A stretch of 64,000 nt of DNA from an uncultured Pseudomonadota bacterium (lineage in GTDB: Bacteria; Pseudomonadota; Gammaproteobacteria; CAJXQU01), in NCBI GenBank assembly GCA_913058255.1, contig CAJXQU010000010.1, forward strand, positions 1 through 64,000, given 5' to 3'. Positions 1 through 64,000 of the stretch are shown piece by piece (position 1 is the first letter of the stretch; each line of letters opens with the position of its first letter). The translations under genes and the position numbers were made by a program. The notes below the pieces were generated by a model that saw only the letters and a program-made list of their open reading frames with translations, was not told the DNA's origin and made no database searches.

Positions 1-2
1 AA

Positions 3-1073
3 TGGAAAATCGGTGGTGGTTCTACATGGGGTTGGTGGCCGTATGATCCAGATCTAAACTTGATGTACTACGGAACAGCAAATCCATCAACATGGAATCC
101 AACAGTACGCCCAGGTGACAATAAGTGGACAATGTCATTGTTTGCACGTGATGTGGATACAGGGATCGCTCGTTGGGTCTACCAAATGACTCCACATGAT
201 GAGTGGGATTATGATGGTATCAACGAACTCATTCTAGTTGATGTAACCGTTAAAGGTAAAAAGCATAAAGGTGCCGTGCATTTTGATCGAAATGGATTCT
301 CATACACAATGGATCGCGAAACAGGTGAACTATTACTGGCTGAGAAATTTGATCCGGCTGTCAACTGGGCAACCCATGTTGATATGAAAACAGGCCGCCC
401 TCAAGTCGTAGCAAAATATTCAACTGACCAAAATGGTGAGGATGTAAATTCAACGAATATTTGCCCGGCAGCGATGGGTTCAAAAGATCAACAGCCTGCA
501 GCCTACTCGCCACGCACCGGTTTGTTCTACGTACCAACAAACCACGTATGTATGGATTATGAACCAGTCAGTGGTGGTGAATACGTCGCGGGTCAGCCCT
601 ATGTCAATGCAGTGCTAAGTATGTTCCCAGCGGGGCGTGTTTGCCCTGATTGCCCAAATAATAATGAGCACGATAACAACCTGGGCAACTTCATAGCATG
701 GGATGCGAATACGGGTAAAATTGTATGGTCTATCCCAGAGCGTTTCGCGGTGTGGTCAGGTGCTTTAGCAACAGCCGGTGACGTCGTGTTTTATGGTGAT
801 CTTTCGGGATACTTAAAAGCCATCGATGCTAAGAGCGGTAAGCTCCTTTGGAAATTCAAAACTCCATCAGGCATCATCGGTAACACGAATACCTGGTCTC
901 ATAAAGGCAAGCAATACGTTGGTGTATTGTCTGGTGTAGGTGGCTGGGCTGGAATCGGAATGGCCGCCGGCTTGATAAATGATACTGATGGTTTGGGTGC
1001 TGTAGGTGCATTCAAAGGGCTAAACTCATATACACGTCTTGGTGGTGTGTTGAGTGTATTCAGCTTACCTTAA
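3..1073 (+). CDS. xoxF: PQQ-dependent methanol dehydrogenase, lanthanide (XoxF) type, 5'-truncated by window start
   Basis: Open frame runs from the window edge ([44 protein letters not shown]...). WDYDG has the extra Asp typical of XoxF, where MxaF has WDYAG. Confidence 0.88.
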
Positions 1074-1139
1074 GTGTTAGAAAAAAAAGTAAATCTTAAG
1101 GCTAAATAATTTTCAGTTATAGCCGTAGAAACAAAGAAA

Positions 1140-1169
1140 CCCAGCTTTAGTTTAGGCTGGGTTTTTTTT
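1140..1169 (+). terminator. Rho-independent terminator after xoxF
   Basis: CCCAGC-N10-GCTGGG followed by TTTTTTTT. Confidence 0.85.
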
Positions 1170-1184
1170 GTTCAAAATAATTAT

Positions 1185-1211
1185 TTGCTATGAAATGTAC
1201 TTAACTATAAT
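1185..1211 (+). promoter_or_regulatory. Candidate promoter for CRISPR array transcription
   Basis: TTGCTA (1185-1190), 15 bp, perfect TATAAT (1206-1211), about 70 bp before the first repeat, + orientation. Confidence 0.4.
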
Positions 1212-1280
1212 TTAAATGGGCAGCGTCGTTTTAAGCTTTTATTGTGATTTGTAATGAATCAGGCTTGTCTATCGATGCGT

Positions 1281-2309
1281 GTTCCGATACTCCACCATCG
1301 GAATGTTTGATACTCCACCATCGTGCGTGAAGAAGGCTATCGATTGGTTCCGATACCCCACCATCGGAATGTTTGATACTCTGCAAATATTGCGGCTGAT
1401 GTTTTAGTTAGCGTTCCGATACCCCACCATCGGAATGTTTGATACTCTTTTTCACCACCGCACCACTCTCCGGTGTGTGGGTTCCGATACCCCACCATCG
1501 GAATGTTTGATACTCTGATAGCGGTGAATCTTAGCCGCCACACTAGGTTCCGATACCCCACCATCGGAATGTTTGATACTCTCCCCTACGAGGATGGAGT
1601 TCCGCGATAGCAGTTCCGATACCCCACCATCGGAATGTTTGATACTCTATAAGACAAGTTTAGCTAAAGCCCCGCTTCGGTTCCGATACCCCACCATCGG
1701 AATGTTTGATACTCTAATTCAACGGGAGCCAAGCCATCAATCGCGGTTCCGATACCCCACCATCGGAATGTTTGATACTCTATTAACTCTTTCAACATTA
1801 GCTGATCTTCTGTTCCGATACCCCACCATCGGAATGTTTGATACTCTTTTAACCGCTGCTGATGCAGACACGCCGCCGTTCCGATACCCCACCATCGGAA
1901 TGTTTGATACTCTTATTGTATGATAATTGACGCTGTAGCGAGCGTTCCGATACCCCACCATCGGAATGTTTGATACTCTATCATTTTGGTCACATGGAGC
2001 AAAAGAAGAGTTCCGATACCCCACCATCGGAATGTTTGATACTCTTCAATGTACAACTTACTGTCGATTGCTTACGTTCCGATACCCCACCATCGGAATG
2101 TTTGATACTCTGGAATAACCCACTAGGATGGCACCGGATACGTTCCGATACCCCACCATCGGAATGTTTGATACTCTCTTGTTTTGTTAGTGATAAAGAT
2201 CCAGTTGGTTCCGATACCCCACCATCGGAATGTTTGATACTCTGGTTGGAACTTGATCACCGATATTAATGGAGTTCCGATACCCCACCATCGGAATGTT
2301 TGATACTCT
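1281..2309 (+). CRISPR. Type II-C CRISPR array, 16 repeats of 36 bp (first degenerate), 15 spacers of 30-32 bp
   Basis: Repeat GTTCCGATACCCCACCATCGGAATGTTTGATACTCT at 1281(degenerate),1347,1413,1481,1547,1613,1680,1746,1812,1878,1944,2010,2076,2142,2208,2274. Strand assigned from the tracrRNA anti-repeat and the downstream terminator. Confidence 0.98.
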
Positions 2310-2315
2310 AGGAGG

Positions 2316-2348
2316 CCTGTAGGTTATTGATATACCTGCAGGTTTTTT
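2316..2348 (+). terminator. Intrinsic terminator at end of CRISPR array transcript
   Basis: CCTGTAGGT-N9-ACCTGCAGG (9 bp, one G-U) followed by TTTTTT; the T tract overlaps the cas2 stop codon. Confidence 0.75.
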
Positions 2349-2655
2349 AGAAAAGAGCAATTTGTTCGGGCTCTTCTGGTTTGTTTTTGGTTGATTTTGT
2401 TCCAAAAAACTCCTTCGTCATTCCGTATTGTTTGTCTGTAACTAGAAAAAAGGCGACTTGAGCACCTTCTGGAATATTAATTTTTAGACGTTGAATCACC
2501 GCTTCAGCAGCCGCCATTGTTGGAAAGTGCCTGGCGTAGAGCGAGTTTTGTAGTTGAAAAAAGTTCTCTTGTAAAATACTACGACGAAAGATTGTATAGT
2601 CTTTTCTCGCTTCGGAACTTGTCATCGGGCAGTCATACACGGCTATTACCCACAT
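2347..2655 (-). CDS. cas2: CRISPR-associated endoribonuclease Cas2
   Basis: MWVIAVYDCPMTSSEARKDYTIFRRSIL is Cas2-like and lies downstream of cas1. ORF track start is 2679; ATG at 2655 overlaps the cas1 stop (TAATG). Confidence 0.93.
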   Translation of the reverse strand: MWVIAVYDCPMTSSEARKDYTIFRRSILQENFFQLQNSLYARHFPTMAAAEAVIQRLKINIPEGAQVAFFLVTDKQYGMTKEFFGTKSTKNKPEEPEQIALF

Positions 2656-3611
2656 TATACGCCAACCATTTGAGGCCATAAATCCCCCTGTTTTTCAGGT
2701 AAAGAGAGCTTTAGTTTTTTAAGAGAAATATTTTCCTTTTTTGCTTTTTTTAGTATGCGACAATAGCTGCTGATCGTTTCATTTATGGCGCTAGGTAATC
2801 GGTAGCTTTGTTTGTTCATACTCAAACTTTGTGTAATGAATTGTAGTAATTGTTGTCGTGCAAGAGCATTAAACTCAGAGGCATAGTCATGTTGGAGAAC
2901 CCAAGTTTCTACAGTAAAGCGATAAGCTTCGATGAAGTCATCTGCTAGGTTAAATGGGTTGTCTTTATTGTGATGCCCTATGCCTAAAGCGGGTTGTAGT
3001 CCTGCTATTGATAGCTCTCTTGCGATCATTGAACGAAGGATGGCATAACCAAAATTTAAACGTGCGTTGAGGGTGTCTGTTGCACCTTGTTTTTGTCTTT
3101 TTTTAACATCATTATCGATATCTTCAAATAAATATTTCCAATAATGTTTTGCGCCTTGTCCCTCTAGGTTTTGTGGGTCCGCGGGCAATACTTGATCCGC
3201 TAGACGTTCTAATCTGAGAGCTCCTTTTTTACCCGTAAACCTGAGTGTTTGTGCTTGAGTTTTTAGGCGTGTTTGAATTAACTGTTGCCAGAGCTGTTCA
3301 TTGATCGGGCTGTGTTGTAGATGAAACTGTTCTCTGAGCCTTTCAAGTTGACGTGAGTGGCCATACCAAGGGAGAGATAGGCTTTGTGGGTGATGGTATT
3401 GATCGGTTGTGATAACCGCTGATTTAGATTTTCCCAATGCCTGCAATACCCCTTGACTGATCGTAATTACGGGGTGATGTAAACATAAGACTGCAATATC
3501 ATTAGCAAGAATGAATGTATCTTTTTGTTCAGGTCTTGCTAACTTTACCCTCCCTGTGTCTATGGATAAATAGCAAGGATTTTCGATTAATATAACTCTT
3601 TGTTCAGACAT
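2655..3611 (-). CDS. cas1: Type II CRISPR-associated endonuclease Cas1
   Basis: LNARLNFGYAILRSMIARELSIAGLQPALGIGHHNKDNPFNLADDFIEAYR: Cas1 catalytic E/H/D-E motifs. Confidence 0.96.
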   Translation of the reverse strand: MSEQRVILIENPCYLSIDTGRVKLARPEQKDTFILANDIAVLCLHHPVITISQGVLQALGKSKSAVITTDQYHHPQSLSLPWYGHSRQLERLREQFHLQHSPINEQLWQQLIQTRLKTQAQTLRFTGKKGALRLERLADQVLPADPQNLEGQGAKHYWKYLFEDIDNDVKKRQKQGATDTLNARLNFGYAILRSMIARELSIAGLQPALGIGHHNKDNPFNLADDFIEAYRFTVETWVLQHDYASEFNALARQQLLQFITQSLSMNKQSYRLPSAINETISSYCRILKKAKKENISLKKLKLSLPEKQGDLWPQMVGV

Positions 3612-6600
3612 GATCTGAGACGTGAATAAAGTTACTCAGTTTTTTTACACTTGCTCGTAAGAGCACTCCTGAATTTTCTTTTTTATCCAATTCACTGACT
3701 GGTCTTGTTTCAACGATAGGTATGAGAAATAAAATTCCTCCAGAAGCTGACTTGATTTGTTTTACGACATAAAGACGTTCGTTACTTTTGTTTAAAAGAG
3801 TATCTCCTTTATAAAATCTAATCGTATTTTCAGCTAATGAGCTTAAACCTCGGGCAGCTTGTGGCATTGTAACTAGCCGTGAGTCGGTGACTTTTGTTTT
3901 CTCTTCATTTAATGTGATCTCAAGATAGGCATTACCTGCATCTTGTAGGTATTTTTTATGCTCCTTATTTTTTCCAAAGGTGATTAGCTCTGCTGTCTCT
4001 ATGCTGTAGTTCCGATTACATTTTACTTTCCTAATGTAAACAGGTTTTTCTTTAGTGCTGTAAAGAGGATGCTCTATTCTCTGTAGCGTTTCCTGAACAT
4101 TATCAAAATCACTTTTTATGGCTTCAGATACAATTTTTCTAATGCTTGGGCTTATAATGTTTTGTAAGTTTTTAAGCGTTTTTTCTAAAGATTTTTCATC
4201 AATTAGTTTGAGTAAATCCATACGCAGAGCAAGGTAGGTTTTATTGTCATTTTCGTCAGTTGTTATGCTGTAAGCGGTATCTTTATAAAAGCCACCAGAG
4301 GAATATCTATCTGGTTTATGGCTGATGTTGCAGTCACGAATGACTCTGATCGCCTGATCTCGTAAAGTTTTCACTGGAGGCTCTATAGACCACTTAGGTT
4401 CTGGTTTTTCTTGCTCTAGTCGATAGTGTGAGTCTTGTCGATAAAATTCTTCTAATTTGAACTGCTCGACTTTGTATTGCTTAGCCATATTCTGATATAG
4501 CTTTCTTGATACCATAGAGATGGTTATGGCATCGATTAAGTGATGACGATGATCACAGCGTTTCTCTAAGCTACGTTTAATTCGTTTTGTTCCTGCGGAA
4601 AGGTCTCTTCCTTCCCATTGAGATTTACCGATTCGATAGTCTTCGATTGAGATGCTTTTGCCTTCTGTATCAAGCACCGGGTAGCCTTCTTCGATTCGCA
4701 CATCAGGAATTACAGTGTCTAAATGCCAGATATGTCGCAGGCGTGCGGTTAATTGGCCACGAGAGACAAAAACATCATGACAGATGTTACGCATCCATTG
4801 GGCTACTGCTTTAGATATCCAGGAGGTCTCTTGAAACTGTCTATCACTAAAGTCATCTATAGTCGTGTCATCTTCGTAGTTATCGATCAACAGTAGCTGT
4901 GATTTTCTATAAAGTTTACGTTGTTTGAAGTGCAGGGCGAGTTGCTCTACAGCCCCCCAGCGTTGCGAATTTTTTTCAAAGGCTTGCCGTGGTGTTTGAT
5001 TACCTTTGAGTTCGTTGCAGGTTTTGTGTGATAAAACTATTTCACTGGTTTTTAAGCCAACTTGGGTAAGCGAGCGTGGGAGAATATGTTCGTAATGTGT
5101 TTCTCCGCCATGTAATGCTTGGTCGACTTCGATCTTATTTGTGCAGTAGGGACAGCGTGAAACTTGTTCTTGCCAGAGAAGATAACGTCTGATCAGGTTG
5201 TTGGTAGGCACCTTGTTTAGTTTCTCTATTTCTTTTTTTGCTGTATCTCGTGCTTTTTTATTTAGGCCATTGCGTTTTTCTATCTCATTACGTTGTTGGA
5301 CACTCTTCCCCATATCTCGTGTTAGTTCAACGACTATTTGTTCAGGTTCCCCATGTTCATCGATACACTGATTAACTAGTTTTTTAATTTGACGAAGGGC
5401 AACATCAACAACATCATTCCCTGTTTCTGGTGTTACGTTTAAGCGTTGAGTTGATTTCGTTATTTGTTCGAGCTTGCTGAAGCATTGTTCGATAGCGGCT
5501 TCTTCGTCTATACGTGGTAGGTCTGTTCCCTGTGGCGCTTCTTGCCAGTAAGGTGCAATAAACCATTCATTGAGTTGATTAAGTGCTTTTATAGAATAAG
5601 CTGCACGGCCAGCATCGAAGCCCATGCTGGTTAAACGATTAAATTTTTCGTGTTCGCGTAAAAGATTAATGAAATTGATAACTTCATCTGCAAATTGTCT
5701 CATCTTGGCTTTTTTGCCTTTAGCTGCTCCTTTGATCTGTGTATGCCATTGATCATCATCAAGTTGTTCGGGTGAGCCCAGATCAGAAAGAAAGTTGAGG
5801 GTGCTGACCTGATGATTCGATGAAAGTGTTTGCCACTCATTTAACAGACCAAGCTGATCAAAGTTTTTTAAAGTTCTATTACCCTGTAATTCTTCTCGTC
5901 CCCCTTTAGATTGTCTGTCCATATTTAAGTTCTTTGCTGGATAGCTAATCTCTAAATCATCAAGTGCCATATAAAACTTCTTAAAACTAAATTTCCCTTC
6001 TTTTGTGAGGTTAACGGGATCATTGAGAAGTATGCGTAAGCAAGATTTTTGTTCGACGGATAAGGGCTGTGAAGTTTTTCGCATACCCCAACGTAGATCT
6101 GAAATTTGTTTCTCGATACGAAAGGTTTGAAAAGAAGGCTGTGCTCTTGCGGTGCGTGGCAGATTGTTTATTAGACTGCAATTACCCACCATGGCAGCGG
6201 GTGACTTTAACGGTCGTTGAAAAAATATCGCTTCAAAGAAGTTTGTTTTTACAGGTTTCCCGAGATTTTTCTCATTTAGAACAGGATGAAATTTAGCTTG
6301 GGTTTCCCAAATAAGATCAAACTCGTGTTCAAGCATGTCTCGCGTAATGTAGAGATTATAATGTTCAGGATTGATGTCTATCAGTTCTTTTCTTTTTTTA
6401 GTACTAAGGATTTCTTGTACTTTCAGCTTGGTGGGTAAGCCTCTTTGTAAACGGTGATATAAATATTGTCCAACGGTTTGTAGGCCATTGATAGCCATAA
6501 GTTGAGTTATTTGTTCAACACCAGCTTTGACTTCTCCGTCGCTGGCCTTAACTTTGAACTGGCCTTTATAACCTCTTCGTTTTCCTAACTTTAAGAATAT

Positions 6601-6960
6601 TCGAAACAGATCTTCTAGAGAAATCTCATGCTCGATAGCTTCTGCACGCAAACGAGGTAGGTTCTGACCATTATCGGGAGAGATCTTTCTAGCATCGAGT
6701 TTGAGTAGTGGTGCAAGGTGGGCGATACGTCGGAGTCGACTTGCTTTTCGATCGAACTGTTTTCGTTTTTGACGCGCATCACGCCTAGCGGCTTTTTTAG
6801 GTGTTCGTCCGGTCTGGCTTTTTTCCGTAGGTTCATCAAATGTTCGAACAGCATGCCAGATAATTTCAGATGGTTGGTCATTTGAATCTAGTGAAAAAGC
6901 GACAGCACCGATAGAAGCGGTACCAAGATCGAGCCCTAACCTGTATTTCGTCATAGACAT
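3604..6960 (-). CDS. cas9: Type II-C CRISPR RNA-guided endonuclease Cas9
   Basis: RuvC-I LGLDLGTASIG, Arg-rich bridge helix, RuvC-II IVVELTRDMGK, HNH YEHILPRS...NELKGNQTP, RuvC-III HHLIDA; 1118 aa; no csn2 or cas4 nearby. Start may be the second ATG (6954), better spaced from GAGGGG. Confidence 0.98.
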   Translation of the reverse strand: MSMTKYRLGLDLGTASIGAVAFSLDSNDQPSEIIWHAVRTFDEPTEKSQTGRTPKKAARRDARQKRKQFDRKASRLRRIAHLAPLLKLDARKISPDNGQNLPRLRAEAIEHEISLEDLFRIFLKLGKRRGYKGQFKVKASDGEVKAGVEQITQLMAINGLQTVGQYLYHRLQRGLPTKLKVQEILSTKKRKELIDINPEHYNLYITRDMLEHEFDLIWETQAKFHPVLNEKNLGKPVKTNFFEAIFFQRPLKSPAAMVGNCSLINNLPRTARAQPSFQTFRIEKQISDLRWGMRKTSQPLSVEQKSCLRILLNDPVNLTKEGKFSFKKFYMALDDLEISYPAKNLNMDRQSKGGREELQGNRTLKNFDQLGLLNEWQTLSSNHQVSTLNFLSDLGSPEQLDDDQWHTQIKGAAKGKKAKMRQFADEVINFINLLREHEKFNRLTSMGFDAGRAAYSIKALNQLNEWFIAPYWQEAPQGTDLPRIDEEAAIEQCFSKLEQITKSTQRLNVTPETGNDVVDVALRQIKKLVNQCIDEHGEPEQIVVELTRDMGKSVQQRNEIEKRNGLNKKARDTAKKEIEKLNKVPTNNLIRRYLLWQEQVSRCPYCTNKIEVDQALHGGETHYEHILPRSLTQVGLKTSEIVLSHKTCNELKGNQTPRQAFEKNSQRWGAVEQLALHFKQRKLYRKSQLLLIDNYEDDTTIDDFSDRQFQETSWISKAVAQWMRNICHDVFVSRGQLTARLRHIWHLDTVIPDVRIEEGYPVLDTEGKSISIEDYRIGKSQWEGRDLSAGTKRIKRSLEKRCDHRHHLIDAITISMVSRKLYQNMAKQYKVEQFKLEEFYRQDSHYRLEQEKPEPKWSIEPPVKTLRDQAIRVIRDCNISHKPDRYSSGGFYKDTAYSITTDENDNKTYLALRMDLLKLIDEKSLEKTLKNLQNIISPSIRKIVSEAIKSDFDNVQETLQRIEHPLYSTKEKPVYIRKVKCNRNYSIETAELITFGKNKEHKKYLQDAGNAYLEITLNEEKTKVTDSRLVTMPQAARGLSSLAENTIRFYKGDTLLNKSNERLYVVKQIKSASGGILFLIPIVETRPVSELDKKENSGVLLRASVKKLSNFIHVSDHV

Positions 6961-6971
6961 TTCCCCTCAGT

Positions 6972-7139
6972 CAGTCATTGTTGAATATATCGATAATAGT
7001 GCTTATTAGAGTAAGAATAAACTCTGTTTCTTCAAAACACATAGCACTGATGATCACGAGTGTTAAACAGATGATAATCATGATGCAAACCCATCCGAGC
7101 ATTATTTTGTTTCCACAGCTTTCATAGCTTATCTTCATA
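6972..7139 (-). CDS. Putative 55-aa single-pass membrane small protein upstream of cas9
   Basis: MKISYESCGNKIMLGWVCIMIIICLTLVIISAMCFEETEFILTLISTIIDIFNND*, read manually; one hydrophobic helix; stop lies 11 nt before the annotated cas9 ATG on the same strand; below the ORF-track length cutoff. Confidence 0.4.
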
Positions 7140-7277
7140 TAGGTCTAAATATATTTATATTTTTGGGTTGGAGATGTTTTTGTTGTTGTGATAATATATC
7201 TGAGAACTCAAATATTATCAATATCTTACTAGTTGTAAACTTTTTGGGTTGTTCTGATACCTCTTTATCAAGCTATC

Positions 7278-7306
7278 TTGATACTAATATAAAAGTGTTC
7301 TACACT
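7278..7306 (+). promoter_or_regulatory. tracrRNA promoter
   Basis: TTGATA (7278-7283), 17 bp, TACACT (7301-7306), placing +1 near 7313 where the anti-repeat starts. Confidence 0.6.
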
Positions 7307-7312
7307 TTTAAA

Positions 7313-7400
7313 CGTATCAAATATTCCGATGGTGGGGACTATCGGCAACAAGTTCTAATAGAACACCGATACGAAAAGGCAACTTCGGTTGCCTTTTTTT
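7313..7400 (+). ncRNA. tracrRNA
   Basis: GTATCAAATATTCCGATGGTGGGGACTATCGGCAAC is a near-perfect reverse complement of the repeat, then nexus-like hairpin GTTCT-AAT-AGAAC, then terminator AAGGCAAC-TTCG-GTTGCCTTTTTTT. Confidence 0.92.
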
Positions 7401-7491
7401 ATGCTTGCTCTCCCAAATGGCGTTAGTTTTTCTTTCAGCGCAGTAACTATTTACATGCTAATCTCTAAACCATAAAAACAACAATGAGGAG

Positions 7492-8154
7492 ATGATAATG
7501 AGTGAGCTATATGGTGATGCCCATCGAGATTTTCAGGATGAGTTCGAGACGCGTAAGTTAGCTGATCGTTTGACAGAGATGATCGTTCAGACGGAGATCG
7601 GTGAGGCTGAGCAGGCGTTTATTGAGAGCCGACCGATGTTTTTCCTTTCTACCAATGATGAGCATGGCCAGCCGACAGTTTCTTATAAAGGTGGGGCGCC
7701 GGGCTTTGTGAAGGTGGTTGATAATACGACGATTGCTTTTCCATCTTATGATGGCAATGGCATGTTTTATTCAATGGGGAATATTCAGAAAACGTCAAAG
7801 GTCGGTATTTTATTTATTGATTTTGAGACTCCGCATCGTGTTCGCTTTCATGGCGAGGCGAGTGTCTGCAAGGATGATCCGTTGATGGATGAGTATCTTG
7901 AAGCGGAGATGATCGTTCGCGTTAAACTTACTAAAATGTGGATTAATTGTCCGCGTTATATTCATAAGTACGAGTTAAAAGAGTTGTCGCATTATGTTCC
8001 GGGGCAAAAGGAGAAGACGCCACTTGCTGGATGGAAGCGGGTTGATCTAGTGCAGGATGTTTTACCGCCTAAAGATCACGGTCGGCCAGAACAAGAAGGT
8101 GGTGTGATTACGATTGAAGAGTGGGTTGATGATGTTCAGAAAGGAGAAGGTTAA
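7492..8154 (+). CDS. Pyridoxamine 5'-phosphate oxidase family protein
   Basis: FMN-binding split-barrel sequence: RPMFFLSTNDEHGQPTVSYKGGAPGFVKVVDNTTIAFPSYDGNGMFYSMGNI. Confidence 0.8.
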   Translation: MIMSELYGDAHRDFQDEFETRKLADRLTEMIVQTEIGEAEQAFIESRPMFFLSTNDEHGQPTVSYKGGAPGFVKVVDNTTIAFPSYDGNGMFYSMGNIQKTSKVGILFIDFETPHRVRFHGEASVCKDDPLMDEYLEAEMIVRVKLTKMWINCPRYIHKYELKELSHYVPGQKEKTPLAGWKRVDLVQDVLPPKDHGRPEQEGGVITIEEWVDDVQKGEG

Positions 8155-8176
8155 AACATTTCTTCTTGATAACGAA

Positions 8177-8208
8177 AGAGGTCTTGCTGAGACAAGACCT
8201 CTTTTTTT
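8177..8208 (+). terminator. Rho-independent terminator
   Basis: AGAGGTCTTG-CTGAGA-CAAGACCTCT followed by a T run. Confidence 0.85.
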
Positions 8209-8432
8209 AATTAATTCATCTGTAGTCATTAAATTATCGGTGGATTGTCTTGCATGCTCTGATGTACTTTAGTCTTTATTGATTGGTTTTTTCTCTCGAC
8301 AGGATGTTGATTTGATCGGTTGTGTAAAGGGCGTGTGCGAAACAGTTGTGGATGAGCAGAATAAATCCACTCATCACGGGTTTAAATAAGCGCTATTAAT
8401 TCAATATTCTGGGATAAAATTATCTAGAAACA

Positions 8433-9329
8433 CTAGTGAAGAGAAGCGTTTCCTTCCGTAATTTGGTTATCAAAAACACGTTCAATATCGATAGCGTCTA
8501 GTGAGTATTTTGTATTACAGAAGTCACAATTTATTTCGATGATATTTTGATCTTGGATAATCTCAATCGCTTCTTTTTTTCCTATCGAATGGATCATGTC
8601 TTCGATTTTCTGTTGCGAGCAAGTACATTGATAGCTGATCGACTGTGGATCAAATAGGCGTAAATCATTTTCATGAAATAAACGATGCAGTAGTACTTCA
8701 GCATCAAGGTTTAATAACTCTTCGGCCTGAATGGTGTCTGTCAGGATCACAGCGCGATCCCAACTGTCATCAATAACGATATCTGTCTTGTCGTAGTCTG
8801 AGTTAGGTAAGCTCTGGATCAATAGACCTGCCGCAGCTTCATGATTCGCAGCTAAATGAACTTTAGTATCAAGCTGTTCGGATTGTTCAAAATAGGTTTG
8901 CAGACATTCCGCTAAGCTCTCACCTTCAAGACTGACGATCCCTTGATAACGTTCGCTTTCTTTATCAGTGAGGATGGAAATAACGATCTGACCCTCGCCG
9001 AATAAATCTTGCAGGTTGGTTGAAATGAGGTCATCTTTATGGTCTTTATCCCATTGCGCCATACCACGGATTTCGCCTTCGGAAGTTGCCTGCATGATCA
9101 GCCTCGAGACAGGCCCGCTACCATTTATTTGCAAGATCAATGAGCCTTCAAATTTGATCGTCGCGGATAATAAGCAAACAGCCGCAGCCGCTTCGCCGAG
9201 GACTTGCCGTAGCGGAGCAGGGTAATTCGAACAGTTGAGTATGTCCTGCCATGTTTGATCAAGGTGGATCCATTCGCCGCGCACTTGTGTGTTTTCGATA
9301 AGAAAACGATGTAGAGTATCTTTTTCCAT
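8433..9329 (-). CDS. hslO: Redox-regulated Hsp33 family chaperone
   Basis: MEKDTLHRFLIENTQVRGEW... with C-terminal CTC...CDFC zinc motif; internal start chosen over 9422. Confidence 0.92.
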   Translation of the reverse strand: MEKDTLHRFLIENTQVRGEWIHLDQTWQDILNCSNYPAPLRQVLGEAAAAVCLLSATIKFEGSLILQINGSGPVSRLIMQATSEGEIRGMAQWDKDHKDDLISTNLQDLFGEGQIVISILTDKESERYQGIVSLEGESLAECLQTYFEQSEQLDTKVHLAANHEAAAGLLIQSLPNSDYDKTDIVIDDSWDRAVILTDTIQAEELLNLDAEVLLHRLFHENDLRLFDPQSISYQCTCSQQKIEDMIHSIGKKEAIEIIQDQNIIEINCDFCNTKYSLDAIDIERVFDNQITEGNASLH

Positions 9330-9336
9330 TTTTAAA

Positions 9337-10854
9337 TTAAGCCGTTTTCTTTTCCAAAATAATTTTCTGCCACTCTTTTGGCCCCGTTTGGTGCACGGCG
9401 GTACCTTTGGTATCAACCGCAACGGTAACGGGCATATCTTTCACTTCAAATTCGTGAATCGCTTCCATGCCCAAATCAGCAAATGCAACAACACGAGACT
9501 TTTTAACCGCCTTGGAGACCAGATAAGCTGCACCACCAACAGCCATTAGATAAACAGCTTTGTGGTTTTTGATCGACTCAATAGCAAGTGGGCCACGTTC
9601 AGATTTTCCGATCATGCCCATCAGGCCTGTTTCGCCGAGCATCAGATCAGTGAATTTATCCATCCGTGTCGCTGTTGTTGGGCCAGCAGGTCCGACGACT
9701 TCATCACGTACAGGATCAACGGGGCCAACGTAGTAGATAAAGCGATCATTGAAATCTACGCCATCAGGTAAAGGTTCGCCTTTTGAGAGCATGTCTTGAA
9801 TACGTTTGTGCGCGGCGTCACGACCAGTCAACATTTTGCCTGACAGTAATAGGGTTTGGCCTGGTAGCCAGGTTTCGATTTCTTCTTGAGTGACTTCATC
9901 AAGGTTAACGCGTTTCGCACTTGGGCCTACATCCCAAGTGATCTCTGGCCAATCTTCGAGGTTCGGTGGTGTTTGCAGCGAAGGACCAGAGCCATCTAAC
10001 ACGAAGTGTGCGTGACGCGTTGCCGCGCAATTTGGGATTAAGGCAACGGGTAAATTGGCAGCGTGGGTTGGAAAGTCTCTGACTTTCACATCCAGAACTG
10101 TGGTTAAACCACCCAAGCCCTGTGCACCGATGCCGAGATCATTGACCGCATCCATGATTTCTAATCGTAGTTCTTCAACACGGTTTTGAGGGCCACGGAC
10201 ACGTAATTCTTGGATATCGATAGGATCCATTAAAGATTCTTTGGCTAGGATCATCGCTTTTTCAGCTGTGCCACCAATGCCGATGCCGAGCATCCCTGGC
10301 GGACACCAACCTGCCCCCATTGTAGGAACCGTTTTGACGATCCAATCAACAATGTTATCCGATGGGTTGAGCATGACGAATTTAGATTTAGCTTCAGAGC
10401 CACCACCTTTGGCCGCGACTTGAATGTCCAAGGTGTTCCCCGGCACGACTTCCATATTGATCACTGCCGGAGTGTTGTCGCCGGTGTTTTTACGCGCGCC
10501 AGCAGGATCCGCTAATACTGAGGCTCGTAAGATATTGTCGGGGTTCCCATAAGCGCGACGCACGCCTTCATTGACCATGTCAGTCACGCTCAAATCGCCT
10601 TCCCATTGGATATCCATACCGATTTTCATAAATACGGTGACGATGCCCGTGTCTTGACAAATAGGCCGACGACCTTCTGCACACATGCGGGAGTTGATCA
10701 GAATCTGCGCCATTGCATCTTTTGCGGCCTGCGATTCTTCTCTTTCGTAGGCAGCATGCACCGCTTGGATAAAATCGATAGGATGGTAGCTGGAAATAAA
10801 CTGGAGAGCGTCTTCAACGCTGTCGATTAGATCTTGCTGTTTGATGATGGTCAT
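9337..10854 (-). CDS. Class I fumarate hydratase
   Basis: RRPICQDTGIVTVFMKIG, GAGWCPPGMLGIGIGGTAEKAM, GPTTATRMDKFTD: class I fumarase motifs. Confidence 0.93.
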   Translation of the reverse strand: MTIIKQQDLIDSVEDALQFISSYHPIDFIQAVHAAYEREESQAAKDAMAQILINSRMCAEGRRPICQDTGIVTVFMKIGMDIQWEGDLSVTDMVNEGVRRAYGNPDNILRASVLADPAGARKNTGDNTPAVINMEVVPGNTLDIQVAAKGGGSEAKSKFVMLNPSDNIVDWIVKTVPTMGAGWCPPGMLGIGIGGTAEKAMILAKESLMDPIDIQELRVRGPQNRVEELRLEIMDAVNDLGIGAQGLGGLTTVLDVKVRDFPTHAANLPVALIPNCAATRHAHFVLDGSGPSLQTPPNLEDWPEITWDVGPSAKRVNLDEVTQEEIETWLPGQTLLLSGKMLTGRDAAHKRIQDMLSKGEPLPDGVDFNDRFIYYVGPVDPVRDEVVGPAGPTTATRMDKFTDLMLGETGLMGMIGKSERGPLAIESIKNHKAVYLMAVGGAAYLVSKAVKKSRVVAFADLGMEAIHEFEVKDMPVTVAVDTKGTAVHQTGPKEWQKIILEKKTA

Positions 10855-10994
10855 GGCCTTCTCTTGAGGGGGATCACAATGACCATTATAGCTCAGGATG
10901 TTGCATGACGGAAAATCAACCCGTCTAAATGTTGTGTGTTAAGGAAGGAATGCGATTATAAATAAGGAGATAGGAACGATTATATTATATCTTA

Positions 10995-11960
10995 TTAGTT
11001 AATAAACAGGCCAAATGCACGACTACCTTCGCCAGTTTTGATGGTGTTTATCACTTCTTGTTTAACCGGATCAATAATGGAAACATCACTAGAACCCCAG
11101 TTAGATACATAGATAAACTGGCCATCTGGAGAACGGTCAATGCCTTCAGGTGTTTCACCGACTTCTATAATAGCCTTAACATGGCCAGTGGCTAAGTCGA
11201 TGACCGTGACACTATCTTCGTCTTGATTGGTGACATATAACTGCTTGCCATCAATGGTCGTAATTCCACAATAAGGCCATTCACCAACATCCAGTGTCTC
11301 GGTGACTTGTAAAGAATTTGTGTCGATAACAGTGACGTTATCACTGCGAACATTGATCGCGTAAAGGTCATGTGTCACAGGGTTTTGAGCAAGGCCGAAG
11401 GGTGCGTCACCTGTTGGTAATTCAGCAATTACTTCAAATGAATTTGTATCAATGATCGAGACGGAGTCGCTATCTCGGTTAGCCACATAGAGTTGATTTT
11501 TGGCTTCGTTAAGCATTAAACCTGCAGGAGATTTACCTACCTTTATCGTTTTGATAATGTCATTGGAAGGGATATTGATCACTGAAACAACGTGATCATA
11601 CCAATCTGCGACGTAGATTTGAGAGCCACTTTGGTTACTGGCAATTCCGACCGGACCTTTACCCACAGGGATGGAGCTAGTGACTTTGTGAGTGTTCTTA
11701 TCAATAACGCTGATATCGACACTTTCGGCATTACTAATAAAAATGCGTTCAGCACTCACGGCAACGCCGGCCGGACGATGTCCAACCTTGATCGTAGCGA
11801 TGTTTTTGTGTGTCTTGATGTCGATAACACTAACGGTGTCATCGAGTTGATTGGTGATGTATGCCTGCGGTGAGTTATTAGGTGTACAAGCTGCCAGTAG
11901 AAATATAGCCGGCATAAAAAAACCGAAGAACCTGCCTATATTATTTTGTAACATAAGCAC
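10995..11960 (-). CDS. YVTN-family beta-propeller lipoprotein
   Basis: Lipobox LLAACTPN; repeated YVTN/VIDT blades. Confidence 0.88.
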   Translation of the reverse strand: MLMLQNNIGRFFGFFMPAIFLLAACTPNNSPQAYITNQLDDTVSVIDIKTHKNIATIKVGHRPAGVAVSAERIFISNAESVDISVIDKNTHKVTSSIPVGKGPVGIASNQSGSQIYVADWYDHVVSVINIPSNDIIKTIKVGKSPAGLMLNEAKNQLYVANRDSDSVSIIDTNSFEVIAELPTGDAPFGLAQNPVTHDLYAINVRSDNVTVIDTNSLQVTETLDVGEWPYCGITTIDGKQLYVTNQDEDSVTVIDLATGHVKAIIEVGETPEGIDRSPDGQFIYVSNWGSSDVSIIDPVKQEVINTIKTGEGSRAFGLFIN

Positions 11961-12000
11961 GTGCCCCAGTTTGAGTTTCTATTGAAAGATTATAAAGTTC

Positions 12001-12591
12001 TTAACAACCTTCGTCTTCTTCACAAATCTTCTTCAGCTTTTCTAGCCCCGATTTGAAAATACCTGTAATCGCTTCAACACCATCAGAGTCACCCAAGCCT
12101 TTTGGATATCTAGGTTTTGTTTTTTCATAGTTGAGCTGGAAAACACGGTAGAATTTACCCGTCCAAGTTACTTCAGTTCCGCCTTCAACTTCTTTCAGTT
12201 TAATGATCGAAAGGTAGTTATAAACGGGGATTGTTGGCACATCATATGTCTTACCTAAGTGAGACTCTTGACCTATTACGCTCATATCAACGATTTTATA
12301 TTTCATCATCATCTTTTCGTTGTCGAGACTTTTAAGCTCTTCAGTGATCGTTGGGCCATCCGCGGCACCGATAGAAAGAATACGTGTTTTTTCACCTTCC
12401 ATTTTTAAAGCCGCAACTGGAGGTAGCCATTTGTCGAGACCCGCAAAATCACCAACAATAGCCCAAACCTTTTCTGGACTGGCATCGATCACAATGGTTT
12501 CTATAACTTTTTGTCGTGAAGGACCGTGAGCAGAAGCCATCATCGGAATAGCCATCATTGCGGCCAAGGTAATACTTAAAATCTTTTTCAT
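12001..12591 (-). CDS. mxaD: SRPBCC-family periplasmic protein, MxaD-like
   Basis: Signal peptide MKKILSITLAAMMAIPMMASAHG, then SRPBCC fold (VIDASPEKVWAIVGDFAGLDKWLPPV); resembles methanol-oxidation MxaD. Confidence 0.65.
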   Translation of the reverse strand: MKKILSITLAAMMAIPMMASAHGPSRQKVIETIVIDASPEKVWAIVGDFAGLDKWLPPVAALKMEGEKTRILSIGAADGPTITEELKSLDNEKMMMKYKIVDMSVIGQESHLGKTYDVPTIPVYNYLSIIKLKEVEGGTEVTWTGKFYRVFQLNYEKTKPRYPKGLGDSDGVEAITGIFKSGLEKLKKICEEDEGC

Positions 12592-12781
12592 AGTAAAACT
12601 CCAATATATTCTTAAATTCCAACTCACTATTAAAGTAGAGAGTTCAGTAACCCGTCAAGAAAGGCTAACGGATGTCCTTGAATTTTGCCAGTGAATTATT
12701 CCTGTCCAATATCCAGAACAAACAGAATATGGAACAAAACAATAACTTGCATTCTGTGAATATTAACTGAATGATCGAGGT

Positions 12782-13918
12782 ATGGATTTACTGCACGCCT
12801 ATATAACAAACTTGTTGGAACTCAGCCTTGCTGGGGCACCTTGGTTGGTGCTTGGTCTGATCATCGGTGGATTGATACACGTCTTGATTCCCATGAGTTT
12901 TTTAGAGAGACACTTAGGTGATGATGGCTTTGCAGCGATCGTAAAAGCTGCCTTGCTGGGAGCACCATTACCCTTATGTTCTTGTGGTGTTATCCCTGCA
13001 GCGATGGGTTTGCGTAAAGCCGGTGCATCAAAGCCTGCGACCATTTCTTTTTTGGTTTCTACGCCTGAAACGGGTGTAGATTCAGTCTCTATCACCTACG
13101 CATTGTTAGGGCCTTTTATGGCTATCGTTCGGCCCATTGCAGCGATAACCTCGGCCATTGTTGCGGGCTTGCTGGTGGGTAAAACAAAAGAGACAACAAG
13201 CTACGATGAAACTGAAGATCTCTTTACTGAAGTAACTTCAAGTTGTTGCCCGTCAACACCTGTAGCTCAAGAGTCTGTTCTAGAAACTGATCTCAGTTGC
13301 TGCCCTTCAAAACCTGACGTTGTAAAAGAATCTGACGCTAACGGTTGTTCAACAGACAATTCAGAAACGGTCGGAATATTTGGATTCGCACAAAAAGCAA
13401 TCGAAGGTATTCGATATTCTTTTACTGAACTTTTTGCCATGTTGTTGTTTTGGTTGTGTGTAGGGATGCTTTTTGCTGCGGCCGTAAAAACTTTCGTTCC
13501 AACCTCATTTCTCGTTGAGTGGGGTAGTGGCTTGCCAGCCATGTTGGTGATGGTTGTGATCGGCATTCCTATGTATGTTTGCGCAACGGCATCAACACCG
13601 ATTGCTGCTGGGTTTATGCTAGCCGGTGTTTCTCCAGGCACCGCTTTGGTGTTTTTGATGGCGGGTCCAGCAACCAATATTTCGACATTGGGTATTATCG
13701 GCAAAGAATTAGGGAAAAAATCACTAATCGCGTATCTAGCAGGAGTTGCGATTGTTGCTATACTTGCCGGGTTGATCACAGATTATCTGGTTAGCAAGCT
13801 AGACATCGATATTCAAGGCCAATTACAAGCAGGAACAGAAATGGTGCCATTATGGTTGGCTATCACTAGCTTGATCATTTTATGTTCTGCGGCGGCTTGG
13901 TCTTTTAAAAAGCACTAG
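12782..13918 (+). CDS. SO_0444-type Cu/Zn efflux permease
   Basis: GAPLPLCSCGVIPAAMGLRKAGASKPATISFLVSTPETG, multiple TM segments, Cys-rich loop with SCCPS motifs. Confidence 0.82.
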   Translation: MDLLHAYITNLLELSLAGAPWLVLGLIIGGLIHVLIPMSFLERHLGDDGFAAIVKAALLGAPLPLCSCGVIPAAMGLRKAGASKPATISFLVSTPETGVDSVSITYALLGPFMAIVRPIAAITSAIVAGLLVGKTKETTSYDETEDLFTEVTSSCCPSTPVAQESVLETDLSCCPSKPDVVKESDANGCSTDNSETVGIFGFAQKAIEGIRYSFTELFAMLLFWLCVGMLFAAAVKTFVPTSFLVEWGSGLPAMLVMVVIGIPMYVCATASTPIAAGFMLAGVSPGTALVFLMAGPATNISTLGIIGKELGKKSLIAYLAGVAIVAILAGLITDYLVSKLDIDIQGQLQAGTEMVPLWLAITSLIILCSAAAWSFKKH

Positions 13919-14035
13919 TGTTATTTAATAATTCGGGATTATTAATTAGGAATAACTAGTTTGGGATTCGTTCGGGGGCTTCTTCCAACGAATAAAATTT
14001 ATATTCATTCAAAGCTCAAAGCATATATACAGCTA

Positions 14036-14926
14036 ATGACAAATCTACTTTCCCCCCTTTCTTCTGCGAACACTGTCCGACAATTGGTCGAGTCAGCCAC
14101 TGAGCTTTTTGAGCAGGCCGACTTGTTTTATGGGCACGGTACTGACAATGCTCAAGACGAGGCGGTATATTTGGTTTTTAGTATTTTAGAAGTGCCTTTT
14201 GATGCGCCCGAATCGGCCATTGACGATCCCCTTTCTGATCAGCGGTGCGAACAAGCAAAAGCGATTATTCAGCAACGAATAGAAACCAGACAACCTGCAG
14301 CTTATCTTTTGGGTGAAGCTTGGTTTTGTGGCTTGCCGTTTTATGTAAACGAAAATGTTTTAGTTCCACGCTCGCCTTTTGCTGAATTAATTTATGACTA
14401 TTTTGAACCGTGGATGACGAAAGAGCCGAAAAATATTTTAGATATTGGAACGGGTAGCGGCTGTATTGCGATCGCGTGCGCGTTGCAATTTCCGGATGCA
14501 AAAGTTGATGCGATTGATCTGTCCGATGAAGCTTTGGAAGTTGCGGCTAAAAATGTTGATCGACATGATTTGACGGACAGAATGCGTTTGGTCAAATCGG
14601 ATGTGTTCGCTTCGTTGGAACCGAAAAAATATGATTTAATCGTTAGTAATCCACCTTACGTTAGCGCTGAAGATGTGGCGGCTTTACCCGCTGAATATCA
14701 TCATGAACCAGTGATGGGATTAGAAGGCGGTGGTGATGGTTTAGATATTGTCCGACGTATATTAACGGGGGCAAAAGAACGTTTAACGGATGATGGTGTA
14801 TTGATTGTTGAAGTCGGTTTGATGCAAGAGGCGATGGATGCCAGCTTTCCCAATTTATCCATGACCTGGTTAGATTTTGTTCAGGGTGGTGAAGGTGTGT
14901 TTTTGATCCATGCAAAAGACTTGTAA
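14036..14926 (+). CDS. prmB: 50S ribosomal protein L3 N(5)-glutamine methyltransferase
   Basis: DIGTGSGCIAIACALQFP, NPPYV; upstream of aroC; internal start chosen. Confidence 0.9.
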   Translation: MTNLLSPLSSANTVRQLVESATELFEQADLFYGHGTDNAQDEAVYLVFSILEVPFDAPESAIDDPLSDQRCEQAKAIIQQRIETRQPAAYLLGEAWFCGLPFYVNENVLVPRSPFAELIYDYFEPWMTKEPKNILDIGTGSGCIAIACALQFPDAKVDAIDLSDEALEVAAKNVDRHDLTDRMRLVKSDVFASLEPKKYDLIVSNPPYVSAEDVAALPAEYHHEPVMGLEGGGDGLDIVRRILTGAKERLTDDGVLIVEVGLMQEAMDASFPNLSMTWLDFVQGGEGVFLIHAKDL

Positions 14927-15149
14927 AAAGCTATTCTAAGATTAAAGAAATCCCCCAGTCCTTATTTTTAGATCGGTGTATAGACTGCTTGAATATCCTT
15001 TTCCTTTAGGATCAGACTCCATAAAATAATGCCGAGAATGAGAAAAAGTGGTTTTAAATATTTGATGGATAAGAAGCTGGAGAATCTTAGCTACGATATA
15101 GGATAGAATATAAAGATTACGTCTATCGAGCGAATGGTAAAATAGAATC

Positions 15150-16253
15150 ATGTCAGGAAATACTTTCGGAAAATTATTTACAGTCACCACATTTGGTGAA
15201 AGCCACGGTCTTGCCTTGGGTGCGATTGTCGATGGCTGTCCACCGGGACTAGAAATTAGTGAGGAGGACTTGCAACGTGATCTCGATCTACGTAAGCCGG
15301 GTACCTCTAAGCACACCACTCAACGAAAAGAGCCTGATCAGGTCAAGATTCTATCCGGTGTATTTGAAGGTAAAACCACCGGAACGCCTATTGGTTTGAT
15401 CATCGAGAATGTTGATCAGAAATCAAAAGATTATTCGAATATTAAAGATACTTTCCGCCCCGCACATGCCGACTACACTTACGAACAAAAATATGGTGTT
15501 CGGGATTATCGTGGCGGTGGTCGTTCGTCTGCACGCGAAACAGCCATGCGGGTTGCGGCCGGCGGTATTGCGAAAAAGTATCTATTGGAAAAGTACGGCA
15601 TAACTATCAAGGGCTATCTCGCTCAACTAGGCCCAATTAAACTAGAATTAAAAGACTGGGACGCTGTTTATAAGAATGCGTTTTTCAGCCCTGATCCTGA
15701 ACGTGTACCAGAGCTAGAAGATTATATGAAGGCGCTACGGAAAGAAGGAGAATCTGTTGGTGCACGGATCAATGTCGTCGCCAAGGGTTTGCCGCCAGGT
15801 TTAGGCGAACCGATATTTGATCGGCTTGATGCTGATCTGGCCAAAGCAATGATGAGCATTAATGCGGTTAAAGGTGTCGAGATTGGAGCGGGTTTTGACT
15901 CTGTCGAGCAAAAAGGGACATTTCATCGTGATGAGATCACACCTGAAGGCTTTCTTAGTAATCATGCTGGTGGTGTGCTTGGAGGCATTTCATCCGGACA
16001 GGATGTGCTGGTCAGTATGGCGCTGAAACCGACATCGAGCTTGCACTTACCTGGGCGTTCAGTAAACAAGCAAGGTGAGTCGATTGAGGTGATCACCAAA
16101 GGTCGTCACGATCCTTGTGTAGGCATTCGGGCAACGCCAATAGCTGAAGCCATGATGGCGTTAACCGTGATGGATCATCTTATGCGTCATCGTGCTCAAA
16201 ATATGGATGTGCAGTCAGAAACACCGATCATTCCAGCTCAATCAGGAGAATGA
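15150..16253 (+). CDS. aroC: Chorismate synthase
   Basis: [47 protein letters not shown]. Confidence 0.98.
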
Positions 16254-17392
16254 CCAAAGGACTGTACTGGCGTCTGTCTGGTTTTTATTTATTTTATTAC
16301 GCGACGGTCGGTATATTTTTACCTTACTGGGGACTCTATCTTGAGTCCCTAGCATTTACACCTTCTGATATTGGCGAGCTGCTGGCGCTGCTCGTTGTCG
16401 GAAAAATTATCGCACCTTATCTTTGGGGCTGGATCGCCGATCATAAAGGTAATCGTATGGGCGCGATCCGTCTTGCGGGTTTGTTGTCAGTTCTCGTTTT
16501 TACGGGTGCATTATTCGCCACATCTTATTTTACATTAGCCATCGTCATGCTGGTTTTCGGATTTTTTTGGAGCGCATCTTTACCCCAGTTTGAAGCCGTG
16601 ACCTTGAACCACCTTGAAGGACGAGTGCATGATTACACTCGAGTCAGGTTATGGGGATCGATTGGATTTATTATCACCGTTATCGTACTGGGTGAAGTTT
16701 TAGAACGATACGGTGTGCAGTATCTGCCTTGGATTGCCTTCGTGATGATTGTTGGGATCTGGTTGACAAGTCTTATTGCACCGAATGATGTCTCGGATGA
16801 GGATTCATTCGGTCATGAACCGATTGTTAATGTGCTCAAAAGCCCAACAGTCATTGCCATGCTGCTCGCTTTCTTTTTAATGCAAGTTAGCCACGGTGCT
16901 TATTACTCTTTTTATACACTTTATTTAGAAAAATACGAGTATTCACGGAGCGTAATCGGGCAGCTCTGGGCCTTAGGTGTGATAGCCGAAGTCGGTTTAT
17001 TTCTAGTCATGCTGACTATGCTGAAGTATTTCAGCTTAAAGATGCTTTTGTTGACGAGTCTAAACTGTGCCGCTATTCGTTGGTTTTTGATCGCGTACTT
17101 TCCAGAATACCTATCGATCATTATCTTTGCTCAGCTACTACATGCTGCGACTTTTGGGATCCATCATGCTGTAGCGATTCAGCTAATCCATCGATTTTTT
17201 CAAGGCAGACACCAAGGCCGAGGCCAAGCCTTGTATAGCAGTTTGAGTTTTGGAGCTGGTGGTGCACTTGGTGCATTGTTGAGTGGTTATATCTGGGAAG
17301 GGATTGGCCCTGCGGAGGTATTTTTATTTGCTGCAGCGACAAGTTTGTTAGGTTCATTTATCGTCTACAAATGGATGCAAAACGATGTTTGA
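16250..17392 (+). CDS. MFS transporter, HcaT/PPP-like
   Basis: 12-TM MFS sequence [33 protein letters not shown]. Confidence 0.85.
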
Positions 17393-17485
17393 ATAGCAAG
17401 GTTCGCAAAGCCTGAAAATTGTCAATAGGATTGTGATAGGATAGAATTGTTTTTCAAATACAATAACCTAGCGGAGGAGTAGCAC

Positions 17486-17803
17486 ATGAGTGATTACGGT
17501 GACAATATAGCAAAATATACTGATAGTGTTGATGAAGATGTCGTAGCAAAAATTGTTAAACATTTAGGTATTGCACTACGAAGCAAAGATGCTTCACTAG
17601 TATCTTCGTCGGACCAAACCGAACTTGATCGTGTTCGTGAAAGCTGGTTGAAGAAGAAACTACAAAGAACAGAAAGCGACGCAGAGTTAAATGCAGCTAT
17701 CGATGTCGTGACTGAAAAATTAGGTCGTAGTAACCCAAACAAATGCCGAGTTGCTTTCTATTATCTACTCGCTGAAAATTTTGGTGTTTTAGGTGAGCTT
17801 TAA
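17486..17803 (+). CDS. DUF2853 family protein
   Basis: MSDYGDNIAKYTDSVDEDVVAKIVKHLGIALRSKDASLVSSSDQTELDRVRESWLKKKL. Confidence 0.75.
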   Translation: MSDYGDNIAKYTDSVDEDVVAKIVKHLGIALRSKDASLVSSSDQTELDRVRESWLKKKLQRTESDAELNAAIDVVTEKLGRSNPNKCRVAFYYLLAENFGVLGEL

Positions 17804-17843
17804 TAGCCGATGAGTTACAAAGCAAGCAAAGCAGTAAAATGAG

Positions 17844-17870
17844 AAGCCCGTTTATAACGGGCTTTTTTTT
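17844..17870 (+). terminator. Rho-independent terminator
   Basis: AGCCCGTT-TAT-AACGGGCT followed by a T run. Confidence 0.85.
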
Positions 17871-17896
17871 TATCTAAGGCATGCGATAATCTGCAA

Positions 17897-18949
17897 ATGC
17901 CTAATAAAATAATAGCCGCCGTTAAGCAAGCTAAAGAATTGAAGAAGCCACTAAGAATCGTTGGAGGCAACTCTAAGCATTTTTATGGCCGGAGAATCGA
18001 AGGCCAAATATTAAATGTGGCAGACTATAAAGGTATTGTCAGTTATGAACCTACAGAGCTCGTCATCACCGCTCGTTGTGGGACACCGTTAACAGAAATT
18101 GAGGCTGTCCTTGCTGAACAAAACCAGATCTTATCCTTTGAGCCTCCCCATTTTGCTGATACCGCAACCTTAGGAGGCATGATAGCTTGTGGCCTATCTG
18201 GGCCAGCAAGAGCCTATACCGGCAGTGTGAGAGATTTTGTGCTGGGAGTGCGTATGATTAATGGACATGCTGAAGATCTGACTTTCGGCGGGCAAGTGAT
18301 GAAAAATGTAGCTGGTTTTGATGTCTCGCGATTAACGACGGGTTCGTTGGGAACATTAGGTGCCATTCTCGAAGCTTCGCTGAAATTAGCACCAAAACCA
18401 GAAACTGAATTTACCATTCAGTTAGAGCGAGATCAGCAACAGGCGATTTCATTAATGAATAAATTAGCGGGACAGGCCACTCCTTTATCAGCAGCTTGTT
18501 ACGAACAAGGCAAGCTAAACTTACGTTTATCAGGTTTTGCGGGTGCTATAGAATCTGCCCATAAAAGTATCGGTGGGGAGTTATTAGAAAATGATCTCGA
18601 CTACTGGCGATCCATTAAAGAGCAGCAACATTCGTTCTTTTCAGAAACAAGCTCGGCGTTATGGAGAATAGCCGTTCCACCAGCAACAGAACATATCGAT
18701 TTGAATGGGGAATATATGTTTGATTGGGGTGGAGCACAACGATGGTATCGAACCGATCTTTCGGCCGAAAAAATTCGACAAGTTGTACATGCGAATAAAG
18801 GGCATGCGACCTTATTCCGAAATGAAAAAAATGCTACTGAAATATTCTCTCCCTTGTCCACAGAGGTAAAAAAGATACATCAGCGTTTAAAAAAATCTTT
18901 TGACCCAGAAGGTATTTTTAATATAGGTAAGATGTATCAGGATTTATAA
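17897..18949 (+). CDS. glcE: Glycolate oxidase subunit GlcE (FAD-binding)
   Basis: FAD-binding type 4 oxidoreductase sequence; followed by glcF. Confidence 0.9.
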   Translation: MPNKIIAAVKQAKELKKPLRIVGGNSKHFYGRRIEGQILNVADYKGIVSYEPTELVITARCGTPLTEIEAVLAEQNQILSFEPPHFADTATLGGMIACGLSGPARAYTGSVRDFVLGVRMINGHAEDLTFGGQVMKNVAGFDVSRLTTGSLGTLGAILEASLKLAPKPETEFTIQLERDQQQAISLMNKLAGQATPLSAACYEQGKLNLRLSGFAGAIESAHKSIGGELLENDLDYWRSIKEQQHSFFSETSSALWRIAVPPATEHIDLNGEYMFDWGGAQRWYRTDLSAEKIRQVVHANKGHATLFRNEKNATEIFSPLSTEVKKIHQRLKKSFDPEGIFNIGKMYQDL

Positions 18950-20172
18950 TGCAAACCTTTATTTCTGATCAAGTAAAAAAAACGCCCGAAGGTCGTGAAG
19001 CTGATCGTATTTTACGTAAATGTGTTCACTGTGGCTTTTGTACAGCGACGTGCCCAACATATCAATTGATTGGTGATGAACTTGATGGCCCGCGAGGCCG
19101 TATCTATTTGATTAAAAACCTTATTGAAGGCAATAATGTTAGTGAAGATACACAGCTGCATCTCGATCGCTGTTTAACTTGTCGCTCTTGTGAAACGACG
19201 TGTCCTTCCGGAGTAGAATATGGACATTTGATCGATATTGGACGGCAAGTGAGTGAGGAAAAAATACCGCGTTCGTTTAAAGACAAATCAGTTCGTTACA
19301 TGTTGGGTAAAGTGCTTTCAAATAAAAATATATTTTCTATTCTTTTGAAAGCGGGGCAATTTTTCAAACCCGTATTACCAAGCGCCTTATCTAAAAATAT
19401 CCCACAAAAAGAAAAAGAAAAAATATGGCCGAATTCAAAACATCAACGTAAAATGTTAATTCTTGATGGTTGTGTTCAACCCTCATTAAAACCTTCTATT
19501 AATTCAGCCACCGCACACGTTCTAGATGCGTTAGGTATTTCGATGATTCGTGAAACAGAATCAGGCTGTTGTGGTGCAGTAAACCAGCACCTTTCTCAAA
19601 CCGAAGCAGCAATGCTGTATATCAAAAATAATATTGATGTTTGGTGGCCGCATATTGAGTCGGGTGCAGAAGCGATTGTTATCACTGCGAGCGGTTGTGG
19701 TTCGATGGTTAAGGATTATGGATATCTGTTGAAGGAAGATGTGTCTTATGCTGAAAAAGCTCAACGTGTTTCTGAACTCTGTTTTGATTTGGTTGAGGTG
19801 TTAGAAAAGGAAGATCTCGAACAATTAAATTTGATAAAAAATCATAAAAGAGTCGTCTATCAATCTCCTTGTAGTTTGCAACATGGGCAAAAGCTTAGTG
19901 GACGAGTCGAGGCTCTATTAGCACGACTGGGTTGTGAGTCTAGTAGTGTGAAAGATAGCCATCTTTGCTGCGGTTCGGCTGGAACTTATTCTATATTGCA
20001 GCCAGAGATTTCTGAACAGTTGAGAGATAATAAATTAGAAAACCTAACAATAGATCAGCCTGAGATTATTTTAACGGCCAATATTGGCTGTCAGCAGTTC
20101 TTACAGCAAAAATCTCAGGTTCCCGTCATGCACTGGATCGAGTTGATCGAAAATCGCCTGCAAATTTCGTGA
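18949..20172 (+). CDS. glcF: Glycolate oxidase Fe-S subunit GlcF
   Basis: Two CxxCxxC...CP clusters (CVHCGFCTATCP, CLTCRSCETTCPSG) plus CCG domains. Confidence 0.95.
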   Translation: MQTFISDQVKKTPEGREADRILRKCVHCGFCTATCPTYQLIGDELDGPRGRIYLIKNLIEGNNVSEDTQLHLDRCLTCRSCETTCPSGVEYGHLIDIGRQVSEEKIPRSFKDKSVRYMLGKVLSNKNIFSILLKAGQFFKPVLPSALSKNIPQKEKEKIWPNSKHQRKMLILDGCVQPSLKPSINSATAHVLDALGISMIRETESGCCGAVNQHLSQTEAAMLYIKNNIDVWWPHIESGAEAIVITASGCGSMVKDYGYLLKEDVSYAEKAQRVSELCFDLVEVLEKEDLEQLNLIKNHKRVVYQSPCSLQHGQKLSGRVEALLARLGCESSSVKDSHLCCGSAGTYSILQPEISEQLRDNKLENLTIDQPEIILTANIGCQQFLQQKSQVPVMHWIELIENRLQIS

Positions 20173-20227
20173 TTTTGTACTATTAGGGTTAGAATAGACC
20201 GTTTTTTCACCGAGAGACTGTTGAAGG

Positions 20228-20728
20228 ATGGTTGTTGAGAAAGCGTTAGTTGGCGTCATTATGGGTTCTAAGTCCGATTGGGATACCATGCGCAATGCCA
20301 CAGAAATGTTAGAGCGGTTGGGTATACCTTATGAAGTTGAGGTGGTTTCTGCTCATCGCACCCCAGATAAATTATTTCAATATGCTGAAAGTGCGGAAGG
20401 TAAAGCACTGGAAATCATTATTGCTGGTGCTGGTGGTGCTGCCCATTTACCCGGAATGGTGGCAGCTAAAACGGTATTGCCCGTCCTCGGCGTGCCAGTA
20501 AAGTCGAAAGCACTCAATGGTATGGACTCACTTCTTTCCATTGCACAAATGCCGGCAGGAATCCCTGTAGGGACGCTTGCGATTGGTAATTCAGGTGCCA
20601 CTAATGCAGCTTTGCTTGCGGCAGCAATGTTGGGTAATAAGTACCCCGAGATTCGGAAAGCACTGACTACGTTCCGTTCAGAACAAACAGAAACAGTGAT
20701 TAATAATCCCGATCCAAGAGAAGAGTAA
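20228..20728 (+). CDS. purE: 5-(carboxyamino)imidazole ribonucleotide mutase
   Basis: [27 protein letters not shown]. Confidence 0.97.
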
Positions 20729-21807
20729 TGAAAGTAGGAATTGTCGGCGGCGGTCAGCTAGCGAGAATGCTCGCTATTGCTGGTTATCCATTAGGTCTAG
20801 ATTTTGTAATATTGGAGCCAGCCGAAGACGCATGTTCTTCCCATTTGGGAGAACACCTTTGCGCCAATTATGATGATGAAACAGCCCTTGCAGAGCTTGC
20901 CGAAAAAGTGGATGTTATCACCTACGAATTCGAAAATGTTCCTGTATCAGCCATTGAATTTTTAGATGGAAAATGTCCAGTTTATCCCCCCGCCCAAGCT
21001 CTGGCATGTGCACGTGATCGTCTGAATGAAAAGACGATGTTTCGTGAGCTGGGTATCGGCACAGCCGATTTTGCGAATATTGAGAGCCTAGACGATCTAA
21101 AACAAGCCGTTGTACAAATTGGATTACCCGCCTTATTAAAAACCAGAACGATGGGCTATGACGGCAAAGGTCAGCAAATGCTGCGAGAAGATACTGATCT
21201 TGACGCTGTCTGGAAAGAATTTAATGGGGTGCCGACGATATTAGAATCACTGGTGCTTTTTGATCGAGAAATATCGATTATCGCCGTTAAAAATGTCTCC
21301 GGAGAAATGGCGTTTTACCCTATATCAGAGAATCACCATGAAGAAGGTATTTTGCGGCTCTCAACAAGTCAGGTGGATGATCCTGTTCAAAGCCAAGCAG
21401 AAGATTACGCTCGAAAAGTATTAGAAAAGCTCGATTATGTTGGCGTAATTGCCATTGAGTTGTTTCAGGTAGGTGATCAATTATTAGCGAATGAAATGGC
21501 ACCTCGAGTGCATAACTCAGGTCATTGGAGTATTGAAGGTTCAGTCTGTGGTCAGTTTGAAAACCATATGCGAGCAGTGGTAGATCTCCCTTTGGGGTCA
21601 ACGGAAAATTTGGGTTATTCAACGATGATAAATCTTATAGGAGACTTGCCTGAGAGTATGGAAGTTCTATCTATTCCCGGAGTGCATCTACACCTTTACG
21701 GTAAGTCGGCACGGCCAGGCAGAAAGGTTGGACATATTACCGTTTGTGAAGATAGTGCAGAAAAGACACAGAAAATTTTAGATCAGGTTCAAGTAAGGCT
21801 TACTTAA
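20728..21807 (+). CDS. purK: 5-(carboxyamino)imidazole ribonucleotide synthase
   Basis: GGGQLARMLAIAGYPLGL, KTRTMGYDGKGQ, NEMAPRVHNSGHWS. Confidence 0.97.
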   Translation: MKVGIVGGGQLARMLAIAGYPLGLDFVILEPAEDACSSHLGEHLCANYDDETALAELAEKVDVITYEFENVPVSAIEFLDGKCPVYPPAQALACARDRLNEKTMFRELGIGTADFANIESLDDLKQAVVQIGLPALLKTRTMGYDGKGQQMLREDTDLDAVWKEFNGVPTILESLVLFDREISIIAVKNVSGEMAFYPISENHHEEGILRLSTSQVDDPVQSQAEDYARKVLEKLDYVGVIAIELFQVGDQLLANEMAPRVHNSGHWSIEGSVCGQFENHMRAVVDLPLGSTENLGYSTMINLIGDLPESMEVLSIPGVHLHLYGKSARPGRKVGHITVCEDSAEKTQKILDQVQVRLT

Positions 21808-21958
21808 GTAAACTCACATATTTTTATTTAATTGAGGTGTTTTTTCGGTAGTTCTTATAACTTTTTCCACAACGTTTGCTAAGACTCACTCGTGAAAGTA
21901 GTAGAATGAAACGGATTTAAATCTGACTTTTTCGACAACTAAAGGAAAGGGTAAATTG

Positions 21959-22699
21959 CTAAACTACGCTATAGGTTAGCGCGACAGGACTTCCAATATC
22001 AAGTATATCAACAAAAATTGGATATTCATTTTGAAAGAGAATGTCTGAGCTCAAATCGTGTTCACAGATGATCGTTATTTGTTGATATTCCACATCAATG
22101 TCACAAACCGAAACAGCATCAAAATTAAAATATTCTCTGACGCTACCGTAGGCGGCTTTAAAAAAACTTTCTTTTGCAGAGAATATAAGTGTGAAAATTT
22201 GATTTCTACTCAAACCTGTTGAATGAGCTTCATAGATGAGACGGTCAGTTGTGGTCAATACGGAAGGACTTAGCAAGTCTAAATCTGTATCACTGATAAT
22301 TTCTTGCACATCTAAGCCAATGCCATTGCTGATAAAGTTACCATCGTTCATTGCTGTTGCTACGGAGAAACCTTCTGCATGAGATATACTTCCCAGAGTA
22401 TTTTGAGGCCAGAGTGGTTCACGGTGATGACCTGATGGAATGGGAATGTCGGGTTTAGGCGAGCCTATTGAATGGAGGGCTTCTCTAGCCGCTAAACGCC
22501 CAGCTAAATATTGAGCTTTTCGTTTGTTTGACCAGAGTTTTGATTGTAGAGGCTGGTGAATCTGAAAGTATGGGTAGAGTTCATCGGAATAAGAGTCAAG
22601 ATCATACCGAGTCAGCTGAACGGTTGGTGAAAAAAGATCATTCAACTCTAACTGTTCTTGTTGGATGAAAAAATCAGATAAGGTATGGTTTGCAGTCAT
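21959..22699 (-). CDS. 4'-phosphopantetheinyl transferase (EntD/Sfp-type)
   Basis: GSISHAEGFSVATA, GLDVQEI, FSAKESFFKA. Confidence 0.9.
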   Translation of the reverse strand: MTANHTLSDFFIQQEQLELNDLFSPTVQLTRYDLDSYSDELYPYFQIHQPLQSKLWSNKRKAQYLAGRLAAREALHSIGSPKPDIPIPSGHHREPLWPQNTLGSISHAEGFSVATAMNDGNFISNGIGLDVQEIISDTDLDLLSPSVLTTTDRLIYEAHSTGLSRNQIFTLIFSAKESFFKAAYGSVREYFNFDAVSVCDIDVEYQQITIICEHDLSSDILFQNEYPIFVDILDIGSPVALTYSVV

Positions 22700-22700
22700 G

Positions 22701-23546
22701 CTAAATTGAGCGACAGCCCACTATCATAAGTTTACTTTTTTCTGTTACGTGCTCGACTAATTCTTGTCTGTCTTCACACAGAAGAACGACATGATCCATA
22801 TGCGGGAAGAATGTTGTAGATTCAGTTTTCCCCCAGTTTACTTCTGGCAGCATGTCATAAAACTGCTGTTCGTAATTGTAGTAATCAGTACCACCAGTAT
22901 AGATAAAGTGCATCTGAATGCCTTGATCAACAAGCTGCTGAAATTCAATTGTCGCTAAATCGGATGTTGCTGGGAATTCTCGCACATCGCCTCCAGATGC
23001 TAATGACGCCGGAGCAGGTTGAGTGCTAGTTAAATGGCGAAATTTATTAAGCCACTTATCCCATCGCATTAGCAATTTCAGATAACGATGAAGTTTTTTT
23101 ATCTTGAATTTTCGGGTTTTATAAGCAACGCCATCTAGAGCGATTATGCCTTTGACGCGCGGATCTTTGAGGGCTGTTTGAAAGCTGTCATCAGCACCAC
23201 TACAAAGACCAAATAATATGAATTTATCAATGTCATGCTTAGCCGATAAGTAGTCCATTGCTTCTATAATCTCTTCAGCTGCTCTATCGATTGAGCGGCC
23301 AGAGACACCGACACCAAGACTTTCACCGATACCTGATAGGTCGAATCGTAAAGAAGGAATGCTTTCAGTTGCTAATTTATTAGCAATGTCAACATACATA
23401 CGAAAGGGGCCAACGCTATTTAACATACCAGCAGTCACCAAAATCACCGCAACACTTTGTGGCTGAGATTGTTGATCTTTATCAATGGGGATATTTGTAA
23501 TACCTAATAAGTGGTCATATTTTCCGAAGACGATAGCTTGATCCAT
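22701..23546 (-). CDS. Alpha/beta hydrolase resembling exosortase-A-system hydrolase 1
   Basis: AGMLNSVGPFRMYVDIANKLATESIPSLRFDLSGIGES; GLCSG elbow. Confidence 0.78.
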   Translation of the reverse strand: MDQAIVFGKYDHLLGITNIPIDKDQQSQPQSVAVILVTAGMLNSVGPFRMYVDIANKLATESIPSLRFDLSGIGESLGVGVSGRSIDRAAEEIIEAMDYLSAKHDIDKFILFGLCSGADDSFQTALKDPRVKGIIALDGVAYKTRKFKIKKLHRYLKLLMRWDKWLNKFRHLTSTQPAPASLASGGDVREFPATSDLATIEFQQLVDQGIQMHFIYTGGTDYYNYEQQFYDMLPEVNWGKTESTTFFPHMDHVVLLCEDRQELVEHVTEKSKLMIVGCRSI

Positions 23547-26224
23547 TAGCCTATATCCTCATTTAATACGGACAACATAACTTGATAAGCTTGAGGGGAA
23601 GAAAATGCGCTTTCCGTATATTTTTCACTATGCCAATAGATCGCATCTGAGGTTGCTTTATGTTCCCAGTCAGAAAATATATTTTTACAATCTAATTCGT
23701 AATCTGCATAATCTTCACTAGTGATTATAATCTGATTTTTACCGGATTTACTTTGAGTAGATAAAATCTCAAGTTGTTCAAAATTTGTTCTTTTGTTACC
23801 ACTCATGGCATGACCAAATAGCTGATCAATTTTTGATGCTTTACGGCTCTTTATAAAGCGACCAATTCCAGAGGTAGCTTTATCATGGAATGTTTTTAAT
23901 AACTGTAAATAGTTAGAACCATTAATAACCGGATCCCAAAGAATTTGATTTTCTACATCATTAACATCAGCTGTTACTACTAGAGGTGCACCTAAGCGAA
24001 CAGCAATAATCGAAAGTGTTTGACACTGGCTTTTTTGGCGTAAATAAGCGGCCGCAGATCTAACATCTTTTTGCAGCTGCTCAGTACTAATATCGCTACT
24101 TTCACCAGACGAGTTTCCGCATCCATGATAATCAAAACGGAAAGCATCAAAGCCTTGACCACTCAATTGCATGGCAAATTGTTGAAGGTTACGGAATGCT
24201 CTGGCCGACTCGTGTCCTAGTGAATTGCACATCAAAACTGCATGAGATCTTGGTGCCTGACGTGGTCGATAATGAACACCATAAAGATTGTACGTACCAC
24301 TTTTGAAAAAGTTAGGCTCGACGATAGGCAGCCTGTCTCTTAGTGCCTGACTATCATCAACTTCAGAACCTTCTATTTCTACATCCAACAGTTGGGCTAT
24401 ATGTCTTGCTTGCGATGCAATGGATGGATTAGCAAAAAAGTCACGAACGGGTAGTTCTATTTTTAGTTCAGTGATAACCCGAGCAACGACACCAACAGCG
24501 AGTAATGAGCTGCCTCCAAGTGCAAAGAAATCATCGTAGATCCCAACTTCGGGAAGTTGTAAAACCTCTTTCCACATACGGGCTAGTTTTTCTTCAATTT
24601 CATTCCGTGGCGAGACATGATCTGAGGCTCTGGGCACTTCACTTTTTAAGGGATTGGGTAATGCTTTACGATCAATTTTTCCATTAGTTGTTTTAGGAAA
24701 ATTACTTAATAAAATGTAACGTGCTGGTACCATATAGCCAGGTAATTTTTTTTGTAAAAAATTTGAAATTTCGTTAGCACTGATATCATTGTTTGCTCGG
24801 GCTACATACGCGATCAAAGACTTCTTACCATCTACCTCATCATGAATGATAAGTGATTCCAACACCTGCTCATGTTGGTTGATAGCAACTTCTATTTCTC
24901 CAGGTTCAATACGATAGGAACCTAGCTTTATTTGATGATCAATACGTCCAGCAAATTCAATATCATCATTTTCTAGCCAGCGAGCCAAGTCGCCAGTTTT
25001 GTACATTCGTTCAGTTTTACCATCACGTAATATTTCAATAAAAGCTTCTGAGTTAAGATCGGGTCGGTTTAAATAACCACGCGCTAATGCTGGGCCGCCG
25101 ATCAACAGTTGACCGGTTTCACCTTTAGCAAGGTCATTATAATTTTCATCTACAATCGCTGCTGTATAACGTTTTAGCGGCTTGCCGATCGGCATATCAT
25201 CGCCTGCAAAGTTCGCATCTGGAATAAATACTGATGCACTTACGGTAGCCTCTGTTGGGCCATAAGCATTACACCAAAGAATGTCATGCTGGCAGCGTTT
25301 TTTCCAACGCTGATAATGCTCAGTTGAAACTTTCTCACCGGTCACGATCATTAAACGCAATGATCGTGGAATGTGATCATTTGAAGCAACCATCAGATCA
25401 ATCCATTCATGCCAATAAGCCGTTGCAATATGTACCGCAGTAACTTTAAATGTATTGATTATTGTAGACAGTTCATTGAGGCTATCGGATCGCATAGGTG
25501 GCCGTATAACAATACAGCTACCCGTTAATAAGGGTGGAAAAATTTCTTCGATGGCGATATCAAAATTGATCGTGGAAAATTGCAAAGTTCGGTCACATTC
25601 TTGAACCTTATACATTTCAATGTCTGCATAGCAGTAGGTCGCTAAGGCTGCGTGTTCTATCTGTACACCTTTTGGTTTTCCTGTGCTGCCAGAGGTATAC
25701 ATAATGTAGGCTAGATCGGATGGCTGGATCTGAATTTTTTGATCTAGATAGGATGTTTGGCCAGTTTCAGGTTCAAAACAATTGATCCAATTAATAGTCT
25801 GTTTTGATGCTGGTGGTAGTTGCTGAATGAGATCTGCCTGATGGTTCGGTTGTGCAATAACCGTTTTTATTTCAGCATCATCAATCATATAACTAATACG
25901 ATCAGCTGGGTATTCTGGATCTAGCGGCACAAATGCTGCGCCAGCCTTAAGAACACCTAACATCGCGGCGATAGCCTCGGGAGACTTATCGACACATATT
26001 CCTATATTTTTATTGCTCGTTATATCATTCGATCGCTGATGAGTGACGACCGCACGTTTGAATTGATCTGATAACTTATCTAGTTCTGCATAGGTACACT
26101 GACGATCTCCAAAGACAATGGCAAGGTTATCTGGTGTTTTTGCTAATTGCCGAGAGAATAAAATTGGAAATGCGATCAGATCTTCTTGTAAAAGATCTGT
26201 AATCGCTACTTGTGAGCTGCTCAT
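23546..26224 (-). CDS. NRPS-like protein: adenylation - PCP - alpha/beta hydrolase (no condensation domain)
   Basis: YTSGSTGKPKG, NAYGPTEATVSA, YKTGDLARW, NGKIDRKAL; PCP DDFFALGGSSLLAV; C-terminal hydrolase (AVRLGA). ORF track start is 26284; internal Met MSSSQVAI avoids overlap with the upstream gene. Confidence 0.9.
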   Translation of the reverse strand: MSSSQVAITDLLQEDLIAFPILFSRQLAKTPDNLAIVFGDRQCTYAELDKLSDQFKRAVVTHQRSNDITSNKNIGICVDKSPEAIAAMLGVLKAGAAFVPLDPEYPADRISYMIDDAEIKTVIAQPNHQADLIQQLPPASKQTINWINCFEPETGQTSYLDQKIQIQPSDLAYIMYTSGSTGKPKGVQIEHAALATYCYADIEMYKVQECDRTLQFSTINFDIAIEEIFPPLLTGSCIVIRPPMRSDSLNELSTIINTFKVTAVHIATAYWHEWIDLMVASNDHIPRSLRLMIVTGEKVSTEHYQRWKKRCQHDILWCNAYGPTEATVSASVFIPDANFAGDDMPIGKPLKRYTAAIVDENYNDLAKGETGQLLIGGPALARGYLNRPDLNSEAFIEILRDGKTERMYKTGDLARWLENDDIEFAGRIDHQIKLGSYRIEPGEIEVAINQHEQVLESLIIHDEVDGKKSLIAYVARANNDISANEISNFLQKKLPGYMVPARYILLSNFPKTTNGKIDRKALPNPLKSEVPRASDHVSPRNEIEEKLARMWKEVLQLPEVGIYDDFFALGGSSLLAVGVVARVITELKIELPVRDFFANPSIASQARHIAQLLDVEIEGSEVDDSQALRDRLPIVEPNFFKSGTYNLYGVHYRPRQAPRSHAVLMCNSLGHESARAFRNLQQFAMQLSGQGFDAFRFDYHGCGNSSGESSDISTEQLQKDVRSAAAYLRQKSQCQTLSIIAVRLGAPLVVTADVNDVENQILWDPVINGSNYLQLLKTFHDKATSGIGRFIKSRKASKIDQLFGHAMSGNKRTNFEQLEILSTQSKSGKNQIIITSEDYADYELDCKNIFSDWEHKATSDAIYWHSEKYTESAFSSPQAYQVMLSVLNEDIG

Positions 26225-26231
26225 ATTTTTT

Positions 26232-27554
26232 TTAAAAAATGACCTTATTAATTGATGCTTCGAGAATATCCAAACCTTTTTCAAGGGTTGGTATATCTAT
26301 CGTCAAAGCGGCAAGAATCTTGATCACTTCATCATCTGCACCAGAGGCTTCAATCAATAGGCCTGATGCAAATGCTTCTTGAATGATTGTTTTGGCGGTA
26401 GTGCCTTTCAAGGTGACTAATCCCCAAATCATGCCTTTACCACGACAGCTAAAACCTCTTTTTTCATATTCCGTAGAAATTTTCTTTAACCTTTTTTCGA
26501 TAATCTCTGCGCGCTCTGCGATGTCACTTTCAAAGTCGTTCGTCCAGTGTTGTAGTACAGCTTTTGCTGCGACGAAGGCTAGGTTATTACCTCGGAAGGT
26601 GCCTGTGTGCTCTCCAGGCTTCCATGCATCGCTGTCGGGTTTGATCAGATTGATAGAGAAAGGTAAACCTCCCCCTAGAGATTTAGATAGGCATACAACA
26701 TCTGGTGAAATGCCTGAATGTTCAAAGCTAAAGAACTTACCGGTACGGCCATTACCCACTTGGATATCATCAATGATTAACAATATATCGTGTTTCTTGC
26801 AGATCTGTTCAACGCGTTGTAGCCATTTATTGCTCGCTACGTTGATACCACCTTCACCTTGAATAGTTTCAAGAATAATCGCTGCAGGAACAGGGGTACC
26901 GCTACTCGGATCACTTAGGACTTTTTCAAGGTATTCACTTGTATCAACATCACCCATATAACCATCGAAGGGTAGGTGAGAGACATTGCTACGTGAACCG
27001 TAGAATTCGTTGTGATAATAGCTATTACCTGTCAAAGCTAACGAACCTAAAGTATGTCCGTGATAGGCATGTGTGAAGGCTATCACGTGCGAGCGTTGTT
27101 TGATCTTACGCGCCAGTTTAATTGCGGCTTCAACCGCATTGGTTCCTGTTGGCCCTGTGAATTGGATTTTATAATCCATATGCCGAGGCTTGAGAATTAG
27201 GTTTTCAAAGGCTTGGATAAACTCCACCTTTGCTTTAGTGGCGGTGTCCAAAGAATGTTGGATACCATCACTTTGGATGTATTCGACTAATGCTTGATTG
27301 GCTGAAACATTATTGTGACCATAATTTAATGTGCCAGCACCGCAAAAGAAATCTATATATTCTTTACCAGAAGTATCGGTAAGAATGGAGCCTTGGGCTT
27401 TATCAAAAACGGTAGGGAAAAGTCGAACATAACCTCGTACTTCGGACTCAACTCGAGCAATCGTGTCTTCAAGATCATTATTTTGTGAAGATGTCTGTTG
27501 CTGTTCTTTTAATACGGTTGTATTAGTGTTGTTACTTAACTCTGTAACGTCCAT
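26232..27554 (-). CDS. Diaminobutyrate--2-oxoglutarate aminotransferase (EctB/Dat-like, class III PLP)
   Basis: FFCGAGTLNYGHNN, GPTGTNAVEAAIKLARKIK, LSKSLGGGLPFSINLI. Confidence 0.9.
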   Translation of the reverse strand: MDVTELSNNTNTTVLKEQQQTSSQNNDLEDTIARVESEVRGYVRLFPTVFDKAQGSILTDTSGKEYIDFFCGAGTLNYGHNNVSANQALVEYIQSDGIQHSLDTATKAKVEFIQAFENLILKPRHMDYKIQFTGPTGTNAVEAAIKLARKIKQRSHVIAFTHAYHGHTLGSLALTGNSYYHNEFYGSRSNVSHLPFDGYMGDVDTSEYLEKVLSDPSSGTPVPAAIILETIQGEGGINVASNKWLQRVEQICKKHDILLIIDDIQVGNGRTGKFFSFEHSGISPDVVCLSKSLGGGLPFSINLIKPDSDAWKPGEHTGTFRGNNLAFVAAKAVLQHWTNDFESDIAERAEIIEKRLKKISTEYEKRGFSCRGKGMIWGLVTLKGTTAKTIIQEAFASGLLIEASGADDEVIKILAALTIDIPTLEKGLDILEASINKVIF

Positions 27555-27802
27555 GTCGTCCTTCTCCTATTGCGAGACTATTTACATCCTGTAAATATGA
27601 TAGTTTTCTGTGTAACGGTGATGTTTTCACTTATATAGTCACGGTAGCATAATTGGTACTGACTTATACGCATAAGCAAGGCGTAAGAAACCATTTTTAA
27701 CTTAAAGTAACTATCTATAACAAATATATTGTGGAGAAAGTATCGGCAGACGCGCTTATAACTAAAGCGCGCCATGACACGAAACGTGTGAAGGAAGAGA
27801 AG

Positions 27803-29218
27803 TTAGTTTTTACTTAGATCTTTTGCACCCCAATGCGGAAAGTGTTTGCAGACGAAGGCATTCAGGTCACGTTCTAATTCAGAAGTAGTGTTGATAACTG
27901 GCATTTCCATTGAGTCTAAGACCTGCTCAATCATACCTGCTGCAATGGTGATATTCGTCAAACGATCAATGATGATGAAAGCACCTGTAGCTCGATTCTT
28001 TTGATAAGGATCAACCAAAACTTCTTGCTCAAGCTGTAAATTGACAATCGCAATATCGTTCAACTCCATACGATCAACAGAGATTTTCTCAAGCGTATTG
28101 ACATCAATTCGATAATCAATCGAGCTAATATTACCGGGAGTGACCTTGCTGGAGAATTTAAACAGATATTGTTTATTGGTTGATAAAGCCGCTTCCGACA
28201 TCCATACCAAATGAACTTTCATCTTATTAGAAAAACTTACATCGGCACTGGCATGCACCATCACATCACCACGGCTGATATCGATCTCACTGTCTAGCGT
28301 CAATGTCACAGCTTGTCCGGCAAAAGCATTCTGCAGATCGCCATCATACGTGACGATAGATTTAACCTGACTAGTTTTGTCAGAAGGCAATACACGGATC
28401 TTGTCGCCGAGCTTCACTTCGCCCGAAGCGACAGTACCGCAAAAACCCCGAAAGTCTAGGTTAGGGCGATTGACATACTGCACAGGGAAGCGGAAATCTG
28501 TGATATTTTTATCATGCACAATCTCAGCAGTTTCTAAAATTTCTAACAACGTTTTACCGGTGTACCAAGACGTGTGCTTGCTCTTGTTTACAACATTGTC
28601 ACCATTTAATGCAGACATAGGTACAAAGCTGAGATCTTGATCATTTAAAGATTTTGTAAACATCAAAAAATCTTTTTTGATCGACTCAAACGTTTGCTCA
28701 CTAAACTCCATCAGATCCATCTTATTGATCGCAACAACGACATGTTTAATGCCGAGCAGTGAAGCAATATAAGCATGTCGGCGAGTTTGTGTGACAACAC
28801 CGTAACGCGCATCGATCAGAATAATCGCCATGTCACAGGTTGATGCTCCCGTTGCCATGTTTCGCGTGTATTGCTCGTGTCCAGGGGTGTCAGCGATGAT
28901 GAATTTGCGCCTTTCAGTCGAGAAGTAACGATAAGCAACATCAATCGTAATACCTTGTTCACGTTCGGCCTGCAGGCCATCGACTAATAAAGCCAAATCA
29001 AGTTTTTCGCCAGTTGTACCATGCTTGCTGGTGTCTGCTTGAACAGCTGCTAGCTGATCTTCATAGATCATTTTTGAATCATAAAGCAGACGACCGATCA
29101 GTGTTGATTTACCATCATCGACACTGCCGCAGGTTAAAAAGCGCAGCAGTTCTTTTTGCTCATGTTGAGCAAGATAGGCGTTAATATCCTTTTCAATAAG
29201 TTCAGATTGATGCGACAT
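27803..29218 (-). CDS. cysN: Sulfate adenylyltransferase subunit 1 (GTPase)
   Basis: GSVDDGKSTLIGRLL, DTPGHEQYTRNMATGAST, NKMDLM. Confidence 0.97.
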   Translation of the reverse strand: MSHQSELIEKDINAYLAQHEQKELLRFLTCGSVDDGKSTLIGRLLYDSKMIYEDQLAAVQADTSKHGTTGEKLDLALLVDGLQAEREQGITIDVAYRYFSTERRKFIIADTPGHEQYTRNMATGASTCDMAIILIDARYGVVTQTRRHAYIASLLGIKHVVVAINKMDLMEFSEQTFESIKKDFLMFTKSLNDQDLSFVPMSALNGDNVVNKSKHTSWYTGKTLLEILETAEIVHDKNITDFRFPVQYVNRPNLDFRGFCGTVASGEVKLGDKIRVLPSDKTSQVKSIVTYDGDLQNAFAGQAVTLTLDSEIDISRGDVMVHASADVSFSNKMKVHLVWMSEAALSTNKQYLFKFSSKVTPGNISSIDYRIDVNTLEKISVDRMELNDIAIVNLQLEQEVLVDPYQKNRATGAFIIIDRLTNITIAAGMIEQVLDSMEMPVINTTSELERDLNAFVCKHFPHWGAKDLSKN

Positions 29219-30130
29219 TTAGAAGTAACCCTCTTGTTTTTTCTTTTCCATCGAGCCAGAGCTATCGCTATCGATAACGCGACCTTGGCGTTCTGATGTT
29301 GTGGTTAGCAGCATTTCTTGAATGATCTCTGGTAATGTTGTTGCTTCTGACTCGACGGCCCCAGTTAATGGGTAGCAGCCTAGCGTTCTGAAACGCACCA
29401 TTTTCTCTTCAACTTTGACGCCATCTTCAATCGGCATGCGATCGTCATCGACCATGATCAAAACGCCATCACGTTCAACGACGGGGCGTTTTGCTGCGAA
29501 ATAAAGTGGAACCAATGGAATACTCTCCATGTGGATATATTGCCAGATATCTAATTCTGTCCAGTTAGACAAAGGGAAAACACGGATACTTTCACCTTTA
29601 TCGACCCTACCGTTATAAATGTTCCACAACTCTGGGCGTTGGTTTTTTGGATCCCAGCGATGATTTTTGTCACGGAAAGAATAAACACGTTCTTTCGCAC
29701 GAGATTTTTCTTCATCACGACGAGCACCGCCGAAGGCCGCATCGAAACCATGTTTATCCAGCGCCTGCTTCAAACCAGTCGTCTTCATAATGTCAGTATG
29801 TTTCGCACTTCCGTGTTTAAACGGACTGATCCCCATATCCACACCATCTTGGTTGATATGTACGATCAAATCCCAACCTAGCTTTTTGACATGCTTGTCG
29901 CGAAACTCGATCATTTCTTTGAATTTCCAAGTGGTGTCCACATGCATCAGAGGAAAAGGCGGTTTGCCAGGAGCAAACGCCTTGAGTGCGAGATGCATCA
30001 TCACGGCTGAATCTTTGCCGATAGAATAGAGCATGACAGGATTATCGAACTCCGCTGCCACCTCACGAATAATATGGATACTTTCCGCTTCTAACTGTTT
30101 TAGATGCGTCATTTTGTATTGATCTGACAT
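29219..30130 (-). CDS. cysD: Sulfate adenylyltransferase subunit 2
   Basis: [39 protein letters not shown]. Confidence 0.97.
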
Positions 30131-30566
30131 AAAAAAACCAACTAATTAATGGATTCTTGCATACATGTGAATGTGGGCACACTAGCCCAAAACATCCACC
30201 TAAAATAAAAGTGTCGCGATTTTACCACTTTCAAGGAAGTTGAATAGTAATTATATGATGCGTCATCAATCAAGAAGTGTCGCTGATTAATAAAGGCGTG
30301 CATCCAAAGTCAGAAGACAACCACAATCCAAGTAGATGGTAAAATTTGAGGCCTATAATAGTGTAAAGCTCGCGATAAATTAAGAAATATTAAGGCCTAT
30401 GCTTATTCCCGACCTTTCGAAGACCGTTTGGTTAGCCTTGTTAACGAGAACTTATATGTCTAAAAGCTGATTTAGCCTCCCTTGAAAATAATAAAAAAGC
30501 CTCCATGTATGAATGCTGGAAAATTATTAACTTATTGAATAATAAGTAAAATATTTTAAGAAACCC

Positions 30567-30594
30567 CTTGAAAACAAAAAATCAATCCACATCT
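30567..30594 (+). promoter_or_regulatory. Candidate sigma-32 heat-shock promoter for hsp20
   Basis: CTTGAAA (30567), 13 nt, CCACATCT (30587), close to sigma-32 consensus CTTGAAA-N13-15-CCCCATNT. Confidence 0.6.
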
Positions 30595-30681
30595 TAATTA
30601 CTGTAGGCCGACGACTCCAAGAGTGTTGTCCTGTTATGAAATACAACTTAATCAATATTGCTTCTCAAGGAGAATATACAT

Positions 30682-31158
30682 ATGAATACATTAGACTTAA
30701 CCCCACTTTATCGGAACAGCATTGGTTTTGATCGACTGGCATCACTGCTCAACAATGCTTACACAAGCGATAGCGCAAGTAGTACGGGTTATCCGCCTTA
30801 TAACATTGAGGTGCTCGAGGAAGACCGTTACGCGATCACACTAGCGATTGCTGGCTTTGATCAAAGCGACGTTTCTCTCAGTACCGAAAAAGGCATTCTC
30901 ACGGTGCGCGGCGAAAAGACCAAAAGTGAACAAAGTAATTACTTACACCAAGGCATCGCAAATCGCACCTTCGAACGCAAATTTAACCTAGCGGATCATG
31001 TTGAAGTAACGCAGGCTGATCTTAACAATGGTCTGCTGACGATTAGTTTAAAACGCGAGATACCCGAAGCGATGAAACCTAAGACGGTCGCAATCAACCA
31101 AGGTCATAACGGGTCAGTCCAAGGCACGAGAGACAATCTACAAAACCAAGCCGCTTAA
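30682..31158 (+). CDS. Hsp20 family small heat shock protein (IbpA-like)
   Basis: LTPLYRNSIGFDRLASLL, PPYNIEVLEEDRYAITLAIAGF, GLLTISLKREIPEAMKPK. Confidence 0.93.
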   Translation: MNTLDLTPLYRNSIGFDRLASLLNNAYTSDSASSTGYPPYNIEVLEEDRYAITLAIAGFDQSDVSLSTEKGILTVRGEKTKSEQSNYLHQGIANRTFERKFNLADHVEVTQADLNNGLLTISLKREIPEAMKPKTVAINQGHNGSVQGTRDNLQNQAA

Positions 31159-31189
31159 TTCTTATAAGCTTACTGTTAACAGAAGGAAA

Positions 31190-31217
31190 GGCTGCCGGAA
31201 ACGGCGGTCTTTTTTTT
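31190..31217 (+). terminator. Rho-independent terminator after hsp20
   Basis: GGCTGCCG-GAAA-CGGCGGTC followed by a T run. Confidence 0.75.
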
Positions 31218-31435
31218 TATTTTGAGTTTATGTATGGTTTTTTATCTTAGCTGAATAACTTGATATTTTCTGTTCTATTCTGTTTTAAAAAAATGATGTT
31301 TATCAGCCATAATTATTAAGCAAATATGGTGCAAGTGCACATTTTTAAAAGGTTTTATAACTTGCTATTAAGTGAATAGTTTGTGTATCTTATACCGATA
31401 CTGTCTATTCTTTTTTCAACTAAGGAAAATAAAAA

Positions 31436-32461
31436 ATGTCAAAAGCAGCAGACACCAACCTTAATGATTGGCGTGATCGCGCGCTTGAATTTGAAGCCGA
31501 AATTAAGAAGGCAATTATTGGGCAAGATCATGCCATAAAGCTTTTGACAATCGCTGTATTTGCCCGCGGACACGCATTGCTTGAAGGCGATGTTGGTGTT
31601 GGTAAAACTACATTGCTACGTGCATTGGCGCGAGTCCTTGGTGGAGATTATGAGCGGATTGAAGGCACTATCGACCTGATGCCGAACGATCTTATTTATC
31701 ATACCTATATCAATGAAGAAGGTCGTCCTGCGGTTGATCCTGGGCCACTTTTAAAATATGAAGAAAAGTTAGCCACGTTCTTTTTCAATGAAGTTAACCG
31801 TGCCCGACCTCAAGTGCACTCGTTGTTATTGCGAGTGATGGCCGAGCGTAGTGTGACGGCTTTTAATCGTGAATATTACTTCCCTCATGTACAAGTGTTT
31901 GCTGATCGAAACCGTGTAGAAAAAGAAGAAACATTTGAACTACCTGCGGCGGCGCGCGATCGTTTTTTGATGGAGTTAACTATCGCCATGCCAGATGATC
32001 TTGATCTGCAAAGGCAGCTCATGTTTGATACGCGATTTTTTGATGTCGATAAGCTGATCGATAGTTTGAAACCTGGCGTACTGCCATTTGATCAGTTAAA
32101 TGATATTTCTGCACAGATCCAACATCATATAAAAACGACTCCTACTATCGAAAACTATGCGCTAGACCTGTGTCGTGCAACTCGTAATCCGGCTGAGTTT
32201 GGGGTCAAGTTAGAAGGTGTAGACATGGATAAAATGATCGCTTCTGGCGTCAGTCCGCGAGGTATGGGAATGCTCATGCGAGCATCGAAAGTTGCCGCTT
32301 GGATAAACGGGCGCGATGCATTAGTTCCAGAGGATATCCACTCTGTTTTACATGAAACAATCGCTCATCGTATATTCCTAACGCCTATTTATGAACTTCA
32401 TCGTACCGAATTAGTACCTGCTTTCATGGAGCAGATTGTTAACCAAGTCGTAGCACCTTGA
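31436..32461 (+). CDS. mxaR: MoxR-family AAA+ ATPase, methanol oxidation accessory
   Basis: EGDVGVGKTTLLRALARVLGG Walker A, FNEVNRARPQVHSLLL; first gene of the mxaRSACKL-type order. Confidence 0.85.
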   Translation: MSKAADTNLNDWRDRALEFEAEIKKAIIGQDHAIKLLTIAVFARGHALLEGDVGVGKTTLLRALARVLGGDYERIEGTIDLMPNDLIYHTYINEEGRPAVDPGPLLKYEEKLATFFFNEVNRARPQVHSLLLRVMAERSVTAFNREYYFPHVQVFADRNRVEKEETFELPAAARDRFLMELTIAMPDDLDLQRQLMFDTRFFDVDKLIDSLKPGVLPFDQLNDISAQIQHHIKTTPTIENYALDLCRATRNPAEFGVKLEGVDMDKMIASGVSPRGMGMLMRASKVAAWINGRDALVPEDIHSVLHETIAHRIFLTPIYELHRTELVPAFMEQIVNQVVAP

Positions 32462-32462
32462 A

Positions 32463-33305
32463 GTGAATCTCGGCGAAGTACATTACAAGGTACCGTGGCG
32501 CGCAAGTGGTAGCTATCCTGGGCATCATGCGAGCCAACAAAAAGGTGGTGGTTTGGAGTTTCGTAATCACGTACCTTTGATCGACGCACCTGATCCACGA
32601 CGGTTCGACATACGTGCCAGCCTGCGTGATCCTTTCGAGCAAATTCGAGTTAGGGTCTATCAACAGACGAGTTCTATTCCTGTTTATGTAATAGCCGATC
32701 TATCCGCGTCAATGAGTTTTCAAGGCGCGAATGATAAACAAAAAGTACTCGCTGATTTTGTGGCCTGTATGAGCTATTCAGCATATCGAACAGGAGACAT
32801 GTTTGGTTTTATCGGTTGTGAAGATGATGTCGGTCGACCTTGGGTATTGCCGCCGACATTAAATCGAGTCGCTGGTAATGAGATTGCGCAACAGCTTTAC
32901 ACCAAAGAGCTACGAGCCAATAGTTCCGAAAGTTTATTGCATGCCGCAGAACAACTCGGTGGTAAAAGAGCGTTAGTTTTTTTAATTTCAGACTTCCATT
33001 TCCCTGAAAAATTATTAGAGAAAGTGTTAGCTTCCCTCGCTTACCATCATGTGGTGCCTGTTATGTTATGGGATCGTTTTGAATATGAAAACTTACCCAG
33101 TTTCGGTATAGCGCGGGTGACTGATCCAGAAACTAATCGAAGTCGGTTATTGTTAATGCGACCATCATTAAAAAAACGCATTCAAGAAGCATTTACGCAA
33201 CGTCGAGAAAAGTTGTTTGAGCTATTTGGTCAGTATGGACGTATGCCGTTATTGTTAGAGGACGGTTTTAATTCAGATGAGGTGACACATTATTTTTTCG
33301 GCTAA
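32463..33305 (+). CDS. mxaS: DUF58-type protein MxaS
   Basis: VIADLSASMSFQG vWA-like motif; position after mxaR. Confidence 0.78.
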   Translation: MNLGEVHYKVPWRASGSYPGHHASQQKGGGLEFRNHVPLIDAPDPRRFDIRASLRDPFEQIRVRVYQQTSSIPVYVIADLSASMSFQGANDKQKVLADFVACMSYSAYRTGDMFGFIGCEDDVGRPWVLPPTLNRVAGNEIAQQLYTKELRANSSESLLHAAEQLGGKRALVFLISDFHFPEKLLEKVLASLAYHHVVPVMLWDRFEYENLPSFGIARVTDPETNRSRLLLMRPSLKKRIQEAFTQRREKLFELFGQYGRMPLLLEDGFNSDEVTHYFFG

Positions 33306-33339
33306 CAAAACATGCGTTATTCGGCGTTCAAAAACATGG

Positions 33340-34230
33340 GTGAGATCGATTGTTTTAAGTATCATGTTTGCAACGGTTTCAGTATATGCAAATGAAAAAA
33401 AGATCGAACAACTAGATATCCAACAACCGCGAACATTTGGGTATCAGATCGGTGATAAGTTTGATCGCATTATCAAACTTAAATTGAATTTACCTTATGT
33501 ACTAGATGATAGTGTATTACCGAAACATGGACGAATTACCGAGTGGTTGACATTAGAAAAGCCCATTGTTGATCTGACCATTGAAGATGGCGTGCCGCAG
33601 TATCATATTAAGCTTCATTATCAAATCATTAATATCAAACCAGAACTTGTCGATATTGCTGTGCCTTCACACATGTTGATTTATAAAAATAGCGATACGG
33701 ACGAAAAACTTAATGCACTAATTCCGGCCACCCGCATTCGTGTCTCGGCTTTGACGGATAGCAATGAACGTTCTTTGCAAGCTGATCGGATGCCAATTAC
33801 GGTAGAGCAAACGAGTGGTCGATTGTTTCTTTATTTGGCTCTGATATTTGCAAGTATTATTGGTTTTTTATATTTGAAATTTGGCTTGCCAGTTTTTAAT
33901 AAAAACCATCCTTTTGCTAAGGCACATCAAGTGTTGAAAAGCCGGCGGCACAAAATCTGGGACGAGGTTGCACTCAGTGAAGCCTTACAAACTATTCATC
34001 AAGCATTTAATGAAACGGCAGAGAAGACTGTGTTCATAGAGAAGCTTGATGAGTTCTTTAGTGAACATCAAGAATTCACGGTGATGGAAAATGAAATAGC
34101 CCTCTATTTTTCTGAGTCACGCACTTACTTTTTTGAAGGAAAAACAGATCAGGAAAGTTTTAAATACTCTCGTGATGCTCTCATCGATTTTACGCAAAAA
34201 TGTAGCGAAGCTGAGCGCGGTATTAGTTAA
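33340..34230 (+). CDS. mxaA: MxaA-like methanol oxidation protein
   Basis: Signal peptide, central TM, position in cluster. Confidence 0.7.
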   Translation: MRSIVLSIMFATVSVYANEKKIEQLDIQQPRTFGYQIGDKFDRIIKLKLNLPYVLDDSVLPKHGRITEWLTLEKPIVDLTIEDGVPQYHIKLHYQIINIKPELVDIAVPSHMLIYKNSDTDEKLNALIPATRIRVSALTDSNERSLQADRMPITVEQTSGRLFLYLALIFASIIGFLYLKFGLPVFNKNHPFAKAHQVLKSRRHKIWDEVALSEALQTIHQAFNETAEKTVFIEKLDEFFSEHQEFTVMENEIALYFSESRTYFFEGKTDQESFKYSRDALIDFTQKCSEAERGIS

Positions 34231-35252
34231 TGTTTGGGTTAATGTTTGGTTTTTCTCACCCTCTAGTGTTGCTGCTGTTGCCATTGGCTATTTTGCCGTT
34301 GGTTTATCATGGGCAGAAAACGGTTTCTTATTCCTCACTGTCTATTTTGCCAGAAGATCCATTATCTGATCTGGCGAATATTGGTTTACGAGTTTTAGCT
34401 TCGCTTGTGATCATGAGTCTTGTGTTAGGTATCGCAGGGATCTTTCAGTCAGAACAACCCGTTGATCGGATCGGGCAGGGCGCACAAACGATTATTTTGA
34501 TCGATAGTAGCGGTAGTATGGATAAACCTTTTTACTCGAGTAAAAAGAATAAAACTGCCGCTGAAAGTGTTGCAAAATTTGGAACCTACGAATCAAAAGG
34601 GCAAATGGCACGAAGAGTTTTAGGCGACTATGCGGCACAACGAAAACAAGATATGTTTGCGTTATATGTGTTTAGTGGAAACCCGATAAAAATCTTACCA
34701 TTCACCGAAAAGCAAGCGGTGATACAGGCTGCCATCTCTGCGGGTAGCTTAGAAAAAGGCTTGGCATCAACAGATCTAGCAGCAGGCCTGACACGATCAT
34801 TGGAATTTTTTGAAGATAAAGAGTTCACTGGTTCAAGAATATTAATGTTGGTTTCAGATGGCGCAGCCAAGCTTTCAATGGTTGCCCAAGAACAAATAAA
34901 ATTTCTTTTGCAAAAACATCGTGTAACGCTATATTGGTTTTACCTACGTGGTTACAACGGCCCAGGTTTGTTCGATGAGCTTGATAGCGACATGATTGAA
35001 ATGACGGCTCCCGAGCAAATGGTTCATAAGTTTTTCTCCGAAACGGGTCTACCTTACAGAGCCTATCCGGTTGAAAACCCTGACGCCTTAAATAACGCCA
35101 TCGGGGAAGTGAATAAACTTCAAAACCTTCCTATCCGTTATCAAGATATTATTCCTAAACGTGATCTGTCCAGCTGGTTTTATGGCATCGCGTTAGTATT
35201 ATTACTCTTATTATTAGCGACAAAATTAAGTGAGATTCAGGTATGGCGTTAA
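34230..35252 (+). CDS. mxaC: VWA-domain protein MxaC
   Basis: LIDSSGSMDKPF MIDAS, N-terminal BatA-like TM. Confidence 0.78.
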   Translation: MFGLMFGFSHPLVLLLLPLAILPLVYHGQKTVSYSSLSILPEDPLSDLANIGLRVLASLVIMSLVLGIAGIFQSEQPVDRIGQGAQTIILIDSSGSMDKPFYSSKKNKTAAESVAKFGTYESKGQMARRVLGDYAAQRKQDMFALYVFSGNPIKILPFTEKQAVIQAAISAGSLEKGLASTDLAAGLTRSLEFFEDKEFTGSRILMLVSDGAAKLSMVAQEQIKFLLQKHRVTLYWFYLRGYNGPGLFDELDSDMIEMTAPEQMVHKFFSETGLPYRAYPVENPDALNNAIGEVNKLQNLPIRYQDIIPKRDLSSWFYGIALVLLLLLLATKLSEIQVWR

Positions 35253-35794
35253 AGCAACCTTTAATGATTTTATGTGCAGCGATCGCTGTATTATCTATCA
35301 CTGGTTTCGTGCATGAATTCTGGCAGTGGAATCAAACGCGGTTGTATAACAATGGGGTCATTAAAGCGGATTTCGTGGCCGCCAGCGAGCAATATAAAGG
35401 TCCCAAAGGACTCTTTGCAAAAGCTTATGTTGAACAACAAACGGGTAACTTTCAACAAGCGCGAGTGTTTTATGCACCGCTAGAAAAATTGGAAGATGCG
35501 CCAGTTTTGCGCAAAGATGCGATGTTCAATATAGCCAACACCTACATGCAACAAGCGGCCTTATTAGACTTAGAAAAAGATGCTGATCAAGCAATGCCGC
35601 TCGTGGAGCTCGCAAAAACCGGATATAGGAATTTACTCGTTATCGATAGTGCACATTGGGGAGCAAAGTATAACCTCGAACGTGCACTACAAATTGTGCC
35701 TGATATCGGTAAAGTTAGAAGTGAAAAATCAGCTGGATTACAACGAACAGTGCGTACAGTGATCACAGCTGATTCGGCTGGAAACCTTCCATGA
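35243..35794 (+). CDS. mxaK: MxaK-like protein
   Basis: N-terminal TM and TPR-like region; overlaps mxaC and mxaL. Confidence 0.7.
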   Translation: MALKQPLMILCAAIAVLSITGFVHEFWQWNQTRLYNNGVIKADFVAASEQYKGPKGLFAKAYVEQQTGNFQQARVFYAPLEKLEDAPVLRKDAMFNIANTYMQQAALLDLEKDADQAMPLVELAKTGYRNLLVIDSAHWGAKYNLERALQIVPDIGKVRSEKSAGLQRTVRTVITADSAGNLP

Positions 35795-36750
35795 TTTCAG
35801 TACCGGCTATCTTTTCAAGGCTATTTAAAAATGGAATTTTCTCTAACGTTAAATTATTACTTATACTACTCTCAGTCGTTTTAGCCGCCTTAACTTTTCG
35901 TAACCCTACTCTCGAATTAGAGCGGCCAACATACCGTTATGTGTTCACCTTTGATATTTCACAAAGTATGAATGTAAAGGACGTGCCTAAAACAGAACAA
36001 TCGATAACTCGTTTGGAATACGCTAAACAAGCCACCTTAAAAACACTTGTCGAAATGCCGTGTGGAACTGAGGCCGGGTTGGCCCTGTTTACAGGTAACC
36101 GTGCTTTTATGTTGATCAAGCCGATAGAAGTATGCAGAAATCATGTGGAGTTGAAAGCCGTTGTTGAAAACATCAACTGGCGTATGACTTGGAAAGCGAA
36201 TAGTGAAATCGCCAAAGGTCTATTTAAAAGCATTCGGCTGTTAACACATTTAGAAGCCGACACACGCCTAGTTTTCATAACAGATGGGCACGAATCTCCA
36301 CCGATCAACCCAGAGCTTCCTCCTCGTTTTCCGGGCAAGGCCGGTGAGATTTTTGGACTTATCGTTGGCGTCGGTGGTGATGATCTTGTTCAGATCCCTA
36401 AATTCGATAGAAAAACGGGTGAACCTGATGGCTTTTGGAAAGAAGATGAAGTTAAACACACCGATGTTTATAGTGAGACAAGCGCGGGTGAGAATGCGAT
36501 CACCACAGGTACAGAACATTTATCATCACTCAAAGAAGAATACCTAGAAGGACTCGCGACTAAAACAGGTCTGACTTATCATCGTATTGAGGGTCAAAGT
36601 GATTTAACGGATCAAATAAAAACGCGCGCCTTGAGTATTCCAAAAATCATAACGACCGACATGCGTTGGTTGTTTGCGCTGGGAGCTTTACTGGCGTTGA
36701 TAACCTCTATACTGATCGATCCTATTCGTATCTATCTAGGCAAATCTTAA
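35791..36750 (+). CDS. mxaL: VWA-domain protein MxaL
   Basis: FTFDISQSMNVKD MIDAS; FITDGHESPP. Confidence 0.78.
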   Translation: MISVPAIFSRLFKNGIFSNVKLLLILLSVVLAALTFRNPTLELERPTYRYVFTFDISQSMNVKDVPKTEQSITRLEYAKQATLKTLVEMPCGTEAGLALFTGNRAFMLIKPIEVCRNHVELKAVVENINWRMTWKANSEIAKGLFKSIRLLTHLEADTRLVFITDGHESPPINPELPPRFPGKAGEIFGLIVGVGGDDLVQIPKFDRKTGEPDGFWKEDEVKHTDVYSETSAGENAITTGTEHLSSLKEEYLEGLATKTGLTYHRIEGQSDLTDQIKTRALSIPKIITTDMRWLFALGALLALITSILIDPIRIYLGKS

Positions 36751-36784
36751 TTTTTTTCAGCTTTGTTATATCGGCGGTTTATCT

Positions 36785-37969
36785 TTAAAAATCATCAGAT
36801 GGAATTCGTACCCAGCCTTCCATTAAAATTCTTGCACTACGACTCATAATCACTTTTGAAGCTGTCCACTTGTCATCTACTAAAGCCACTTCTGCACCGA
36901 CTTGCAAGGTGCCTGAAGGATGACCAAAGGTGACGACTTCGCGTTCGTTATCGCCAGCAGCCAGATTGACCAATGTTCCTGGAATGGCTGCTGCGGTGCC
37001 GATGGCGACAGCTGCCGTGCCCATCATGGCGTGGTGGAGCTTTCCCATCGATAAGGCGCGTACATTTAGATCAATATCTGCCGCTGAGATTTTCTTGCCG
37101 CTTGAAGAAATATAATCTTTGGCTTTTCCGACGAAGGCGATCTTCGGTGTGTGTTGTCTGGCTGCGGCTTCTTCGATGTTGTTTATCAGCCCCATGCGCA
37201 CAGCCCCATACGCACGAATGGTTTCAAACATGGCTAAGGATTTTTCATCACCATTGATTGCATCTTGTAGTTCTGCACCCGTGTAATTTATGTCTGTCGC
37301 GTTGAGAAAAATGGTTGGGATGCCTGCGTTGATCATTGTCGTTGGGAAAGTGCCGATCCCTAGAACCTCTAGCTCATCGACAAGATTTCCTGTCGGGAAC
37401 ATCGCGCCTTCGCCATCAGCCGGAGCAATAAATTCCACTTTAATTTCAGCGGCAGGAAAGGTGACACCATCCAGTGCAAAGTTCCCCGTTTCTTGTACTT
37501 CGCCATTGCTGATTGGAACGTGAGCAATAATCGTTTTTTTAATATTCGCCTGCCAGATACGTACAGTGGTGACGCCATTTTTAGGAATTCGATTTGGATC
37601 AACATGTCCGCAGTTGATCGCAAAAGTGCCCACCGCAGCGGTGAGATTGCCACAGTTTCCGCTCCAATCGATAAAGGCTTTGTCGATGGCGACTTGTCCA
37701 AATAGATAATCAACATCATGATCGGGCTGGCTGCTTTTCGATAAGATGATGGTTTTGCTGGTGCTGGATGTTGCACCGCCCATACCATCCGTATGTTTGC
37801 CGTAAGGATCAGGACTGCCTATCACGCGTAACAAGATATTATCTCGCGCTTTTCCTGCGACTTGAGCGGCAGCGGGTAGATCGTCAAGATTAAAGAACAT
37901 GCCTTTACTCGTGCCGCCACGAATGTAAGTTGCCGGAATTTTGATCTGTGGAGCATGGCTCTGGCTCAT
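36785..37969 (-). CDS. prpF: 2-methylaconitate cis-trans isomerase PrpF
   Basis: PATYIRGGTSKGMFFNLDDLP, GNCGNLTAAVGTFAI; adjacent to acnD. Confidence 0.93.
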   Translation of the reverse strand: MSQSHAPQIKIPATYIRGGTSKGMFFNLDDLPAAAQVAGKARDNILLRVIGSPDPYGKHTDGMGGATSSTSKTIILSKSSQPDHDVDYLFGQVAIDKAFIDWSGNCGNLTAAVGTFAINCGHVDPNRIPKNGVTTVRIWQANIKKTIIAHVPISNGEVQETGNFALDGVTFPAAEIKVEFIAPADGEGAMFPTGNLVDELEVLGIGTFPTTMINAGIPTIFLNATDINYTGAELQDAINGDEKSLAMFETIRAYGAVRMGLINNIEEAAARQHTPKIAFVGKAKDYISSSGKKISAADIDLNVRALSMGKLHHAMMGTAAVAIGTAAAIPGTLVNLAAGDNEREVVTFGHPSGTLQVGAEVALVDDKWTASKVIMSRSARILMEGWVRIPSDDF

Positions 37970-37985
37970 CTGGTCATTCTCTTGG

Positions 37986-40607
37986 TTAAACGAGGTTGGA
38001 TTCTAAAAAGTCTTGGGCGAAACGTTGCAATACACCACCAGCGGTATAAACATGGGCTTCTTCTGCGGTGTCTAAACGACAGGTTACCGGGATTTCAATC
38101 GACTCACCATTGCTTCGCGTCATGGCAACGGTCAGATCAGCGCGTGGTGCGATATCACCGATCACATCATACGTTTCTGTGCCATCGATGTTGTAAGTAT
38201 TGCGATCTTTGCCGGTTTTAAATTCCAGCGGCAGAACACCCATACCGACTAAGTTTGTTCGGTGAATTCGCTCAAAACCTTCCGCAACAATGGATTCTAC
38301 GCCAGCCAGACGTACGCCTTTAGCCGCCCAGTCTCGAGAAGAACCTTGGCCGTAGTCAGCGCCAGCAATAATGATCAGCGGTTGCTTGCGCGCCATGTAG
38401 GTTTCTATCGCTTCCCACATACGGCTTTCTTTACCTTCTGGTTCAATACGCGCTAGTGAACCTTGTTTAACTTCGCCGCGCTCGTCACGACACATTTCGT
38501 TGAGCAGTTTTGGATTTGCAAACGTTGCCCGCTGAGCGGTGAGATGATCGCCACGATGCGTCGCGTAGGAATTAAAATCTTCTTCCGGCAATCCCATTTT
38601 ATCGAGGTAAGCACCGGCGGCGCTTTCTAGCATAATCGCATTTGAAGGCGATAAGTGATCAGTCGTAATGTTGTCGCCCAAAACGGCCAGCGGACGCATA
38701 CCTTTCATGGAGCGTTCACCAGCAAGCGCACCTTCCCAATAGGGAGGACGACGGATATAGGTGCTTTGTGGACGCCAGTCGTAAAGTGGACTTTTAGACT
38801 TCTCAAACGAGCCCAGATCAAACATCGGTTGATAGATCGAATTAAACTGTTCTGGTTTCACGCATGCTGTAACAATCGCATCGATTTCTTCATCATTAGG
38901 CCAAATATCTTTTAGCGTGATCGGTTTGCCATCTTCGTCAGTCCCCAGCGCATCATTCTCTATATCAAAACGCATGGTGCCAGCGATGGCATAAGCGACG
39001 ACTAAGGGCGGTGATGCAAGAAAAGCTTGTTTTGCATAGGGGTGAATTCGACCATCGAAGTTACGATTGCCAGACAATACGGCCGTTGTATAAAGATCTC
39101 GCTCAACGACTTCTTGTTTAATCTTTGGATCAAGCGCGCCGCTCATGCCGTTACACGTGGTGCAGGCAAAGGCGACGATCCCGAAGCCGAGATTTTCCAG
39201 TTCAGATAATAGTCCTGCTTCTTCTAAATAAAGCTTCACAACTTTAGAGCCCGGCGCGAAAGATGATTTTACCCAAGGTTTACGCACTAAGCCTAGCTCA
39301 TTTGCCTTGCGAGCGATTAAGCCAGCAGCAACCATATTGCGTGGGTTACTGGTGTTGGTACATGAAGTGATCGCAGCGATGATCACTGCGCCATCGGGCA
39401 TTTTTCCGGCGGCTTCTTCAGCGAGAGCCTTGTCCAGATCAACAGCGATCCCACGAGACTCAAGATCAGCGGTTGGTAGTCGGCGATGCGGGTTAGAAGG
39501 CCCAGCCATGTTGCGGCAAACGGTCGACAGATCAAATGTCAGTACACGCTCGTATTCAACATCTTTCAGATCATCCGCCCAGAGTCCGGTGGTCTTCGCG
39601 TAGTTTTTCACCAGCGCGATTTGAGCTGGCTCACGTCCGGTGAGTTTCAGATAATCAATCGTTTGTTGATCGATATAAAACATGCCTGCCGAAGCGCCGT
39701 ATTCAGGTGTCATATTTGAGATAGTTGCGCGATCACCAATGGTTAATCCGGCAACACCTTCACCGAAAAATTCAAGATAAGCTGATACTACTTTCTCGTT
39801 GCGTAAAAATTCAGTAATCGCCAGCACGATGTCGGTTGCCGTAATGCCAGCTTGACGCTTTCCTAGAATCTCTACGCCGATAATATCCGGTAGACGCATC
39901 ATAGAAGGACGACCTAACATCACTGTTTCGGCCTCAAGCCCACCAATACCAATCGCAATAACGCCCAAGGCATCAACGTGAGGCGTATGACTGTCCGTGC
40001 CGACGCAGGTATCAGGGAAGGCGACGCGCTTTCCATTTTCGTCAGGACGCACTTGAATAACAGGTGACATTTTTTCAAGATTGATCTGATGCATAATGCC
40101 ATTACCGGCAGGGATTACATCGACATTTTCAAATGCAGTTTTCGTCCACTCGATAAAGTGAAAACGATCTTCATTACGACGATCTTCAATGACCCGATTT
40201 TTTTCAAATGCATCTGTCTCAAAACCAGCATGCTCAACGGCCAGCGAGTGGTCAACGATCAACTGAGTCGGAACGACAGGATTAACTTTCGAAGGATCAC
40301 CACCTTGACGAGCAATCGCATCACGCAAACCTGCCAGATCAACCAAAGCCGTTTGACCGAGAATGTCATGACAAACCACCCGCGCTGGATACCAAGGGAA
40401 ATCCAGATCACGTTTCCGATCAATCAGTTGCGTTAAGCTGTCGGTAAGCATTTTAGGATCACAGCGGCGAACTAATTGTTCGGCCAGCACGCGAGATGTG
40501 TAGGGTAGGCCAGCATAAGCACCGAGCTTAATCGCCTCAACCGCAGCGCGGCTATCGAAATAATCCAGATCAGAATTGTTTAGTGGTTTGCGGTAATTGC
40601 TATTCAT
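37986..40607 (-). CDS. acnD: Fe/S-dependent 2-methylisocitrate dehydratase AcnD
   Basis: Aconitase motifs (GTDSHTPHVDALGVI, ITSCTNTSNP, GADYGQGSSRDWAAKG); adjacent prpF. Confidence 0.92.
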   Translation of the reverse strand: MNSNYRKPLNNSDLDYFDSRAAVEAIKLGAYAGLPYTSRVLAEQLVRRCDPKMLTDSLTQLIDRKRDLDFPWYPARVVCHDILGQTALVDLAGLRDAIARQGGDPSKVNPVVPTQLIVDHSLAVEHAGFETDAFEKNRVIEDRRNEDRFHFIEWTKTAFENVDVIPAGNGIMHQINLEKMSPVIQVRPDENGKRVAFPDTCVGTDSHTPHVDALGVIAIGIGGLEAETVMLGRPSMMRLPDIIGVEILGKRQAGITATDIVLAITEFLRNEKVVSAYLEFFGEGVAGLTIGDRATISNMTPEYGASAGMFYIDQQTIDYLKLTGREPAQIALVKNYAKTTGLWADDLKDVEYERVLTFDLSTVCRNMAGPSNPHRRLPTADLESRGIAVDLDKALAEEAAGKMPDGAVIIAAITSCTNTSNPRNMVAAGLIARKANELGLVRKPWVKSSFAPGSKVVKLYLEEAGLLSELENLGFGIVAFACTTCNGMSGALDPKIKQEVVERDLYTTAVLSGNRNFDGRIHPYAKQAFLASPPLVVAYAIAGTMRFDIENDALGTDEDGKPITLKDIWPNDEEIDAIVTACVKPEQFNSIYQPMFDLGSFEKSKSPLYDWRPQSTYIRRPPYWEGALAGERSMKGMRPLAVLGDNITTDHLSPSNAIMLESAAGAYLDKMGLPEEDFNSYATHRGDHLTAQRATFANPKLLNEMCRDERGEVKQGSLARIEPEGKESRMWEAIETYMARKQPLIIIAGADYGQGSSRDWAAKGVRLAGVESIVAEGFERIHRTNLVGMGVLPLEFKTGKDRNTYNIDGTETYDVIGDIAPRADLTVAMTRSNGESIEIPVTCRLDTAEEAHVYTAGGVLQRFAQDFLESNLV

Positions 40608-40964
40608 TTTATTCACTATCAAATGTTACTGCTTGGGCAGAGCGCGTTCAAGGTGCTTCTTCAGACTTAAACCGAGTTTTAATTTTTTAAATGGCGATCG
40701 CATAATCGAAAAACTAAACAATGAAGCTTCGATATTGACGACAATATAGTTATAAATATGCTGAATGTTGAGTTAAATTATTTTAACGTGATGTTATTTT
40801 TAATAATATTTGTTTTTCAACTACATGTTTTTAGTTGAAACGTTTAAAAGGAGATTGTGGCTACTCGTAAAAAGGATGATTTTTTACCATAAGTTGATCG
40901 CTTTTATTCTAGTAGCAATACAGGTCTGCTTGCTCTTCGTTGTCAAAAAAGGCGACAATAAAAA

Positions 40965-41579
40965 ATGGATCTTTTCGAGTCATTAGACAACACTCCCAAA
41001 AACCTGTTGCCGCAGGATGGCATGGTTCAATATTATGGTGTCATCCTGCCTGTGCATGAGTCAGATCAGTATTTTGAAAAGCTGCTACACACGATCGAGT
41101 GGCGGCACGATGAAGCGATCATCATGGGTAAAAAAATCATCACCAAACGCAAAGTAGCGTGGTATGGCGACGACGCTTTTTCTTACACCTATTCGAATAT
41201 CACAAAAACCGCCTTGATCTGGACCGAAGCATTATTAAATCTAAAAAAAATAGTCGAAGAAACTAGCGGGGAGCGATACAATTCCTGTCTGTTGAACTTG
41301 TATCATGATGGTAATGAAGGCATGGCCTGGCACAGCGATGCAGAAAAAGATCTTAAAAAGCAGGGGACGATCGCATCACTCAGCTTCGGTGCGGAACGAA
41401 AGTTCGCTTTCAAACACAAGCAAAGCAAACAAACCATTTCACACCTGCTACAACATGGCAGTTTACTGATCATGAAAGGTACAACCCAAACTCACTGGTT
41501 ACATCGATTACCACCCACCAAAACAATCGATCAGCCACGAATTAACCTAACGTTTCGGATGATTGAAAAGAAGGGTTGA
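40965..41579 (+). CDS. alkB: AlkB-like alpha-ketoglutarate-dependent dioxygenase
   Basis: LNLYHDGNEGMAWHSDAEK, SLSFGAERKFAFKHK, RINLTFR. Confidence 0.88.
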   Translation: MDLFESLDNTPKNLLPQDGMVQYYGVILPVHESDQYFEKLLHTIEWRHDEAIIMGKKIITKRKVAWYGDDAFSYTYSNITKTALIWTEALLNLKKIVEETSGERYNSCLLNLYHDGNEGMAWHSDAEKDLKKQGTIASLSFGAERKFAFKHKQSKQTISHLLQHGSLLIMKGTTQTHWLHRLPPTKTIDQPRINLTFRMIEKKG

Positions 41580-41783
41580 GGTATTTCTGAGAGTAGTTCA
41601 TTCGTTAAATGAAGTCAGATGGAGCCTGTCTGGTGTTTACAGTTTAGGAGCATGGCTGGATAGATAAGGATGAAACACAAAGCTCAAGCATAAAAACTAC
41701 CCGGAGGTAGTTTCTTAATTTTTATTAGCATCTAATGGGTTTAAATTATCTTTATTTTTAATAAAGGGTTTAATTTAAAACAA

Positions 41784-44267
41784 TCAGCCTTTTTGTTTCG
41801 CCTTAGCAAACGCTGCTGCAAAGGCATTGTTTGCTAGCGGTTTATCTTGTGTTCGCTGTTTGGGTTGACTAGCGTTGCTACGATTATTTTTGCTCTGGCT
41901 CCTGTTCTCTCTGGGACGATCATTACTCTTTTCGGCTGCCTTGTCGCTGGCGCTATCGGTTAGTCGCATGCTAAGGCCGACACGCTTACGTTTCACATCC
42001 ACTTCCATAACTTTGACTTTTACGATCTGTCCTGTTTTGACGACTTCACGTGGATCTTTGACAAACTTATCTGCTAAGGCTGAAATATGAACCAACCCGT
42101 CTTGATGCACACCAATATCAACGAATGCGCCGAAGTTGGTGACATTAGTAATAACACCTTCCAAGATCATGTCTTCGGTTAAATCTTTTAATGACTCGAC
42201 ACCTTCTTTGAAGGTCGCTGTTTCGAATTGCGGGCGTGGATCGAGTCCGGGCTTTTCAAGTTCAGAAAGGATGTCGGTGACGGTGACGAGCCCCGTTTCA
42301 TCATTAACGAATTTATCCGCATTTGCACTTTTGAGTACCGCCTTGTTACCAACCAGCGTTTTAATATCGCACTCAAGTTGATCGGCAATATTTTGTACGA
42401 CAGGATAAGACTCTGGATGTACCGCTGAATTGTCTAGTGGATTGTCGCTTTGTCGAACGCGAAGGAAGCCTGCGCATTGCTCGAAAGTTTTTGCACCGAC
42501 ACCGCTGATGTCGTTTAAAGCTGCGCGGCTAGTGATAGCACCATTTGCGTCGCGTGACGCAACGATATTTTTAGCGACAGTACTACTAATGCCAGCAACG
42601 TATTTTAAGAGTTGGGCGGAGGCCGTGTTGATCTCTACGCCGACCGCATTTACACAATCCTCGATCACGGCATCCAGAGATTTTGATAAACGAAATTGGC
42701 TAACATCGTGTTGATATTGACCGACACCAATTGCTTTAGGCTCGATCTTAACCAACTCAGAAAGTGGATCTTGCAACCGTCGTGCGATCGAAATAGCACC
42801 CCGCACTGTCACGTCCAAATCTGGGAATTCTTCTGCGGCTAATTCAGATGCGCTGTAAACAGATGCTCCGGCTTCACTGACCATAATTTTGGTTAAGCCT
42901 AACTCGGGATATTGTTTCATTAGATCAGCCACGAGCAGATCCGTTTCACGTGAGGCCGTTCCATTACCAATCGCAACCAACTCAATTTTGTATTGCTTAG
43001 CAAATTTTGCCAGCACTTCGATTGACTGCGCCCATTGTTTCTTGGGCACATGCGGGTAGATTGTCGCCGTGTCGCGGTATTGTCCCGTGTTATCTATTAC
43101 CGCTATTTTCACACCGGTTCGTAAGCCTGGATCTAAACCTAAGGTCGCTCGCTGACCGGCTGGAGCGGCCAATAATAAATCTTGCAGGTTCTTTGCGAAG
43201 ACTTGGATAGCGTCTTCTTCCGCTCGTGAGCGTAAGTCGCTCATCAAGTCAGAAGTAATTTGTAAGTGTAGTTTTACTTGCCATGTCCAACGCACGACAT
43301 CTTTAATCCACAGGTTAATATTTTTTTCATTGCCTGAGGTTGCACTGGCACTAGTCACTGCTTTTGAAGAGTAGCAATCGATGTCATTGCGGGCTGCGAT
43401 CAATAGTTCGGCCGGGTGAACAGCTTGGCCCTCTGGCAAGATGAGATCTAACTTAGTAGATAAAATACCTTCTCGTTGTCCACGAAAAATAGCCAAGGCT
43501 CGATGCGAAGGAATTTGTTTGAATGCTTCACTGTATTCGAAGTAATCTTTGAACTTTTCACCTTCTGCCTGCTGACCTTCTATGACCGTACTGGCTAAGG
43601 CCGCTTCGTCGTTCATGCGTTGGCGCAAAGAGGCTAACAAGTCTGCATCTTCCGCAAAGCGTTCCATCAGAATAAATTTAGCACCGTCTAGTGCTTCTTT
43701 AACGATCGTGATTTTGTGCTCTTCATTGAAATATTCTGGTGCAAGAGTTTCTGGCACGACGCTTTCATCGTTGGCGACCGCTGCTGTAAACAAGCTGTCG
43801 GCTAACGGTTCTAGACCTGCTTCAATCGCTGCTTGCCCTTTGGTGCGACGTTTCGGTTTGTAGGGCAGGTATAAATCTTCCAATCGCGTTTTGGTATCAG
43901 CTTCATCAATTTGCTTTTTCAGCTCTGGCGTTAACTTTTCTTGCTGCTCGATAGATTTAAGAATAGTGGCGCGTCTATCCTCTAGATCACGAAAATACTG
44001 CAAACGCTCATTCAACACTCGCAACTGCTGGTCATCCAAACTATCGGTTGCTTCCTTACGATAGCGAGCAATAAACGGGACGGTTGAACCTTCGTCCAAT
44101 AGTTTAATAGCCGCATCAACTTGTTGAGGGCGTACAGAAAGTTCTTCGGCAATGGTATTCGTAATGTTGAGCATAAATTGTCGTTTGTCGTCCGGTTCTT
44201 GCTGCGTAAATTGAGAAATAACAGGTGCTGTATGAACTGTGGCACTGATATTTTTTAAGGTGTGCAT
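41784..44267 (-). CDS. tex: Tex family RNA-binding transcriptional accessory protein
   Basis: VPFIARYRKEATDSLDDQQLR, C-terminal S1 domain; start may be internal Met at 44174. Confidence 0.95.
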   Translation of the reverse strand: MHTLKNISATVHTAPVISQFTQQEPDDKRQFMLNITNTIAEELSVRPQQVDAAIKLLDEGSTVPFIARYRKEATDSLDDQQLRVLNERLQYFRDLEDRRATILKSIEQQEKLTPELKKQIDEADTKTRLEDLYLPYKPKRRTKGQAAIEAGLEPLADSLFTAAVANDESVVPETLAPEYFNEEHKITIVKEALDGAKFILMERFAEDADLLASLRQRMNDEAALASTVIEGQQAEGEKFKDYFEYSEAFKQIPSHRALAIFRGQREGILSTKLDLILPEGQAVHPAELLIAARNDIDCYSSKAVTSASATSGNEKNINLWIKDVVRWTWQVKLHLQITSDLMSDLRSRAEEDAIQVFAKNLQDLLLAAPAGQRATLGLDPGLRTGVKIAVIDNTGQYRDTATIYPHVPKKQWAQSIEVLAKFAKQYKIELVAIGNGTASRETDLLVADLMKQYPELGLTKIMVSEAGASVYSASELAAEEFPDLDVTVRGAISIARRLQDPLSELVKIEPKAIGVGQYQHDVSQFRLSKSLDAVIEDCVNAVGVEINTASAQLLKYVAGISSTVAKNIVASRDANGAITSRAALNDISGVGAKTFEQCAGFLRVRQSDNPLDNSAVHPESYPVVQNIADQLECDIKTLVGNKAVLKSANADKFVNDETGLVTVTDILSELEKPGLDPRPQFETATFKEGVESLKDLTEDMILEGVITNVTNFGAFVDIGVHQDGLVHISALADKFVKDPREVVKTGQIVKVKVMEVDVKRKRVGLSMRLTDSASDKAAEKSNDRPRENRSQSKNNRSNASQPKQRTQDKPLANNAFAAAFAKAKQKG

Positions 44268-44813
44268 TATGGAGGCTATTGAGGTTGTTCGGTAGTCTTG
44301 TACATTAGGACAAATTTTGCTTGGTTTGTAACTTTTCAGCTTAAAAGTCTTCTGTTCTTCTAATGTTACAAGGATTTATGCTAACCCCTAACTGATTGGG
44401 ACTTAATCAAACTGTGACAAATGTCAACCAAGACATCTTAGAAAATATGGAATGAATATATCGCTAGCTAACTGACGTGTTTGCTTATATCTTCTTCAGG
44501 TATTCCATATTAAATACCTGTCGAGTTCAAAGTTATTTTTGAAGTTCGTTATTAGTTTGATATAGATAAACTATAAATATAAGTTTCAGACATAAAAAAA
44601 CACCCGAATGACTAAGGTTAAAAGTACCGTTTGTTATATCAGCCTGTATTTTTGTAAGAATATCTTCTGTTGTTCTGTATAGGCTAAACGAACTGGTGGT
44701 TATCATATTGTGAATATGATTGTGAAGTTAAGCTTTACGATCGGATGTTTCTTGACGAATTAGAAATTCCTGAATACCATTAAGTACCAATTATTGATAT
44801 CTTAGGTGGAGAT

Positions 44814-45053
44814 ATGTCTAAAAATACGAGTATGACTCTTGGAAAGCATTTCGATGGATTCATTGCGAACCAAGTTGAAGAAGGTCGATTTTCTTCAGCG
44901 AGTGAGGTTGTCCGTGCAGCCCTTCGCATGTTTGAAGACAATGAGCAAAAAATAGCGGCACTTAGACACCTGCTAGAAGAAGGTGAAAAGAGTGGTACAG
45001 CAGAATATAGCTATGAAAGTTTAATGAATGAACTTGATGATGAACTTGGTTAA
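44814..45053 (+). CDS. ParD-like type II antitoxin (RHH)
   Basis: SMTLGKHFDGFIANQVEEGRFSSASEVVRAALRMFEDNE. Confidence 0.9.
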   Translation: MSKNTSMTLGKHFDGFIANQVEEGRFSSASEVVRAALRMFEDNEQKIAALRHLLEEGEKSGTAEYSYESLMNELDDELG

Positions 45054-45355
45054 TGGGGAAGTTTACTTTAACGAATAAGGCTAAGTCTGATTTGAAATCT
45101 ATCGCAGCTTACACTCAAAGGAAGTGGGGGAAAGATCAACGTAGAGTATATGCTTTGCAGTTTGATGATGCATTTCATATGCTTTCAGATCAATCAAAAA
45201 TGGGTATTCAATGCGGTTATATCAAGGAAGGCTATCGAAAGTTTCCAATTAGCAGTCATATCGTTTTTTATCGAAATTTAAATCAAGAAAACATTGAGAT
45301 CGTTCGTATATTACATAAACGGATGGATGCTAAAGAACAATTGAAAAAAATATAG
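45053..45355 (+). CDS. ParE/RelE-superfamily toxin
   Basis: FTLTNKAKSDLKSIAAYTQRKWGKDQR...VRILHKRMD; TAATG overlap with antitoxin. Confidence 0.9.
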   Translation: MGKFTLTNKAKSDLKSIAAYTQRKWGKDQRRVYALQFDDAFHMLSDQSKMGIQCGYIKEGYRKFPISSHIVFYRNLNQENIEIVRILHKRMDAKEQLKKI

Positions 45356-45560
45356 AGGTAGCGATTACTAGTTATATGCTACGGTTTTTGATGCCATGAG
45401 ATATCGACTTTTCGATGTTGTGAAATACAGTCACGAAGATACAAACTAATTAGGCTTTGGTATGGCACATGGGAATCCTCTGCCATAGCTTTTAAGTATT
45501 CGATTACATCCTCATAACGGTGAGTATCTAATGAATCTCATAGAATATAGCAGGCACAAA

Positions 45561-45584
45561 AAAGCCCGTTTTATAACGGGCTTT
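45561..45584 (-). terminator. Intrinsic terminator (minus), probably the original ssrA terminator
   Basis: AAAGCCCGTT-TTAT-AACGGGCTTT perfect 10-bp dyad; T tract on the minus strand; lies outside the left att repeat. Confidence 0.65.
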
Positions 45585-45613
45585 CAGGTGATATGGGTTC
45601 TTAATAAACCCTG

Positions 45614-45642
45614 ATTTGGTGGAGACGGCGGGAATCGAACCC
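45614..45642. repeat. Left att direct repeat (displaced ssrA 3' end)
   Basis: ATTTGGTGGAGACGGCGGGAATCGAACCC, identical to 52033-52061. Confidence 0.9.
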
Positions 45643-45660
45643 ACGCCCGTTTTATTAAAA

Positions 45661-46812
45661 TCAATCACTTGTGTCACCCTTGTGGCTGTCCTGTGCCCAA
45701 AGAGAACTGATTTTATTCTGGTTTGAGGTGTTTACATCAGGTAACCAGCGACCATATACCTTTCTGATCATGCCCCAATCTTTGTGTCCCATCTGGCTTG
45801 CAACCCACATAGGATCAGCACCAGCAGATAGAACCATTGACGCAAAAGTGTGGCGTGTACTGTATGGCTTTCTGTATTTTACACTAGCTTTCTTAAGCGC
45901 GGGAATCCATGCGGTTTTACGAAGTGGGCCATCATGCTTCCATGGTTGTTCCGTATCAGGATTTAGAAATATATGACCTTCGTTCTCGGTGTACTGAACT
46001 TGTTCTTTTAATGCATGCAGAGCAGGGGGTAATAATTCTAATTGTCTGATACTGGAGGTTGTCTTAGGGCGATCTTTTTCACCTGTTCTAGTTCTAACAT
46101 GTCGAATGAATGCAAATCCGTTTTCTAGATTTATGTCTTCCCATTGGAGAGCGATTAATTCTGATGTTCTTAAACCTGTCCAGAAAGCGAACTCGAAAAT
46201 ATTACGAACTTGACCTTCACAAGCATTAAGGATCGATTCTAGCTCTTCTCTTGTGAATGGCTCAGGTTCAGCTTGTCTTAGAGGAAGGTGCTTAATTCTA
46301 TCAAGTGGATTTTTATCAATTAACTCATCTTGGTAGGCTTCTGAAAATATAGCTCTAAGAGGAATTAGAACATTATTGATTCGCTTATTTGATATAAGTA
46401 AATCATCTTTCCAGTTGTGAATATCGGAAGTTGTTAGTTCTGATAGTCTCAATTCACCAAAGGCTGGTATCAGGTGAGAGTTGATAGCACTTTTATAATC
46501 CTTGTGGGTCGAGGCTTCGCAGTCTCTATACCTTCTATCTAACCAAGTAAGCAAAGATTCAGAAATAGTAATCCCTGAACCATCCCGAAACTTATTGGCT
46601 CGTGGATGATTAGGGAAGTGGTCGTGTAGGTTAAAAACACCACTTGCGATATCTCCCTGTATTCTCGTAAGAATATTTTCAGCTGTTTTATGGTGTGCTT
46701 TTTTACTAGCTGAGAGTGCAGGAATAGTAGCTCTGAACCTCTCATTGTTGTAATAGAAACCGACAATAAAACTATCTCCGCGAACTGTTAAGCTCCCTTT
46801 CCTAGTAGCCAT
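45661..46812 (-). CDS. Tyrosine-type site-specific integrase
   Basis: FWTGLRTSELIALQWEDI, YSTRHTFASMVLSAGADPMWVASQMGHKDWGMIRKVYGRW (R...H-R...Y). Confidence 0.95.
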   Translation of the reverse strand: MATRKGSLTVRGDSFIVGFYYNNERFRATIPALSASKKAHHKTAENILTRIQGDIASGVFNLHDHFPNHPRANKFRDGSGITISESLLTWLDRRYRDCEASTHKDYKSAINSHLIPAFGELRLSELTTSDIHNWKDDLLISNKRINNVLIPLRAIFSEAYQDELIDKNPLDRIKHLPLRQAEPEPFTREELESILNACEGQVRNIFEFAFWTGLRTSELIALQWEDINLENGFAFIRHVRTRTGEKDRPKTTSSIRQLELLPPALHALKEQVQYTENEGHIFLNPDTEQPWKHDGPLRKTAWIPALKKASVKYRKPYSTRHTFASMVLSAGADPMWVASQMGHKDWGMIRKVYGRWLPDVNTSNQNKISSLWAQDSHKGDTSD

Positions 46813-46976
46813 TGCTCAACCTCCTTTGGATTACAGAAGAGACGACCATTAGGAGCTTTTATCCAGTGTTTATCTTTTTGCCAAACTCCTTTTTTTAGGT
46901 TTGCTCGAATAGCATCTTCTGAGATTCCAGAAATTTCGGAGAATTTTTTAAGTGTTAGCCATTCCATAATAAGCAC
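46788..46976 (-). CDS. Excisionase/AlpA-like small HTH protein
   Basis: MEWLTLKKFSEISGISEDAIRANLKKGVWQKDKHWIKAPNGRLFCNPKEVEQWL. Confidence 0.75.
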   Translation of the reverse strand: MLIMEWLTLKKFSEISGISEDAIRANLKKGVWQKDKHWIKAPNGRLFCNPKEVEQWLLGKGA

Positions 46977-47014
46977 TCCCTGTGCATGTGGTGGTGAAGT
47001 TGAGAGTCTGTATC

Positions 47015-47431
47015 TTAATCATCCGTGTGCGGAATGTCAACTTCATCATCTGCGTCAGGTGTACGACCGGGAATTTTACCTGTAGCAACTTTCCAAAAAC
47101 CTCCAGCAGCATCAGCAATGCGTATACCTACAGACTTTTCTGCAAGAGGTCCACGGTCTGGGCAAATATTTTTAAATTTAACATCAAGGATTTTTTCGTA
47201 TTTGGAATATGCATTAGAACCATGAATAATTCGCAACACTTTCCAGCCGTAAAGCTGACCAACATACATTGCACCGATAGCTGTTTCTAGTGAAGGGAGC
47301 TGACCTTTAAAGTCGATCGAAGCTTTTTTTGCTATTTCCTCCAGCTCATTAGAAAAAGAGACTTTGTCCATATTTTCTTGTTGTAGAGTTTTACGGGCTT
47401 TTTTACGTTCTGCTTTGTTTTGTTTTGTCAT
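47015..47431 (-). CDS. Hypothetical protein of integrated element
   Basis: 138-aa ORF within the element, same strand as the integrase. Confidence 0.6.
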   Translation of the reverse strand: MTKQNKAERKKARKTLQQENMDKVSFSNELEEIAKKASIDFKGQLPSLETAIGAMYVGQLYGWKVLRIIHGSNAYSKYEKILDVKFKNICPDRGPLAEKSVGIRIADAAGGFWKVATGKIPGRTPDADDEVDIPHTDD

Positions 47432-47517
47432 GGCAGTTTTCTTATAGTGAATACTATATTCATCATACTAGACGTGAAGGCTTGTATAAACTTCCTTTAA
47501 TTCTGTCAGAACAATAG

Positions 47518-48822
47518 CTAAGCAGCTTTTGATTTTTTCTCTATTTTTGCAAGTAATTTATTCATTGCTGTAGCTATTTCTTGTACGACGGTAATACAAA
47601 CAGAGTTACCAAATTGTTTGTAAGATTGACCTTGAGAAACAGCATTAAGAATAAAACCTTCAGGAAATCCTTGTAATCTCGCGCATTCCCTTCTTGTAAG
47701 TTTTCTTGGATTTTTACCAAGTTCACTTTGGTCTATGAGAACTTCAGAACCGTCCTTGTAATATCGTGCACTAATAGTATTAGTATATTTGCTTTGTTTA
47801 GTGAAGAGTGAATATCCAAAACCGTTACCTTTTGCAATGTGCTCAGCTTTTCGTTTTTTATGACCAGCCCATAATTTATCAGAGATCGTGAATTTATCTT
47901 CTTCTGCTGTTAATGTAGATAAATCCTCAAGAATACTTCCTACTCTGGTCTCAATGCCTGTTGGAGTAGGCCATAGAAAGTGCTTTTCAATTTCAGCTTC
48001 TGAAAAATAGTCTTTATCGAAGCCAACTATGTAGATTCTTTCTCTATTTTGAGGCACGCCAAAATCAGAAGCTTTTAAGACTTTGAAATCAACCCAGTAG
48101 TTCAGTTTTACAGATAGAGCTTGTCTTGTTTCCTCACTAAGTAGAATATCCTTAGGTGGCTTTCCTTTAAACTCCCCCCTGAGTATTGATAGGATTGTTT
48201 CTAGAGTCCTACCTTTATCGTGCCCTCTTAATTGCTTAACATTTTCTAGAAGGAAAGCTTTTGGCCGTTTATTAGCAAGTATTCTTTGAATTTCAAAAAA
48301 CATAGTGCCTCTTGTGTCACTAAAACCTTTTTTTAAGCCTGCTTGCGAGAAGGCTTGGCATGGAAAACCTGCTAATAATAAATCATGATCTGGAATTTCA
48401 GCTGATGTGATAGGAACAATATCACCAGAAGGCATTTCACCGTAATTTGCCAGATAAGTTTTTTGTGAAAACTTATCCCACTCTGACGAAAAAACACACT
48501 GGCCACCTAACTTTTGGAAAGGTAGTCTAATTCCACCTATACCTGCAAATAAATCGATGAAATGAAAACATGGAGCTTGGTTATCAAACTTTAGTGGTGC
48601 AGATTGGTGTGCTTTTTTTAACTTACCTTCTAGTTCAAGAATATCATTGATTTTATTGAGTGTAGGTTTATGTTCTTCTGTTTCCCAACCTCTCACAGTC
48701 CTTTCTCCTTGTTTTCCAAGTCCAAGAAGGTTTGCAAATTCAGTTCTTCCAAGTCCAAGTTTCTCTCTAATATTCTTGACTTCGAGAGCACTCAGTTTAA
48801 CTGTGTTAGTATTTGTATGCAT
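47518..48822 (-). CDS. DNA (cytosine-5) methyltransferase with N-terminal HTH (Dcm/EcoRII/SsoII-like)
   Basis: HTH VKNIREKLGLGRTEFANLLGLGKQGERTVRGWE, then DLFAGIGGIRLPF, GFPCQAFSQAGLKKGF, ENVKQLRGHDKG, QNRERIYIVGF. ORF track start is 48861; Met MHTNTN at 48822 preferred. Confidence 0.93.
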   Translation of the reverse strand: MHTNTNTVKLSALEVKNIREKLGLGRTEFANLLGLGKQGERTVRGWETEEHKPTLNKINDILELEGKLKKAHQSAPLKFDNQAPCFHFIDLFAGIGGIRLPFQKLGGQCVFSSEWDKFSQKTYLANYGEMPSGDIVPITSAEIPDHDLLLAGFPCQAFSQAGLKKGFSDTRGTMFFEIQRILANKRPKAFLLENVKQLRGHDKGRTLETILSILRGEFKGKPPKDILLSEETRQALSVKLNYWVDFKVLKASDFGVPQNRERIYIVGFDKDYFSEAEIEKHFLWPTPTGIETRVGSILEDLSTLTAEEDKFTISDKLWAGHKKRKAEHIAKGNGFGYSLFTKQSKYTNTISARYYKDGSEVLIDQSELGKNPRKLTRRECARLQGFPEGFILNAVSQGQSYKQFGNSVCITVVQEIATAMNKLLAKIEKKSKAA

Positions 48823-48843
48823 TTTCAATGTATCCGGTTTTTG

Positions 48844-48855
48844 TCCTGGCCAGGA
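48844..48855. promoter_or_regulatory. Candidate R-M operator palindrome
   Basis: Perfect 12-bp palindrome TCCTGGCCAGGA between divergent MTase and candidate REase. Confidence 0.45.
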
Positions 48856-48898
48856 TAGCATTGTGTACTTACTTAGTCAAGAATGAGGAAGGGGAGTT

Positions 48899-49933
48899 TT
48901 GACAACAACGAATATTAAATATTTTAGTTTAAGTGATCTTAAGGCTATTCAGGTTAAAGTTCTTGATGAGAAGAAGCAGAGAGAGTCATTAGATAGCTTA
49001 ATGCTCATTTTTTTTGAGCCACTCCGTGGAGAGCTTTTAAGTAGATATAAAGATGAGAAAAAAGATATTCCTCATATAAATTTTGATGATCTCAAAGGTT
49101 ATGTGAGTCAGCTTTTGGGTGATATGAATGATGATCAAATAAATGATTTAAGGAAGTTAGGTGTAAGAGGAAAAAGTACTTCTAAACAAGAGTGGGATAA
49201 AGACCCCAGGCGCCGTGCAATGTTGACTTTTCTGAGTCATTACCCTCACTTTACTAATTCAATATCTAATATACACATACTTGCAGAGCTTTGTATTGAA
49301 ATTACTAGAATTCATTTTGAAAGTGAAATCAATACAGAAAATTTTGTTGATGCTAAAGCTTTTATAGATAAAATTAATTTACATAGGTGGAGGAGAGACA
49401 AAGATCAAAGTGAAAGGCAAAGCGGTGTGTCTATTTTGGGGTCAATCTCTGAACTTTTACTTGAAAATGCCTTGGAAAATTTAATAGATGACCAAAACTT
49501 TTTTAAGACTAACAATCAAAAGGTACAAAGTTATGGTGACTTTGTTCTTATGTGCTTGCCAAATAACCTTTGGCTTTCTGTAAAGTCTAACTTCGCAAGA
49601 GAAAGGCTACTAGCTTCTGGTTACACTACAGATATTCTAGGAGTGGGTTTTTTTACAGACAGTAGAGAATTCATAAGTTCAGCAAAAATAAGGAACTTTC
49701 AAAGGGTGGGGTTTTTAGGAATGTACTTACCTGACATACCGATAACAGAGGACCAAATTGAACTAAGTAAGAGCACATATGAGCAAGTAGTTGAATATTA
49801 CGGTAGCGTTGACGACTTACCGATTAATATTAATGGTACAACTTTTTTACGCCCTTTAAGTAGCTTACACTCCGATTTAACTAAAATACTCGATAGCAAG
49901 GATATTTCAAAAAGAACAACGTTAGGCTATTAG
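48899..49933 (+). CDS. Candidate type II restriction endonuclease partner of the MTase
   Basis: Divergent neighbour of the C5 MTase; possible PD-(D/E)xK-like segment SYGDFVLMCLPNNLWLSVKSNF; TTG start. Confidence 0.55.
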   Translation: MTTTNIKYFSLSDLKAIQVKVLDEKKQRESLDSLMLIFFEPLRGELLSRYKDEKKDIPHINFDDLKGYVSQLLGDMNDDQINDLRKLGVRGKSTSKQEWDKDPRRRAMLTFLSHYPHFTNSISNIHILAELCIEITRIHFESEINTENFVDAKAFIDKINLHRWRRDKDQSERQSGVSILGSISELLLENALENLIDDQNFFKTNNQKVQSYGDFVLMCLPNNLWLSVKSNFARERLLASGYTTDILGVGFFTDSREFISSAKIRNFQRVGFLGMYLPDIPITEDQIELSKSTYEQVVEYYGSVDDLPININGTTFLRPLSSLHSDLTKILDSKDISKRTTLGY

Positions 49934-49967
49934 TGTGGATAGCGAGTCTCATACAAACCACGTACAG

Positions 49968-51641
49968 TTATTGACAGAACTCCAAGTAACTCAAACCAGC
50001 ACACCCCCCAGCCTGCGGCTTTGGGGGTGTGTGCTCTGGTATAATTGGGGACGTTTTAATTTTCCATTCGTGAATTCTCGTTGTAACAGTATTTGTTCCA
50101 TCAGTGATACCTACGACTTGATAGCCGAGAGGTTCACCATATTTACCTAGTTTGTCACTCCACACTTTTTCAAGTTTTATTGGAATATCTTTCACCTTAA
50201 TATTACAGCCACCTAACAATTCAACGTATGTTTGCCAGTCTCCTTGGTCAGCAGCTTCGAAAGCTTCTTTTAAAACACCTTCGGGTACGTTTTTACAACG
50301 CCTTAACTCTCTCCAAACGCTAACAGGTGGCCCGCCGAATTGTTGGAACTGGCGTATTCCCCATGTAGAAGCCCATGCTCTAACACGTAGAGCTGAATCA
50401 GCAGCATCATTTCCATAGAGGTCTTGATCTAAATGGGCACCGTCAATATTTTTGGCTATATATTTAGCTATATATCCTGTCGCGGAGCCTCTACTCCAAT
50501 CAATAGCAACAGATGTGAACCGATGTTTGTCTGCTCCTTTTTCATCTGGTGAATCTTTCAATGCATAATTCCTAAAGATATCTTCAACTGTTGTTTGGAA
50601 TTGCTTCTCAGTGAAGAACATAAAATGCCAGTGAGGTGTTGCATCGTGTTGAGGTTCGACTACACGGAGGCCATAAAACGTAATACCATCTCTCCCAAAT
50701 TTAGAACGCATGTTTTTCCAAATATTGTTGAAATAATCGTTTGCTTCTCTAGGTGAGGTTTCATCGTAATTTGGATTAGCATGACCTGTAGAGCTATAGC
50801 GCGGATGCATTCTAGAAGGACAGGTTAAGGTTAAAAACAAAGCAATATGATTAGCCTTTTTAGCAAATTCCTCAAAGCCGGCACATCTGCACATGAGTTC
50901 ATTTCTTCTGTTTCTAGGGTTAGCTACAGATGTTTCCATGAGTTGCTGTAAGGTAAATTCATCACCTTCTTCATTCTCAAGAACGACTTGTTCCATGAAC
51001 TCCTTATTACTTTGTTGTTGCACTAGATAGCATTGTAAAGTTTGAGGACTGACATATAAGCTTGCATGTCTATGGACTGAGCCTAGTTTAATGGCGAATA
51101 GCTCTAGTTTTCTTTTATGAATTTTTCTTAACTCTTTCCGCCACCATTGTTCATCTAATAAACGAAGAATAGCTGATTGATAATTTCCACCTTTTACTTT
51201 TGGCGCCTGAACCAGAAAACGGTCAGCATAGAAAGCTAGAGATTTGTAAAGGCTCTTAATATCATTTTGGTATTTTTGAGGAAGTTGAGTCAGTCGAAAA
51301 CAAGCATCAACCCGTTTTTTTGCATCTTCCTTGAGTGAGCTATTACTTGCACCGAGGTTGAGCGAACCTTCATTGAATGATCCTGGATTTATACCTTCAT
51401 CAACTTCTAAAAGAAATAGGTTGGCATCTCGTTCTCCTTTGTTGAGATACAAGTCACGGTAAATATTTGCTAGTGACTTAGAAAAAAGGTTAGGTGTTTT
51501 TGAAAATATCGCACGCCTGAATTTTCTATTTGCCCCATCCCCATCATCGAGATCCCATGTTATTTTCTCAGCTAATGGTAAATAAGGTGGAATTGAGACG
51601 GATCTATGTCTTTGATGAGTATTCATACGAACTCCTTGCAT
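49968..51641 (-). CDS. P2 gpA-like replication endonuclease (HUH Rep)
   Basis: HUH motif TPHWHFMFF, paired tyrosines YIAKYIAKN, LTLTCPSRMHPRY. Confidence 0.9.
   Translation of the reverse strand: MQGVRMNTHQRHRSVSIPPYLPLAEKITWDLDDGDGANRKFRRAIFSKTPNLFSKSLANIYRDLYLNKGERDANLFLLEVDEGINPGSFNEGSLNLGASNSSLKEDAKKRVDACFRLTQLPQKYQNDIKSLYKSLAFYADRFLVQAPKVKGGNYQSAILRLLDEQWWRKELRKIHKRKLELFAIKLGSVHRHASLYVSPQTLQCYLVQQQSNKEFMEQVVLENEEGDEFTLQQLMETSVANPRNRRNELMCRCAGFEEFAKKANHIALFLTLTCPSRMHPRYSSTGHANPNYDETSPREANDYFNNIWKNMRSKFGRDGITFYGLRVVEPQHDATPHWHFMFFTEKQFQTTVEDIFRNYALKDSPDEKGADKHRFTSVAIDWSRGSATGYIAKYIAKNIDGAHLDQDLYGNDAADSALRVRAWASTWGIRQFQQFGGPPVSVWRELRRCKNVPEGVLKEAFEAADQGDWQTYVELLGGCNIKVKDIPIKLEKVWSDKLGKYGEPLGYQVVGITDGTNTVTTRIHEWKIKTSPIIPEHTPPKPQAGGCAGLSYLEFCQ
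49995..50040. repeat. Large GC-rich inverted repeat at 3' end of rep gene
   Basis: ACCAG-c-ACACCCCC-c-AGCC-TGC-GGCT-tt-GGGGGTGT-gtgct-CTGGT. Confidence 0.7.
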
Positions 51642-51910
51642 GTTTGAATTAGAGTGTTTGAGAGGCTTGGAAAACTAAATCTTAGATATCTGGGTTTACC
51701 GTTCGAATTAGAACAGAGGACTTCGATAAGTATCTGTTGCTCACTACGGCTAATGAATTTCTGGGATTCTTTCGAATATGGATAGCCATCACTTAAATAG
51801 GCTTCGATAAGGTTAGGAGTTGTCCAGCATAGAAAGATTATCAATGCTGAATACTTCAGAGTTATTTTTTGCGAGTGACCGCTCTGTGTTTGTGACCATG
51901 GTGTGACCAA
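51623..51910 (-). CDS. Hypothetical protein upstream of rep
   Basis: 95-aa ORF overlapping the rep start by 19 nt. Confidence 0.35.
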   Translation of the reverse strand: MVTPWSQTQSGHSQKITLKYSALIIFLCWTTPNLIEAYLSDGYPYSKESQKFISRSEQQILIEVLCSNSNGKPRYLRFSFPSLSNTLIQTCKEFV

Positions 51911-51991
51911 ACTGTGTCCAAACAGAGGACTATTTAGATCAACATGGACTAATGGGAATAATGCTTGATTGGTTGAAAAGTGTTTAAAATA

Positions 51992-52012
51992 CAGGGGCTT
52001 GAGCAGCCCCTG
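51992..52012 (-). terminator. Intrinsic terminator now downstream of ssrA (inside the element)
   Basis: CAGGGGCT-GCTCA-AGCCCCTG-TATTTT on the minus strand. Confidence 0.65.
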
Positions 52013-52032
52013 TTGGTCTCGGTGTACCTTGA

Positions 52033-52061
52033 ATTTGGTGGAGACGGCGGGAATCGAACCC
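52033..52061. repeat. Right att direct repeat (in ssrA 3' end)
   Basis: Identical 29 bp to 45614-45642. Confidence 0.9.
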
Positions 52062-52412
52062 GCGTCCGCAAATCCTCTGCCTTTGGTTCTACATGCTTAG
52101 CCGACTCTTTTAATTTAACTGGCCACTACCCGAACGGCAGGATGCGTGTACAGCGGTTCCGGTAAAAGTTTAGAGAATCCACGCCGGACGCATTTCATCA
52201 CGATCTTATGAGAGTCGACGCCTGAGTGTTCCGAAGAACCTGGACGCATAAGCACGGCTCCAGTCAGACGGCAATAAACCGGTTCTTAAGCGGCTAGTGC
52301 GTAGTTGTCGTCGTTGGCAACTAAAAGTTTTGCATATTGGATTTACGAGGCTATGTGCATCCTCGGCATGCCCCTCAGGTTTTGTAACCCGCGTCGAAGC
52401 CAGGTCGTCCCC
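52036..52412 (-). ncRNA. ssrA: tmRNA (10Sa RNA); tag ANDDNYALAA
   Basis: 5' GGGGACGACCTGGCTTCGACGCGGGTT..., tag ORF GCCAACGACGACAACTACGCACTAGCCGCTTAA, 3' GCGGACGCGGGTTCGATTCCCGCCGTCTCCACCA. Confidence 0.97.
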
Positions 52413-52503
52413 AAGTTTGTGGTGCTAATCCACCAGTATATAGAATATGGGGTTAGTCGACCAGAATTTAAAGTTGTTTTGCGTGTTTTTTCTTAAATAA
52501 ACG

Positions 52504-52686
52504 TTATTTTTTCATGCGGCTGAGGATGAGTGTCAGCAATGCGAGTAGGATTTCGTCGATAAAGGGGATGAAGTCGGGGATAATCAGATCGAGCAGAAAT
52601 AGACCAGCGATGATGAAAAATAGGCTTTTGAACCTAAGCCCGTTGGCGAAACTGAGGAAAAGTGGAAGAAGGCTTTTTAGTAACAT
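52504..52686 (-). CDS. Small membrane protein (DUF6116-like)
   Basis: 60 aa, hydrophobic, LFLLDLIIPDFIPFIDEILLALLTLIL; between smpB and ssrA. Confidence 0.65.
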   Translation of the reverse strand: MLLKSLLPLFLSFANGLRFKSLFFIIAGLFLLDLIIPDFIPFIDEILLALLTLILSRMKK

Positions 52687-52699
52687 TGGCTTTATTCGC

Positions 52700-53179
52700 T
52701 TAACGATTTTTCATCATACGTTGTTTTTCTCGGCCCCAGTCACGCTCTTTAGATGCGGCACGTTTGTCTTGGGTTTGTTTACCTTTGGCGAGTGCGATTT
52801 CAATTTTTGCTCGGCCTTTGACCCAATACATGGCTGTGGGCACGATGGTGTAGCCTTTTCGTTCAACCGATGAGACCAATTTTGCCAGCTCATGAGTATG
52901 TAATAAAAGCTTGCGCGATCGATTCTGCTCGGGTGAGTAGTGAGTTGAAACGGTGGGAAGCGGTGAGATGACTGCACCGACTAGCCATGCTTCTCCATTT
53001 TGTAGGTGAATGTGGCTGTCGAGGATTTGGATCTTTTTCCCTCGTAAGCTTTTAACTTCCCAGCCTTCGAGCACGAGCCCAGCTTCGAAGCGATCTTCTA
53101 AGAGGTAGTCGTGACGCGCCTTTTTATTGAGAGCGATGGTACTAGAGTTATTTTTTGATTGTTTCTTTGTTTTAGCCAT
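52700..53179 (-). CDS. smpB: SsrA-binding protein
   Basis: NKKARHDYLLEDRFEAGLVLEGWEVKSLR. Confidence 0.98.
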   Translation of the reverse strand: MAKTKKQSKNNSSTIALNKKARHDYLLEDRFEAGLVLEGWEVKSLRGKKIQILDSHIHLQNGEAWLVGAVISPLPTVSTHYSPEQNRSRKLLLHTHELAKLVSSVERKGYTIVPTAMYWVKGRAKIEIALAKGKQTQDKRAASKERDWGREKQRMMKNR

Positions 53180-53314
53180 AGCAGGACATTATAGATCAAG
53201 TCGAGGCGAATGCTTATGTTGTTTTTGTTGAGGTGATAGAAAAGTACAAAATGCATAAATTGGAAAATAATATTCAAGCGCGGCATACTTCTAGAAAAAA
53301 TGAGATCATGACAA

Positions 53315-54706
53315 ATGACTGCTAAACGACAATCAGTTCATGGCCAGTGGAATTCACGCTGGACGTTTGTGTTAGCTGCAGCGGGTTCTGCGGTTGGGTT
53401 GGGCAATATTTGGAAGTTTCCATACATCGCCGGTGAGAATGGTGGTGGTGCTTTTGTGTTGGTTTATCTTGCCTGTATTTGTCTGATCGGCGTTCCGATT
53501 ATGATAGCGGAGATTATGCTCGGCCGGCGTGGACGGCAAAATCCGGTGATGACAATGGAAACGCTCGCGCAAGAGGAGGGGACATCAACTAACTGGAAAT
53601 ATTTAGGCCTTATTGGTGTTCTCGCAGGATTTATTATTGTTTCTTATTATAGTGTGATTGCCGGATGGGCAGTCTCGTATGTGTTTAAGTCGGCAGCGGG
53701 TCTTTTTGTACATGACGACCCTCAAGTGGTTATTGGTTTGTTTGGTGGTTTGGTTTCATCAGCAGAGCAGTTATTACTCTGGCATACCATTTTTATGATA
53801 ATGACTATCTTGGTTGTTGTACGCGGTGTTAAGTCAGGTATCGAAAGAGCGGTCACCTTATTAATGCCCGGTATGTTTGTTATTTTGTTAATGCTGGTTG
53901 TTTATGCGATGTTTCAGGGCAGTTTTGTTGAAGGTTTTAATTTTCTGTTCTCGGCTGATTTTAGCAAGTTAACACGCGCTTCTGTTTTAACAGCAGTGGG
54001 ACATGCATTTTTTACCTTATCACTCGGTATGGGAGCGATTATGATTTATGGCTCTTATTTGCCTGCAAATGTCTCAATAGTTAAAGCTGGCTTTATGGTT
54101 GCAGCAGCCGATACGGTGATTGCTTTATTGGCGGGTTTAGCAATTTTTCCGATCGTATTCGTTAATGGTTTGGATGCTGGATCAGGACCTGGTTTAGTCT
54201 TTCAAACTCTCCCCATCGCTTTTGGGCAAATGCCCGGTGGCATAGTGATAGGCACATTATTTTTTGTCATGTTAGTTTTTGCGGCATGGACTTCTTCTAT
54301 TTCATTGATCGAACCTGGCATCACTTTTTTAATAGAACAAAAAAATATGGGTCGTGGCAAAGCCTGTGCATTGATTGGTGTTTCAACGTGGTTATTGGGG
54401 ATAGTGACGGTGCTTTCCTTTAATAAATGGGCCTTTACTTTCACTTTTGCGGGTGAGGAAAAGACCGAAGGAATGTTTGATATATTGGATATTCTAACCA
54501 CCAATATTATGCTGCCACTCGGCGGTTTGTGTATTGCCGTTTTTGTTGGTTGGAAAATGTCACAGGCTTCGAGCATGGAAGAATTAGGTTTAAGACGTAG
54601 TAATATAGGCTATCAAATCTGGTTATTTTTGCTCCGTTTCGTGATCCCCGTAGTGCTATTGATTATAATGCTGAAGGCATTTGGAATTTTGCAAGGAAAG
54701 TCATAA
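53315..54706 (+). CDS. Neurotransmitter:sodium symporter family transporter
   Basis: WNSRWTFVLAAAGSAVGLGNIWKFPYIAGENGGGAF. Confidence 0.95.
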   Translation: MTAKRQSVHGQWNSRWTFVLAAAGSAVGLGNIWKFPYIAGENGGGAFVLVYLACICLIGVPIMIAEIMLGRRGRQNPVMTMETLAQEEGTSTNWKYLGLIGVLAGFIIVSYYSVIAGWAVSYVFKSAAGLFVHDDPQVVIGLFGGLVSSAEQLLLWHTIFMIMTILVVVRGVKSGIERAVTLLMPGMFVILLMLVVYAMFQGSFVEGFNFLFSADFSKLTRASVLTAVGHAFFTLSLGMGAIMIYGSYLPANVSIVKAGFMVAAADTVIALLAGLAIFPIVFVNGLDAGSGPGLVFQTLPIAFGQMPGGIVIGTLFFVMLVFAAWTSSISLIEPGITFLIEQKNMGRGKACALIGVSTWLLGIVTVLSFNKWAFTFTFAGEEKTEGMFDILDILTTNIMLPLGGLCIAVFVGWKMSQASSMEELGLRRSNIGYQIWLFLLRFVIPVVLLIIMLKAFGILQGKS

Positions 54707-54709
54707 TAC

Positions 54710-55141
54710 ATGAGTAAAATTAGTAAACGTGTACTTGTTCCATACACTGCTGAGCAGATGTTTAATCTCGTCAATGATCCGGCATCCTATCCTGAGTTTT
54801 TACCCTGGTGCGATAAGGTCAGAGTTATTGAACAAGATGAAACAAGTTTGAAGGCTGAAGTGGGGGTTAGTAAAGGTCGGCTCAAGCAATCTTTCGTCAC
54901 ACAAAATACAATGGAACCTGGTAGGCGCATTGAAATGGGGTTGGTTGAAGGACCTTTTAAGTCTATGCATGGGGTTTGGGAGTTTTCGCCACGAGGTGAT
55001 TTAGGCTGCGAAGTTCAATTCAATATGGAGTTCGAGTTCGCAAAAGGCTTGCTTGGGTTTGGTTTCGGCAAGATCTTTGGTGGCATAGCTAACACTTTAG
55101 TTGACGCTTTCTGTCAACGGGCGAAGCAAAAATATGACTAA
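54710..55141 (+). CDS. ratA: RatA/COQ10-like SRPBCC protein
   Basis: VPYTAEQMFNLVNDPASYPEFLPWC. Confidence 0.9.
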   Translation: MSKISKRVLVPYTAEQMFNLVNDPASYPEFLPWCDKVRVIEQDETSLKAEVGVSKGRLKQSFVTQNTMEPGRRIEMGLVEGPFKSMHGVWEFSPRGDLGCEVQFNMEFEFAKGLLGFGFGKIFGGIANTLVDAFCQRAKQKYD

Positions 55142-55406
55142 GGTTTTTGTTGCGTATGCAACGCCTTATCAACAAGTTGAGTTAACACTTGAGTGGTTAG
55201 CGGGGGAGACGGTTGAAGAGACTATTCAGCGTTCTTCTATTCTTGAACAATTTTCTGAAATTGATCTGACGATGAATAAAATAGGTGTGTTTGGAAAGCT
55301 CTGCGAGCTGGATGATGAGCCTCGCGAAGGTGATCGTATTGAGATTTACAGGCCGCTTAAGGTTGACCCAAAACAGTCTCGACGAAACCGTGCAAAGGCT
55401 TCATAA
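55134..55406 (+). CDS. RnfH family protein (RatB)
   Basis: VFVAYATPYQQVELTLEWLAG...GDRIEIYRPLKVDPKQSRRNRA; overlaps ratA stop. Confidence 0.92.
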   Translation: MTKVFVAYATPYQQVELTLEWLAGETVEETIQRSSILEQFSEIDLTMNKIGVFGKLCELDDEPREGDRIEIYRPLKVDPKQSRRNRAKAS

Positions 55407-55608
55407 GATATTTTTACTAGTTGATCAGTCAATGATTACGACAATCACAGACATGAGGATCTTGGCTAAAGTGGGCGTTAAAAAGCAGGTGAAAAATACA
55501 GTAGAGAGTTTAAGATTGTCCGTTTAGGCTGATGTTAGACATGATGTGCGTATGAGCAAAAAAAGAGCCGACTGAAGCGGCTCTTGTTATATCTTACTTT
55601 TAGTAGCG

Positions 55609-56433
55609 TTAACGATCGTTTGGATTGGTATCAAGATCAATATCCGTCTCATCATCACCAGCTTTGTCCCAGAGCTCCCCAAAAAAACTGGATTCCTCCT
55701 CCACCTCTTCTACGTCATCATTATTTGAACTTGAGTCTGTATCAGAATTCTCCGCAAACTCTTCCTCTTCAATGGTTTCTGGGAGTTCGGTTTGTTGATC
55801 GGTTTCATACAGAGAAGGATCGTCTGATTCCGACTCACTGTCTTCATCTGATATGACTTCAGCATCCTCATCGCCATCAAATAATTTGCCCAAGAAGCTT
55901 TCTTTTTCTTCCCCTTCACCTACCATTTGAGGTTGTTTGACGGCTTTTTTCTGCTCAGATCTTGGTTTGTCCTTATCAAAAGAGAGTTTATCTTTAACCT
56001 GTGAAAATACACCTAGGGGTTTAGCGGGCGGCACATCGACACTTTCAACGTTATTAGATTTTAATTTGATTTCACCATGAGCAGCAACAATATCGCCACC
56101 GACTCTACTCAGAAGCTCTTCCTTAAAGAAAAGAGTGACGCGACGTTGCTCACGTAGTTCACGGCCATCTTTGTAGGTATAGACATAATCCCAGCGATCA
56201 GTATGAAAGGTATCTGAGATGAGTGGTGTGCCCATAATAAAACGGACTTTCTTTTTCGTCATCCCCGTTTGCAGTTTAGCAAGCATCTCTTGAGTGATGA
56301 CGTTGCCTTGTTGGACATCGACCTTATGCACCAATGGCAAGCGGTCTTTTGAGAATATACTACTGTTATTTGAACACCCTTGGGTAAGTAGAAGAATAAG
56401 GGGTGTTGTTACAATCAGATGCTTTAATGACAT
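55609..56433 (-). CDS. bamE: Outer membrane protein assembly factor BamE with long acidic C-terminal extension
   Basis: Lipobox LTQGC; GNVITQEMLAKLQTGMTKKKVRFIMGTPLISDTFHTDRWDYVYTY. Confidence 0.92.
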   Translation of the reverse strand: MSLKHLIVTTPLILLLTQGCSNNSSIFSKDRLPLVHKVDVQQGNVITQEMLAKLQTGMTKKKVRFIMGTPLISDTFHTDRWDYVYTYKDGRELREQRRVTLFFKEELLSRVGGDIVAAHGEIKLKSNNVESVDVPPAKPLGVFSQVKDKLSFDKDKPRSEQKKAVKQPQMVGEGEEKESFLGKLFDGDEDAEVISDEDSESESDDPSLYETDQQTELPETIEEEEFAENSDTDSSSNNDDVEEVEEESSFFGELWDKAGDDETDIDLDTNPNDR

Positions 56434-56543
56434 ATTTATTCGTTAGCCGAGTTCTAATGATCAGACCATTATGGCAAAAGCCGGATCAATGTTAAAATTT
56501 TTAGATTCAAACCCTATATTACCTGAGATAGAAAATAAACACT

Positions 56544-56951
56544 GTGGATACTCAAAAAATTAAAAATGCTGGGCTTAAAGTAACTTTACCACGTATCCGT
56601 ATTTTACAGATATTAGAGACGAGCGAACAGCGCCATATGAGTGCTGAAGATGTTTATAAGGCACTGCTTGAAGCTAATGAAGAAGTTGGACTCGCCACTG
56701 TTTACCGGGTTTTAACACAGTTTGAGTCAGCCGGCTTGGCTGTCAGGCATAACTTTGCCGAAGGTTATTCGGTGTTCGAGCTGGCTCAGAGTGAACATCA
56801 TGATCACATGATTTGCCTTGAAACCAATAAAGTTATTGAGTTTCACGATGAAGAAATTGAACGACGCCAACGTGAAATCGCAGAATCTCATGGTTATGAT
56901 CTCGATGATCACAGCCTTGTTCTTTACGTAAAACCTAAAAAGAAGGTATAG
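56544..56951 (+). CDS. fur: Ferric uptake regulator
   Basis: AGLKVTLPRIRILQILE, FELAQSEHHDHMICLE. Confidence 0.95.
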   Translation: MDTQKIKNAGLKVTLPRIRILQILETSEQRHMSAEDVYKALLEANEEVGLATVYRVLTQFESAGLAVRHNFAEGYSVFELAQSEHHDHMICLETNKVIEFHDEEIERRQREIAESHGYDLDDHSLVLYVKPKKKV

Positions 56952-56960
56952 GCTCTGATC

Positions 56961-57704
56961 ATGACAGATACCACTCACTTTGGATTTGAGGAAGTCCCCA
57001 CGAAAGAGAAACAAAAACGTGTTGCGGAGGTTTTTACTTCTGTCGCTTCTAAATATGACTTGATGAATGATGTTATGTCGATGGGCATGCACCGGTTTTG
57101 GAAGCCGTTTGCTGTCGCTGCATCCGGCGCTAAAAAGGGCCATTCAGTGCTTGACCTAGCCGGTGGCACGGGCGACATCACGGCTTTACTGGCTAAAAAA
57201 GTGGGTAAAGAAGGTAATATCGTTCTCTCTGATATTAACGGTGACATGCTGCGAGTTGGCCGAGATCGTATGATCAATAAAGGTTTAGTTTCGAATGTTA
57301 ATTATGCGCAGATTAATGCTGAGACGTTGCCGTTCCCAGATAATTCTTTTGATGTTATTACCATTGCTTTTGGCTTACGAAATGTGACAGACAAAAACAA
57401 AGCACTTGCTGCAATGTGTCGTTGTTTAAAGCCAGGAGGAAAACTGATGGTTTTAGAATTCTCCACAATGGTGATCCCAACGTTGAATAAGCTGTATGAG
57501 CAATATTCTTTTAAGGTGATCCCTGAGTTTGGAAAGTTGATCACAGGCGATAGAGATAGTTATCAATATCTGGTCGAGTCTATTCAAAAACACCCTGACC
57601 AAGAAACGCTGAAAGATATGATGGATCAAGCAGGCTTTTCAATGACGACTTATAACAACCTGACTGGCGGCATTGTTGCGGTTCATCGTGGTGTTAAATT
57701 ATGA
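56961..57704 (+). CDS. ubiE: Ubiquinone/menaquinone C-methyltransferase
   Basis: [45 protein letters not shown]. Confidence 0.97.
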
Positions 57705-58294
57705 GTATGATTCTTGGACGAATAGAATCGTTGGTCAACAATGTTCTTCATACTGACCAAGCATTGCTCAGTGACGTTGCGGCAATGGCTGGAAAGGTGA
57801 TGGCGGTTGAATTGGTGGGTCCGGATAAATCGATCTACATCATGCCGCACACTGATGGTATCTACTTGCAACATGATTTCTCTGGCGATGTAAATGTTAG
57901 AATCAAAGGCTCACCGTTCGCATTGTTGAAAATGGCGAGACAAAAAGATGAACAACCAGCCAGTTTTGATGGTGATGTAGAGATCAGTGGCGATTTGGCG
58001 CTAGGTCAACATTTACAGAGAATGATCAAACGTTTGGATTTGGATTGGGAAGAATTGTTGTCACACAAAGTCGGTGATGTTGCCGCTCATCAAATCGGCA
58101 ATGTGGTGCGTGCTTTTTCCAGTTGGGCAAAAGAGTCGCACGAAAATATGGAACAGAATATTAGTGACTATCTGCGCATCGAAGCAAAGTTGACGCCGAA
58201 TAATACGGAAATTGATCAGTTTATGAATGATGTGGACGATCTACGCAGCGATGTTGATCGCATTGAACAAAAAATTGCTCGGTTGAGTTTATGA
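57701..58294 (+). CDS. ubiJ: Ubiquinone biosynthesis accessory factor (SCP2 domain)
   Basis: SCP2-like region; position between ubiE and ubiB. Confidence 0.88.
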
Positions 58295-59970
58295 TTACAG
58301 TTGGTCAGTTTATTCGCCTGGTAGGTATTCAGAAAGTCCTTATTCGCCACGGACTTGATGAGATAGTCCTTACGACGCATCTATTTCGTCCTATAAGATT
58401 CTTAATGTATCTAATGCCGTGGAACTGGCGTCGTCGTGACTATGCGCCGAAAGAAGAGCGGATTCTGCACGCGTTGGAAGATTTGGGCCCGATTTTTGTC
58501 AAGTTTGGACAATTGCTTTCAACTCGACGCGATCTGTTGCCGGAAGAACTGGCTGATCAGTTAGCTAAATTACAAGACAGCGTACCGCCATTTCCAGTTG
58601 CGGAAGCAAAACGTATTATTGAGGAAGCCTACGATCGACCTGTTGAAGAGGTTTTTCTTGAGTTTGATGAAAAACCACTAGCTTCTGCCTCGATTGCGCA
58701 GGTGCATGCAGCGAAATTGGCCGATGGGAGTGAGGTAGTGGTCAAGGTGGTTCGGCCTGATATCGAAACAACGATCAGGCGCGATATGGGTTTGGTGATG
58801 ATTATTGCTGAGTTGGCTGAGAAGTTTTCCGAACACGGTAAAAAAATGCGCCCAATTGGTGTAGTTGAAGAGTATCGCAAGGTCTTGTTAGATGAGTTGG
58901 ATCTGATGCGTGAAGCGGCTAATGCTTCTCAGCTTAAGCGCAATTTTGAAGACTCAAACAGGCTCTATGTGCCTCAAATCGAATGGGATCTGGCGCGTAA
59001 GAATGTATTGGTTATCGAACGAATTCACGGTATTAGAATTGACGAAACAGATGCTTTGGAAGAGGCTGGAGTCAGCCGCAAGGAAATTGCTGAAGTTGGT
59101 ATCGATGTCTTTTTTACACAAGTGTTTCGTGATCGGTTTTTTCATGCCGATATGCATCCAGGAAATCTATTTGTGATCCCTGCTACAGATAGCGAACCGG
59201 TAAAGCTAGCTTTGATCGATTTTGGAATTATGGGTAGTTTGAGTGAGGAAGATCAACATTATCTCGCTAATAATTTCATGGCCTTTTTGAGTCGTGATTA
59301 CAAACGAGTTGCCGAGCTTCATATCGAGTCAGGCTGGGTTCCCGCGGGGACACGCGTTGATGATTTTGAATTTGCGATCCGTAGTGTTTGTGAGCCAATT
59401 TTTGAAAAACCAATGCGTGAGATATCGTTTGGGCATTTATTATTGCGCTTATTTCAAACTGCACAGCGTTTTGAGATGAAGGTCTTACCACAGCTTTTGT
59501 TACTGCAAAAAACATTGGTTAATATAGAAGGTGTTGGTCGACAACTTTATCCAGATTTAGATATCTGGGAAACCGCTAGACCAACGATGAAGCGTTGGAT
59601 GAGTGAGCAAACGGGCATTCGTCATTTGTTTCAAGCGACGAAAGAAAATCTGCCTAGCTGGATAGAGAAGCTCCCTGAAATCCCCGGTGCTGCGATCGAT
59701 GTATTAGAAAAAATGCGCCGAGGTGATCTACAGGTACGTTCTGATCAAGAAGCGTATGAAAGTCTCAAGCGTGAGATAAGGCTTTCTTCTGAACGAAATA
59801 TGCTGTCAGTCGTTGCTGCGGCTTTAATTATTGCTGCAGCTTTACAGTTTGGTGTTACTGATGGAGCATTAGGCAAAGAAATGTTTTTATTTTGGAAAAT
59901 CCCACTTTCAGTTTGGATACTTTCTATCGGTGGAGCCGTATTGTTCATTAAGGCTTGGAGTAAAAGGTGA
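58291..59970 (+). CDS. ubiB: Ubiquinone biosynthesis kinase-like protein
   Basis: LGPIFVKFGQLLSTRRDLLPEELADQLAKLQDSVPPF, ASIAQVHAA, HADMHPGNLFV. Confidence 0.97.
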   Translation: MITVGQFIRLVGIQKVLIRHGLDEIVLTTHLFRPIRFLMYLMPWNWRRRDYAPKEERILHALEDLGPIFVKFGQLLSTRRDLLPEELADQLAKLQDSVPPFPVAEAKRIIEEAYDRPVEEVFLEFDEKPLASASIAQVHAAKLADGSEVVVKVVRPDIETTIRRDMGLVMIIAELAEKFSEHGKKMRPIGVVEEYRKVLLDELDLMREAANASQLKRNFEDSNRLYVPQIEWDLARKNVLVIERIHGIRIDETDALEEAGVSRKEIAEVGIDVFFTQVFRDRFFHADMHPGNLFVIPATDSEPVKLALIDFGIMGSLSEEDQHYLANNFMAFLSRDYKRVAELHIESGWVPAGTRVDDFEFAIRSVCEPIFEKPMREISFGHLLLRLFQTAQRFEMKVLPQLLLLQKTLVNIEGVGRQLYPDLDIWETARPTMKRWMSEQTGIRHLFQATKENLPSWIEKLPEIPGAAIDVLEKMRRGDLQVRSDQEAYESLKREIRLSSERNMLSVVAAALIIAAALQFGVTDGALGKEMFLFWKIPLSVWILSIGGAVLFIKAWSKR

Positions 59971-60102
59971 TAATCTTCTCTCTCATTAATGAACAGGGTA
60001 AGACTAAGAAATTAGTCAAACTCATTCATTTTTGGTATAAAATGGGCCCGTCTTTTAGTAGGACGACTATAAATAAGATTTTTCTGGACGTAACGTAAAC
60101 TA

Positions 60103-60630
60103 GTGAAAAAAATAGATAAACCATCCAATGATGCCGGTCATGGTGAACCGGTTGAAGAGTATATCGAAATGGAATCGGCGACAGGGCGGTATCGTCGCGA
60201 AGCCATTCAGTCGGCTCAAAGCAGTGCAGAAGCAGAAGCATTAGCAAATAATCGACGCGATCTGCGGGTAGCCTCGGGGCTTTTTGTCGCACGCTACACT
60301 CCAGGCAAAGAGTCTAAAAGATTTACTCTGTTTGGAAGTACAAAAAAATGTGTCGTTATTGATGCCAGTATTAGAGGCTTAGGCATTGAAGCAAAAAAAG
60401 GTTTGAACAAAGGGGATAAGATCACGTTACTCATCTCTGATGGTGCAAAAGGTGAAGTGCCTGAATTTGAAATTATTGCTACGGTGATGTATACGGGGCC
60501 ACTTGATAAAAAACAAGCACGTTATGGTCTGCAATATGATCACAGTCCTTCGTCCGCCTATTCTATGCTCCTTAATAGTGAAACCTTGAAACGAAAGATG
60601 GAAAAGGCGCAGCAACAAGATGCCGATTAA
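60103..60630 (+). CDS. PilZ-like domain protein
   Basis: C-terminal region with VIDASIRGLGIEAKKGLNKGDKITLLI; GTG start. Confidence 0.55.
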   Translation: MKKIDKPSNDAGHGEPVEEYIEMESATGRYRREAIQSAQSSAEAEALANNRRDLRVASGLFVARYTPGKESKRFTLFGSTKKCVVIDASIRGLGIEAKKGLNKGDKITLLISDGAKGEVPEFEIIATVMYTGPLDKKQARYGLQYDHSPSSAYSMLLNSETLKRKMEKAQQQDAD

Positions 60631-60805
60631 TGTGATGTCGAAAGTGCTGGTAGCTTTGATATGCGCACATCACATTAAACAATTTTTTCTTTAATTTAAG
60701 TTTTACTATTTAACTTAGCTCCGTTATTCTCTTGACCATTAAAAATAGAATCCGACTTTACTGGACACGACTATTTTCAGTATATTAATACGCTGAAAAA
60801 TAGAA

Positions 60806-61819
60806 TTGAATGATCGTAAACTTTTAAATAGATTTAAACACTCATCCATGCCATTACAGAAAATTAAACAACTAGAAAACTTAGTTCAACAGCAGATTAT
60901 TGGTCAGAATAATTTGATCAACCGCCTTTTGATTGCGTTATTGGCCGATGGTCATTTGTTAGTCGAAGGTGCGCCTGGACTTGCAAAAACACGTGCGGTT
61001 AAAGTACTCGGCGATAGTATCGATGGTAGTTTCCATCGTGTGCAATTCACGCCTGATCTTTTGCCTGCCGATCTCACGGGTACTGAGATATACCGTCCGC
61101 AAGAAGGTCAATTTGAGTTTCAAAAAGGACCCTTGTTTCATAATCTAGTCTTGGCGGATGAGATCAATCGAGCACCTGCGAAAGTACAATCAGCCTTGTT
61201 AGAAGCGATGGCTGAACGTCAGATTACAGTAGGCAAAGAGACCTATAATTTGCCCCCATTATTTTTAGTTATGGCAACACAGAATCCGATAGAGCAGGAA
61301 GGAACCTACCCATTACCCGAAGCTCAGCTTGACAGATTCTTAATGCATGTAACCGTTGATTATCCTGCGGGCGAAGACGAGTTGGAAATTTTACGGTTGT
61401 CACGACGAGAAGCCAGTAACGAGTTGAACCCTGATCAAGAACAACCGCAGAAAGCTAAGATTAGTCAACAGGATATTTTTGATGCTCGAAAAGAAGCGCT
61501 TTCGATCCACATGTCTGAGAGGATCGAAGAATATTTATTACAGATTATTCTAGCAACGCGACAGCCTGAGAAATATGGTGATGACCTCGCGCGTTGGTTG
61601 CAATGGGGAGCCAGTCCTCGTGCGACGATTAGTCTTGATCGTTGTGCGCGTGCTCATGCATGGTTGGCTGAAAGAGATTATGTCGGGCCAGAAGATATTC
61701 AAGCCATTGCGGCAGATGTACTCAGGCATCGAATTATTTTGGACTATGAGGCGGAGGCCGAAGGCATTAATGCCGATAAAGTCATCAGTGAATTGATTGC
61801 TCGTATTGCAGTACCGTAG
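60806..61819 (+). CDS. MoxR-family AAA+ ATPase (second copy)
   Basis: VEGAPGLAKTRAVKVLG, ADEINRAPAKVQSALLEAMAERQITVG. Confidence 0.95.
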   Translation: MNDRKLLNRFKHSSMPLQKIKQLENLVQQQIIGQNNLINRLLIALLADGHLLVEGAPGLAKTRAVKVLGDSIDGSFHRVQFTPDLLPADLTGTEIYRPQEGQFEFQKGPLFHNLVLADEINRAPAKVQSALLEAMAERQITVGKETYNLPPLFLVMATQNPIEQEGTYPLPEAQLDRFLMHVTVDYPAGEDELEILRLSRREASNELNPDQEQPQKAKISQQDIFDARKEALSIHMSERIEEYLLQIILATRQPEKYGDDLARWLQWGASPRATISLDRCARAHAWLAERDYVGPEDIQAIAADVLRHRIILDYEAEAEGINADKVISELIARIAVP

Positions 61820-61831
61820 AGCGTTCTTGCC

Positions 61832-62746
61832 ATGACTTCTCCAGTACAAGTCACCGTTCCAGAACTGATCGCGCTAAATAGCAACACGGCGATTTTGAGA
61901 AAGCGTCCGCGTCGACCCAAAGCTACGCAAAGTGGGGATTACAGCTCCTCGTTGAAAGGCCGTGGAATGGAGTTTGATGAGTCTCGGCTCTACCAAGCGG
62001 GCGATGATATTCGGAATATGGATTGGCGTGTTACAGCGCGAACGGGCAAACCACATACAAAACTATTTCGTGAAGAAAGAGAGCGGCCAGTCTTTGTTTG
62101 GGTGGACTATCGAGCCCCTATGTTCTTTGCGAGTAGAGGTGTTTTCAAATCTGTCTTTGTTGCTAAGACTGCAGCGCTGATCGCATGGAATGCTATCCAA
62201 CAAGGGGATCGAATCGGTGGTCTGATTTTTTCTGAGCAAGAACATCACGAGTTAAAACCCGGCCAAGGTAAGCAGGGTGTTTTACATCTAATCCGCAGGC
62301 TCGTCAGTCACCCCGCTTGGCAGGGATATTCTGATCAAGTTACAGATATAGATCCTGACGATCCTACAACCATAAAAAAATCTCTGAAGCGACTTAACCG
62401 CCTTGTGCGTCCAGGTAGCCTTGTTTATATGCTGAGTGACTTTCGAGGAATAGAAGGCGCATATACAGAACTCTCACGACTATCTAAACATTGCGAAGTC
62501 GTCATGCTTCCAATCCATGATGTTCTTGAAGAACAACTTCCTGCTAATGGTATGTTCAGACTCAGCCAGAATGATCAAGAGTTGGTGATTAATACCCACA
62601 ATAAATCAAATGTTGATTTATACCGGCAGCAATTCAACGATCATAATGAGTTTCTTCAACAGATAGCGAATCGCTATCAAATGCACTTAATTAACTGTTT
62701 AACAACAGATGATCCGATTAAAAAGTTGAGTGCCTATGGCCACTGA
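61832..62746 (+). CDS. DUF58 domain-containing protein
   Basis: GRGMEFDESRLYQAGDDIRNMDWRVTARTGKPHTKLFREERERPVF. Confidence 0.93.
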   Translation: MTSPVQVTVPELIALNSNTAILRKRPRRPKATQSGDYSSSLKGRGMEFDESRLYQAGDDIRNMDWRVTARTGKPHTKLFREERERPVFVWVDYRAPMFFASRGVFKSVFVAKTAALIAWNAIQQGDRIGGLIFSEQEHHELKPGQGKQGVLHLIRRLVSHPAWQGYSDQVTDIDPDDPTTIKKSLKRLNRLVRPGSLVYMLSDFRGIEGAYTELSRLSKHCEVVMLPIHDVLEEQLPANGMFRLSQNDQELVINTHNKSNVDLYRQQFNDHNEFLQQIANRYQMHLINCLTTDDPIKKLSAYGH

Positions 62747-63212
62747 TCAGATGGAACTCGATTTACGTGATATTCATTTGCCTGAACCTATCTCATGGTG
62801 GCCGCCTGCACCGGGTTGGTGGATGGTTTTGGTGGGTATAGTTTTACTGATTACCCTAGTTGTATTTTTAAGAAAACGATGGTTAAAAAAGAAAAATTCA
62901 GCTAAGACTCTTGCACGAAATGAATTAAAAAATATTCAAGAAAAGTATCAGCAATTAGGTGACTCGCAAATCTTGATCAAAGATCTTTCGACCTTGTTGA
63001 GACGAACGTGCATCAGTGTTTTTCCACGATTAGAGGCAGCAGGATTAACTGGCGATGCATGGCTGAGCTTTTTGGATCAAGGCATACAAAGAAAGCAATT
63101 CTCAGAAGGGATTGGGGAGATATTGGTTAGTGGTCCTTATAAAAAAACGGTTGATCTCAATGCTGAAGAGTTGATTGTGCTCTGCAAAGACTGGATTGAG
63201 GCGTTACCATGA
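62730..63212 (+). CDS. DUF4381 domain-containing protein
   Basis: LRDIHLPEPISWWPPAPGWWMVL. Confidence 0.9.
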   Translation: MPMATDQMELDLRDIHLPEPISWWPPAPGWWMVLVGIVLLITLVVFLRKRWLKKKNSAKTLARNELKNIQEKYQQLGDSQILIKDLSTLLRRTCISVFPRLEAAGLTGDAWLSFLDQGIQRKQFSEGIGEILVSGPYKKTVDLNAEELIVLCKDWIEALP

Positions 63213-64000
63213 TTCATTTTGAGTGGCCTTGGCTCTTTGCCTTATTACCGTTGCCATGGGTATTGAGACTTCTGCTTTCATCGGTAGATCAAGCTAAAGA
63301 TGCTGCCCTACGCGTACCGTTTTTGGATGATTTTAAATCGTTAACGAGTAAGTCAGTTGTTGAGAAACCCCAAAAGCTCAAACTATGGTTAGCGGTTGTC
63401 GGGTGGGTTTTATTGATTGTTGCAGCAGCGCGACCGCAGTGGATTGGTGAACCTATTGATATTCCTGTCAGTGGTCGAGATCTGATGATGGCCGTTGATT
63501 TATCCATGAGTATGGAACAAGAAGACTTTCAATTCGAAGGGCGTTTGATTAACCGTTTGCAAGCAAGCAAATTTGTCGCGGGTGATTTTATAGAACGGCG
63601 TGTGGGGGATCGTATAGGACTCATTTTATTCGGGGAGAGAGCTTATCTACAAACCCCTCTAACGTTTGATCGTAAAACAGTCCGCACCTTATTAGATGAG
63701 TCATTTCTTGGTTTGGCTGGTGAAAATACAGCTATCGGTGATGCAATAGGCTTAGCGGTGAAACGCCTGCGAGAGAATAAAAAAACTGACGAATCTGTAG
63801 AGAATGTTTTGGTTTTATTAACGGATGGTGCAAATACCGCAGGTGAAATTAATCCATTACAAGCTGCTGACTTAGCGGCACACGAAGGATTGAAAGTTTA
63901 TACGATCGGTATTGGAGCTGATGAATTGTTGGTTCGGAGTATGTTTGGAACACAACGAATAAATCCCTCACGTGATCTAGATGAAAAAACATTGACTAAA
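63209..64000 (+). CDS. VWA-domain protein (BatA-like), truncated by window end
   Basis: Read manually: MIHFEWPWLFALLPLPWVLRLLL...MMAVDLSMSMEQEDF MIDAS; ATGA overlap with previous gene. Confidence 0.9.
   Translation, partial: MIHFEWPWLFALLPLPWVLRLLLSSVDQAKDAALRVPFLDDFKSLTSKSVVEKPQKLKLWLAVVGWVLLIVAAARPQWIGEPIDIPVSGRDLMMAVDLSMSMEQEDFQFEGRLINRLQASKFVAGDFIERRVGDRIGLILFGERAYLQTPLTFDRKTVRTLLDESFLGLAGENTAIGDAIGLAVKRLRENKKTDESVENVLVLLTDGANTAGEINPLQAADLAAHEGLKVYTIGIGADELLVRSMFGTQRINPSRDLDEKTLTK

Follow-up and report, generated by a model that had tools for sequence, protein, structure and literature searches.

Within the window analyzed here (64,000 nt of contig CAJXQU010000010.1, from an uncultured gammaproteobacterium), a segment inserted at the 3' end of ssrA, read over all of its features jointly, is likely to be a minimal integrative mobile element that combines integration at ssrA, rolling-circle replication of its own, helper-dependent exit from the cell and swappable modules. 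An integrative, rolling-circle-replicating and transfer-dependent "hitcher" is the most likely description of it, and it is probably moved by a helper phage. The element is a member of a family of minimal islands, so far little noticed, that occur in many Proteobacteria and would shuttle anti-phage systems; no description of this family was found in the open-access library that was searched. Newly seen here is a rep gene that appears to terminate on a P2-type origin. The features are listed in Table 1.

Table 1. Features of the element and of its immediate surroundings (positions in the window).
Feature	Position	Strand	Basis or remark
60-nt integrase remnant	44615..44674	-	78% identity to 46628-46687
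ParDE toxin-antitoxin pair	44814..45355	+	PF03693, PF05016; directly outside attR
attR, displaced repeat copy	45614..45649	.	34/36, 29 exact; 12 nt past int stop codon
Tyrosine integrase (int) with Arm-DNA-bind_2 domain	45661..46812	-	PF00589, PF14659, PF12167
AlpA/Cox-type small DNA-binding protein	46788..46976	-	PHROG 9668/539 excisionase; adjoins int across the family
orf138, conserved, 138 aa	47015..47431	-	recurs in Rep-Int elements
C5-cytosine DNA methyltransferase	47518..48861	-	PF00145, E 9e-95
344-aa protein, candidate restriction endonuclease	48899..49933	+	position only; divergently oriented relative to the methyltransferase gene
Candidate double-strand origin nick site CTTGGAGTTCTGTCAATAACTGTACG	49961..49986	-	overlaps rep stop codon
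rep, P2 gpA-type HUH initiator, 557 aa	49968..51641	-	PF05840, E 7e-87; HWH and YIAKY motifs
Hairpin, arms AGCACACACCCC / GGGGGGTGTGCT	49998..50035	-	just upstream of the nick site
attL, repeat copy forming the ssrA 3' end	52033..52068	.	repeat comparison and tmRNA 3' end
ssrA (tmRNA), integration target, left intact	52036..52412	-	ARAGORN

The element is delimited by direct repeats of 36 nt (45614-45649 and 52033-52068), which agree at 34 positions and exactly over the first 29 (45614-45642 and 52033-52061). The initial annotation, made from the sequence alone, had reported perfect 29-bp repeats around a discrete insertion of about 6.4 kb at the tmRNA 3' end; both copies were confirmed and extended, and the right copy was found to form the 3' end of an intact tmRNA gene with the tag peptide ANDDNYALAA. 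The ssrA site is vacant in one same-genus genome; the contig of the same-genus genome G001 ends inside the tmRNA and carries no information on site occupancy. The element is more AT-rich than the remainder of the window (GC 38.3% vs. 42.6%). The 60-nt integrase remnant outside attR appears to be the trace of an older insertion at the same site. These adjoining remnants, together with the single copy of the element, would fit an immobile relic, that is, an old insertion retained solely for its methyltransferase cassette, but this is improbable, as all core genes and the origin are intact and the att core is conserved.

All ORFs of the element are intact. The integrase, the AlpA-like protein and the gpA-type HUH Rep had been called in the initial annotation, and family matches confirm each of them. 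The catalytic residues R215, R320, H343 and Y353 of the integrase are all kept, and the AlpA/Cox-type protein, judged by its PHROG matches (best E 4e-7), is likely an excisionase. The product of orf138 had no match among 50,697 phage records, and its AF2 model was helical and of low confidence (pLDDT 59). The use of orf138 as a marker of mobile elements only was dropped, since two genomes have an orf138-like gene beside TonB-receptor-like ORFs, with no integrase or Rep visible nearby.

Family scans of the element ORFs matched no capsid, portal, terminase, packaging or conjugation family, in agreement with the initial annotation, and recognized no relaxase, coupling or mob genes; no HP1/ESSI-2 structural protein was matched in the window. 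The HUH Rep could in principle stand in for a relaxase, which would make the segment an integrative mobilizable element transferred by conjugative machinery already resident in the host. A relation to relaxases is known for some rolling-circle replication proteins (MOBT, Rep_trans; PMC11389934), and the element size is compatible with this explanation. We consider it unlikely, given that the scans recognized no coupling or mob genes and that the Rep is gpA-type and the origin phage-type.

The Rep matches PHROG 91, "nicking at origin of replication" (E 3e-163), and its catalytic motifs are kept (H337-x-H339 and Y390-x3-Y394). At the end of rep, 21 of the 23 bases of CTTGGAGTTCTGTCAATAACTGT are those of the annotated P2 nick site, and the candidate site is nearly identical to the P2 and ESSI-2 sites. 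The motif occurs once in the window, with a chance expectation of 0, and 76 of the 81 related rep genes have it close to their 3' end, on the strand of rep; elsewhere, only four matches occur in 1.43 Mb. The adjacent hairpin has a DNA fold z of -3.8 (0/200 shuffles fold equally well), but a hairpin search across rep 3' ends was suggestive in some members only, and the robust origin signal is the nick motif, not the hairpin. As judged from the sequence, rep thus carries a candidate P2-type origin, intact, at its 3' end, and the "integrative replicating element" of the initial annotation is strengthened by this nick site; the phage-satellite-like nature that it named as an alternative is conjectural.

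The search for the same architecture at ssrA in related genomes, which the initial annotation had suggested, showed that it recurs there in other genera. The core, made up of Rep, (small protein), (orf138), AlpA and Int in the same gene order, is common to about 25 loci in Gamma- and Betaproteobacteria. Elements with both ends mapped measure 4.0-8.5 kb; the smallest relative, L041 in Thiothrix, has five genes in 4.0 kb. Most relatives have one variable cargo slot, often holding a defence system (among others retron IX RT, AriAB (PARIS), Roc-COR-TIR, GmrSD-like, RloB with an AAA ATPase, AbiH or AbiJ), and several carry large cargo proteins matching no known family. The search for these relatives started from Rep, which biases the sample to gpA-type elements. 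The integrase alone was dropped as a definition of the family, because most matches in an integrase-anchored survey were other islands.

Relatives with other Reps (gpII-type, Rep_trans or further types) were found. The element L111 has an integrase of 63% identity and a PF05144 Rep instead, and another element of that genome combines a PF02486 Rep with orf138. In the Rep tree, the Rep of the window falls outside the main ssrA clade, in another lineage. This placement and the Reps of L111 and of the other element indicate that modules are exchanged between elements. As to a distribution of the genes independent of the att sites, which the initial annotation had raised as evidence against its reading, modules do swap between elements, but where both ends were mapped the genes stay within one repeat-bounded element.

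The phage-like Rep and origin bring in two further explanations. In the first, the element is a satellite of P2-like phages: through the shared nick site, the gpA of the helper and the Rep of the satellite would fire each other's origins, and the element would be packaged in helper capsids. The near identity of the nick sites, the homology of the Rep to Peduoviridae gpA and the known precedent of the P2/P4 relations speak for this explanation, which we consider possible but rather doubtful. A P2-type capsid gene (PF05125) was not found in the host genome, the Rep is not nested within the phage clade of the tree, and the use of gpII, Rep_trans and other Reps by relatives speaks against reliance on a single phage family. 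The second explanation, decay of a P2-like prophage in which the structural genes were lost and int, cox and rep survived, would account for the P2-type functions of Int, the Cox-like protein and gpA. It was rejected as very improbable, since a compact core in the same gene order recurs at the roughly 25 loci with a usually intact origin and with turnover of cargo, the 50,697 phage records contain no orf138, and the ssrA-family Reps stand apart from phage gpA proteins in the tree.

The cargo of the present element had been described as a restriction-modification-like pair. The methyltransferase half of this description stood: the protein is 63-67% identical to plasmid methyltransferases, two of which are paired with LlaMI-family restriction endonucleases, and its N-terminus gave weak matches to HTH regulators. 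The other half is a candidate: the 344-aa protein is an orphan sequence with no match in families, PDB, plasmids, phages or the searched genomes; its AF2 model from a single sequence (pLDDT 32) was unusable. Restriction activity is for this reason proposed from its position only, and the two genes probably make up a restriction cassette against phages, with the 344-aa protein as the presumed nuclease.

Returning to the integrative "hitcher", the following life cycle can be proposed. The integrase would recombine attP with the ssrA 3' end so that the tmRNA stays intact, and the AlpA-type protein would probably serve as excisionase. After excision, the gpA-type Rep would nick the P2-type origin and start rolling-circle replication. 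Because capsid, terminase, relaxase and conjugation genes are absent, exit from the cell would require a helper, most likely a phage; transfer itself is suggested by one line of evidence, the patchy distribution of the elements. Comparison of the relatives suggests that interchangeable modules travel: an orf138-AlpA-Int integration block, a replication block that can be swapped, and a slot for cargo. This slot is often occupied by an anti-phage system, here by the C5 methyltransferase and its presumed partner. Cargo that protects the host would maintain the element in the population.

More tentatively, an undescribed and widespread class of integrative replicons of about 4-10 kb might exist, in which an integration module is joined to an exchangeable HUH Rep (P2 gpA, filamentous gpII, Rep_trans or G2P type) and an origin, often with orf138, and which would spread single anti-phage systems among Proteobacteria while parasitising phages via a shared replication origin. 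If the "hitcher" reading is true, a package of five genes with an origin, which takes up 4 kb in the most reduced relative, would come close to the lower size limit that is plausible for a vehicle of anti-phage defence. The initiator of phage replication and its nick site would also circulate on chromosomal islands that are not phages, and a helper phage could therefore either amplify the island or face competition from it. The origin motif with integrase and AlpA would then provide a searchable signature, by which cargo slots could be mined for new defence systems.

Several known systems resemble the element in part. The integrative elements of actinomycetes of the pSAM2 type likewise combine int-xis-rep, a rolling-circle Rep and a tRNA-type site; the present element differs in its Rep family and lacks a Tra (FtsK-like) transfer gene. 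With Peduoviridae (P2, HP1, ESSI-2) it has in common the gpA-type Rep and an origin nick site that is almost the same, but it has a different gene order and no structural, lysis or packaging genes. P4-like satellites are also small and defence-carrying (PMC9122126), whereas the element is without P4-type primase or capsid-size genes and relies on its own gpA-type Rep for replication; Pfam and PHROG searches of its ORFs gave no P4-like/PICI primase/helicase, capsid-redirecting or terminase genes. The PICMI satellites of Vibrionaceae, which encode a DUF3987/DUF5906 primase and insert at fis (PMC10803314), are similarly very small, with int, alpA and one replication gene and no capsid-remodelling genes. 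The element instead has an HUH Rep at ssrA, and family scans found that primase in none of its ORFs. The tmRNA islands I23, I44 and I55 of Pseudomonas SBW25 range from about 20 to more than 70 kb, contain RadC and YqaJ, and many of these islands carry inovirus Gp2-like proteins (PMC12595487). They share with the element the ssrA 3' site, direct repeats, a tyrosine integrase, AlpA, defence cargo and the absence of transfer genes, but the element, at 6.4 kb and without RadC/YqaJ, has a gpA-type Rep, an origin and orf138.

The integration of the element at the tmRNA gene (ssrA) was confirmed by its boundaries. The flanking repeats that had been claimed span 36 nt with 34 matches, the first 29 of which are exact, with the right copy forming the 3' terminus of the tmRNA gene, which is intact. 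The GC content of the element is 38.3% vs 42.6% in the remainder of the window. In one genome of the same genus (G002), a protease gene directly follows the tmRNA gene and no element is present, which represents an empty ssrA site; the other same-genus genome is uninformative on occupancy because its contig stops within the tmRNA. Placement is site-specific. Outside attR, 60 nt with 78% identity to a portion of the resident integrase gene are followed by an intact ParDE pair, and this arrangement is best read as the trace of an earlier insertion at the identical place.

Features of the element and of related loci (element genes in order from ssrA along the minus strand)
Locus	Feature	Position	Strand	Family or remark
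window	tmRNA gene	52036-52412	minus	
window	attL	52033-52068		ssrA 3' end
window	rep	49968-51641	minus	PF05840
window	hairpin	49998-50035		DNA fold z -3.8
window	origin motif	49961-49986	minus	overlaps rep stop codon
window	344-aa gene	48899-49933	divergent	upstream of methyltransferase
window	methyltransferase	47518-48861	minus	PF00145
window	orf138 (138 aa)	47015-47431	minus	gene call
window	AlpA-type gene	46788-46976	minus	excisionase-type PHROG matches
window	int	45661-46812	minus	PF12167/PF14659/PF00589
window	attR	45614-45649		
window	integrase remnant and ParDE pair	44533-45355		
window	integrase remnant	44615-44674		
L109	second small element	6414-10555		contig C23 of the window's genome
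L006	large cargo protein	14853-16331		
L035	large cargo protein	14474-16042		
L030	large cargo protein	14662-15972		
L033	large cargo protein	17231-18133		
L132	orf138-like gene	8103-8483		
L135	orf138-like gene	7943-8335		

Family scans of the element bore out the integrase, AlpA-like protein and gpA-type Rep proposed in the initial annotation, together with the absence of capsid and conjugation genes: nothing structural, lytic or conjugative was detected. The HUH motif (H337-x-H339) and tyrosines (Y390-x3-Y394) of Rep and the catalytic residues of the integrase (R215/R320/H343/Y353) are intact, as are the recombination and replication genes as a whole. The proposed restriction-modification-like pair stood in part. 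The C5 methyltransferase is 63-67% identical to plasmid enzymes, and two of its four closest plasmid relatives are annotated next to LlaMI-family endonucleases, but no homologue of its presumed 344-aa partner could be detected among plasmids, phages, the PDB or 369 genomes, so that restriction is suggested by the position of this protein.

In Nitrosomonas rep genes, third-base conservation reaches 0.87-0.91 over about the last 55 codons vs a mean of 0.55. Inspection of this conserved end revealed the motif CTTGGAGTTCTGTCAATAACTGTACG, which occurs once in the window (chance expectation zero). In the P2 record, the sequence surrounding the nick site annotated at 29892, CTCGGAGTCCTGTCAATAACTGT, shares 21 of its 23 bases with the window. 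The motif was found in 76 of 81 rep genes (three mismatches or fewer), on the same strand as rep and close to its 3' end, with only four other matches in 1.43 Mb. Among the five rep genes lacking it, one differs from the motif by four mismatches, two are situated at the ends of contigs, and a further one is a rep-orf138 fusion in which the region is lost. This P2-type motif at the rep end, preceded in the window by a stable hairpin, indicates that the element carries both an initiator and an intact P2-type origin; by analogy with P2, Rep would act on this candidate site.

A search for the same architecture elsewhere, with Rep as query in a single scan across 85,462 species genomes, retrieved 80 loci, a set biased to gpA types since it is anchored on Rep; it samples one genome per species, with many MAGs, which limits population tests, and genes of relatives are simple ORF calls. 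About 25 loci including the window share a same-type integrase and the order Rep - small protein - [orf138] - AlpA - Int, and their carriers include Nitrosomonas, Motiliproteus, Marinobacterium, Thiothrix, Thiolinea, Methylococcus, Catenovulum and Rheinheimera. Many relatives lie directly at ssrA (tmRNA placed by ARAGORN), and one Nitrosomonas copy is at tRNA-Ser. Repeat-to-repeat lengths range from 4.0 to 8.5 kb; in Thiothrix (L041), both repeats are present, 3985 bp apart, with five genes only. P2-type structural genes occur in only about 9 of the 80 loci within the fetched flanks, some as weak single-gene matches (including L034). Between Rep and orf138, most relatives encode a protein of 90 aa ("c3") that is absent from the window, where the methyltransferase pair is found instead. 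In Marinobacterium ramblicola (L050), four ssrA-type att copies (327, 9831, 15155 and 19177) are consistent with a tandem array at a single ssrA. An inverted repeat, CTAAGACCC...GGGTCTTAG, accompanied by AGACC repeats upstream of rep, is conserved between ssrA and rep in L024, L029, L035, L037, L040 and other family loci, and possibly represents integrase arm sites or an operator.

The cargo of the window element is the methyltransferase and the divergent 344-aa protein. In relatives, the cargo slot is usually between Int and attR and holds a retron type IX RT, fused AriAB (PARIS), Roc-COR-TIR, a GmrSD/HEC-06-type protein, an AAA ATPase with RloB, AbiH, AbiJ, HigB or ParDE. Large cargo proteins of four loci (L006, L035, L030, L033) matched no Pfam family and are candidates for unknown defence systems.

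In the Rep tree (quick method), the window falls outside a 21-row ssrA clade and groups with L002/L003 (97 SH-aLRT), which are located at a tRNA-Leu and encode an integrase unlike that of the window, as well as a SIR2/TPR cargo protein. L111, at ssrA of another genome with 26-nt repeats, encodes an integrase 63% identical to that of the window, an AlpA match and orf138, but its Rep is gpII-type (PF05144), unlike the gpA-type Rep of the window. The genome of the window itself harbors a second small element (L109) at tRNA-Arg, with 41-nt repeats 4.1 kb apart, an integrase, a DUF4224 protein, a Rep_trans initiator and an orf138 homologue (46% identical to that of the window element), and elements at tRNA-Lys, tRNA-Leu and tRNA-Met of other genomes combine orf138 with REP_ORF2-G2P or gpA Reps. 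Within this style of element, replication modules are thus exchangeable.

A second architecture (L002, L003, L013, L016) comprises Int, gpA-type Rep and cargo between a tRNA-Leu or tRNA-Ala gene and a repeat of 49-56 nt, without P2 structural genes; measured lengths are 6.8 to 9.7 kb. These are mini-elements too, with a P2-type origin. The orf138-like genes of two genomes (L132, L135) adjoin TonB-receptor-like ORFs; since neither integrase nor Rep was found nearby, orf138 is not restricted to mobile elements.

Excision would be carried out by Int together with AlpA, rolling-circle amplification may follow, and export would proceed through a helper. Phage packaging is the favoured route of transfer, because mobilisation genes were found neither in the element nor in relatives, and because related tmRNA islands are mobilised by a jumbo phage (PMC12595487) and PICMI, satellites found in Vibrionaceae, by virulent phages (PMC10803314). 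In the open-licence literature, no description was found of an element in which a gpA-type Rep and a P2-type origin accompany these genes; because only open-licence papers were covered, a prior description elsewhere is possible. In kind, integrase-AlpA tmRNA islands with defence cargo and minimalist satellites are already known.
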